Assembly (NCBI GenBank): GCA_030620155.1
Contig: JAUXFF010000005.1
Coordinates: forward strand, 1-46,482
DNA from: Candidatus Cloacimonadota bacterium
GTDB taxonomy: Bacteria; Cloacimonadota; Cloacimonadia; Cloacimonadales; TCS61
Length of the DNA stretch: 46,482 bases
Direction of reading: 5' to 3'
Numbering within the stretch: the stretch's first letter is position 1; every line of letters starts with the position of its first letter. Shown here in pieces: positions 1 through 46,482 of the stretch. A program made the translations under genes and the position numbers. Under the pieces are notes generated by a model. The model was not told the origin of the DNA, searched no databases, and worked only from the letters and a program-made list of their open reading frames with translations.

Positions 1-116
1 CTGCTTTTATTTTTTAATTTTAAATATTGATTTGATAATTATCATAATTTAAAGCAAATAAAAATATTGCCTAAAAAACTGGAAAATCAGAATTAGCGAA
101 AAGAAAGCGGATTAAA

Positions 117-2111
117 ATGAATAAATTTAAATTAATCTCAAATTATAAACCGAAAGGTGACCAGCCACAAGCGATAACCGAGCTTGTCGAAGGGTTAATA
201 TCTGACGATAAGTTTCAAACCTTATTAGGTGTTACAGGTTCCGGGAAAACCTTCACCATCGCGAATGTGATTGAAAAAGTAAATAAACCAACCCTGGTTT
301 TATCTCATAATAAAACACTTGCCGCACAGCTTTATGGAGAGTTCAAACAATTATTTCCGGAAAATGCGGTCGAATATTTTATAAGTTATTATGATTATTA
401 TCAACCTGAAGCGTACATCCCGGGCAGAGATATTTATATTGAAAAAGATGCGGATATAAATAAACAGATCGAAAGGTTGCGTTTACATACAACCATGAGC
501 TTAATGGAAAGACAAGATGTTATCATAGTTGCAAGTGTGTCTTGCATTTACGGATTGGGCATACCGGAGGAATACAGGGAAGCGCATCTGCGAATAAAAA
601 CCGGTGAGATAATTGACCGTGATCATCTTCTTAAAAAGCTTGTGGAAATTCATTACGGACGAAATGATATAGCTTTTGAGAGTGGAACTTTCCGGGTTCA
701 TGGTGATATTGTGGATATTTTCCCTGCTTATATGGAACATTCGATCAGGGTGGAATTCTATGGTGATGAGATTGAAAAGATATCCAGGTTAAATCCGCTG
801 GATAACAGGGTTCTGGAAGTGGTAAACGAATACCCGATCTATCCCGCAAATCATTTTATAACCTCGAAATCTATTTTGGCTAAAGCGGTTAATTCTATTA
901 AAGAAGAATTAAAAGAAAGAATCAATTTTTTTGAAAAAAATAAAAAACTTTTAGAAGCTCAAAGAATAGAGCAGCGTACAAATTTTGACCTGGAAATGTT
1001 GAATGAATTAGGTTATTGCTCTGGAATTGAAAATTATTCCCGTCATTTAACAGGAGCAAAAAAGGGTGAGCCGCCATATTGTTTGTTAGATTATTTTCCA
1101 GAAGATTTTTTAATGGTTATTGATGAATCTCACGCCACGATACCACAGATTCACGCAATGTATGGAGGAGATTACACCAGGAAAAAAAATCTGGTTGATT
1201 TCGGTTTTCGACTCCCTTCCGCCTTTGATAATCGTCCCTTAAAATTTGATGAATTTGAAAATAAGATTAACCATGTAATATTTATATCTGCTACTCCGGC
1301 AGAATATGAACTTTCCAAAACTGAAGGTGTTTTTGTGGAACAGGTTATCAGACCCACAGGCTTAATAGATCCTGAAATTGAAATAAAACCTGTTTCCACC
1401 CAGGTAGATGATCTTTTGGAACAGATTCGAACCAGGACTGCTGTAAATCAGAAAATTCTGGTTACTACACTTACAAAGAGAATGGCGGAAGACTTGAGTG
1501 AATACTTATCAAGAGCGGGGGTCAAGACACGTTATCTTCATAGTGAGATAACTGCTATAGATAGGACAAAAATAATACGTGATTTAAGACTTGGAGAATT
1601 TGATGTTTTAGTCGGGATCAATCTATTGAGGGAAGGTTTAGATCTTCCTGAAGTTTCTTTAGTTGCAATCCTGGATGCTGATAAAGCCGGATTTCTCCGC
1701 TCAACTCGTTCTTTAATCCAGACAGCAGGTAGAGCCGCTCGAAATATAGAGGGGAAAGTGCTATTTTATGCAGATAAAATTACAGATGCAATGCGGGAAA
1801 CCATAGATGAAACCAATCGCAGGCGAGCCAAACAAATGCGATATAACATCGAAAATAATATAACCCCCCAGAGTATCAAAAAAAATATTGACGACATAAT
1901 GGCTTCTACAAGTGTGGCCGAAGGTTATCGGAAAGTTGACAAAAAAGAGAAGGTTTCCGAAAGAGATAAGTTTATGAAATATTTAAACTTAGATTCGAAG
2001 GAAAAGGTTATGGAGTTGTTGGAAAAAGAAATGATAGAAGCATCAGACAAACTGGATTTTGAAAGAGCGGCAGAACTAAGAGACCGCATATTTGAATTGA
2101 AAGAGTCATAG
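117..2111 (+). CDS. uvrB: Excinuclease ABC subunit B
   Basis: 664-aa ORF with [10 protein letters not shown] Walker [46 protein letters not shown] and C-terminal UVR motif ([14 protein letters not shown]). Confidence 0.98.
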
Positions 2112-2285
2112 CCCTTTTTGAAAAAATTACATATTATAATGTATCAATCTGGTCTTCAATTAATTAAAACTTTTTTTTTAAACAAATAAGAAGAATATAA
2201 AAATAAAGGATTTTACGAAAATCTTAAATATAAAAGCGATTAAATAAAGTACAGCCTTTTATTGCCGTGCTTTACAGGAGATAAC

Positions 2286-2600
2286 ATGAGTGCTGCAAGA
2301 AAGCCTAAGAAGGTGGAGAAACATAAAGAAGGTACAATTATTCTTACTGATGATTCTTCCATTAAGATGGAAGTTGCAATTGATGATATTAAATCCGAGG
2401 GAGATTATAAAAAATCCCCTGTTTATATTTATTATGACTGGTGTAAGAAATGCGGGATATGTGTTTCATTTTGTCCCACAGGAGCTTTGGGAAGAAAACC
2501 GGATGGTTCACCCTACGTCCCACATCCGGAGAAATGTATTCATTGTGAAATGTGTGATAGGCTCTGTCCTGATTTTGCAATAACCGGTGCCAAAAGGTAG
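2286..2600 (+). CDS. korD: 2-oxoacid (2-oxoglutarate):ferredoxin oxidoreductase, delta (ferredoxin) subunit
   Basis: Two CxxCxxCxxxCP motifs (CKKCGICVSFCP, CIHCEMCDRLCP). ATG at 2286 preceded by AGGAG. First gene of a D-A-B-C set. Confidence 0.9.
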   Translation: MSAARKPKKVEKHKEGTIILTDDSSIKMEVAIDDIKSEGDYKKSPVYIYYDWCKKCGICVSFCPTGALGRKPDGSPYVPHPEKCIHCEMCDRLCPDFAITGAKR

Positions 2601-2609
2601 GGAGGGGAA

Positions 2610-3788
2610 ATGTCAAAAAACAATACTTTAAAAAAAAGAAAAACTGTTTTGATGCAGGGAAATGAAGCTATTGCTCGCGGAGCTCTGGATGCAGGAGTAA
2701 ATTTTTATGCAGGTTATCCCATTACTCCTTCCACCGAGATAGCCGAGATATTTTCTTATGAACTGCCAAGGCGTGGTGGTAAATTTATTCAAATGGAAGA
2801 TGAGATCGCCAGTATTTCTGCAATAATTGGAGGTTCACTTGCAGGTGCGAAAACCATGACAGCCACTAGCGGACCGGGTTTTTCCCTTATGATGGAAGGG
2901 ATCGGATTTGCCAAAATGACGGAAACACCCTGCGTGGTAGTGAACGTGATGCGTGGAGGTCCCAGCACTGGTCTTCCTACCAAACCTTCACAGAGTGATA
3001 TCATGCAGGCAAGATGGGGAAATCATGGCGATGCCCCGGCTATAGTGCTTTATCCGAATTCAGTTATGGAAAGTTACGAACTTTCTATTCGTGCTGTTAA
3101 CCTTGCCGAAAAATACAGAACCTGTGTTATTCTCCTTTCCGATGAAGTTCTTGGACATATGAGAGAAACCGTTAATCTTCCCGATCTGTCTAAGATTAAA
3201 ATAATTAGTAGAATCAAACCGACAATTCCTCCTGAGTGGTATAAACATTTTCCTGAAAACCCGAAATATCCCATGCCAATGGCAAGTTTTGGAGAAGGTT
3301 ACCGCTTTCATGTTACTGGTTTATCACATGATGAAAAAGGTTTTCCCACAAATAAAGCAAAAGAAATTTCCCGGATGATGGAGAGATTCAGGAAGAAAAT
3401 TGAATATTATATTAAAGATATCGTTCAGATCGAAAGTTTCTTTATGGAAGATGCAAAGATAGCTATTTTTTCTGTCGGTATTACAGCGCGTGCAGCCAAA
3501 GAAGCTGTGATGAAAGCTCGCAAACGCGGGATTAAGGTCGGGCTTCTTCGACCACTTACAATCTGGCCTTTCCCGGATGGTGCAGTAAAGAAATACCTGG
3601 GAGATAAAAAGGCGATAATCGTTCCTGAATTAAATGAAGGACAGCTCTCACTTGAACTTAAAAGAGTTATGGGTGGGATCTGGAATTATGAAATAAGAAA
3701 GACGAAGAACATTGTAGAATTACACAAGAATTCAGGAGAACTTATCACACCTGAAGAAATTTTCCAGACTATCAGGGAGGTAAAGTAA
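2610..3788 (+). CDS. korA: 2-oxoacid:ferredoxin oxidoreductase, alpha subunit
   Basis: Canonical GYPITPSTE, QMEDE, TSGPGFSLMMEG and MRGGPSTGLPTK motifs. Confidence 0.95.
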   Translation: MSKNNTLKKRKTVLMQGNEAIARGALDAGVNFYAGYPITPSTEIAEIFSYELPRRGGKFIQMEDEIASISAIIGGSLAGAKTMTATSGPGFSLMMEGIGFAKMTETPCVVVNVMRGGPSTGLPTKPSQSDIMQARWGNHGDAPAIVLYPNSVMESYELSIRAVNLAEKYRTCVILLSDEVLGHMRETVNLPDLSKIKIISRIKPTIPPEWYKHFPENPKYPMPMASFGEGYRFHVTGLSHDEKGFPTNKAKEISRMMERFRKKIEYYIKDIVQIESFFMEDAKIAIFSVGITARAAKEAVMKARKRGIKVGLLRPLTIWPFPDGAVKKYLGDKKAIIVPELNEGQLSLELKRVMGGIWNYEIRKTKNIVELHKNSGELITPEEIFQTIREVK

Positions 3789-3789
3789 A

Positions 3790-4632
3790 ATGCCAAAGAT
3801 TTCCCAAAAAGCAATTCATAAGTTCTTAAGACATGACAAAAATTTCCCACATGTTTGGTGTCCCGGATGTAGTAATGGAATAGTTCTGGGTGCGACCATT
3901 AGAGCAATCGCAGAACTGGGTTATAAAAAGGATAATATTGTAATGGTTTCCGGGATCGGATGTTCCAGCAGGATGCCGGTTTATGTGGATTTTAATACAC
4001 TTCACTCTCTGCATGGACGGGCTATCGCTTATGCCACTGGTATAAAAATCGTAAAACCTGAAATGAAAGTGATCGTTATTACTGGAGATGGCGATGCAAC
4101 TGCTATCGGTGGAAATCATTTTATTCATGGAGCTCGCAGGAATATTGACATGACCGTTATCCTCATAAATAATAATATCTATGGAATGACCGGCGGACAG
4201 TATTCTCCCACAACACCCTACGGAGATAGGACAACCACAACTCCGTATGGGAATATAGATCCTGTTTTTGATATTTGCAATCTTGCGCTTGGTGCGGGAG
4301 CCACATTTGTTGCCCGAACAACAGCTTTCCATGTAATTGAAGCACAATCTTTCATAAAACAGGCTTTTGAACACAAAGGTTTTTCTTTGGTAGAGATCAT
4401 CAGTGCCTGTCCTGTTATTTACGGACGCTTAAACAAAAAAGGCGATGCATCTGCTATGATGAAAAGTATGAAAGAAAATGTTCTTCCAATAAAAGCGTTT
4501 GAAAAACTTTCCGATAAACAGAAAAAAGGAAAGCAAAAAAGAGGAATTTTTGTTAACAAGATTCGTCCTGAATTTATAGAGGAATATGACAAACTTATTA
4601 AATCTCTTCAAGACGAGAAAGGCAGGAAATGA
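3790..4632 (+). CDS. korB: 2-oxoacid:ferredoxin oxidoreductase, beta subunit
   Basis: WCPGC Fe-S ligands, VSGIGCSSR, GDGDATAIGGNHFIH...NNNIYGMTGGQ TPP motif, and late Cys in SACPVIYGRLN. Confidence 0.95.
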   Translation: MPKISQKAIHKFLRHDKNFPHVWCPGCSNGIVLGATIRAIAELGYKKDNIVMVSGIGCSSRMPVYVDFNTLHSLHGRAIAYATGIKIVKPEMKVIVITGDGDATAIGGNHFIHGARRNIDMTVILINNNIYGMTGGQYSPTTPYGDRTTTTPYGNIDPVFDICNLALGAGATFVARTTAFHVIEAQSFIKQAFEHKGFSLVEIISACPVIYGRLNKKGDASAMMKSMKENVLPIKAFEKLSDKQKKGKQKRGIFVNKIRPEFIEEYDKLIKSLQDEKGRK

Positions 4633-5192
4633 TGGCAAATACGATATTTAAAAAAGAGATTAGATTTAGCGGTAGTGGAGGACAGGGACTTATAACGGCA
4701 GGAATCATCTTTGCAAGAGCAGCAGTTATAGAAAAGTATAGAGTTACTCAGACCCAGAGCTACGGACCCGAATCACGCGGGGGTGCCAGCCGTGCAGATG
4801 TGATTATCAGTAATGCCGAATTTTACTACCCCGAAGCTACTCGATTTGACATATTAGTTACACTTACACAGGAAGCTTATGATAGATATTCCGTTAATTT
4901 GAAAGACAACGGAATACTGATCGCAGATAATACTTCCGTAAAAAATATCACTCTTTTGGATTCGGAAGTTTATGAGTTACCTTTTGCTGACATTGCTCAG
5001 CAAAGACTCAGATCCCTGCTTCCTACGAATATTATTACTCTCGGTTTCCTTGTAAGGATAACAGGTGTAGTCAGCGAAGCTTCTTTAAAAAAAGCTATTC
5101 AGAATTTCATCAAACCTCAATATGTCGAAATGGATCTTAAAGCTATGAAATTGGGGTTCAAATTAGCAGACGAATATATCATAGAAGAATAA
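4629..5192 (+). CDS. korC: 2-oxoacid:ferredoxin oxidoreductase, gamma subunit
   Basis: RFSGSGGQGLITAGIIFARAA and SYGPESRGGASRADVIIS gamma-subunit motifs. Start overlaps the korB stop. Confidence 0.93.
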   Translation: MMANTIFKKEIRFSGSGGQGLITAGIIFARAAVIEKYRVTQTQSYGPESRGGASRADVIISNAEFYYPEATRFDILVTLTQEAYDRYSVNLKDNGILIADNTSVKNITLLDSEVYELPFADIAQQRLRSLLPTNIITLGFLVRITGVVSEASLKKAIQNFIKPQYVEMDLKAMKLGFKLADEYIIEE

Positions 5193-5602
5193 TGTTAAAA
5201 AAAATCAATCATATTGGTATTGCAGTTAAAGATTTAGACGTTGCTGTTGAATTTTATAAGAAACTGGGGCTTAAAGTTGAAGCCTGTGAAATCGTTGAAT
5301 CTCAAAAAGTTAAGGTTGCATTTATACCATTAGGTGAGGTTCGAATTGAGCTTCTTGAAGCAACTTCTGACGATAGCCCGATCGCCAAGTTCATAGAAAA
5401 GAAGGGAGAAGGAGTTCATCATATAGCGATGGGAACGGATAAGCTTATTCCCACCTTAAAAGATGTTGAATCCCAAAATATTCACTTAATTGATAGGGTT
5501 CCCAGGAAAGGCGCCCATAATATGGAAATTGCATTTATACATCCAAAATCTACTCATGGAGTCTTATTTGAACTCTGTGAAGAAAAAGAAAAAAAGACAT
5601 GA
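5192..5602 (+). CDS. mce: Methylmalonyl-CoA epimerase (glyoxalase/VOC family)
   Basis: HIGIAVKDLDVAVEFYKKLGL, GEGVHHIAMG and RVPRKGAHNMEIAFIHPKSTHGVLFELCE. TAATG overlap with korC. Confidence 0.93.
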   Translation: MLKKINHIGIAVKDLDVAVEFYKKLGLKVEACEIVESQKVKVAFIPLGEVRIELLEATSDDSPIAKFIEKKGEGVHHIAMGTDKLIPTLKDVESQNIHLIDRVPRKGAHNMEIAFIHPKSTHGVLFELCEEKEKKT

Positions 5603-5904
5603 CTTTTTATAACATAGAATCTTTAAAAAACCTCTATATAAAAAATAAATTTTATAATGTCAAAAATATTTATTAAATTAATTGACAAAGTTTTTGAAAT
5701 TTAGATTGTCGCCCCAAAAAAAATGAAAAAGAGAGATATAACAGAATTCAACTAGCAGGTTTCTTTAAAAAGAGGTTATGTTGGAAATAAGCCGGGTTGC
5801 TGCTTATTCAATTTATAATTTTATTTTTGTTTATTTTTGCAATAACGAGCAAAAAAGTAAATCTGAAGAGCGAAGTGCAAAACTGGTAAATATATAATAC
5901 GTTG

Positions 5905-5941
5905 AAACGTAGTTTATGATTAAATAGACTACGTTTTTTTT
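5905..5941 (+). terminator. Rho-independent terminator-like hairpin in the leader of the second OFOR operon
   Basis: AAACGTAGT(5905-5913)...ACTACGTTT(5928-5936) inverted repeat running into an uninterrupted T tract, ~45 bp upstream of the next start codon. Confidence 0.75.
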
Positions 5942-5982
5942 ATACTCTATAAGTATTTTGATTTTTTGCGACGGGAGATTTT

Positions 5983-6258
5983 ATGAAATATTGGGAAAAA
6001 CCATTTGGCAAAGAAAAGCCAAAAGTTCCTAATGGTGAAATCCATATACTCAAAGAAAGATGTAAAGGATGCGGTTTCTGTGTGGAATACTGCCCTAAGG
6101 ATGTCCTTGAAATGTCAGATGAATTTAATACCAAAGGTTATCATCCACCAAAAATAATGAATGAAGAGGACTGTGTGAACTGTGGTTTATGTGAGACTAT
6201 CTGCCCTGAATTTGCTATCTGGTGTACTTTGAAAGAGGAGGTAGCTCTTGAAAACTAA
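5983..6258 (+). CDS. 2-oxoacid:ferredoxin oxidoreductase, delta (ferredoxin) subunit (second operon)
   Basis: CKGCGFCVEYCP and CVNCGLCETICP motifs. First gene of the operon. Confidence 0.88.
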   Translation: MKYWEKPFGKEKPKVPNGEIHILKERCKGCGFCVEYCPKDVLEMSDEFNTKGYHPPKIMNEEDCVNCGLCETICPEFAIWCTLKEEVALEN

Positions 6259-7459
6259 CTTAAAAGCGGTTTTAACTGGAACACATACTCTTAGTGGTAA
6301 TGAGGCATTTATAGAAGGCGCCTTTGCTGCAGGATGCCGTTTTCTCGCTGCTTATCCAATCATGCCTGCCATTGAAACGATAGAAAGATACTTGAAAAGA
6401 AGCGCAGAGGTCGGTGCCACATTTATTCAGATGGAAGATGAAATTTCAGCTCTTGCTGCTGTTATAGGTGCTTCCTGGACTGGGAAAAAGTCAATGACAG
6501 TAACATCCGGTCCCGGCTTTTCCAATATGATGGAGCATTTGGGACTCGGTGTGATGCTGGAAACTCCTTGTGTAATTGTTGATGTGCAACAGTCAGGACC
6601 ATCATTAGGAATTCCAACTCGCGCAGGGCAAGGCGATATGATGCAGGCAAGATGGGGTTCTCATGGAGACTATGAAGTAATTACCCTTTCTCCAAGTTCG
6701 CCACAAGAAATGTTCGATTTTACTATTAAAGCTTTTAATTTCTCCGAAAAATATAGAACACCTGTCATTATCATGTCGGATGAGTATGTGGCTCATAAGA
6801 AAGAAAAGGTAATAATTCCTCGGGCTGATGAGATAAAAATTACACCTAGACGATATTTTAAAGGGCAAAAGGATAAGTACTTACCATTCAAAAGAGATAA
6901 AGATTTTGTTCCTCGTATGGTAGATATTGGTGATGGCTATAAATTTCATGTTACAGGTTTGACTCATGATGATAAAGGTTATCCTATTATGCTTGAGGAG
7001 TGTCAGGAATATAATGTTCACCCCATTTTATGGAAAATTCGTAATGATACAGAAAAGATTATTGAATTTCAGGAAATTGGTACTAAAGATGCTGAGATTG
7101 TAATTGTCTATTATGGAGCAACATCAGGTGCTGCGAGCAAAGCAATAAAGCAGGCGAGGGATCTGGGTATAAAAGTCGGTAGTCTTAAACTTGATACGGT
7201 TTGGCCCTTCCCTGATAAGAAAATCACCGAACTTGCAGAGAAAGTGAAAGCTTTTGTTGTTCCGGAAATAAATTATGGGCAAATTGTTTCTGAAGTTGAG
7301 CGCTGCAGTTATGGAAATGCAAATGTTGTCTTTGTTTCCCATGGAGAAAATGGAATCGATAACACAGAGGATATAGTTTCTGCTATAAAATTAGCTCTGA
7401 ATGAAGAGAAAATAAAAAAAGGAATTATTGAATATCAGAGTCAAACAGGGAGAGTATAA
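6248..7459 (+). CDS. 2-oxoacid:ferredoxin oxidoreductase alpha-subunit paralog 1 (motif-degenerate)
   Basis: Full-length alpha-type protein, but YPIMPAIE replaces YPITPSTE and QQSGPSLGIPTR replaces QRGGPSTGVPTK. TTG start overlaps the delta gene. Confidence 0.88.
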   Translation: MKTNLKAVLTGTHTLSGNEAFIEGAFAAGCRFLAAYPIMPAIETIERYLKRSAEVGATFIQMEDEISALAAVIGASWTGKKSMTVTSGPGFSNMMEHLGLGVMLETPCVIVDVQQSGPSLGIPTRAGQGDMMQARWGSHGDYEVITLSPSSPQEMFDFTIKAFNFSEKYRTPVIIMSDEYVAHKKEKVIIPRADEIKITPRRYFKGQKDKYLPFKRDKDFVPRMVDIGDGYKFHVTGLTHDDKGYPIMLEECQEYNVHPILWKIRNDTEKIIEFQEIGTKDAEIVIVYYGATSGAASKAIKQARDLGIKVGSLKLDTVWPFPDKKITELAEKVKAFVVPEINYGQIVSEVERCSYGNANVVFVSHGENGIDNTEDIVSAIKLALNEEKIKKGIIEYQSQTGRV

Positions 7460-8305
7460 ATGGAACCTTTAAGAAAGACTGAAAAAGATATTCATCCAAT
7501 GGATGATTTACTCCGTATGGATAGAATTCCTCATATATGGTGCCCAGGTTGTGGAATTGGTACGGCTGTGACTGCTTTTGCCGCAGGTCTTGCCAAAGCA
7601 GAAATTGATTTGACCAAGACATGCATAGTTTCTGGTATTGGTTGTACCGGAAGAGTAGCAGGCTATGTAAAACTGGATTCATTTCATACAACTCATGGTA
7701 GAGCCATTGCTTTTGCAACCGGGATACAAGTTGCTAATCCAGATCTGAAAGTGATTGTCTTTTCAGGCGATGGAGATTTAATCTCGATTGGTGGGAATCA
7801 TTTTATTCACGCAGCAAGAAGAAATATTAATATGCTCGTTATCTGTGTAAATAATTTTATCTATGCAATGACAGGCGGACAGGTTGCGCCAACAACTCCG
7901 CTTGCTACTTATGCCACAACTTCACCTTTTGGTTGTGTTGAACCACCATTTAATATTCCATACTTAGCAGATTCCTCCGGAGCAGTATATGTGGCAAGAT
8001 GGACCGCTCTTCATGTTCGCAGACTCACAAATTCCATTGCTGAGGCATTAAAAAAACCAGGATTTTCCGTGATTGAAGTTATATCTCCCTGTGCAATGTA
8101 CTATTCAAGAATTAACCGACTGGGAGACGGACTTGATATGATGAAATTCTATCATGATAATACAGAGATAAGACACGGAGAAGATACAAAGAATCTTGAT
8201 ATTGGATTTCAAACAAAGATAATTGTTGGTAAATTTGTTGATAGAGAAAGACCGACTTATATGGACTCATATAATAAATGGCTTTCCGGAACAAAGAAGG
8301 ACTGA
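7460..8305 (+). CDS. 2-oxoacid:ferredoxin oxidoreductase beta-subunit paralog 1 (canonical)
   Basis: WCPGCGIGT, VSGIGCTGR, SGDGDLISIGGNHFIH, NNFIYAMTGGQ and EVISPCAMYYSRINR are all intact. Confidence 0.93.
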   Translation: MEPLRKTEKDIHPMDDLLRMDRIPHIWCPGCGIGTAVTAFAAGLAKAEIDLTKTCIVSGIGCTGRVAGYVKLDSFHTTHGRAIAFATGIQVANPDLKVIVFSGDGDLISIGGNHFIHAARRNINMLVICVNNFIYAMTGGQVAPTTPLATYATTSPFGCVEPPFNIPYLADSSGAVYVARWTALHVRRLTNSIAEALKKPGFSVIEVISPCAMYYSRINRLGDGLDMMKFYHDNTEIRHGEDTKNLDIGFQTKIIVGKFVDRERPTYMDSYNKWLSGTKKD

Positions 8306-8307
8306 AA

Positions 8308-9561
8308 ATGAAAGCAAATCCAAGAGATGTAAATACAGGAACTTATTACATGGATGGCGATGTAGCAGCCGGACATGGTGCTTTGGCTGCCGGATGCAGA
8401 TTTATTGGAGGCTATCCTATTACTCCATCAACCGAAGCAGCAGAGACATTTGCCCGCATTGCTCCCAAAGCCGGTGCTGTGTTTATTCAAATGGAAGATG
8501 AACTGGGTTCCATTGCCTCCGTGATGGGTGCAAGTTGGTCCGGAGTAAAAACAATGACTATTACATCAGGACCCGGCTACTCTTTGATGATGGAGATTAT
8601 CGGATTGGGTGCAATGATAGAAGCTCCTTTTGTTATACTTAATATCCAGCGGGGTGGACCTTCCACCGGGGTTCCAACTAAAACAGGTCAAGCAGATATG
8701 ATGCAATCAAGATGGGGTTCACATGGAGATTATGAAATTATTGCTATCTCTCCCGATTCCCCACAAGAATTATTTGATTACACAATTAAAGCATTCAACC
8801 TTTCAGAAAAGTATCGTTGTCCTGTTATGATAATGTCTGATGAATGCGTTGGTCATATGTCTGAAAAGGTAGTGATTCCACCGGCTGAAGAGATTGAAAT
8901 TGAGCCACGAAGATTTTATAATGGACCCAAAGAAAAATATCTGCCATTCAAACCAGATCAAGACCTTGTTCCTAAGATGGTAAAAGCAGGTGATGGCTAC
9001 AACTTGTATATCACAGGGCTTGTTCACGATGAAAGAGGGTATCCGATAACAAATCAAAAGGAAAAGGGCAAAAGGCAACAGTTTCCTACAAGAAGATTGG
9101 TAGATAAAATTCGACTTAATGCAGATAAGATTATTGAATTGAATGAAGAAGGGATGGATGATGCTGAGGTTGTTGTAGTCTCTTATGGAATATCATATCG
9201 AGTTGCTATAAGAGGAATTGAAAAAGCAAGGGAAAAAGGTATAAAAGTAGGTAATCTTCGTCTGATAACAGTCTGGCCTTTCCCGGATAAAAAAATAACA
9301 GAACTCGCTTCCAAAGTAAAAGCATTTGTGGTTCCTGAAATCAATTATGGTCAAATCGTCTTTGAGGTTGAAAGATGTAGTCATGGACAGGCAAATGTCG
9401 TGCTTATTCCTCATGGTGGAGCAGGAGTTCATAACCCTGATGATATAGCAGAGGCAATCGAATATGCAGTTAAGGAAAAGAAGAAGATCAGAAAAGTTAT
9501 TGAATGGAAAACACGACTTGAAAAATTTGTTTTTGAGGGAGGTTATAAATTAAACAAATGA
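8308..9561 (+). CDS. 2-oxoacid:ferredoxin oxidoreductase alpha-subunit paralog 2 (canonical)
   Basis: GYPITPSTE, QMEDE and QRGGPSTGVPTK intact. ATG at 8308 just after the upstream stop. Confidence 0.92.
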   Translation: MKANPRDVNTGTYYMDGDVAAGHGALAAGCRFIGGYPITPSTEAAETFARIAPKAGAVFIQMEDELGSIASVMGASWSGVKTMTITSGPGYSLMMEIIGLGAMIEAPFVILNIQRGGPSTGVPTKTGQADMMQSRWGSHGDYEIIAISPDSPQELFDYTIKAFNLSEKYRCPVMIMSDECVGHMSEKVVIPPAEEIEIEPRRFYNGPKEKYLPFKPDQDLVPKMVKAGDGYNLYITGLVHDERGYPITNQKEKGKRQQFPTRRLVDKIRLNADKIIELNEEGMDDAEVVVVSYGISYRVAIRGIEKAREKGIKVGNLRLITVWPFPDKKITELASKVKAFVVPEINYGQIVFEVERCSHGQANVVLIPHGGAGVHNPDDIAEAIEYAVKEKKKIRKVIEWKTRLEKFVFEGGYKLNK

Positions 9562-10319
9562 ACCCAATTATAACTGCTTTTGCAAACGGAATTAAAAAGT
9601 CGGGGGTTGAACTATCTAACATGGTGCTTGTCTCAGATATCCCATTTGAACCCGAAATCATAAAAGAATTAGGAGTTGATTTTTTCCACATAACTCGCGG
9701 CAGGGCAATTGCCTTTGGTACCGGATTGAAACTTGGAAATCCTGATCTGAAAATAGTAGCCTTTATCGGTGACTTGATGACTCTGGGTGGGAATCATCTT
9801 GTTCATTCAGGAAGAAGAAATATGGAAATGCTTGTTATTTGTGTGAATAACTTTGTTTATAGAGAGATAGCAGGAACACCCGCTCCCTCAGTTTCTCCAG
9901 GATTTTCTGCTTTTTCAACCTTTGAGAAACCGTTCAATGCTCCACATCTCGCGAATTCCTGTGGTGCAGTATTTACAGCAAGATGGACAGCTCTGCATAC
10001 CAATGATCTCACAAATTCAATAGCTAATGCTTTAGATAAACGAGGGTTTTCTGTGATTGAAGTCCTGTCACCAGGTCCGAATTTCTATAAAGATATAAAC
10101 CAAATTGATTCTGAATTATTGGATTTTTATTATAAAAATTCTGTGACAAAAAATAATGAGGACACTCGTAATGTGGAAATTACTCCCGGAGAAAAAATTA
10201 TAACAGGCGAATTTACAGATAAGGAAAAACCTACATTTATTGACACTTATAATGCCCAACTTAGTAAAATATTAGGCGATAAATTTATACCACACGGAGG
10301 ACAAAGTGGCGGAGATTAG
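9558..10319 (+). CDS. OFOR beta-subunit paralog 2, predicted non-catalytic (lacks TPP motif and Fe-S ligands)
   Basis: Aligns with the 7460-8305 product along its length but starts after the WCPGCG segment. VSGIGC->VSDIPF, GDGDLIS->GD--LMT, NNFIYAMTGGQ->NNFVYREIAGT, SPCAMYY->SPGPNFY. Confidence 0.88.
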   Translation: MNPIITAFANGIKKSGVELSNMVLVSDIPFEPEIIKELGVDFFHITRGRAIAFGTGLKLGNPDLKIVAFIGDLMTLGGNHLVHSGRRNMEMLVICVNNFVYREIAGTPAPSVSPGFSAFSTFEKPFNAPHLANSCGAVFTARWTALHTNDLTNSIANALDKRGFSVIEVLSPGPNFYKDINQIDSELLDFYYKNSVTKNNEDTRNVEITPGEKIITGEFTDKEKPTFIDTYNAQLSKILGDKFIPHGGQSGGD

Positions 10320-10836
10320 ATTTGCAGGTTATGGAGGGCAAGGTATTATCAGGTCTGGAATTATTGTTGGCAAGGGCGCTTCAATTTATGACAATAAATT
10401 TTCTACTATGAATCAGTCATTTGGTCCTGAAGCAAGAGGTGGAGCATGTAGCTCTCAGGTAGTATTGTCAGACACTAAAGTGCTATATCCTTATGTTACA
10501 GTTTCAGATGTCCTTGTTGCAATGTCCCAGGAAGGTTATGATATGTTTGAACCGGAATTAAGTGATAAAGGAATACTTTTGGTAGATGAGGATCTGGTAA
10601 AGATTAATCCTCCCCGTGGAAAAATAAAAATTTTATCAATACCTTCCACCAGAATTGCTGAAGAATTAGGGAATAGAATATTCGCAAATGTAGTAATGCT
10701 TGGATTTTTCACTGCTATAACCAAGCTGGTTTCAAAAGAAGGAATGGAAAAAGCAGTTGCAGATTCTGTACCATCAAGATTTATTAACCTCAATCTTAAG
10801 GCATTCCAGGCTGGGTATGATTATAAGAAGGAATAA
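10306..10836 (+). CDS. 2-oxoacid:ferredoxin oxidoreductase gamma subunit (second operon)
   Basis: MAEIRFAGYGGQGIIRSGIIVGKGA and SFGPEARGGACSSQVVLS. GTG start overlaps the upstream gene. Confidence 0.9.
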   Translation: MAEIRFAGYGGQGIIRSGIIVGKGASIYDNKFSTMNQSFGPEARGGACSSQVVLSDTKVLYPYVTVSDVLVAMSQEGYDMFEPELSDKGILLVDEDLVKINPPRGKIKILSIPSTRIAEELGNRIFANVVMLGFFTAITKLVSKEGMEKAVADSVPSRFINLNLKAFQAGYDYKKE

Positions 10837-10838
10837 CC

Positions 10839-11246
10839 ATGAGTTATAAAATGACACGAGATATAATAAAAAATTCTTTGGTTCAAAAAATTGAAGAGCT
10901 TTCTGGACAAAACGTTTTTGACTGCTATCAGTGCGGAAATTGTTCCTCCGGATGCCCAGTTGTTGATTATATGGATATTATGCCAAATCAAGTTCTGCGT
11001 CTTGCACAATTGGGAGCAACCGAGGATATCTTAAATTCTGAAACAATATGGATTTGCTCTGCCTGCCTGCAATGTTCCACCAGATGCCCTAAAGGTGTAG
11101 AAGTTGCTAAAGTTATGGAAGCACTCCGCTCTATTAATTTACGGAAAAGAATCGGAACTCTTGATCCCAAAAAGATAGAGATAGAGGATCTTCAAAATTT
11201 ACCCCCAATTGCCTTAGTGGGTGCTTTCAGAAAACTAACAGGATAA
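10839..11246 (+). CDS. hdrC: Heterodisulfide reductase subunit C-like Fe-S protein
   Basis: CYQCGNCSSGCPV...MDIMPNQVLRLAQLG...WICSACLQCSTRCPKGVEVAKVM. Confidence 0.92.
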   Translation: MSYKMTRDIIKNSLVQKIEELSGQNVFDCYQCGNCSSGCPVVDYMDIMPNQVLRLAQLGATEDILNSETIWICSACLQCSTRCPKGVEVAKVMEALRSINLRKRIGTLDPKKIEIEDLQNLPPIALVGAFRKLTG

Positions 11247-11279
11247 GAGATATAAAAAAATAATATTCGAGGAAAATTC

Positions 11280-12158
11280 ATGAAATTACCTTACTATCCG
11301 GGTTGCACTTTAAAAGCAAATGCAGCAAATTTTGAAGAAGCTGCAATGCGAGTAATGAAGGATTTAGGATACGAACTTCAGGAGATGAAAGATTGGGTCT
11401 GCTGCGGAACTGTATTTTCTATGACAAATGATGATCTAATGCTCCAATTGGCATCCATTCGCAACCTGTTAAGGGCAGAAGAACAAAATCTGAATGAGCT
11501 TGTAGTTCTTTGCAGTATGTGTTATAATACATTACAAAGAGCAAAAAAGTTCATTACAGAAGATGAAGAAAGTTTAGATAAAGTTAATGACCTTATGTAT
11601 AAAGAAAATATTCGCTATAAAGGTTCTGTTGATGTCACTCATCTTTTAACTGTTCTCAAAGACAGAATCACTTTTGATAGAATCAAAGAAAAAGTAGAAA
11701 AACCTTTATCTTTATTAAAAATTGGTGGATATTATGGATGCCTGTTACTAAGACCAAAAGAGTTTGCGATCGACGATTTCGAAGACCCTACTATTATTGA
11801 AGATCTTCTTTCATCACTCGGGGCTGAAAGCATTGTATTTCCATATCGTCTGGAATGCTGCGGTGCATATCAAACCATAACAAAGAAAGATGTAACTATC
11901 AAAAGAACTTATGAGATAATAAATTCTGCCAGGAAATCCGGATGTGAAGCGATTGTAACAAGTTGCCCCCTATGTGCATTCAACCTTGACCAAAGACAAA
12001 AGGAAACAGCAGAGGAATTCATAGAATTTGAGCAAATGCCGGTGTTTTATTTCACTGAACTTATGTCTGTTGCTTTGGGAGGAGGATGGGATAAGAGTTG
12101 GAGCAAATTGCATTATGCAGATCCCGAACCAATATTGAAAGAAAAGGGTTTAATATGA
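11280..12158 (+). CDS. hdrB: Heterodisulfide reductase subunit B-like (two CCG domains)
   Basis: YYPGCTLKA...WVCCGT...LCSMC and GYYGCLLL...ECCGAYQ...SCPLC. Confidence 0.94.
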   Translation: MKLPYYPGCTLKANAANFEEAAMRVMKDLGYELQEMKDWVCCGTVFSMTNDDLMLQLASIRNLLRAEEQNLNELVVLCSMCYNTLQRAKKFITEDEESLDKVNDLMYKENIRYKGSVDVTHLLTVLKDRITFDRIKEKVEKPLSLLKIGGYYGCLLLRPKEFAIDDFEDPTIIEDLLSSLGAESIVFPYRLECCGAYQTITKKDVTIKRTYEIINSARKSGCEAIVTSCPLCAFNLDQRQKETAEEFIEFEQMPVFYFTELMSVALGGGWDKSWSKLHYADPEPILKEKGLI

Positions 12159-12192
12159 ATTTTATGAATCTACTATAGTATAGAGGATTGTA

Positions 12193-14145
12193 ATGAAAAG
12201 AATCGGAGTTTTTATCTGTCATTGTGGTATAAATATTAAAGGCACTGTTGATGTTGAAAAAATAACTGAGGAAATTGCTGATTATCCGGGTGTTGCATAT
12301 ATTGAAAATTATATTTTCATGTGCTCTGAACCAGGACAAAAACTTATAAGAGATGTCATTATTGAGCATAAACTTGATGGTGTAGTGGTGGCAGCTTGTT
12401 CCCCCACACTTCATGAAACTACTTTCCAGGATGCCCTGGAGGAAATGAATATTAACAGACATCAGCTTGAAGTAGCAAATATTCGTGAACAATGCAGTTG
12501 GGTTCATACAGATATTGAAGAATCAACAAGAAAAGCAAATTTGATCATTAAAACTGCTATAGAAAAACTCAAACTTAATGAATCACTTACTCCCATTTTC
12601 GCTCCCTTAACAAAAAGAACTCTTGTTATTGGTGGGGGAATTGCAGGAATACAGGCAGCTCTTGATATCGCTGACGGTGGTTATGAAGTTTTACTGGTTG
12701 AGAGGAACCCCTCGATCGGCGGTCACATGATCCAACTTTCCGAGACTTTCCCTACACTGGACTGTTCTCAATGTATTATGACTCCCAAAATGGTAGCAAT
12801 TAATAAACATAAAAATATTAAATTATATGCAAATAGTGAAATCGAATCCATAGAAGGTTTTTTTGGGAATTTCAAAGTAAGAATTAAACGTAAACCGCTA
12901 TATGTTGACCCTGACAAATGCACTCTATGTGACGACTGCACAGCGGTTTGCCCGGTTGTAGTTCCTAGTGAATATGATGAAGGATTAACCTGGAGGAAAG
13001 CTATTTATATTCCTTTCCCTCAGTCAATTCCTGCTACATTCACTATTGATACTGAAAACTGTCTGGGATTTAATCCGATTGCTTGTACTAAATGCCAGGA
13101 TGCTTGTGAACCTGATGCAATAAATTATGATATGAAGCCTGAAACTTTTGAAGAAGAAATAGGTGCAGTAATTGTAGCGACCGGATTTGACCTTAATCCT
13201 GTTGAAAATATGGCTGAATACGGTTATGGGAAATATCCTGATGTACTTAATGGTTTGCAGTTTGAAAGAATTCTCTCTGCTACAGGTCCCACAGGCGGCG
13301 AAATGTTTCGTCCTTCAGATGGCAAAGTTCCCAAAGAGGTTGTGTTCATTCAATGTTCCGGTTCCCGTGATCCCGAAAGACATCTCCCGTATTGTTCCAG
13401 GATTTGCTGTATGTATACATTAAAACATGCAAAATTGTATAAACACAAGGTCCACGATGGTCAGCCTTATATATTCTATATTGATATCCGTTCAGGGGGG
13501 AAAAGATATGAGGAATTTGTTCAGCAAGCAGTTTCTGAAGATGGAATAGTATATATCAGGGGAAAGGTTTCCAGGGTTTATAGAGAAGGCGAAAAAATGA
13601 TTGTTCACGGAATGGATACCCTGACCGGTAAAAAGATTGAAATCGAAGCTGACATGGTAGTTCTCGCTATGGGTATCATTCCAAGTGCTGATACTGACAA
13701 ACTGGTTAATATACTCAGGTTAAATACAGATGAAAATGGTTTTTTGGTCGAAGCTCATCCTAAGCTTAGACCTGTTGAAAGTATACAGTCCGGATTTTAT
13801 CTGGCAGGTACAGCTCAGGGACCTAAAGATATTCCCGATGCTGTTTCTCAGGCTTCAGGAGCTGCTGCAAAGGTTCTTGCTTTGATGTCTAATGATGAAA
13901 TCTCTCATTCGCCGATTGTTGCTATAGTGAATGAAGACCTTTGTTCAGGTTGCGGTATTTGTGTGGATACCTGTCCTTACGGTGCTCGCGAACTGGATAT
14001 AATAGAAAAAATTGCTACAGTTAATGATGTCCTCTGCGAGGGATGTGGTGCCTGTATTAGTGTCTGTCCCGCTAGTGCAGCTCAACAGAAAAACCTTACA
14101 GATGAACAGATATTTAATATGATTAGAATTTACACAAATGCTTAA
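12193..14145 (+). CDS. hdrA: Heterodisulfide reductase subunit A-like flavoprotein (full length)
   Basis: IGVFICHCG N-terminal domain, VIGGGIAGIQAALD FAD site, TLDCSQCIMTPKM, inserted ferredoxin domain, two C-terminal CxxCxxCxxxCP motifs. Confidence 0.95.
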   Translation: MKRIGVFICHCGINIKGTVDVEKITEEIADYPGVAYIENYIFMCSEPGQKLIRDVIIEHKLDGVVVAACSPTLHETTFQDALEEMNINRHQLEVANIREQCSWVHTDIEESTRKANLIIKTAIEKLKLNESLTPIFAPLTKRTLVIGGGIAGIQAALDIADGGYEVLLVERNPSIGGHMIQLSETFPTLDCSQCIMTPKMVAINKHKNIKLYANSEIESIEGFFGNFKVRIKRKPLYVDPDKCTLCDDCTAVCPVVVPSEYDEGLTWRKAIYIPFPQSIPATFTIDTENCLGFNPIACTKCQDACEPDAINYDMKPETFEEEIGAVIVATGFDLNPVENMAEYGYGKYPDVLNGLQFERILSATGPTGGEMFRPSDGKVPKEVVFIQCSGSRDPERHLPYCSRICCMYTLKHAKLYKHKVHDGQPYIFYIDIRSGGKRYEEFVQQAVSEDGIVYIRGKVSRVYREGEKMIVHGMDTLTGKKIEIEADMVVLAMGIIPSADTDKLVNILRLNTDENGFLVEAHPKLRPVESIQSGFYLAGTAQGPKDIPDAVSQASGAAAKVLALMSNDEISHSPIVAIVNEDLCSGCGICVDTCPYGARELDIIEKIATVNDVLCEGCGACISVCPASAAQQKNLTDEQIFNMIRIYTNA

Positions 14146-14210
14146 TAAGAAAAGATAATGAATTTTATATGTATTTGTTTTCTTACATCTATAAATAAGG
14201 GAAGGAAAAG

Positions 14211-14633
14211 ATGAAAGAGCATAAGCCAAAGATTATATGTTTTCTGTGTAAATGGTGTACCTCTGCAGGTGCAGATTTAGCAGGAACAAGCCGACTCCGT
14301 TATCCTCCAGCCATCTTACCTATAAGAGTTATGTGTTCCAGCAGAATAGACCCTGCTTTTATTATTAAGGCTTTTTTAAATGGTGCTGATGGAGTTTTCA
14401 TCGGTGGTTGTCACCCGGGTGATTGCCATTATCAAGAGGGAAATTATCATACACGAAGAAGATTTGCTATATTAAAAAAGGTTTTTGATGCTCTAGGATT
14501 GGAATCCAAAAGATTGAAATTATCGTGGATTTCAGCATCGGAAGGAGTAAAATTTGCTCGTGTCAGTAACGAATATACAGAGAAGATAAAAAGTTTTGGA
14601 GAAAATCCGACAAAATCAAATGTTTTCTTATAA
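14211..14633 (+). CDS. mvhD: MvhD-family [2Fe-2S] electron-transfer subunit (copy 1)
   Basis: FLCKWCTSAGADLAG, RVMCSSRIDP, GGCHPGDCHYQEGNY...RRR. Confidence 0.93.
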   Translation: MKEHKPKIICFLCKWCTSAGADLAGTSRLRYPPAILPIRVMCSSRIDPAFIIKAFLNGADGVFIGGCHPGDCHYQEGNYHTRRRFAILKKVFDALGLESKRLKLSWISASEGVKFARVSNEYTEKIKSFGENPTKSNVFL

Positions 14634-14650
14634 ATACTGTAAGGATTGGG

Positions 14651-14745
14651 CTTGACTTGCAACGACCGCAGGGAGTGTGAGTTGAGAACAAACCACTAAA
14701 ATAAAATGAGTGCAATTCTCGACTCACGCTTCGCTGCGAGTCAAG
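14651..14745. repeat. Paired inverted repeat (BIME/REP-like) between mvhD copies 1 and 2
   Basis: Left arm CTTGACTTGCAACGACCGCAGGGAGTGTGAGTTGAGAA (14651-14688) is the imperfect reverse complement of TTCTCGACTCACGCTTCGCTGCGAGTCAAG (14716-14745). Confidence 0.7.
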
Positions 14746-14783
14746 TCTTGCTCTGAATGATTTTAATAATTATGTGAGGAATA

Positions 14784-15209
14784 ATGAAGGAACAATTTAC
14801 TCCTAAAATAGTAGGTTTTCTTTGTAACTGGTGTTCTTATGCAGGTGCGGATCTGGCCGGTTCAGCTAAATTGGAAATATTACCTTCTCTTACAGTTATC
14901 AGGGTGATGTGTTCCAGTAGAATTGACTCAAATTTAGTTTTAACAACTTTATTATTAGGTGCAGATGGAATACTGATTGCAGGATGTCATCCGGGTGATT
15001 GTCATTATGAAAAAGGAAATTATTATGCTCGCAGAAGATTCGCCTTATTGAGAAAAGTAGTTGAAACCTTAAAAATAGATCCAGAAAGATTGCAACTATC
15101 ATGGGTATCTGCCTCAGAAGGAAAAAGATATGCTGAAGTGGTTAACCAGTTTACTGACAAAATAAGAAAGTTAGGTCCAAACCCTATACAAACTAATCCT
15201 TATCTATAG
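14784..15209 (+). CDS. mvhD: MvhD-family [2Fe-2S] electron-transfer subunit (copy 2)
   Basis: FLCNWCSYAGADLAG, RVMCSSRIDS, AGCHPGDCHYEKGNYYARRR. Confidence 0.93.
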   Translation: MKEQFTPKIVGFLCNWCSYAGADLAGSAKLEILPSLTVIRVMCSSRIDSNLVLTTLLLGADGILIAGCHPGDCHYEKGNYYARRRFALLRKVVETLKIDPERLQLSWVSASEGKRYAEVVNQFTDKIRKLGPNPIQTNPYL

Positions 15210-15236
15210 CGTTCTTAAAAAATTAAGGAAGGAAAA

Positions 15237-16517
15237 GTGAATAACTCTGATATATTAGTAATCGGTGCTGGTGTTGCAGGAATGGAAGCAAGTTTATTAC
15301 TTGCGAATACCGGCAAAAAAGTATATTTAGTAGAGAAAGAGTCTTTAATTGGTGGGAATATTATAAAATATGAGGATGTTTTTCCCAATATGGAATGCTC
15401 AACCTGCATGATAGCCCCCAAACAACAGGAAGTGCTGCAAAATGAAAATATTGAACTTTTAATGCTTAGTACGGTGGAAAAAGTTCAAGGAGAAATAGGA
15501 GATTTCACAGTAACTGTTAAGAAGAAAGCAAGGTATGTCAGTCTTGTGGATTGTATTGGCTGTGGAATGTGTTATGAACCCTGTCCTGTCAGCTTGAAAA
15601 ATGAATTTGAACAGAATCTTTCCGAGAAAAAAGCTATCTATGTACCTTGTCCCGGTTCCCTGCCAAATGTTCCTGCAATTGATCCTGAATATTGCCTGCA
15701 ACTCAACGGCAAGAAAACCTGTAATGCCTGTGTTGAAGCTTGCGCATTTGGAGCAATAAACCTTTCCGATAAAGATGAAAAAATTGAATTAAAAGTTGGA
15801 GCAATTATCGTAGCTTCCGGATTTGATATTGTAGATCCAATTGGATTTCCTCAATATGGATATGGAAAGCATCCTAATGTATATACAGCAATGGAGGTTG
15901 AAAGATTATATGCTTCCAATGGACCAACCGAAGGCAAGATAACTCTGCGAAAAGGGGATGGAACTCCCAACTCTATAGCAATAATTCAATGCGTTGGACG
16001 AGAACAACAGGGTTATTGTTCTAGTGTGTGCTGTATGTACTCCTTCAAGTTAGCTCACTATCTAAAGGATAAATTACCTAATGTAAAAATTTATGACTTT
16101 CATTCAGATTTATGCATACCGGGAAAGTACTATCAGAAATTCTTTCAGGATATTAAAGATGAAGGTATCAATTTTATTTATTCTCCTGTTGATAAGATCA
16201 AGGTTGAAGGAAATGAAAAAAGTTTATCAATAGAATACTATAATGGAAAAGATGAAAAAGAGAAACTATCCACAGATATGGTGATTCTTTCTCTGGCAAT
16301 GATTCAGGGAAAAGATACTGCTTCTCTTTCTAAGTTTCTTGGGATTGAACAGGATAAGAGGGGTTTCTTTATGAATCAAAGTATTCAATTGGGTTCTGTA
16401 GATACTTCCAAACCTGGAATTTTTCTTACCGGCTGCGCTGAAGGACCTAAAGATATTCAGAGTTCCATTACTCAAGCTGAAGCAGCTGTGGGCAAAGTGA
16501 TGTCTTATTTTCAATAA
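15237..16517 (+). CDS. Short HdrA-like flavoprotein (QmoA-like architecture)
   Basis: 426 aa: VIGAGVAGMEASLLLA, NMECSTCMIAPKQ and CIGCGMCYEPCP insert; lacks the N-terminal HdrA domain and the C-terminal ferredoxin pair. Confidence 0.85.
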   Translation: MNNSDILVIGAGVAGMEASLLLANTGKKVYLVEKESLIGGNIIKYEDVFPNMECSTCMIAPKQQEVLQNENIELLMLSTVEKVQGEIGDFTVTVKKKARYVSLVDCIGCGMCYEPCPVSLKNEFEQNLSEKKAIYVPCPGSLPNVPAIDPEYCLQLNGKKTCNACVEACAFGAINLSDKDEKIELKVGAIIVASGFDIVDPIGFPQYGYGKHPNVYTAMEVERLYASNGPTEGKITLRKGDGTPNSIAIIQCVGREQQGYCSSVCCMYSFKLAHYLKDKLPNVKIYDFHSDLCIPGKYYQKFFQDIKDEGINFIYSPVDKIKVEGNEKSLSIEYYNGKDEKEKLSTDMVILSLAMIQGKDTASLSKFLGIEQDKRGFFMNQSIQLGSVDTSKPGIFLTGCAEGPKDIQSSITQAEAAVGKVMSYFQ

Positions 16518-16557
16518 AGTGAATTGAATTCTTAAATGTGAAAACAAAGGTGATAAA

Positions 16558-18258
16558 ATGAGTAAGAAAATTGGAGTTTATGTATGTGAATGCGGACCTA
16601 ATATTGCTGATAAAGTGGATATTAAGAAAATTTTAGCAGAAATATCTTCTCTTAGTGAACCGCCTGAGAGGATAATAATTACCAAGAAACACAAGCTTCT
16701 ATGCTCAAATGAAGGGCAAGATTTCCTTGCTGATGAGATTAAAAAGAATGAATTAACACATCTGGTTATTGCAGCTTGCTCCCCGCGAGATCATGATATT
16801 ACATTTATGAATGTGTGTAAGAGAACAAATCTTAACCCTTATTTATACAAGCTTATTAATATCCGCGAGCATTGTGCCTGGATCATCCCAGATAAGGAGG
16901 AGGCCACAGAAAAAGCAATTCAGTATATCCGTGCAGGTATAAACAGAGTAGCTTATCAGGCTCCACTTACAGAAAAAGAATTAGATAGTATTCCTGATGT
17001 GCTCGTAATAGGTGCCGGTATTGCCGGTATAGAAAGTAGTCTATCTCTTGCTAGTGAGAAAAGAAAAGTATATTTATTAGAAAGAACCTCCTCAATAGGT
17101 GGTAAAGTAACTAAATTTGAAAAAATACTTCCTCATCAGGGAACAAATCTTGATATTATCCGAGAAAAAATACAAGCAGTTCAGGAAAATGAAAACATAA
17201 AAATTTTTACTGAAACAGAAGTAGATAAAGCTGTAGGTTTTTTGGGTAATTTTGAAATCACTTTGAAGAACATTCATAACGATGATCAAAAAAATGAGTT
17301 TAAAGTCGGAGCGATAGTAGTTGCAACCGGTTATAATTTATTTAATCCGGAAAAAATCCCTCGCTATGGATATGGAAAAATAGAAGATGTCTATACTTCT
17401 ATGGAAATTGAAGAGAGTAATTCTAAAACAGGCAAAATCCTTCTTAAATCCGGCAAACCTCCTAGAACTGCAGCTCTTATTCACTGTGTTGGTAGAGAAG
17501 AAAAGGGATATTGTTCGCGAGTATGTTGTAATTATATGTTTAAAATAGCTCAATATCTCAAAGAAAAAAGACCCGATATAAAAATCACAGAATTCTATCA
17601 AGACCTGTGTTTGCCAAATAAAGCAGACCAGGAATTCTTTGTTGATACAAAAAATAAGGAAGTTGATTTCATTCGCTTTAAAGATATTTCAATAAAGCAG
17701 AAGGATAAAGAAAAATTTATTGAATATACAAAAACAGATGGGAAAAAGGAGAAAATTCCTGCTGAGATGATCATACTTGCACCGGCAATAGAACCTGCTG
17801 CTGGTTCGGAAGATATAGCAGAACTCCTTAATATTTCCTTAGATGAAATGGGTTTTTTCCAGGAAGCTCATCAAAAACTGAATCCTGTTGCTACTTCAAT
17901 TGATGGTGTTTTTATCGTTGGTTCTGCTCAGAACCCGAAAAACATTCCAGATTCTATAATGGATGCTCAAGCTGTTGGTGGAAAGATACTTACACAACTG
18001 ATACCTGGAGTGAAATTAGTTCCGGAAGTTACAATATCAGAAATATCAGATGCATTCTGCACTGGTTGTCAGACCTGCCTTTCTGTATGTTCCTATGGAG
18101 CTATCTATTTTGATGAGGATAGAAATATCTCAGTAGTTAATGAAGCAATTTGTAGAGGATGTGGTAATTGTGTGGCAAGTTGTCCCTCTGGAGCAGCTCA
18201 TGCCAAACATTTTACTTCTCCTCAAATTTATCAGGAAGTTCTTGAAGCAATAAGATAG
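16558..18258 (+). CDS. HdrA-like flavoprotein lacking the central Fe-S insertion
   Basis: 566 aa: IGVYVCECGPNI N-terminal domain, VIGAGIAGIESSLSLA, C-terminal CTGCQTCLSVCS/CRGCGNCVASCP. No Cys where other HdrAs have xxxCxxCMxxP, and no inserted ferredoxin domain. Confidence 0.87.
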   Translation: MSKKIGVYVCECGPNIADKVDIKKILAEISSLSEPPERIIITKKHKLLCSNEGQDFLADEIKKNELTHLVIAACSPRDHDITFMNVCKRTNLNPYLYKLINIREHCAWIIPDKEEATEKAIQYIRAGINRVAYQAPLTEKELDSIPDVLVIGAGIAGIESSLSLASEKRKVYLLERTSSIGGKVTKFEKILPHQGTNLDIIREKIQAVQENENIKIFTETEVDKAVGFLGNFEITLKNIHNDDQKNEFKVGAIVVATGYNLFNPEKIPRYGYGKIEDVYTSMEIEESNSKTGKILLKSGKPPRTAALIHCVGREEKGYCSRVCCNYMFKIAQYLKEKRPDIKITEFYQDLCLPNKADQEFFVDTKNKEVDFIRFKDISIKQKDKEKFIEYTKTDGKKEKIPAEMIILAPAIEPAAGSEDIAELLNISLDEMGFFQEAHQKLNPVATSIDGVFIVGSAQNPKNIPDSIMDAQAVGGKILTQLIPGVKLVPEVTISEISDAFCTGCQTCLSVCSYGAIYFDEDRNISVVNEAICRGCGNCVASCPSGAAHAKHFTSPQIYQEVLEAIR

Positions 18259-18271
18259 AAAAAGAGGAAAT

Positions 18272-19441
18272 ATGAATACAGCGGAAAATGAATTATACAG
18301 CCCCAAGAAGGGAGCAATGATTTCTATAAAAAATAGTATAAGGGAAACAATTCTCCGTTTTTTCAAAGAAGCATTAGAGAAAAAAACTTTTGATGCAATA
18401 CTTATTCCTGTAAAAGTTCCTGCAGGTGATTCTTATACCTGGATTCTCGTTGAAGATATATCACTACTTAAGAATGCCGCACCCATTGCACCAATTATGC
18501 CGGTTCAGGGAGCTAATGCTTTATCCAGTCTTACCAGGAAAGGAAAAGGGAATTTAAAGATCGCTGCCATTTTGAGACCTTGTGAAATCAGAGCTGCTAT
18601 TGAACTCTCCAAACTTGAACAGGTCAATCTTGAGACTCTGTACCTTTTTAGTTTTGACTGTCCAGGTGCATTACCTTTATTGGATTACACTAAAAATCCC
18701 CCCAAGGGCGAAGAACTATTCGAATCTTTTTTTAATGAAAATAAATGGAATGAAGAACAAATCAAACCGGTTTGTAAAATGTGCGATAATTTCAGCATTC
18801 CTAACTGTGATTTGCATTTTGGAATATTGGGCGTTGAAAAAAATAATCTTTTACTTATTCCAAACAGTTCCAAAGGAGAAAGTGTTCTAAATGAAATGGG
18901 AATTGCTTATAAAAATGACTTATCATCCTGGAAGAAGAAAGTAAATGAAATTGAAAAGGAAAAAGAAAAGACAAAAAAAGAAACTTATCATAATATTCAA
19001 CCAATGGTAGAAGGACTTGATAGTTTATTACAAACCTTTGCTAAATGTATTGGTTGTCACAATTGTATGACCGTATGCCCCATCTGTTATTGTCGTCAGT
19101 GTTATTTTGATTCCGAGGTTTCAAAATTTACTTCCGACGATTACCTTTTACGAGCTGAAAAGCGAGGAGGTCTGCGATTTCCTACTGATATTATTTTATT
19201 CCAGTCGGGCAGAATGTCGCATATGAGTCTATCTTGTGTTTCCTGTGGGATGTGTGAGGACGTTTGTCCTACATCAATTCCTGTAGCACAGATCTTTAGT
19301 TATGTGGCAGATAAAACACAAAAAGCTTTTGAATATAAACCCGGAAGAAATATTGGAGAACCTCTACCGTTAAAAGAGTATAAAGAAGAGGAACTCCAGG
19401 AGATAAAAAAATCATTAAACGAGTCTGTTGGTCAGGAGTAA
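18272..19441 (+). CDS. FrhB/FdhB-like (F420 hydrogenase/dehydrogenase beta family) Fe-S flavoprotein, copy 1
   Basis: AILRPCEIRA and CIGCHNCMTVCPICYCRQCYF...CVSCGMCEDVCP, typical of Hdr-associated FdhB-like proteins. Confidence 0.78.
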   Translation: MNTAENELYSPKKGAMISIKNSIRETILRFFKEALEKKTFDAILIPVKVPAGDSYTWILVEDISLLKNAAPIAPIMPVQGANALSSLTRKGKGNLKIAAILRPCEIRAAIELSKLEQVNLETLYLFSFDCPGALPLLDYTKNPPKGEELFESFFNENKWNEEQIKPVCKMCDNFSIPNCDLHFGILGVEKNNLLLIPNSSKGESVLNEMGIAYKNDLSSWKKKVNEIEKEKEKTKKETYHNIQPMVEGLDSLLQTFAKCIGCHNCMTVCPICYCRQCYFDSEVSKFTSDDYLLRAEKRGGLRFPTDIILFQSGRMSHMSLSCVSCGMCEDVCPTSIPVAQIFSYVADKTQKAFEYKPGRNIGEPLPLKEYKEEELQEIKKSLNESVGQE

Positions 19442-19445
19442 TAAG

Positions 19446-20546
19446 ATGGATAAAGTATTAAAGATAAATGAAAGTGTAGAAAAAAGTATAATCAATCTCC
19501 TGAAATTTCTTCTTGAAAGTAAAAAAATTAATGGAGTATTTACTTTAAGAAAATTATATGATAATGATTCTGTGGGATATTCCTTGATTACGGATGTATC
19601 TGAATTGGATAATGCTGTACCTTTTTATCCATTAATGACTGCAAATGCAGGAAAGATATTATCTCATTTTACCCAAAAAAAACCAATTAAAAAACCGATA
19701 GCCGCAGTATTAAGGCCTTGTGAGTTAAGAGCATTTGTAGAACTTGTGAAAAGAGAGCAGGGAAGTTTGGAAAACTTCTTGTTTATTTCATCAAGTTGCG
19801 GAGGGGTCTTTCCAATTAAAACAGTTGAGCCCGATAAATACATTTCTAATTATTGGGATACTGTAAAAAATGCTGATATCTCTGCCGATATAAGACCAAC
19901 CTGCAAAGCTTGTGAATACTTCACACCATATAATGCGGATATTACAGTTTCTTTGATTGGAGAAAAAAAGTTGGATAAAGAATGTAGGATATTTTTGAAT
20001 ACTGATAAAGCAAATAAAATTGTTAAAGGATTTACTGGAGAGATGTTAGAAGAAAAACTTGAATCGTCAGAGATATCGTCTCTTCTGGATAAGAGAAAGA
20101 CTGAGAAGAAAAAACTTTTCGATGAGATTCACATTGAGGATTTAGGATTAGAAGGGATGGTGGAAGTCTTCGGGAAATGTATTGGTTGCCACGTGTGCAG
20201 TCGTGTTTGTCCTATTTGCTATTGCATTCTTTGTGATTTTGAATCTGCCACTTATGATTACAGTCAATATGATTATGAAAAAGAACTTCATAAAAAAGGA
20301 GGATTACGACTTCCTCCTGACACCATATTTTTTCAGATCGGACGATTAACACATATGAGTTTCTCCTGTGTTGGCTGTGGAATGTGTACAGATGTATGCC
20401 CGGTGGATATTCCTGTTGCTGCAATTTTCCAGAAAACAGGAGAAGAAACCCGTCAACTCTTCGATTATCTACCAGGTAAAGATGTAGAAGAGAAAATACC
20501 TGTTATGATATTTAAAGAAGAAGAATTTACTGAACTCGGAGAATAA
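19446..20546 (+). CDS. FrhB/FdhB-like Fe-S flavoprotein, copy 2
   Basis: AVLRPCELRAFVELV and CIGCHVCSRVCPICYCILCDF...CVGCGMCTDVCP. Paralog of the preceding ORF. Confidence 0.78.
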   Translation: MDKVLKINESVEKSIINLLKFLLESKKINGVFTLRKLYDNDSVGYSLITDVSELDNAVPFYPLMTANAGKILSHFTQKKPIKKPIAAVLRPCELRAFVELVKREQGSLENFLFISSSCGGVFPIKTVEPDKYISNYWDTVKNADISADIRPTCKACEYFTPYNADITVSLIGEKKLDKECRIFLNTDKANKIVKGFTGEMLEEKLESSEISSLLDKRKTEKKKLFDEIHIEDLGLEGMVEVFGKCIGCHVCSRVCPICYCILCDFESATYDYSQYDYEKELHKKGGLRLPPDTIFFQIGRLTHMSFSCVGCGMCTDVCPVDIPVAAIFQKTGEETRQLFDYLPGKDVEEKIPVMIFKEEEFTELGE

Positions 20547-20575
20547 AATTTGGAAAAAAATAAATTTAGAACCAA

Positions 20576-20594
20576 TTCCCAAAATGGTTGGGAA
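20576..20594. repeat. REP-like TTCCCAA/TTGGGAA hairpin abutting a Shine-Dalgarno
   Basis: TTCCCAA-AATGG-TTGGGAA perfect 7-bp stem directly followed by GGAGGG. Confidence 0.6.
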
Positions 20595-20609
20595 GGAGGG
20601 AGATAAATA

Positions 20610-20762
20610 ATGGCAGATAAATTAAAAATGATCGTATTTTATTTTTTACAATTAATGACTATTGCCTTTGAATTAAATTACAAATCATATGGGTTGGAGT
20701 TAAATTATATCAATTCCAAACCGACTCTTAAAGAAAAAACTTATTGTAGGAGTTTCCTATGA
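20610..20762 (+). CDS. Predicted 50-aa small protein translationally coupled to frdB
   Basis: ATG at 20610 preceded by GGAAGGAGGG. Reads MADKLKMIVFYFLQLMTIAFELNYKSYGLELNYINSKPTLKEKTYCRSFL then TGA, overlapping the next ATG as ATGA (20759-20762). Confidence 0.5.
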   Translation: MADKLKMIVFYFLQLMTIAFELNYKSYGLELNYINSKPTLKEKTYCRSFL

Positions 20763-21514
20763 AAAAAGAATTGAATATAATGGAGAGAATTGCTGAAGCA
20801 AGCAAAGCAATTACAACAGGAGTGGACAAAAAAGATGTTGAACATTGGGTAGAAGTTCATATAATGGGCAAAGCCTATAAAGTTCCAGCTGATCTAACTA
20901 TTCTAACTGCAATAGAATACGCAGGATATCGCTTTGTTAGAAGTTGTGGATGCCGTCAGGGGCATTGCGGTGCCTGTGCAACTATTTATCGTATAAAAGG
21001 AGATTATAAGTTGCAATGTAACTTGGCCTGTCAAACAAGAGTTGAGGATGGAATGGAACTGGTTCAAATTCCTTTTACTCCAGCACCTAGAGCTTTTTAT
21101 GATATTCTTAAAGAAGATTATGTTGTGAATGTGTTTTTTAAATTTTATCCAGAAGTAGCACGATGTGTGAGTTGTAATACTTGTACAAAGGCATGTCCAC
21201 AGGATCTTGAAGTTATGGACTATATTCAAGCCGCTATTAGAGGTGACTTTGAATCAATGGCTGATAAATCCTTTGATTGTATCCAATGCGGAATGTGTGC
21301 AATTAGGTGTCCGGCTGAAATTATACAGTATCATGTTGCTCAACTCGGTAGAAGAATGTATGGTCATTATGGTGAATTTGAACCAGAACATTTAAAAAAA
21401 CGTATTGAAGAGATTAACGAAGGTAAATTTGAAAAAGATTTAGATGAATTAACAAGTCTCAGCAGAAAAGAACTGGAAAAATTATATGCTGAGCGCATAA
21501 GAGAAAAAGAATAG
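20759..21514 (+). CDS. frdB: Fumarate reductase/succinate dehydrogenase iron-sulfur subunit-like (2Fe-2S plus two 4Fe-4S)
   Basis: RSCGCRQGHCGACATIYR...C plant-type 2Fe-2S, then CVSCNTCTKACP and CIQCGMCAIRCP. Confidence 0.82.
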   Translation: MKKELNIMERIAEASKAITTGVDKKDVEHWVEVHIMGKAYKVPADLTILTAIEYAGYRFVRSCGCRQGHCGACATIYRIKGDYKLQCNLACQTRVEDGMELVQIPFTPAPRAFYDILKEDYVVNVFFKFYPEVARCVSCNTCTKACPQDLEVMDYIQAAIRGDFESMADKSFDCIQCGMCAIRCPAEIIQYHVAQLGRRMYGHYGEFEPEHLKKRIEEINEGKFEKDLDELTSLSRKELEKLYAERIREKE

Positions 21515-21523
21515 GGAGTTATA

Positions 21524-23179
21524 ATGGCTGAAATAAAATATATTGGTGGTTATCCAGAACATTTTCGCAAATATATAGACATTGTTAGTAGAACCAGAAT
21601 GAAAAGAAAAGACTACACTCCTCCTGCAATGAATAAAGAGGAGCAACAGGAAGCTTTAAAAAACCATCCTGATTATGCTCCAGGAGGCAAACGCAAAATA
21701 TCTATTGGACAAAATAAAGGAGATATTGCTCCCATTGAAGTTGCTGATTTGTTGGAAGCATATCCTGTTATTACACCAGATGAAATAGATTTAAAGAAAG
21801 CAGATTACAGTGTGGACCTAATGGTGATCGGAGGTGGATTAGCAGGTACTACAGCCTGTATCTGGGCTAATAAAAAAGGTATTGATAAAAATAAGATTTT
21901 ACTGGTCAATAAATTACGACATGGAGATGCTAATTCAATAATGGCAGAAGGTGGGACTCAGGTAGCTGACCGAAAAGAGGATTCATTAAGAGCACATTAT
22001 TTAGATATAATGGGCGGGGGTCACTTTGCTAATAAACCAGATGTTGTTCGTGCATTAGTGAGTGATGCCCCATTAATTATGGAGTGGTTGCATGAATTAG
22101 GAGTAATATTTGATAGAGAAGAAAACGGTGATTTTGCTGAGAAGTTCGCTGGAGGGCTGTCACGGAAAAGATTACATTACTGTCGGGATTATACAGGTCT
22201 TGAAGAATTTAGGGTCATTAGAGATGATTTCAGAAATAGACAGATTTCTTACATTGAGCACTCTCCTGTAATCGAGTTATTAACAGATGGTGAAAAAGTT
22301 ACAGGTGCGGTTCTTTATAATCTTGAAACAGGAGAATACAGTATCGTTGAAGCCAAAACAACAATTATGGCCACTGGCGGCTTTGGGAGGCTACATATAA
22401 GAGGTTTCCCAACCACTAACCATTATGGAGCAACTGCAGACGGCATTATTCTATCTTATCGGGTCGGTGCTAAATTAAGAGATACTGATACTGTACAATA
22501 TCATCCCACAGGTGCTGCTTATCCGGTTCAAATTGTTGGTTACTTACTTACAGAAAAACTGAGAAGTGCAGGGGCTCAACCTGTTAATAAGGACGGCGAA
22601 GCGTTTGTCTATCCACTTGAACCAAGAGATGTAGAAGCATCAGCCATAATCAGAGAGTGTTATGTTGAGAATAAAAGTATAACCACACCGACCGGCTTGA
22701 GAGGAGTATGGCTTGATACACCAATGATTGAAGTTAAGAATGGAGAAGGTTATATTAAGAAAAACTTTCCGGGTATGAATAGGTTATATGAACGTAACAA
22801 TATTGATATGGCAAAGGACCCTGTTCTTATCTTTCCTACCCTTCATTACCAGAATGGTGGAGTTGAAACAGATCCATGGGGGCATACAAATATAGACGGT
22901 CTCTGGGTAGCTGGTGAAATTATGGGTGGAGTCCATGGGAAGAATAGATTAATGGGAAATTCTACACTTGATACTATGGTATTTGGCAGGAGAACCGGTA
23001 TCTCTACCGCAGAATATATAAAATCAGGTAAGAAGCAGGGTAAACTAACACTTGAGCATTTACCCAAATATATTAAAATGATAAAGGAAGCTGGTATCAA
23101 AACTAACAGAAAGGCTCCTATTCTGCTACCAGAATACCGCGGTAAAGCAGCTCTTGCTAGAATGATTGATATTTTTTAA
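21524..23179 (+). CDS. frdA: Fumarate reductase/succinate dehydrogenase flavoprotein subunit-like
   Basis: VIGGGLAGTTA, MAEGGTQVA, QYHPTG, PRDVEASAI, LHYQNGGVETD and GGVHGKNRLMGNSTLDTMVFGRR. Confidence 0.88.
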   Translation: MAEIKYIGGYPEHFRKYIDIVSRTRMKRKDYTPPAMNKEEQQEALKNHPDYAPGGKRKISIGQNKGDIAPIEVADLLEAYPVITPDEIDLKKADYSVDLMVIGGGLAGTTACIWANKKGIDKNKILLVNKLRHGDANSIMAEGGTQVADRKEDSLRAHYLDIMGGGHFANKPDVVRALVSDAPLIMEWLHELGVIFDREENGDFAEKFAGGLSRKRLHYCRDYTGLEEFRVIRDDFRNRQISYIEHSPVIELLTDGEKVTGAVLYNLETGEYSIVEAKTTIMATGGFGRLHIRGFPTTNHYGATADGIILSYRVGAKLRDTDTVQYHPTGAAYPVQIVGYLLTEKLRSAGAQPVNKDGEAFVYPLEPRDVEASAIIRECYVENKSITTPTGLRGVWLDTPMIEVKNGEGYIKKNFPGMNRLYERNNIDMAKDPVLIFPTLHYQNGGVETDPWGHTNIDGLWVAGEIMGGVHGKNRLMGNSTLDTMVFGRRTGISTAEYIKSGKKQGKLTLEHLPKYIKMIKEAGIKTNRKAPILLPEYRGKAALARMIDIF

Positions 23180-23266
23180 GAAATTTTTTCTAGGAAAATT
23201 TAGATTGTTCCTAAAATTTTAACCTGTTGGATAAAAGGTCCAGTTTGGGAACACACTTGAAAAACA

Positions 23267-23288
23267 TTCCCAATCAGGGGATTGGGAA
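23267..23288. repeat. REP-like hairpin (TTCCCAATC-AGGG-GATTGGGAA followed by CGAGA)
   Basis: Perfect 9-bp stem with AGGG loop. Same core (CAATCAGGGGATTGG) recurs at 41891. Confidence 0.7.
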
Positions 23289-23311
23289 CGAGAACTAAAA
23301 AGGAGGTTATT

Positions 23312-24754
23312 TTGGGACTTGTAGATATAGAGAGATTAAAAGGAATCATAGGTGCAGAAAATGTAAAAGATGATAAAGCTGATTTGTATGTTTATGGTTC
23401 TGACTCATCAGTTCATCAAGCCATGCCCTGGGTGGTAGTAAGACCGCACACAATTGAAGAAGTTCAAAATGTTATGCGTTATGCAAATCCAAGGTTGATA
23501 CCGGTTATTGCCAGGGGAGCAGGTTCAGGCATGTCCGGTCAGGCTGTTCCCATCAAGGGTGGAATAGTTATGGATTTTAAGAAAATGAATAAAATTCTTG
23601 AGATAAATCTTGAGGATACATTTGTCAGAGTTGAACCCGGTGTTGTGGATGATGATCTGAATCGTGCTTTGAAACCACATAATGTTTTCTATCCTCCAGC
23701 ACCTGCTTCCAGCAGGATTGCCACTATCGGTGGAGAAATTGCCAACAATGCCAGTGGCGTGAGGTCTGTTAAATATGGAGCTGTGCGGGATTCGGTTCTC
23801 GGTATGAGAGTAGTGCTGGCAAATGGAGATTTAATCGATGTTGGAGCTAAAACAAGAGTGCAGGCAACAGGCTATCAACTTGAAAGATTGATGGTTGGTT
23901 CTGAAGGTACTCTGGGTATTATTGTGGAAGCAACCCTGAAGATTGTTCCTATTCCTAAATTCAGATGTCTGGGAATGGCTAAATTCAATAAACTTGAGGA
24001 TGCTGGAAATTCAATTTCAGAAGTAATGTCCAGTGGAATTAATTTATCTATGCTTGAATTAATGGATAATATTGCTATAACTGCTGTTAATAAAGCTCAG
24101 AATTTGGGACTTCCTGATGTGGAAGCAATTCTTTTGTTTGAAGCTGACGGAATGGCAAAAGAAGCTGTTGACATTGAAATACAAAAAATCATCGAAATCT
24201 GTAAGAAACAAAATGGATTTGGTATTGATTTGAGTTATGATGCCAAAGAAAGAGCAAAAATATACGCAGGCAGGAAAAAATTATTCCCATCCTTATCACG
24301 ATTTAAAGATTACTTTACCTGTGCATCTTTAGCTGATGATATGGCTGTTCCCTACTCAAAAATGGCAGAAACTGCCCAAAAGATCCATGAAATCGCAAAA
24401 AGAAATAATGTTATAATGACAGCTTACGGACACTGTGGTTCCGGATGCATGCATACTAAAATCCTGATGGATCCAAGAAAAAAATCTCAATGGGAAGATG
24501 CAAAAAAAGCTGTTTTTGAAATATATAGTTATGTCAGATCAGTTGGAGGAACTACTTCCGCTGAACACGGGATCGGAATATCAAAAGCTCCGGCATTTAA
24601 AAGAGAAAAATCTAACTCCTTAAATGCAATGCGCGCCATAAAAAAGGCTTTAGATCCGAATAATGTTTTAAATCCAGGTAAGTTAATGGATGCACCGGAT
24701 GACTGGGTTACTGCAACGAAATTGAGGTATACTACACAACAAGGTATATTCTAA
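23312..24754 (+). CDS. FAD-linked oxidase, GlcD/lactate dehydrogenase-like (2-hydroxyacid oxidation)
   Basis: RGAGSGMSGQAVPIKGGIVMDF, GGEIANNASGVRSVKYGAVRDSVLG, HCGSGCMHTKI, SAEHGIG and ALDPNNVLNPGKL. TTG start 5 nt after AGGAGG. Confidence 0.88.
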   Translation: MGLVDIERLKGIIGAENVKDDKADLYVYGSDSSVHQAMPWVVVRPHTIEEVQNVMRYANPRLIPVIARGAGSGMSGQAVPIKGGIVMDFKKMNKILEINLEDTFVRVEPGVVDDDLNRALKPHNVFYPPAPASSRIATIGGEIANNASGVRSVKYGAVRDSVLGMRVVLANGDLIDVGAKTRVQATGYQLERLMVGSEGTLGIIVEATLKIVPIPKFRCLGMAKFNKLEDAGNSISEVMSSGINLSMLELMDNIAITAVNKAQNLGLPDVEAILLFEADGMAKEAVDIEIQKIIEICKKQNGFGIDLSYDAKERAKIYAGRKKLFPSLSRFKDYFTCASLADDMAVPYSKMAETAQKIHEIAKRNNVIMTAYGHCGSGCMHTKILMDPRKKSQWEDAKKAVFEIYSYVRSVGGTTSAEHGIGISKAPAFKREKSNSLNAMRAIKKALDPNNVLNPGKLMDAPDDWVTATKLRYTTQQGIF

Positions 24755-24800
24755 TTCTTTCTTTCTAGGGAAATTGAATAACTTTTTTGGAGAATATTTC

Positions 24801-25385
24801 ATGGACTTTAAAAGAATTCAAAAATGGGATAATGAACTGAATATTTGCATTAGATGCGGATATTGCTTTGAACAATGTCATCTTTTTAAAATTACAGGTT
24901 GGGAAACAGATGCTCCTCGTGGAAAGCTCATCTTGATCTATGGTATGCTGCATGGAGAAACAAAACCATCAGAATACATTGTAAACAAGTTTTTTGAATG
25001 TTTCTATTGTAAAAGATGTGATAATAGCTGCTCAGCAGGAGTTTCCATAACTGATATTTTCACAGATGTCAGAGCTGATTTTGTAGATGCAGGTTTTGAT
25101 GTTGATGGCACTACTTCAAAGACAAACGATGACTTGTGCAGCCGTTGTGGAATTTGCGTCTCAGTCTGTAAACACGAAGCTCGTTCTTTGGATAAAGAGA
25201 ATAAAAAAATTGTCATTGATAAAGTTAAATGTCAAAGCTGTGGTTGTTGCGAAGCAGCATGTCCTTCCGGAGCTGCATATATTGTTGAAGGCTGGGAACT
25301 GGGTGAGAATGAGTTGCGTGAGAAAGTGATCAATTTTTTAAAGGAAGATAATAATGAACCCAAAATCAGTAATATTTTGTTGTAG
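24801..25385 (+). CDS. Fe-S protein: GlpC/HdrD-type N-terminus plus C-terminal two-cluster ferredoxin
   Basis: CIRCGYCFEQCHLF, CFYCKRCDNSCS, CSRCGICVSVCK, CQSCGCCEAACP. N-terminus closely similar to the 25765 ORF. Confidence 0.82.
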   Translation: MDFKRIQKWDNELNICIRCGYCFEQCHLFKITGWETDAPRGKLILIYGMLHGETKPSEYIVNKFFECFYCKRCDNSCSAGVSITDIFTDVRADFVDAGFDVDGTTSKTNDDLCSRCGICVSVCKHEARSLDKENKKIVIDKVKCQSCGCCEAACPSGAAYIVEGWELGENELREKVINFLKEDNNEPKISNILL

Positions 25386-25752
25386 TTGGTCTTCATATCC
25401 TGGGTTACAGTTATCCGAAAGTCTTTATGAAGATCCCGGAAAACAAAATAATATAATCATAAGTATGTGTTCCGGTAGAGTTTCTGCAGAATTGATATTA
25501 GAAGCATTCAATAACGATGCCTGGGGCGTAATGGTAGCAAGTTGTCCGAATGAGAAGTGTGAGCATGATGCAAATTACAAAACAAGAAGAAGAATTATTT
25601 TACTTCAAAAAATGCTCGAGCAGTTCGGAATTAAACCTGAAAGGATCAAGCTTGAATGGATCGATAAAGGAGAAGCTGCCAAGCTGAAACTTGCGATCGA
25701 TGATTTTTCAAATGAATTAAGAAAAATGGGACCTGTACTAAGTATAAATTAG
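25354..25752 (+). CDS. Divergent MvhD-family protein (copy 3)
   Basis: IFCCSWSSYPGLQL, SMCSGRVSAE, ASCPNEKCEHDANYKTRRR. Overlaps the upstream gene. Confidence 0.8.
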   Translation: MNPKSVIFCCSWSSYPGLQLSESLYEDPGKQNNIIISMCSGRVSAELILEAFNNDAWGVMVASCPNEKCEHDANYKTRRRIILLQKMLEQFGIKPERIKLEWIDKGEAAKLKLAIDDFSNELRKMGPVLSIN

Positions 25753-25764
25753 AGGAGTGTTTCT

Positions 25765-26832
25765 ATGGAAACAAATTATTTAAAGCAATGGGAAAATGAA
25801 TTGAATATTTGTATCAGATGTGCATATTGCTTTGAGGGATGCCCTGTTTTTAAGGAACTTGGCTGGGAGATAGATGGAGCAAGAGGTAAATTAGTTGTAG
25901 CTTATGGATTACTGACAGGCGAGCTTGAACCTTCTGAATATATTGCAGAAAAATTGTTTCAGTGTACTTACTGTAGAGATTGTGTAGAAAGATGTTCAGC
26001 TGATGTATCGATTCCGGATATTATCGGAGCAGCAAGAGCAGATCTGTTCGATGCAGGTTATTCATACGATTCACATAAAGATCTTCTTAAACAAATTGAA
26101 AAGAGTGGAAATATTTTTGGAAAAGAACTCAAACCTCCCGTATTTGAAGGCGAAAAAGCAGTTCTATTGGGTTGCAGACTTATTGAGAGAAAAGAAGATT
26201 CAGAGAAATATCTAACAATACTAGAAAAACTTGGAGTAAAAACAAAAACACTTAATGAAACCTGTTGCGGTATGCCATTTGCAGTTCTGGGTGATAAAAA
26301 AGGTTTTAAAAATCAACAGGATAAATTTAGAGAAACACTACCGGATAAAAATGAGGAATTTATCTGTGCTTGTACTACCTGTGTCTTTTTTATCAGGGCA
26401 AAATATCCTGATTTGAAAGCTAAATATATAATTGATGAAATTGTTGAAAGGTTACCTGAATATAAAGGTAAATTAAAAAAGTTAAACATTAAAGTTACCT
26501 ATCACGATCCCTGTAATGTAGCTCGCGGTATGGATATGGTTGATGAACCCAGAGATATTCTGCGAGAAATTGGTGCAGAATTGGTAGAAATGCCAACTAA
26601 TGGGAAACAGGCAGAATGTTGTGGCGGTGGCGGAGGATTATTAGTATCAGATGATAAGTTAGCTGAAAAACTTGCTGAAAAACGTGTAGAACAAGCAATA
26701 GAAACTGGCGCAGAAATTTTAACCACACTCTGTCCCACTTGTGAGTTTAATCTTAAGAATGCTGTGGAAAAACTTGGTGGGAAAATTGAAGTAAAAAATC
26801 TTCTTGATATTTTATACGAATCAATGATGTAA
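25765..26832 (+). CDS. HdrD/GlpC-type Fe-S oxidoreductase with CCG domains
   Basis: CIRCAYCFEGCPVF, CTYCRDCVERCS, LGCRL...TCCGMPF...CTTC, YHDPCNVAR...ECCGGGGG...LCPTC. Confidence 0.9.
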   Translation: METNYLKQWENELNICIRCAYCFEGCPVFKELGWEIDGARGKLVVAYGLLTGELEPSEYIAEKLFQCTYCRDCVERCSADVSIPDIIGAARADLFDAGYSYDSHKDLLKQIEKSGNIFGKELKPPVFEGEKAVLLGCRLIERKEDSEKYLTILEKLGVKTKTLNETCCGMPFAVLGDKKGFKNQQDKFRETLPDKNEEFICACTTCVFFIRAKYPDLKAKYIIDEIVERLPEYKGKLKKLNIKVTYHDPCNVARGMDMVDEPRDILREIGAELVEMPTNGKQAECCGGGGGLLVSDDKLAEKLAEKRVEQAIETGAEILTTLCPTCEFNLKNAVEKLGGKIEVKNLLDILYESMM

Positions 26833-26917
26833 AATGAGAATTAAAACATTAAATTAATGAATGGAACGATATTCATAAGCAGGAAGAAAAGTTATTTTTT
26901 ATAAATAAGGAGTTTTA

Positions 26918-28918
26918 ATGCAGGAAAGAATAGGAGTTTTTGTATGTAAGTGTGGTCCGAATATAGGAGATAAAATCGATGTTGATACTATCGTTAATGA
27001 AGTAAAAAACATCGATGGTGTTGTCACTGCAAAAAGTCACAATCTCTTATGTTCGAATGATGGTTTGGAGTTCCTAAAAGAGGAAATAATAAAGGGAAAC
27101 CTTTCCAGGGTCGTGGTTGCTGCCTGCACCCCTAAAATGTATGAGCAAAAATTTATGAATACATGTGAAGAAGCAGGACTTAATCCATTCCTTTTTCATA
27201 TGACAAATATACGGGAACAGGTCGCCTGGGTAACTCCGGATAAAATCCTCGCTACTGAAAAAGCAAGAAAACTTTGCTTAGCTGCCATAAACAGGATGTC
27301 TTTTCAAGAACCGATTGAGAAGAAGGAGATCGATGTTCAACCGGATGTTCTGGTAGTAGGTGGAGGAGTAGCAGGATTGGAAGCAACACTTACACTTACA
27401 GCAAAAGGAAGGAAGATAATCCTCGTTGAAAAGGATGATTCCGGAAAAACTGAGACCACTGAATCAGCTCAATTTAGAAGGGTTTATCTTGTTGAAAAGA
27501 GTCCCTGCATCGGTGGAGTTAGTGCGAGATTTGAAGAAGTTTATCAAACAATGGAATGTGCTCCCTGTATGTTATCACCTGAACTTCAAGAAGTTCTTCA
27601 AAAAGAGAATGTAGAAACGCTTACTTATAGCGAAGTAGAAGAAATTGTAGGATCTTTTGGGAATTTTACTGTTAAGATCAGACGAAAAGCAAGATATGTT
27701 AGTGAAGAAGCTTGTATCGGATGTAATGCTTGTTTCGAACCTTGTCCAATCGAAATCCCAAATCAGTATGATGGAGGATTATCCAAACGAAAAGCGATAT
27801 ATCTTCCCTATGCAGGTGCTCTTCCTAATGTACCTGTTATAGATAGATTAAATTGTCTGCATTTAAATGGTAAAGAATGTAATGCCTGTGAACAGGCTTG
27901 TGCGTTCGGAGCCATAAACTTTGAGGATGAGGATCGGCTAATTGAAAAAAATGTAGGAGCTATCATATTGGCAGTGGGTTCTAAACTTTCTGATCCGACT
28001 CAATTTCCACAATTCGGATATGGTAAATATGACAATGTATTGTCAGCAATACAATTAGAAAGATTAAATGCATCGAATGGTCCTACAGGTGGCAAGATTC
28101 TCTTAAGAAACGGACAGGAACCTAAATCTATAGCTTTTATTTACTGTGTTGGCAGGAAAGAGAAGGGATACTGCTCAGGAATATGCTGTATGTATATGAG
28201 TGCTTTAGCGCATCATGTAAAAGAAAAGTTACCCGATGTGAAAATTTATAGTTTTTATACAGATCTTTGCCTACCAAAAAAAGAGCATCAGAAAATATTT
28301 GAGAAGGTTCTAGCTAAAGGAGTAGAATTTATCAGGAGTGATGGTTCTGAATATGTCGATTATGACGGAAAAAAACTCATCGTCAAATACAAGACAGAAT
28401 CTTCCGTGAAGAGTGTGTTAGCAGATATGGTAATTCTTGCTCCTCCTGTTGAACCTGCTAAAGACATTGAGAAATTAGCAAAACTTCTTGATATACCTTT
28501 GGACGAGCATGGTTTCTTCTCTGAAGAGCATATACTTATGAAACCTTTTGGTGCTCCTCTTGAAGGTGTATTCGTTGTTGGTACCTGTCAGGGCCCAAAA
28601 GATATTGGAGATTCCGTAGCTCAAGGAAGCGCATCAGCAGGAAAGATACTTTCGAGGTTAATGCTTGGAGAAAAACTAGAATTAGAACCGATAGTAGCAG
28701 AGATAGATGAAGAAATTTGCTGTGGATGCAATACCTGTATAGGATTATGTCCTTTTTCGGCTATTCATCGAGATGTGGAGAAAAAAGTTTCGGTTATTGA
28801 TGACACACTTTGCAGGGGTTGTGGAACTTGTGTCGCAGCCTGTCCAACCGGTGCAACAAAAGCAAAGAATTTTACGATGGAGCAAATATCCGCTGAGATT
28901 ATGGAGGTGGCAAAATGA
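26918..28918 (+). CDS. hdrA: Heterodisulfide reductase subunit A-like flavoprotein (full length, second copy)
   Basis: IGVFVCKCGPNI, VVGGGVAGLEATL, TMECAPCMLSP, CIGCNACFEPCP, and C-terminal CCGCNTCIGLCP/CRGCGTCVAACP. Confidence 0.94.
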   Translation: MQERIGVFVCKCGPNIGDKIDVDTIVNEVKNIDGVVTAKSHNLLCSNDGLEFLKEEIIKGNLSRVVVAACTPKMYEQKFMNTCEEAGLNPFLFHMTNIREQVAWVTPDKILATEKARKLCLAAINRMSFQEPIEKKEIDVQPDVLVVGGGVAGLEATLTLTAKGRKIILVEKDDSGKTETTESAQFRRVYLVEKSPCIGGVSARFEEVYQTMECAPCMLSPELQEVLQKENVETLTYSEVEEIVGSFGNFTVKIRRKARYVSEEACIGCNACFEPCPIEIPNQYDGGLSKRKAIYLPYAGALPNVPVIDRLNCLHLNGKECNACEQACAFGAINFEDEDRLIEKNVGAIILAVGSKLSDPTQFPQFGYGKYDNVLSAIQLERLNASNGPTGGKILLRNGQEPKSIAFIYCVGRKEKGYCSGICCMYMSALAHHVKEKLPDVKIYSFYTDLCLPKKEHQKIFEKVLAKGVEFIRSDGSEYVDYDGKKLIVKYKTESSVKSVLADMVILAPPVEPAKDIEKLAKLLDIPLDEHGFFSEEHILMKPFGAPLEGVFVVGTCQGPKDIGDSVAQGSASAGKILSRLMLGEKLELEPIVAEIDEEICCGCNTCIGLCPFSAIHRDVEKKVSVIDDTLCRGCGTCVAACPTGATKAKNFTMEQISAEIMEVAK

Positions 28919-29334
28919 AGGATGAAAAATTAGCAATTGTAACATTTCTATGTAACTGGTGTTCTTATGAGGGAGCAGATAAAGCTGGTAATGCCAGGTT
29001 GAATTGTCCGTCAAATATTAGGATTATTCGGGTTATGTGCAGTGGTAGAATCGAACCTCAGTTTGTAATACAGGCTTTCATAGATGGAGCAAGTGGTGTG
29101 TTGATTTTGGGTTGTCATCCTGGAGATTGCCATTACAAAAAGGGAAACTATAAAGCTATACGAAGAATAAGTCTTTTGAAAAAAATGTTAAGGCAATTCG
29201 GGATCGAACAGGATAGAGTAAGATTAGACTGGGTCAGTGCGAGTGAAGGAGAAAGATTTGCCAAAGTAGCCAATGAAATGGCTGAAACGATCGAACAATT
29301 AGGTCCTTTGCCCGAATTAAAAATATTAAATTGA
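28915..29334 (+). CDS. mvhD: MvhD-family [2Fe-2S] electron-transfer subunit (copy 4)
   Basis: FLCNWCSYEGADKAG, RVMCSGRIEP, LGCHPGDCHYKKGNY. ATG overlaps the hdrA stop. Confidence 0.94.
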   Translation: MKDEKLAIVTFLCNWCSYEGADKAGNARLNCPSNIRIIRVMCSGRIEPQFVIQAFIDGASGVLILGCHPGDCHYKKGNYKAIRRISLLKKMLRQFGIEQDRVRLDWVSASEGERFAKVANEMAETIEQLGPLPELKILN

Positions 29335-29346
29335 GAGGAATAAATT

Positions 29347-30372
29347 ATGCCAAAACCTAAAGTAGCTTTTTATTGGTGTGCATCCTGCGGGGGTTGTGAG
29401 GAAGCAATCGTTGACCTGAATGAAGATATTCTGAAAGTGGTTGAATTGGTTGATATTGTTTTCTGGCCCTGTGCAATGGATTTTAAATACGATGATGTAC
29501 GAAAAATGAAGGATAACGAAATTACAGTTGCATTCATAAATGGCGCTATTCGTACTGATGAACAGGAAGAGATGGCAAATCTTCTCAGGAAGAAAGCTCA
29601 GATTGTCGTTGCTTTTGGGTCTTGTTCACATCTTGGTGGTATCCCTGGATTAGCAAATTTCTGGGATAGAGAAACGATTTTCGAATCTTCTTATGGGAAA
29701 GGTTGTCCGTCAGTTGATAATCCGGATGGAATAGTTCCTCAGACTGTAAGCAAAGTTCCGGAAGGAGAGTTGACTTTACCTGCTTTCCATAACACGGTCA
29801 AGAGTCTCGATCAGGTTATTGATGTGGACTATTATATTCCCGGATGTGCTCCCCCACCTTACTTAACTATGAAAGCAATTGTTGCTATATTATCAGGAGA
29901 ATTACCTGAAAAAGGAGCGATCCTGGCTCCTGAAAAAACATTATGCGATGAGTGTTCTCTTAATGATTCAAAACCGGAGAAAATTTCTATCAAAGAAATC
30001 AAAAGAATTTCCGAAGTCATTTCTGATCCTGAAAAGTGTTTTCTTGCTGAAGGTGTAATTTGTATGGGACCTGTTACACGGTCAGGGTGCAGTGAAGAAG
30101 GAGATGGGAAGTGTATTTCTGCTAATATGCCTTGTCGCGGATGTTTTGGACCTCCACCGGAAGTTAAAGATGTTGGGGGAAAAATGATATCTGCTCTTGC
30201 TTCTATCGTCGGTCTTGAGGGAGAAGAAAATATGAGCGAAGAGGATGTGGAAAAACTTATTAATCAGATAGTAGATCCAGCTGGATATTTCTATCGTTTC
30301 TCTCTTCCTACTTCATTATTGAGAAGAAAAAGAATGAGCAATCCTGCAAAGGAGGATAGATATAATGGCTAA
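29347..30372 (+). CDS. mvhG: [NiFe]-hydrogenase small subunit (MvhG-like, group 3-type)
   Basis: WCASCGGCEEAIVD, AFGSCSHLGGIPGLAN, YIPGCAPPP, CRGCFGPPP. Confidence 0.93.
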   Translation: MPKPKVAFYWCASCGGCEEAIVDLNEDILKVVELVDIVFWPCAMDFKYDDVRKMKDNEITVAFINGAIRTDEQEEMANLLRKKAQIVVAFGSCSHLGGIPGLANFWDRETIFESSYGKGCPSVDNPDGIVPQTVSKVPEGELTLPAFHNTVKSLDQVIDVDYYIPGCAPPPYLTMKAIVAILSGELPEKGAILAPEKTLCDECSLNDSKPEKISIKEIKRISEVISDPEKCFLAEGVICMGPVTRSGCSEEGDGKCISANMPCRGCFGPPPEVKDVGGKMISALASIVGLEGEENMSEEDVEKLINQIVDPAGYFYRFSLPTSLLRRKRMSNPAKEDRYNG

Positions 30373-31828
30373 AAAAATATCAATAGATCCAATAACCAGA
30401 TTGGAAGGACATGGTAAAATAGAAATTTTCCTTGATGATGATGGTAATGTTAAAAATGCCTATTTACAAGTTCCGGAATTAAAAGGTTTTGAACAGTTCT
30501 GTGTGGGCAGACCGGTCGAAGAACTGGCAAGAATAACTCCTCGCATCTGCGGTGTTTGCCCTACTGCTCATCATATGTGTTCGACCAAAGCACTGGATGC
30601 AGTTTATCATGTAAAACCAACAGAAACAGCTCTCAAATTACGCCGACTGATCTACAATGCATTTATGGCAGAAGATCATTTACTGCATTTCTTTTTCCTT
30701 GGAGGACCAGATTTCGTGGTCGGTCCGGACGCTCCTCCCGGTGAAAGAAATATTCTGGGTGTAATCGGAAAAGTCGGTATAGAGATTGGTAAACAAGTAA
30801 TCGATATGAGAAGAAGGTTGCGAAGTGTTATTACTCATCTTGGCGGAAAAGTTATCCATCCGGTTTGTGGTCTTCCTGGTGGAGTTTCCAAAGGTCTTGC
30901 TGAAGACCAAAGGCAGGCTTTCCTGAAAGTTGCCAAAGACGCTGTTGAATTTTCTAAGTTCTGTTTGCAGGTATTTAATGATATTGTCCTGAAAAATAAC
31001 ACTTATCTCGATTTAATTGTAGGCGATATTTTCAAACACCAAACTTATTATATGGGTCTGGTTGATGAAAATAACAAGGTTGACCTCTATGACGGAAAGA
31101 TTCGAGTTGTTGATCCGAATGGAAAAGAATTTGTTAAATTTGAAGCAAAGGACTACTTAGATCATATTATCGAGCATGTTGAACCCTGGAGTTACATCAA
31201 ATTTCCATACCTGAAAAATATCGGTTGGAAGGGATTTGTTGATGGAATCGACAGCGGCGTTTATCGTGTTGCTCCTCTGGCAAGACTCAATGCTTCAGAT
31301 GGTATGAAAACTCCACTCGCGCAAGCTGAGTATGAAAAGATGTTTGATACACTGGGTGGAAAACCATCTCATCATACTTTAGCGTTTCACTGGGCAAGAC
31401 TCATTGAAGTTATGTATGTTTCCGAAGAGTTAGTTCAACTTCTTGAAGATAAATCAATAACAAATCCTGATATCCGAAATCTTCCGACTGAAACCCCGGA
31501 TGAAGGTGTTGGCGTCATTGAGGCTCCAAGAGGGACTTTGTTTCATCATTATAAAACTGATGAAAATGGAATGGTTACGGGGGTTAATCTTATAGTTGCT
31601 ACTGTTAACAATTCTGCTGCTATTTCTATGTCCATTGCCAAAGCTGCTAAGAATTTGATAAAAAACGGTAAAGTGAATGATGGTCTTCTCAACATGGTTG
31701 AAATGGCTTTCCGACCATATGATCCTTGTCTCGCTTGTGCTACCCATTCATTACCGGGTAAAATGCCTCTTATTGTAAATATTCGCGATAACAACAAAGA
31801 TATAGTTCAATCTATTAGAAGAGATTAA
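30365..31828 (+). CDS. mvhA: [NiFe]-hydrogenase large subunit (MvhA-like)
   Basis: L1 motif RICGVCPTAHH and L2 motif DPCLACATH followed by a C-terminal extension compatible with endopeptidase cleavage. Confidence 0.95.
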   Translation: MAKKISIDPITRLEGHGKIEIFLDDDGNVKNAYLQVPELKGFEQFCVGRPVEELARITPRICGVCPTAHHMCSTKALDAVYHVKPTETALKLRRLIYNAFMAEDHLLHFFFLGGPDFVVGPDAPPGERNILGVIGKVGIEIGKQVIDMRRRLRSVITHLGGKVIHPVCGLPGGVSKGLAEDQRQAFLKVAKDAVEFSKFCLQVFNDIVLKNNTYLDLIVGDIFKHQTYYMGLVDENNKVDLYDGKIRVVDPNGKEFVKFEAKDYLDHIIEHVEPWSYIKFPYLKNIGWKGFVDGIDSGVYRVAPLARLNASDGMKTPLAQAEYEKMFDTLGGKPSHHTLAFHWARLIEVMYVSEELVQLLEDKSITNPDIRNLPTETPDEGVGVIEAPRGTLFHHYKTDENGMVTGVNLIVATVNNSAAISMSIAKAAKNLIKNGKVNDGLLNMVEMAFRPYDPCLACATHSLPGKMPLIVNIRDNNKDIVQSIRRD

Positions 31829-31836
31829 CTTGTTTA

Positions 31837-32292
31837 ATGAAAACATTGATTTTAGGATTGGGAAATACGATTTTAACAGATGATGGAGTAGGAATAAGAA
31901 TAGCACAAAAAATAAAAGAAAAATGTAAAAATGTTGATGTCTCTGAAGCCAGTGCTGCTGGCTTCAGAGTTATAGACGAGATAATTGGTTACGATAAACT
32001 TATTTTAATTGACTCAATAAAAACTGGAAAAGCTGAACCTGGAAAGCTTCATAAATTTACTTTTGAAGAATTTAAAAAAACACTACACCATGCTCAACCA
32101 CACGATATCAGCTTATTTGATGCTTTTGAAATTATTAAAAAACATGGTGATAAATTACCTTCTGAAATTGAAGTTTATGCGGTAGAAGTTACTGATACTT
32201 CAACTCTTTCTGAAACATGCACAATGGAAGTTGAAGCTGCTATTCCAATTATATCTCAAAAAATCATTGATGAACAATCTCTCTTTAAATAA
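31837..32292 (+). CDS. Hydrogenase maturation endopeptidase (HyaD/HycI family)
   Basis: MKTLILGLGNTILTDDGVGIRIAQ, DEIIGYDKLILIDSI, QPHDISLFDA. Immediately downstream of the large subunit. Confidence 0.92.
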   Translation: MKTLILGLGNTILTDDGVGIRIAQKIKEKCKNVDVSEASAAGFRVIDEIIGYDKLILIDSIKTGKAEPGKLHKFTFEEFKKTLHHAQPHDISLFDAFEIIKKHGDKLPSEIEVYAVEVTDTSTLSETCTMEVEAAIPIISQKIIDEQSLFK

Positions 32293-32305
32293 ATTGTACC
32301 TCTTG

Positions 32306-32328
32306 TTCCCAAGCCCAATGCTTGGGAA
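32306..32328. repeat. REP-like hairpin TTCCCAAGC/GCTTGGGAA
   Basis: Perfect 9-bp inverted repeat with 5-nt loop. Confidence 0.7.
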
Positions 32329-32340
32329 TGTATTATTTAC

Positions 32341-32386
32341 GTTACTAAGCCGGGCACACAATACAGTATGCTAAAGGCTTAGTAAC
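32341..32386. repeat. Inverted repeat GTTACTAAGCC/GGCTTAGTAAC followed by CGAG
   Basis: Perfect 11-bp arms at 32341-32351 and 32376-32386. Confidence 0.75.
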
Positions 32387-32431
32387 GAGGGTTTATGAAT
32401 TGAATATATAACATTAATTTATGGGGGTTAG

Positions 32432-33601
32432 ATGAATATTCATGAGTACCAGGCGAAACAGATATTAGAAAAATATGGTGTTCCTATTCCTAAAGGAAAA
32501 ATGATCGAAAAAGCCGAAGATGCAAAAGATGCAGCCAGAGAAATCGGTGGAAATATCTGGGTTGTTAAAGCTCAGATTCATGCTGGAGGCAGAGGAAAAG
32601 GTGGCGGAGTAAAACTTGCCAGATCCCTCGATGAAGTGGAAAAATATGCTTCTGAAATAATAGGTATGAACCTTATAACTCATCAAACTGGACCTGCTGG
32701 AAAATTAGTTAAAAAAGCTTATATTGAAGGTGGTATTGATATAAAAAAGGAACTCTATTTAGGAATGGTTCTGGATAGGGCAAAAGAACTACCTGTAATG
32801 ATGGCATCTACAGAAGGTGGAGTGGAAATTGAAAAAGTAGCTGCAGAAACACCTGAAAAAATTATCAAAGTTGAGATCGATCCTCTAACCGGGTTTCAGG
32901 GATATCATGCTCGTGAATTAGCGTTTGGTTTGAATCTTTCAAAAGAACAGATAAAAGAATTCGGCAAATTCGCAAAAGCCCTGTACAACGTTTATACTTT
33001 GAATGATGCGAGTCTTGTTGAGATTAATCCTTTGGTTTTGACTGCTGATGATAAATTTATTGCACTTGATGCGAAAATGGGGTTTGATGACAATTCTCTT
33101 TTCAGACACAAAGATATTTCAGAAATGAGGGATTTCGATGAGGAAGACCCGGCAGAAATCGAAGCAGGCAATTACGGATTGAGTTATGTTAAACTCGATG
33201 GTGAAGTTGGTTGTATGGTAAATGGTGCAGGATTGGCAATGTCTACAATGGATATAATCAAACTTGAAGGCGGGGAACCTGCAAATTTTCTTGACGTTGG
33301 CGGTAAAGCAAGTGCAAGTACGGTTGCCAAGGGGTTCGAAATAATACTGAAAGACCCGAATGTAAAAGCAATACTGGTTAATATTTTTGGTGGGATTGTC
33401 CGCTGTGACAGGATTGCAAATGGCATTCTTGAAGCTACGGAAACAACCAGGGTCGAGGTTCCGATTGTAGTCAGACTTGATGGAACGAATGCAAAAGAAG
33501 CAATTGAGATTATTGGAGATTCCAATTTATCCAATATCATTTCTGCAACCGACCTTGGCGATGCTGCCAGGAAAGTCGTAAAAGCTGCTAAAGGGGTGTG
33601 A
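32432..33601 (+). CDS. sucC: Succinyl-CoA synthetase (ADP-forming) beta subunit
   Basis: MNIHEYQAKQILEKYGVPIPKG, AQIHAGGRGKGGGVKLA, LNIFGGIVRCDRIANGI-type motif. Confidence 0.97.
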   Translation: MNIHEYQAKQILEKYGVPIPKGKMIEKAEDAKDAAREIGGNIWVVKAQIHAGGRGKGGGVKLARSLDEVEKYASEIIGMNLITHQTGPAGKLVKKAYIEGGIDIKKELYLGMVLDRAKELPVMMASTEGGVEIEKVAAETPEKIIKVEIDPLTGFQGYHARELAFGLNLSKEQIKEFGKFAKALYNVYTLNDASLVEINPLVLTADDKFIALDAKMGFDDNSLFRHKDISEMRDFDEEDPAEIEAGNYGLSYVKLDGEVGCMVNGAGLAMSTMDIIKLEGGEPANFLDVGGKASASTVAKGFEIILKDPNVKAILVNIFGGIVRCDRIANGILEATETTRVEVPIVVRLDGTNAKEAIEIIGDSNLSNIISATDLGDAARKVVKAAKGV

Positions 33602-33604
33602 CCG

Positions 33605-34480
33605 ATGAGTATCTTAGTAAATAAATCTTCCAGAGTGATTGTTCAGGGTTTTACCGGCAAAGAAGGAACATTTCATGCAGAACAATGTATTGCTTACGGA
33701 ACAAATGTAGTAGGTGGAGTAACTCCAGGAAAGGGTGGTCAAACTCATCTGGAGAAACCGGTGTTCAATACGGTAAAAGAAGCTGTTAAAGCTACTGAAG
33801 CAGATACATCATTAATTCTTGTTCCTCCTGCTTTTGCCGCAGATGCTGTGATGGAAGCTGCTGCTTCGGGAATCAAGGTGATCGTTTGCATAACGGAAGG
33901 TATTCCAACTCGTGATGTTATTATAGCAAAGAAATTTGCTAATAAACAGGGAACAACTTTAGTTGGTCCCAACTGCCCTGGAATTATTTCTGCAGATGAA
34001 GCGAAAGTTGGAATTATGCCAGGTTTTGTGTTTAAAAAAGGAACAGTCGGGCTAATTTCCAAATCAGGAACATTAACTTATGAAATGGCAAACCAGGTGG
34101 TTCTGGCTGGTCTGGGAATTTCTACTGCAATTGGTATCGGGGGAGATCCGATAATTGGTTCTACAATCATTGATCTTCTTAAGCTTTTTGAAAAAGACCA
34201 GGAAACAGAAGCTATAGTTATTATCGGTGAGATCGGCGGTGATATGGAAATTCAAGCAGCAGAGTATATCAAAGGAAATATCACAAAACCTGTAGTGGCG
34301 TTCATAGCAGGTCGTACTGCTCCCAAAGGAAAACGAATGGGTCACGCAGGAGCTATAATTGCAGGAAGCAAAGGTACTGCCCAGGAGAAAATGGATGCCC
34401 TGGCTGAAGCTGGAGTCACAGTTGTGGATTCTCCTGCTGAAGTCGGAGTGAAGGTTAGGGAAGTATTAAATAAAAATTAG
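33605..34480 (+). CDS. sucD: Succinyl-CoA synthetase alpha subunit
   Basis: [59 protein letters not shown]. Confidence 0.97.
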
Positions 34481-34487
34481 AAGGTTT

Positions 34488-35321
34488 ATGATGTCAGATT
34501 TAAAGAAAATATTTACAACTGCTGAAGAATACAAAATGCAGGGAGAGTTGCTGAAAGCTATTTCTGAGTATAATAAAATTTTAGAGAAAGATCCCAATAA
34601 TGTAAACGCTGGAATAAATCTAGCGGATATATATTATATTCTAGGTGAGATAGAAAAGTCAATTGATTTTTATGAAAAAGTAATTGCCCAGAGACCAAAT
34701 TATGGTTTGGTGTTGTACAGATTGGGTATATCATATTTCCGTGCCACAGAATTTTATAAAGCCATATCTGTTTTGGATCGGGTAATTAAATTAGATCCAG
34801 ATCTTTATATGGCACATTATTGGAAGGGTCTTTCTTATTATCATATTGGAAAAGTCGGGAAAAGTATAGAATCATATAAAAAACTGCAGGAAAAGGGAAA
34901 GAACAGCACTTTAGGTTATTATCACCTGGCAATATCTTATAAAACTATAGGGAACTATAAAAAGGCAATAGAATATCTGGAAAGAATATTGAAAGAAGAT
35001 CCTGATATTGTATCTGTAAATTACCATCTTGGACTTTCTTATCTTGGACTTTCCGATATCAGGAAAGCCTTGATATGTTTTAAAAAGGTTCTTAAAATAG
35101 ATCCTGAACATTATGGTGCGAAAGATAAGTTAGGTAACCTGATTAATGATCAGGAGCTACTTTATACTTTTGGGATCGAAGAAGCTAAAAGTGATGAGAA
35201 CATTGAGGTATTAATTACAAATTATCATATCGGGGAAGCGTATAGGGGATTTTCTGCAATTGATAAAGCATTTAAATATTTTAAGAAGAAATTGACTAAT
35301 GATCAGAATAAAGATTCCTAA
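34488..35321 (+). CDS. Tetratricopeptide-repeat protein
   Basis: Repeated TPR-like units (e.g. AISEYNKILEKDPNNVNAGINLADIYYILGEIEKSIDFYEKVI). Confidence 0.85.
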   Translation: MMSDLKKIFTTAEEYKMQGELLKAISEYNKILEKDPNNVNAGINLADIYYILGEIEKSIDFYEKVIAQRPNYGLVLYRLGISYFRATEFYKAISVLDRVIKLDPDLYMAHYWKGLSYYHIGKVGKSIESYKKLQEKGKNSTLGYYHLAISYKTIGNYKKAIEYLERILKEDPDIVSVNYHLGLSYLGLSDIRKALICFKKVLKIDPEHYGAKDKLGNLINDQELLYTFGIEEAKSDENIEVLITNYHIGEAYRGFSAIDKAFKYFKKKLTNDQNKDS

Positions 35322-35337
35322 AGATTCAGGAGCAATT

Positions 35338-36183
35338 ATGCGAGAAATTGATGTAAAAGATATTATCCCAATTGTAAAAAAACTCTGTATTGATGCAAGC
35401 ATTTACATTGGAGATGATGTAGTAGAAAAACTAAAAGAATTTCAGAAAAAAGAAGAATCTCCCATAGCGAAAGAAATTATAGCCATAATATTTGAGAACC
35501 AAAGACTTTCTGTTGAAAAACAAATGCCATTGTGTCAGGATACGGGGGTTGCTGTTTTTTTTATAGAGCTTGGACAGGATGTTCATCTGGTTGGAGGTGA
35601 TTTCTATAAAGCCATAAATGAGGGAGTTCGCCAGGGTTATAAAGAGGGTTATTTACGAAAATCTATGGTCGATGACCCGATAATTGAAAGAAAAAATACT
35701 AAAGATAATACTCCGGCACTTATTTATTTGGATATTGTTCCCGGTGATAAAGTAAAAATTACACTTGCAGCAAAAGGCGGTGGCTCAGAAAATATGAGTG
35801 AAGTAAAGATGATGAAAGCAGCAGATGGTATTGAAGGGGTAATAGATTTCGTTGTGGATAGAGTACGAAGATCCGGGGGGAATCCCTGCCCTCCGATTAT
35901 TGTTGGAGTTGGGTTGGGAGGAAATTTTGAACAAAGTGCTCTTCTGGCAAAAAAATCCCTTCTCCGTCCCTTAAATGAAAAGAACCCCGACCCTAAATGG
36001 GCAAAAGTTGAAGAAGAAATTTTAGAAAAAGTTAATAATCTTGGAATTGGTCCACAGGGTTTAGGCGGCAGAACCACAGCAATTGCTGTAAATATTCTGC
36101 ATAAAGCCTGTCATATTGCCTGTATGCCGGTTGCGGTTAATATTCAATGTCATGTTCACAGACATAAAAGTGCAGTGATATAA
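35338..36183 (+). CDS. Fumarate hydratase class I, alpha (catalytic N-terminal) subunit
   Basis: QMPLCQDTGVAVFFIELGQDV, GGSENMSEVKMM, GVGLGGNFEQSALLAKK, GIGPQGLGGRTTA. ATG at 35338 downstream of CAGGAG. Confidence 0.93.
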   Translation: MREIDVKDIIPIVKKLCIDASIYIGDDVVEKLKEFQKKEESPIAKEIIAIIFENQRLSVEKQMPLCQDTGVAVFFIELGQDVHLVGGDFYKAINEGVRQGYKEGYLRKSMVDDPIIERKNTKDNTPALIYLDIVPGDKVKITLAAKGGGSENMSEVKMMKAADGIEGVIDFVVDRVRRSGGNPCPPIIVGVGLGGNFEQSALLAKKSLLRPLNEKNPDPKWAKVEEEILEKVNNLGIGPQGLGGRTTAIAVNILHKACHIACMPVAVNIQCHVHRHKSAVI

Positions 36184-36194
36184 AAGGAGAGAGC

Positions 36195-36749
36195 ATGTCA
36201 AAAGAAATACATTTACGAACTCCACTCAAAGATGACGATGTAAAAGAACTAAAAATCGGTGACAAAGTTCTTATAACCGGAATTATTTATACTGCACGTG
36301 ATGCAGCTCACAAAAGACTTGTTGATTTAATCGAAGCTGGAAAAGATTTACCTTTTGATATTAAAGGACAGATAATCTATTTTGTTGGTCCCGCTCCTGC
36401 CAGACCGGGTATGCCGATAGGTTCTGCAGGTCCCACAACCAGCTACAGGATGGATCCCTATTCCCCAATTCTTCTGGATGCAGGCTTAAAAGGTATGATA
36501 GGAAAGGGTCCTCGAAATAAAGAAGTTATTGACTCAATGATAAAGAATAAAGCAGTTTACTTAGCAGCGATCGGTGGAGCAGCGGTAGTGATGGCTCAAT
36601 CTATCAAAGCAGCAAAAGTAATAGCTTACGAAGACCTTGGACCGGAAGCGATCCGAGAATTGAAAGTAGAAAATCTACCCTGCATCGTTGCCAATGATAT
36701 TTATGGTAAAGATTTATTTGATGAGGGAGTGAGAAAATATAAAAAGTAA
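36195..36749 (+). CDS. Fumarate hydratase class I, beta subunit
   Basis: GIIYTARDAAHKRL, YFVGPAPARPGMPIGSAGPTTSYRMD, MIGKGPRN. Confidence 0.94.
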   Translation: MSKEIHLRTPLKDDDVKELKIGDKVLITGIIYTARDAAHKRLVDLIEAGKDLPFDIKGQIIYFVGPAPARPGMPIGSAGPTTSYRMDPYSPILLDAGLKGMIGKGPRNKEVIDSMIKNKAVYLAAIGGAAVVMAQSIKAAKVIAYEDLGPEAIRELKVENLPCIVANDIYGKDLFDEGVRKYKK

Positions 36750-36842
36750 TTAACAATAGTTATCACTTCCAGGTTGGCTTGGGAACGAGAATTACGAATT
36801 TGGCAGTGTAAAAAATGTTATGAAAGAATTAAACAAGGAGGA

Positions 36843-37769
36843 ATGATGGAAAAAGTTTCAATTATTGGTAGTGGCAATGTTGGTGTCGCTGCAGCATTCT
36901 ATTTAGCAGAGAAGGGTATCGCGAATATTATGCTCATTGATATTTTAGAAGGAAAAGCTGAAGGCAGTGCACTTGACCTTGCTGAAGCTTCACCCTTGCG
37001 AGGGTATGATGTTAAAATTCAGGGTTCTTCTCATATCGAAGATATTAAGGGTTCGAAGATTGTTGTTATAGCAGCGGGTAAAGTTAGAAAACCCAACACC
37101 TTGCGTCTGGAGTTACTTGAAGATAATATGAAAATTGGTGATCCAATAATCGAAGATATCAAAAAGTATGCACCTGATGCGATTGTTATTGTATTATCCG
37201 AACCGGTTACTGCATTAACTTATTACACCTGGAAGAAAACCGGATTTGACAGAATGAAAGTAATTGGAGTTGCCGGGAAACTCGATGTTACCAGAGTTTG
37301 TGAATATACTGCTCAGGAACTTGGTGTTACACCTGTTGAAGTTAGTGCTCTTGTTTTAGGAGGCCATCATAAGTTTATGGTAATACCCCCGGAATTTATT
37401 CGGGTTTGTGGCATTCCAATAGATGAGTTACTTCCCAAAGAAAAAATCAATAAAATAATATCTAAAGCCAGGGAAGCAGGAACAACTATTTTATCAATGT
37501 TAAAAAAGCAAACATCTATGTATTCTCCCGGTGCTGCTATAGCTGAAACTGTAGGTGCAATTATAAATGATACCAGGGCAATACTTTGCGTTCCAACCTG
37601 CCTTGATGGAGAATATGGCTTTAAAAACACTTGTTTGGGAGTGCCTGTTCAACTTGGAAAGAATGGCGTTGAAAGAATTGTCGAAATTGAATTATCCCTG
37701 CCTATAAGAGAAGAACTGCAGGCATCAGCGGATGTAATCAATAAAACCATTGAATCAATGGGAATTTAG
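36843..37769 (+). CDS. Malate dehydrogenase family paralog with altered active site
   Basis: Rossmann GSGNVGVAAAFYL. MDH/LDH fold, but NP(L)D->EPVT and GGHGD->GGHHK relative to the adjacent paralog. Start at 36843 after AGGAGG. Confidence 0.85.
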   Translation: MMEKVSIIGSGNVGVAAAFYLAEKGIANIMLIDILEGKAEGSALDLAEASPLRGYDVKIQGSSHIEDIKGSKIVVIAAGKVRKPNTLRLELLEDNMKIGDPIIEDIKKYAPDAIVIVLSEPVTALTYYTWKKTGFDRMKVIGVAGKLDVTRVCEYTAQELGVTPVEVSALVLGGHHKFMVIPPEFIRVCGIPIDELLPKEKINKIISKAREAGTTILSMLKKQTSMYSPGAAIAETVGAIINDTRAILCVPTCLDGEYGFKNTCLGVPVQLGKNGVERIVEIELSLPIREELQASADVINKTIESMGI

Positions 37770-37778
37770 GAGGTCATT

Positions 37779-38711
37779 ATGAAAGTTAGTATAATTGGAA
37801 GTGGAAACGTTGGCGTGGCAACAGCTTTATATCTTATCGAGAAGAGAGTTGCTAATGTAGTTTTAATTGATATTGTTAAAGGATGGGCAGAAGGTAAAGC
37901 TTTGGATATTGTTCATGCATCTCCTATAAGAAAATATGATGTATCTATTAATGGATATTCAGATATGTCGAAAATAAAAGACTCCGATGTTATAGTAGTA
38001 ACAGCAGGTAAACCGAGATTACCAGGTATGTCTAGGGAAGATTTACTGCGGGATAATGTAAAAATTATGAAAAGTGTTTCGGAAGAGATTGCTAAATACG
38101 CTCCCAATGCTGTATTAATTACGGTTACGAACCCTCTTGATATTTTAGCCTATGTGGCTTTAAAAGTTACAGGATTTGCTTTGAAAAGGGTGATTGGAAT
38201 GGCAGGTATTCTGGATTCTTCAAGATTCAGATACTTCATTGCTGATGAACTCGGAGTTAGTCCCAGAAATGTTACTGCTTTAGTTCTTGGAGGTCATGGT
38301 GACCTTATGGTTCCATTACCAAGATATTCAACAGTGCATGGTATACCGGTTACAGATTTATTACCAAAAGCCAAAATAGAAAAATTAATACAACGTACTA
38401 GAAAAGCTGGAGGAGAAATAGTTTCATATTTAAAAACCGGAAGTGCCTACTGGTCACCAGGCAGCTCCGCTGCAGAAATGGTTGAATGTGTAGTGCGTAA
38501 TAGAAATAGAATTGTTCCTTGTTCTGCCTATTTAAGAGGAGAATATGGTATCGATGGTCTATTTTCAGGTGTACCTATTGTAATTGGACGAAATGGTGTG
38601 GAAAAAATAATTGAATTATCACTTACTACCGAAGAAAAACAGGCATTGCATCTTTCTGCAGATAAAGGAAGAGAGGTTATTGAAATAATAGAGTCTGAAA
38701 ACTTGATCTAA
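37779..38711 (+). CDS. mdh: Malate dehydrogenase (NAD-dependent)
   Basis: GSGNVGVATALYL, AGKPRLPGMSREDLL, TNPLDILAY, GILDSSRFR and GGHGDLMVPL all present. Confidence 0.95.
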   Translation: MKVSIIGSGNVGVATALYLIEKRVANVVLIDIVKGWAEGKALDIVHASPIRKYDVSINGYSDMSKIKDSDVIVVTAGKPRLPGMSREDLLRDNVKIMKSVSEEIAKYAPNAVLITVTNPLDILAYVALKVTGFALKRVIGMAGILDSSRFRYFIADELGVSPRNVTALVLGGHGDLMVPLPRYSTVHGIPVTDLLPKAKIEKLIQRTRKAGGEIVSYLKTGSAYWSPGSSAAEMVECVVRNRNRIVPCSAYLRGEYGIDGLFSGVPIVIGRNGVEKIIELSLTTEEKQALHLSADKGREVIEIIESENLI

Positions 38712-40048
38712 TGGAGTTGCAAATTCCTTATTGGGGAGAGGAACTAACAATAAACCTCCCAGGCGAAAATATAGGTGAAATAGTTTATCCGAACACTGTT
38801 GAAATTCGACCAGAGAAGGAAATCCTTTTCGAGGCTATAAGCAATCCTATTGATTTTAGTAGTTTTGATGATTTTATAGAAGGGACCGAACCTATACTTT
38901 TTATAATAAACGACGCCACCAGACCTACTCCGAATGCAAGAATAATTGACCTGCTCTGGAATAAAATAAAGAACAAAGATATAAAATTTCTGATTGCTAC
39001 AGGCGCTCACAGGGCACCCGGTAAAGATGAATACTTTGAACTTTTCGGTGATCATTATCATGATTTGGGAAAGAAGATATTTTCCCATGATTCTAAGAAT
39101 GAAACGGAAAATATCTTTATCGGTAAAACTGGAAATGATACTGATGTTTACTTTGATAAACTGGTGATCGAGGCAAAGAAAATAGTTTATATCACATCAG
39201 TTGAACCACATTATTTTGCAGGTTATACAGGTGGCGCCAAATCCTTTTTACCTGGGATTGCCGGATATAAGACTATCGAACAAAATCATGAATTGGCTTT
39301 AAAGGCTTCTGCTAAAGCGCTGGTTACCGAAGGGAATCCGGTTAGAGACGACATAAAAGAAGCTTTCGATGTTATAGCAAAAGAGAAAAAGATTTTTTCA
39401 ATTCAAACTGTTTTGAATAAAGACCATAAAATCTATTATTGTGTTTGTGGAGAAACACATAAAGCTTTCAAACTGGCATGCGAAAAAGCTAAAGATGTAT
39501 TCTCTGTCGAAATTCGTGATAGAGCGGATATTGTAGTAGCAGTTGCACCTTATCCGATGGACATTGACCTTTATCAATCGCAAAAAGCAATTGATAACAG
39601 CAAGTTTGCATTGAATCCGAATGGAATTCTTATTTTAGTTTCAAGTTGCCGGAAAGGTGTTGGAGGAGAGAGTTTCATAAAATTATTAAGTGAAGCCAGA
39701 AATCCAGATGAAGTCTTTGATAAAATAGCAAAGGGTTATAAGCTGGGTTATCATAAAGCAGCTAAAATGGCGGAAATAATGAAATGGGCATCCTTATGGG
39801 CGTACACTAAGTTAGAACCTGAATTATTAAGTAAGATTTTCATAAGAGGATATAATGATTTACAGGAAGCCCTGGAAGCTTCGTTAAAAGAAAAAGGTAA
39901 TGAGAAGATCCTGTTTATGATGGACGCAAGTTTAACTGTTCCACGAATAGCACCACGAATATTGCATAAAAGAAAATTTATTCACGGACCAACTATGGAT
40001 AAAAAAGCTAAAACCCACATTAAGCTTGATGATTTGTTTGTTGGTTAA
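38711..40048 (+). CDS. LarA-family (nickel-dependent 2-hydroxyacid racemase-like, DUF2088) protein
   Basis: NDATRPTP, ATGAHRAP, EPHYFAGYTGGAKSFLPGIAGYKTIEQNH, consistent with LarA metal/cofactor residues (His, His, Lys, His). Confidence 0.9.
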   Translation: MELQIPYWGEELTINLPGENIGEIVYPNTVEIRPEKEILFEAISNPIDFSSFDDFIEGTEPILFIINDATRPTPNARIIDLLWNKIKNKDIKFLIATGAHRAPGKDEYFELFGDHYHDLGKKIFSHDSKNETENIFIGKTGNDTDVYFDKLVIEAKKIVYITSVEPHYFAGYTGGAKSFLPGIAGYKTIEQNHELALKASAKALVTEGNPVRDDIKEAFDVIAKEKKIFSIQTVLNKDHKIYYCVCGETHKAFKLACEKAKDVFSVEIRDRADIVVAVAPYPMDIDLYQSQKAIDNSKFALNPNGILILVSSCRKGVGGESFIKLLSEARNPDEVFDKIAKGYKLGYHKAAKMAEIMKWASLWAYTKLEPELLSKIFIRGYNDLQEALEASLKEKGNEKILFMMDASLTVPRIAPRILHKRKFIHGPTMDKKAKTHIKLDDLFVG

Positions 40049-40105
40049 TTAATGTAATTATTCCAGGTAAACTTATTAAAAATAAAAAATATAAAGAAGG
40101 AAAAA

Positions 40106-41788
40106 GTGACACTTAAACGTTATGAAATTGATAAGCTTGAACACAAAATAATTCATGTAAAGAAAAGAGGATTAGACTTAATTCGTGATCCGATGCTTAA
40201 TAAAGGGTCAGCATTTTCCGAAAAAGAAAGGGAAGAATTCAATCTTTATGGATTAGTACCTCCGCATGTATCCACTTTTGAAGAGCAGATAAAAAGAGTT
40301 ACTGAAAATTATCGCAGAAAAGATACAGATATTGGGAAATACATTTTTTTAGAAGCATTGCACGATCGAAATGAAATTCTGTATTATGCATTACTGTTGA
40401 GAAATCTGGAAGAATTAACTCCTATTATTTATACTCCCACTGTTGGAATGGCATGCCAGCAATATGGTCATCTTTTTCGACGAACAAGAGGGATGTATAT
40501 TTCATCAAAAGCAAAAGGAGATTTCAAGAAAAGAATATACAATTGGCCGGAAGACGAAATCGATGTTATAGTTGTTACTGACGGAAGCAGAATTTTAGGT
40601 CTTGGAGATTTGGGAACAAGTGGAATTGGAATTCCGATTGGGAAACTCTCTCTTTATGTTGCATGTGCAGGAATTTATCCTTCTAAAAAACTGCCGGTAA
40701 TAATCGATGTTGGAACAGATAATGAGAAATTATTGAAAGACCCTCTATACCTGGGAGAAAAACGTCATCGAATTAAGGGAGAAGAATTTTATGAAGTAAT
40801 TGATGAGTTTATTGTTGCAGCTCATGAACGCTGGCCTAATGCTCTCATCCAGTTTGAAGATTTTACAAATGACCATGCTTTTCCGCTGTTAAAAAAATAT
40901 CGAGAAAAACTTCTATGTTTCAACGATGATATCCAGGGAACAGGAGGAGTTGCTCTTGCAGGTCTTTTAGCTGCTTTACGTATTACAAAAGGAAAATTAT
41001 GTGACCAGAGGATTATCTTCCTGGGTGCAGGTTCTGCTGCTGTTGGAATTGCTGATATGATCGTCGCAGGAATGGTGGAAGAAGGACTTTCCAGGCAGGA
41101 GGCACAGAAAAAATTCTGGTTCTTAGATAGTAAAGGACTTGTAACTACTACTCGCGGAGACAAACTTGCAGAACATAAAATTCCATATGCCAGGGAAGAA
41201 AAATTTATCAAGTCTCTTCTGGATGTTGTGAAAACTGTAAAACCAACATCCCTTATAGGAGTAAGTAAACAGCCCGGAGCATTTAGTGAAAAAATTGTAC
41301 GTGAAATGAAAAAATATGTTGATATTCCGATAATTTTTGCGCTGTCAAATCCTACTTCAAAATCGGAATGCACACCAACACAAGCTTATGAATGGACAGA
41401 GGGTAATGTCGTTTATGCCAGCGGTAGTCCATTTGATCCAGTAAAATACAAAGGAAAAACTTATGCTACAGGGCAGGGAAATAATATGTATATTTTTCCC
41501 GGAGTTGGCTTAGGTGCAGTGGCTTGTAAAGCTACAAAGATAACAGATTCAATGTTCTATACTGCTGCTAAAACTCTGGCTAAATTAGTAAGTAAGGAAG
41601 ATTTACAAAAGGGTAGGGTCTATCCGGACTTAAAGGGAATTAGAGAAATTTCAGCCCATATTGCTGCGTCCGTTTGCGATGTTGCTTATTCTGAAGGTTT
41701 TGCCTGGGAAAAAAGACCGGATAATATTCTCGAGTTTGTAAAGAGTAAAATGTTCCAACCTGTTTATTTGCCGTATAAACCAGTTTAA
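40106..41788 (+). CDS. maeA: NAD(P)-dependent malic enzyme (large, eukaryote-like/MaeA type)
   Basis: LRNLEELTPIIYTPTVG, VTDGSRILGLGDLGTSGIGIPIGKL, FNDDIQGTGGVALAGLLAA, FLGAGSAAVGIA, FALSNPTSKSECTP. Confidence 0.96.
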   Translation: MTLKRYEIDKLEHKIIHVKKRGLDLIRDPMLNKGSAFSEKEREEFNLYGLVPPHVSTFEEQIKRVTENYRRKDTDIGKYIFLEALHDRNEILYYALLLRNLEELTPIIYTPTVGMACQQYGHLFRRTRGMYISSKAKGDFKKRIYNWPEDEIDVIVVTDGSRILGLGDLGTSGIGIPIGKLSLYVACAGIYPSKKLPVIIDVGTDNEKLLKDPLYLGEKRHRIKGEEFYEVIDEFIVAAHERWPNALIQFEDFTNDHAFPLLKKYREKLLCFNDDIQGTGGVALAGLLAALRITKGKLCDQRIIFLGAGSAAVGIADMIVAGMVEEGLSRQEAQKKFWFLDSKGLVTTTRGDKLAEHKIPYAREEKFIKSLLDVVKTVKPTSLIGVSKQPGAFSEKIVREMKKYVDIPIIFALSNPTSKSECTPTQAYEWTEGNVVYASGSPFDPVKYKGKTYATGQGNNMYIFPGVGLGAVACKATKITDSMFYTAAKTLAKLVSKEDLQKGRVYPDLKGIREISAHIAASVCDVAYSEGFAWEKRPDNILEFVKSKMFQPVYLPYKPV

Positions 41789-41826
41789 AAAGGCTATTAT
41801 ATATTGTGGAGAAATCTTTTTTCTCT

Positions 41827-41879
41827 CGTTCCCAAAGCTTTAGCAGTCCGGCAACCGCCGGATGCCCTCTTTGGGAACG
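41827..41879. repeat. Nested REP-like hairpin (CGTTCCCAAAG/CTTTGGGAACG with inner TCCGGC/GCCGGA)
   Basis: Outer arms 41827-41837 and 41869-41879; inner arms 41847-41852 and 41857-41862. Confidence 0.75.
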
Positions 41880-41882
41880 CAA

Positions 41883-41912
41883 CTCGTTACCAATCAGGGG
41901 ATTGGTAACGAG
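41883..41912. repeat. Perfect 13-bp hairpin CTCGTTACCAATC-AGGG-GATTGGTAACGAG
   Basis: Loop and core shared with the 23267 element. Confidence 0.8.
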
Positions 41913-41951
41913 AGATACAGGACTTCCACGCGATGCCGCACTACGCAATGC

Positions 41952-41987
41952 TGCATAGCGTTGTGGCGTTGTGCATAGCGTTGTGGC
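41952..41987. repeat. Two tandem 16-nt direct repeats (TGCATAGCGTTGTGGC), period 20
   Basis: Copies at 41952-41967 and 41972-41987. Confidence 0.8.
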
Positions 41988-42137
41988 TGTCGTGGGAACG
42001 AGAGTTACAGGGGTTTTAGAAAAGAGAATAAAAATAGTATCAGAATTCAAATGAAAAAATTTGACGGATTAAGAAAGGATTTAATCTTAGCAAATAATAT
42101 AATAAATTTAAATTAAAATAAATTGGAGGAAAAAGAA

Positions 42138-43865
42138 ATGTCAAGCAAAGCCAGTATTGATTTTTACAAAAATTTAAAAGAGATGTCTTCTATTCGGGCA
42201 GTAGCGGAAACGATAATGCTAAATCCAAAAATCCGAAAAGTTAGTGCCCGTGAAGCTTATGAAATGGCAAAAAAGCAACCGGGAGTAGCAGTTACGGATT
42301 TGGAAATTTATCCTCCCTTTGCTGAACGTTTGGGACTGCCAAAAGGTGCAAAAGTGCTTAATGATTGTCATGGTAAAATTATTGGACGTACAGCAAAAGC
42401 AAGAGTGTTCTATAATAGAATACCGGGAGAGGAAAAAAAGAAAGTCGAAGGTGACATCCGGGAAGCAATGTATCAACTTGAACATTACGATTTGATTAAA
42501 TGCGAGGCTGTCTTAGGTTTGGATCCTGATCTTATGATAAAAGCAACTTATGTAACTACAACTACAGATGCAAGCAATGTTTTCAACTGGTTATGCAATT
42601 TCGCACCGCTCGAATTGGTGAAAGAGGAATATGAAAAAAGTAAACCTCTTCCAATTCAAGATGTTATCATTGTTGCATTTAATGAATGGACCTGCAATGA
42701 TCCCTATTATCACAATGTTGGTGCTCCTCAAATCGGTCTGGTTGATGAAACCCAGAACGTTATTTTCAATTTAGGAATGCGTTATTTTGGTGAGCGTAAA
42801 AAAGGAACCTTAACTCTTGCCTGGACATCCGGGATGAGGTTGGGAATGGCTGCTTGTCATGGTGGTATCAAAGAAATTGATTTCTCAGGTTGTGCAGATG
42901 AATACAAACATTTAGGCAAAAGATCAATCGGTTTCTACGGTCTCTCTGGTACAGGAAAATCCTCTCACACAAATTCGATCGATAATGGCGGCACATTACC
43001 AGCAGGATTCGAAAAATATTGCCTTCACGATGATGCCTTCCAGATCGATACTGAAGAAAGAGTTTGTCGGGTCTGGGAACCATCTCTATTCGATAAAACC
43101 GACAGTAGAGACCTTAATAATCCTGATTGGAAATACCTGATTGCCCTTATGAATCATGCGATGATAGAGCGAAATGGAAAGCTATTACCTTTAGGATTGG
43201 ATGTCCGACAGGCAAACGGAAGAGCACTTCTGGATAGAGACTTGTTAGGAAACTGGGTAAATAGATGCAGTTTCCCGGAAGCTTTAACCTGGCTTATGAA
43301 GGATACGGCACTTCCACCGGTTCATAAATATAAAAATAAATATCTTGCAGTTGCCATGGGTGCAGCTCTTATCACAAAAAGAAGCAGAGCGGAAAATGTT
43401 ACAGAAGAAGATCTCAAGAAATTGGTTTTTGAACCTTTTGCAAATCCATTTAGAGTTTATGAACTTTATAAAGATGTGGAGTCATTCATCAAAGTACTGG
43501 AATCCGGCGCAGATTGTTATACGTTCAATTCTGCAGGATACTGGAAATCTTCTGATGATGATCTAGACGATGTCAAATTGCAAACATCGTTAACTTTGCA
43601 AACCGGAATCTTAATGGACCAGCTTGAATGGGAGAACTGGGATATGCTGCCTGGCGCCATGATACCTACAAAAGAATCTGTTGAAAAGATTCTCCCCGGT
43701 TATTATGAGAGATATCATCCTAAAAATCGTGAAAATTTGAGTGACTATATTGCACTTCTGAAAGATAGATTTGAACAAAGACGAGAGTATTTGAAAGCAT
43801 CTGATGTAGCTACTAAACCGGAACTCCTCAAAAATTTAATAGATGCTTTACAGATAAAAGAATAA
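42138..43865 (+). CDS. pckA: Phosphoenolpyruvate carboxykinase (ATP)-like protein, divergent
   Basis: GFYGLSGTGKSSHTN P-loop, LHDDAFQID, LMKDTALPPVHKY. Family-level similarity to ATP-PEPCK; the strict LIGDDEHGW signature is absent. Confidence 0.72.
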   Translation: MSSKASIDFYKNLKEMSSIRAVAETIMLNPKIRKVSAREAYEMAKKQPGVAVTDLEIYPPFAERLGLPKGAKVLNDCHGKIIGRTAKARVFYNRIPGEEKKKVEGDIREAMYQLEHYDLIKCEAVLGLDPDLMIKATYVTTTTDASNVFNWLCNFAPLELVKEEYEKSKPLPIQDVIIVAFNEWTCNDPYYHNVGAPQIGLVDETQNVIFNLGMRYFGERKKGTLTLAWTSGMRLGMAACHGGIKEIDFSGCADEYKHLGKRSIGFYGLSGTGKSSHTNSIDNGGTLPAGFEKYCLHDDAFQIDTEERVCRVWEPSLFDKTDSRDLNNPDWKYLIALMNHAMIERNGKLLPLGLDVRQANGRALLDRDLLGNWVNRCSFPEALTWLMKDTALPPVHKYKNKYLAVAMGAALITKRSRAENVTEEDLKKLVFEPFANPFRVYELYKDVESFIKVLESGADCYTFNSAGYWKSSDDDLDDVKLQTSLTLQTGILMDQLEWENWDMLPGAMIPTKESVEKILPGYYERYHPKNRENLSDYIALLKDRFEQRREYLKASDVATKPELLKNLIDALQIKE

Positions 43866-43905
43866 AATGAATGGTAGACGAGAGTCTGCCTTAAGCTGTT
43901 AATAA

Positions 43906-43932
43906 AGTCCCGATTAATTCGGGGCTTTTTTT
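43906..43932. terminator. Rho-independent terminator between convergent pckA-like gene and GlcD-type gene
   Basis: AGTCCCGA-TTAAT-TCGGGGCT followed by an oligo-T run. Confidence 0.88.
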
Positions 43933-44011
43933 ATCTTCTAAGATTGTCTCTATTTAATAAAATTAATTGTTCAAATAGAAGTTCTATCGGTTCATATTAA
44001 TTATATCAAAG

Positions 44012-45388
44012 TTAAAAAATCTTGCCTGGATTCAGGATGTCATTGGGGTCGAATGCTTTTTTTATTCTCTTCATAAGTAGTATATGATCTTTACTGACTG
44101 TAATATGAAAAAATTCCTTCTTTTCAAATCCAATACCATGCTCCCCTGAGATCATTCCACCTAGAGATTTTCCTGTTTTATATATTTCTTCGAAAACCTG
44201 TTTGAATTTTGAAACATCTTTCCCGTGAATACTTAGATGCACATTTCCATCACCTGCATGACCGCACCCTAAAATTTTTATATTATGCTTCTTAGAGATT
44301 TCTTCGATTTTCATCATGAAATCAGTAATTTTACTACGTGGAACTACTACATCAGCTAAATCCATAGGACCTTGGTTTTTTATTGCATGATAATGCTTTT
44401 CCCTGATTTCTAAAATATCTCTCTTTTCTTTCTCTGTGAGTGGAACAAGTACATCAATAGCACCATTTTTCATACAAATTTCACCAATACTATCACAAAG
44501 ATTAAAAATATCTTCACTGCTATTCCCCTCAATGATGATCAAAAGTGAAGCTTCTCCAGCTCTGGAAGGAAGTTTCCTGCCCACATATTCCTCACTTATT
44601 CTGATGGATTCCTTCTCTATAAATTCAATTCCCACAGGAATAATGTTATTTCTAAATAGCTCCGGAACAGTTCTGATTGCATCATACAGGTTTTTAAAAG
44701 GTACAAAAAGCATACCATTTGCCTTGGGAGCAGTAAGGAGTTTTAAAATAATTTTCGTTATTATTGCCAGAGTTCCTTCGGAACCAATGATAAGTTGTGT
44801 TAAATTATAACCTGTTGAGCATTTCACGAATTTACCACCCATTCTTATAATCTCTCCTGTAGGTAAAACTACCTCCAGACCTAATATAAAATTTCTGGTT
44901 ACACCATATTTTACTGCTTTCATTCCCCCTGCATTTGTAGCTACATTGCCACCAATGCTTGCACTTTCTTCTCCTGGTAAAAGCGGGTAATACAATCCTC
45001 TATTTTCTACTGCTTTGTATAGCTCCGACAACCTGACACCAGGTTCGACAACTGCCACAAAATTATCTTCATCTACTTCTACTATTTTATCCATATATTC
45101 GAGCGATAGGAGTATCCCACCATAAATTGCAACAGCACCGCCACATAAACCGGTTCCACTTCCTCTGGGAGTGACAGGTATCTTTTCTTTGTCTGCAAGT
45201 TTCATTATTTGTGCTATTTCAACTGTATTTTTCGGTCTTACTATCACATCAGGAAAATAATTTTTGGGAATACTCATTTCATCGCATAAATAGTCTCCCA
45301 TTTCTTCTTTGTTTATCAGGATATTATCTTCTCCCATAATTTCTATTAATTGATTTATTATCCTTTCCGTCAGTTTATTGTATTTCAC
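44012..45388 (-). CDS. FAD-linked oxidase, GlcD/D-lactate dehydrogenase-like
   Basis: TPRGSGTGLCGGAVAIYGGILLSLEYMDK, GGNVATNAGGMKAVKYGVTRNFILGLEVVLPTGE, GHAGDGNVHLSIHG, SGEHGIGFEKK, AFDPNDILNPGKIF. GTG start with upstream GGAG. Confidence 0.93.
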   Translation of the reverse strand: MKYNKLTERIINQLIEIMGEDNILINKEEMGDYLCDEMSIPKNYFPDVIVRPKNTVEIAQIMKLADKEKIPVTPRGSGTGLCGGAVAIYGGILLSLEYMDKIVEVDEDNFVAVVEPGVRLSELYKAVENRGLYYPLLPGEESASIGGNVATNAGGMKAVKYGVTRNFILGLEVVLPTGEIIRMGGKFVKCSTGYNLTQLIIGSEGTLAIITKIILKLLTAPKANGMLFVPFKNLYDAIRTVPELFRNNIIPVGIEFIEKESIRISEEYVGRKLPSRAGEASLLIIIEGNSSEDIFNLCDSIGEICMKNGAIDVLVPLTEKEKRDILEIREKHYHAIKNQGPMDLADVVVPRSKITDFMMKIEEISKKHNIKILGCGHAGDGNVHLSIHGKDVSKFKQVFEEIYKTGKSLGGMISGEHGIGFEKKEFFHITVSKDHILLMKRIKKAFDPNDILNPGKIF

Positions 45389-46117
45389 TTCACATCTCCT
45401 GCTATTAATAATTTGCTCTCTTTAATAAAATTATTTAGTAAAATTTCTTTATCATTTTTCAGGCTCTTTTTTAATTTTTTAATTTTAAGAGTAATAGAAA
45501 TTTTGTCAAATTTAATTAATAATGTTTAATATTATTACTGTAACCTATGAGGCTGTTTAGCCATAAAGACGCCAGTATATGAAAAACGATAAAAACAGGA
45601 ATTGGACTTATTTTTGAGATAATTTTATTATAGAATGAAAGTGATAGTATTATATTTAAAAATGTTGCTTCTCAAGTAACCTTCGGAACGCCTGCCATGG
45701 TGCATACCGTGGGTTGTCGGTCTTCTTGCGTTTCTCGACCTTCCGAACGGTTGCAATGACAACTAAGACGACGACTTGAAGCAGAGGGTTGTTTCGACTC
45801 GTCATTCCCCTGATACGGTTTACCCCGCCTGCCCCGTTAAACTTTCTTCTATTTAACTGGGGTTGGATTTTTACCAACTGGGGTCATTCCCTGTTAAATA
45901 TTACTTCGTCCCGATACGGTCATACTTCCCTACGGGACAAGCATTTCACAGGGTAAACTTCCCTACAGGGTAGATTTACGAGTCGAGACTCGGGATCTTC
46001 CTAATTTATGCCATTGAATACTTTTTATTCAAATGTTATGGTTAAATGATGGTTGATTAAAGCAAATAGGTCTTGACCTTCGCAAAGGTTGAAAAGATAT
46101 TTGTCTCATCCTGAAAG

Positions 46118-46143
46118 CCCCTCTCTTAAATCTAAGAGAGGGG
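46118..46143. repeat. Palindrome CCCCTCTCTT...AAGAGAGGGG
   Basis: CCCCTCTCTTAAATCTAAGAGAGGGG perfect 10-bp arms, followed by TTGGGGTGAG. Confidence 0.75.
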
Positions 46144-46168
46144 TTGGGGTGAGTTTAGGTAATAAATT

Positions 46169-46482
46169 ATGAAAAAAAATCTTTTCTTTTTTATTTTCAT
46201 TTTTAATTTTTCATTTTTCGTTTTTCATTTTTCAATTGCACCCGCAATTGAAGTCAGCGGTCATATTACAGAAGATACTATCTGGAGTCCGGATAATAAT
46301 CCTTACGAAGTTGTCGATAATATATTTGTAGATCCCAATGTAACCCTCACCATTCTACCCGGTACAATTGTCAAATACAATACTACTACATATCCTTTAG
46401 GTGATTAGCATTACGGAGAGGGATACGCAGAAGCAAAGTTCATGAAAGTAAGCGGAAAATTGATAGCAGAAGGCACAGAACA
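46169..46482 (+). pseudogene. Secreted beta-helix-like protein, N-terminal part, interrupted by in-frame TAG (46406-46408); runs off the window
   Basis: Signal-peptide-like MKKNLFFFIFIFNFSFFVFHFSIAPA, then GHITEDTIWSPDNNPYEVVDNIFVDPNVTLTILPGTIVKY...GD*HYGEGYAEAKFMKVSGKLIAEGTE, open to the window end in the same frame. Confidence 0.65.

Follow-up and report, generated by a model that had tools for sequence, protein, structure and literature searches.

A tandem pair of complementary HdrA paralogues in a conserved six-gene bacterial operon: a putative asymmetric HdrA heterodimer

The QmoAB(C) complex of sulfate reducers contains two flavoproteins derived from HdrA, one of which is short, and the FlxABCD-HdrABC system combines a bacterial HdrA with an MvhD-type subunit and iron-sulfur partner subunits. 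In ANME archaea and in Moorella, tandem and fused HdrAs that complement each other have already been proposed to form heterodimers (Chadwick 2022, PMC9012536). According to the published description, ANME HdrA5/6 and HdrA12/13 are encoded by adjacent genes, one protein having the N-domain and no Cys197, the other Cys197 and no N-domain, and their C-terminal ferredoxin domains are complementary as well; some ANME-1 clusters hold an FdhB without FdhA (PMC9012536). The fused type II HdrAs (HdrA3/4), including that of Moorella MetFV-HdrABC-MvhD, show the same partition in a single chain (PMC9012536, PMC12054007). In the solved Mvh-Hdr complex, the ligand Cys197 of the N-domain cluster comes from the other HdrA copy (PMC9012536), and E356 and K409 near the FAD are key residues for bifurcation (PMC12054007). 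In the Elp-Hdr and Fdh-Hdr complexes of methanogens (8rvu, 7bkb; PMC12350162), FdhB/ElpB and MvhD/ElpC feed HdrA, the electrons of the carrier being passed to it through the MvhD-type subunit.

Here we describe two adjacent HdrA-like proteins of a Candidatus Cloacimonadota bacterium, encoded on a contig of 46,482 nucleotides (C37, the window) from a 2.5 Mb genome that is 93% complete; the nearest loci of the first protein, at 88-90% identity, are from Candidatus Cloacimonadota MAGs. HdrA' (426 amino acids, GTG start, 15237..16517, forward strand like all neighbours described below up to FrdA) consists of the FAD/TrxR part with the inserted 2x[4Fe-4S] domain. It aligns with the solved HdrA (5odc) over residues ~146-560 only, lacks the N-domain and the C-terminal ferredoxin pair, and carries C54/C57 at the positions of C194/C197 of 5odc as well as the eight cysteines of the insertion. 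HdrA'' (566 amino acids, ATG start, 16558..18258) aligns through the N-domain and the TrxR half, skips the insertion, and continues through the remainder to the C-terminal 2x[4Fe-4S] domain; the five N-domain cysteines (11/13/46/71/103, 5odc numbering here and below) and the eight C-terminal ones are present, the inserted ferredoxin domain is absent and T/D stand at the positions of C194/C197. The sequence-only reading had described exactly this reciprocal loss of domains, and the alignment bears it out for both proteins. The FAD-side CX12CX3CC cluster (Cys 386/399/403/404), E356 and K409 occur in HdrA' and HdrA'' alike.

The split extends well beyond the window. After removal of duplicates, it is followed by 47/47 distinct HdrA' sequences, while 39 of the 41 distinct HdrA'' sequences have all retained cysteines and 40/41 lack every cysteine found only in the partner. 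The division of cysteines between the two proteins is well beyond chance. K409 is replaced by a residue other than Lys in 4/47 HdrA' and 2/41 HdrA''. That the pair represents two decaying duplicates of one HdrA, as the loss of domains from each protein might suggest, is practically out of the question, since every retained ligand is conserved across about nine phyla and the operon is strictly kept.

We found that the pair forms the core of an operon of six genes, MvhD-HdrA'-HdrA''-FdhB1-FdhB2-MvhD, which amounts to three pairs of paralogues. The search of named genomes yielded 47 loci of this module from about nine phylum-level bacterial groups, titled Cloacimonadota, Neomarinimicrobiota, Latescibacterota, KSB1, Eisenbacteria, Krumholzibacteriota, Fermentibacteria/Aegiribacteria, Delongbacteria and Aminicenantes/Acidobacteriota. 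MvhD lies immediately 5' of HdrA' in 48/48 loci, a paralogue from the same genome as the window being counted, and HdrA'' follows directly 3' in all 44 loci with room for it (42 identified by script, plus L097 and the frameshifted L116, which were inspected by eye). Then come FdhB1 and FdhB2, each forming one group in the tree (FdhB1 weakly, 77), and a second MvhD ends the module. In the window, the pair is preceded by two MvhD genes, not by the single one read earlier: MvhD_a (14211..14633, FlpD 172.8 bits) and MvhD_b (14784..15209, FlpD 169.9 bits). The former clusters with the closing MvhD of the module at other loci and the latter with the upstream MvhD, the one always immediately 5' of HdrA', in a single clade (SH-aLRT 99); hence all six genes are present in the window, with MvhD_a moved to the front.

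Upstream of the module, the host cluster encodes an HdrC-like 4Fe-4S protein (10839..11246), whose orthologues start HdrCBA in relatives, HdrB with its CCG domains (11280..12158, Pfam PF02754) and a full-length HdrA (12193..14145) with all domains, C197, E356 and K409, which falls in a clade apart from the pair. As this HdrA has both the N-domain and Cys197 and is encoded in the same cluster, each paralogue might pair with it as a regulatory or alternative subunit of mixed dimers. We consider this improbable: in most loci of other phyla the pair is intact with no full-length HdrA nearby, and selection for mixed dimers would not yield exact mutual complementarity.

In trees built from the TrxR core that all these proteins share, HdrA' forms one clade (100/99) and HdrA'' another (100/100), and a 100/100 branch sets both, along with a full-length HdrA encoded at 26918, apart from the methanogen HdrA, the HdrA at 12193 and both halves of a fused HdrA. 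The two proteins are not members of independent HdrA types that always occur with other partners, the finding that would have spoken against their association; they form neighbouring clades and co-occur in strict tandem. Their closest full-length relative, at 26918-28918, adjoins the MvhGA hydrogenase and has E356, with Ala in place of K409 and Val in place of N-domain Cys103; judged from these residues, it may not be bifurcating.

The fused HdrA, of about 1,015 amino acids, is found in the same genome as the window (contig C178) and next to modules elsewhere, and shows the same cysteine complementarity within one chain. Its truncated half comes first and its N-domain half second, whereas HdrA3/4 as published have the N-domain half first. 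Trees in which HdrA' was held with the N-terminal half of the fusion were rejected (AU test, p=0.0027), as were those holding HdrA'' with the C-terminal half (p=0.016). With caution, as the trees have no root and the branches of the fused halves are long, the complementary partition seems to have arisen at least twice in these genomes. Such repeated origin favours an obligate heterodimer, and nothing else argues as strongly for a functional one. Like the ANME tandem pairs, HdrA' and HdrA'' are adjacent and co-inherited, with the N-domain cysteines in one protein and Cys197 in the other, but the module is bacterial, no CofH was detected, and MvhD and FdhB are doubled. From the type II fused HdrAs the pair differs in being encoded by separate genes, and the trees and AU tests reject a shared origin with the corresponding halves of the local fusion. 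The evolutionary distances of HdrA' and HdrA'' are correlated (r=0.89), but controls with the fused HdrA correlate just as highly (0.81-0.90), so this is not specific co-evolution and we dropped it as evidence. An AlphaFold model of the fused HdrA had a mean pLDDT of 73, with values below 50 around Cys197 and the insertion regions. A further protein of 1090 amino acids in the same genome (L060, G000:C72, 198-3470) begins with a NuoG-type 2Fe-2S-like part followed by HdrA-like halves.

The two genes downstream of the pair, previously read as FrhB-like, prove closest to FdhB of the HdrABC-FdhAB/Elp-Hdr complexes. FdhB1 (18272..19441, FdhB/ElpB-type with C-terminal 4Fe-4S ligands) matches 9t1s_M with a phmmer E-value of 4.5e-32 and has 15 invariant cysteines; FdhB2 (19428..20546), of the same type, matches it with 1.8e-35. 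The 15 cysteines conserved in both agree with the FdhB pattern. An AlphaFold model of FdhB2 (pLDDT 81) has 7bkb_E, the best Foldseek match, and 8rvu_E (ElpB) as nearest folds. The arrangement resembles Elp-Hdr and Fdh-Hdr, but FdhA/ElpA is missing (no FdhA-like gene was assigned in the window), HdrA is split, FdhB and MvhD are duplicated, and no F420 synthesis was found. No CofH scored above the cut-off in the genome itself or in 39 relatives, while three control genomes did; there was one weak partial F420_ligase match. F420 is therefore unlikely as the carrier of FdhB. The host bacteria appear to lack F420, as far as gene content tells, and we infer that NAD(P)H, rather than F420, may be the carrier.

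In some MvhD copies of sulfur-type clusters, an in-frame TGA stands at VAG*HPGDCH/VGG*HPGDCH, a selenocysteine position. Such copies lie at 311-679 and 6803-7171 of L043 (G000:C239) and at 11093-11461 of L058 (G000:C178), and also in L098, L100, L101, L103, L105, L107, L108 and L113. The MvhDs of the module in the window have Cys at this position, so that selenocysteine and cysteine forms occur in one genome.

It had been suggested that the pair resembles the partitioning of HdrA between QmoA and QmoB, without an obvious QmoC. Indeed no membrane gene was assigned between 10839 and 23179, but the resemblance holds as an analogy only and membership of the pair in Qmo is unsupported. A QmoAB-type complex, with QmoA corresponding to HdrA' and QmoB to HdrA'' plus MvhD and with a membrane or APS reductase partner, is very improbable. 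The domain split is similar, Qmo subunits too are HdrA-derived, and QmoAB-HdrBC forms without QmoC exist (PMC10504309). However, AprA did not score above the cut-off in the genome, neither QmoC nor AprBA accompanies the module, MvhD is separate and not fused, and the two FdhB partners are foreign to Qmo. The plasmid search for Qmo sequences returned a single full-length HdrA, from Ilyobacter, and a weakly matching cyanobacterial oxidoreductase. Compared with FlxABCD-HdrABC, the module lacks a FlxA-type NAD(P)H flavoprotein, its partners are of the FdhB type and its HdrA consists of two proteins.

Overall, we favour, with a probability of about two in three, the view that HdrA' and HdrA'' form an obligate HdrA heterodimer, as its two non-equivalent subunits, within a doubled [FdhB-MvhD-HdrA]2 core. 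That the pair forms one HdrA-equivalent unit, as first proposed from the sequence, is well supported by the cysteine complementarity, the strict tandem, the neighbouring clades and the natural fusion of the same partition. The N-domain cluster of HdrA'' would be completed by Cys197 of HdrA'. Since the N-domain is found only in HdrA'' and Cys197 only in HdrA', one shared cluster per heterodimer is expected, and the heterodimer would have one full electron path, not two. Hydride exchange with a carrier, which may be NAD(P)H, would take place at FdhB1 and FdhB2, and the electrons would pass through MvhD as in ElpB/ElpC, entering by the C-terminal ferredoxins of HdrA'', the MvhD entry side in solved HdrA complexes. 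Low-potential electrons would leave by the inserted ferredoxin domain of HdrA'. With two MvhD and two FdhB paralogues, the whole may be a doubled Elp-Hdr/Fdh-Hdr-type core that bifurcates or confurcates electrons. The core module has no HdrB, and outside the window its high-potential branch is uncertain.

The proposal that the pair serves FrdAB depends on genomic context. In the window, the core set is placed inside a KorABC-HdrCBA-FrdBA-MvhGA-SucCD-fumarase cluster, and in its subclade the module lies between HdrA/MvhD and FrdB. FdhB2 is followed directly by a FrdB/TfrB-like iron-sulfur subunit (20759..21514; TfrB/RnfC/SdhB models) and a divergent FrdA/TfrA-like flavoprotein (21524..23179; PRK06263 293 bits). 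The window also has a GlcD/HdrC/MvhD/HdrD/HdrA/MvhD/MvhGA block, SucCD, fumarase, malate dehydrogenases and malic enzyme. The other genes of the window include uvrB, methylmalonyl-CoA epimerase and three Kor (2-oxoacid:ferredoxin oxidoreductase) sets; one ORF was read as PEP carboxykinase, without a Pfam match at the limit used. The Kor-like alpha/beta sets run from 2610 to 10836 (alpha at 2610, 6248 and 8278), and the third beta, at 9558, is divergent. A search for ATP-citrate lyase gave no match, and the controls were likewise all silent.

Several observations would fit a pair that serves as a dedicated adaptor, rendering FrdAB-catalysed fumarate reduction (or succinate oxidation) electron-bifurcating. 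Besides the FrdBA of the window, a native FrdBA occupies the same place in a related genome (G009), in which one contig ends past FdhB2 and another starts before FrdBA. Both contig ends carry the same tandem repeat, which supports a window-like order FdhB2-FrdBA; the repeat (GGTTCAGAGGTTCACGGATT...), between FdhB2 and FrdB, breaks the assembly at the end of L039 and the start of L117 (C144/C204). FrdBA-HdrCBA lies upstream of the module in L075, and the modules of L074 and L115 stand among Kor and SucCD genes. These three loci and the window subclade make up a TCA-type context with Kor, SucCD, fumarase or FrdAB. We nevertheless regard the adaptor as rather unlikely. Most copies of the module adjoin a fused HdrA, MvhD (often with in-frame TGA), an FdhB/LutB-like protein and AsrA/HydB, where FrdAB is absent. 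The pair is missing from the Kor-HdrCBA-MvhD-FrdBA-MvhGA-SucCD cluster of other Cloacimonadota (L061, L063-L065); a cluster of this kind has been read as reductive-TCA in Ca. Celaenobacter (PMC8542988). Moreover, the FrdA of the window, the only one found in its genome, is of another type than in other members of the subclade and shares only 52-55% identity with FrdA from the other Cloacimonadota that were searched. In the same cluster position as in relatives, it is an apparent replacement. Given the differing FrdA types, the pair and FrdAB do not move together as one unit. Nor is the pair specific to FrdAB; from its genome position, a role with FrdAB is plausible only in the window subclade and perhaps in L075.

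The sulfur-type context resembles the Hdr-sulfur clusters of Ca. Stygibacter (PMC8542988). In the genome of the window (C239, C178) it also includes DsrE, AsrB/HydG, HdrC, YedE and rhodaneses. On C178 (L058, 298-11060 and 11861-14599), the cluster comprises fused HdrA, selenocysteine-type MvhD, FdhB/LutB-like protein, AsrA/HydB, DsrE2, AsrB/HydG, HdrC, YedE, rhodaneses and FrhB; lacking HdrB, it is a candidate NAD(P)H-sulfur Hdr system.

For the putative heterodimeric core in the window, the most likely role is to connect the HdrBC/FrdAB branch with the carrier and with the ferredoxin of Kor (2-oxoglutarate:ferredoxin oxidoreductase). The low-potential end would be the Kor ferredoxin and the high-potential end could be HdrBC/FrdAB (fumarate/succinate). 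The outcome would be either ferredoxin reduction driven by fumarate or, in reverse, succinate oxidation assisted by ferredoxin.

A more far-reaching reading, which is possible but doubtful, takes the six-gene set as a distinct bacterial enzyme in which a symmetric FdhB-MvhD-HdrA dimer has undergone duplication and specialisation of every subunit, with a different carrier for each half. The FdhBs might, for example, be split between a mid-potential and a high-potential partner, with ferredoxin exiting through HdrA'. If true, the enzyme would be an asymmetric electron bifurcase that works without F420 and HdrB.

New in this locus are the doubled FdhB/MvhD operon in bacteria apparently without F420, the origin of the pair, which the trees suggest to be independent of the local fused HdrA, and the insertion of the module, in a Cloacimonadota cluster of the TCA type, between HdrCBA and FrdBA. 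Solved complexes show symmetric HdrA dimers; proposals of asymmetric ones have come mostly from genomes. An operon of paired paralogues together with an independent fused version offers a natural test of whether the splitting of clusters fixes the direction of electron flow. The module is a candidate for balancing ferredoxin with another carrier in F420-less bacteria with reductive-TCA or propionate-type metabolism.
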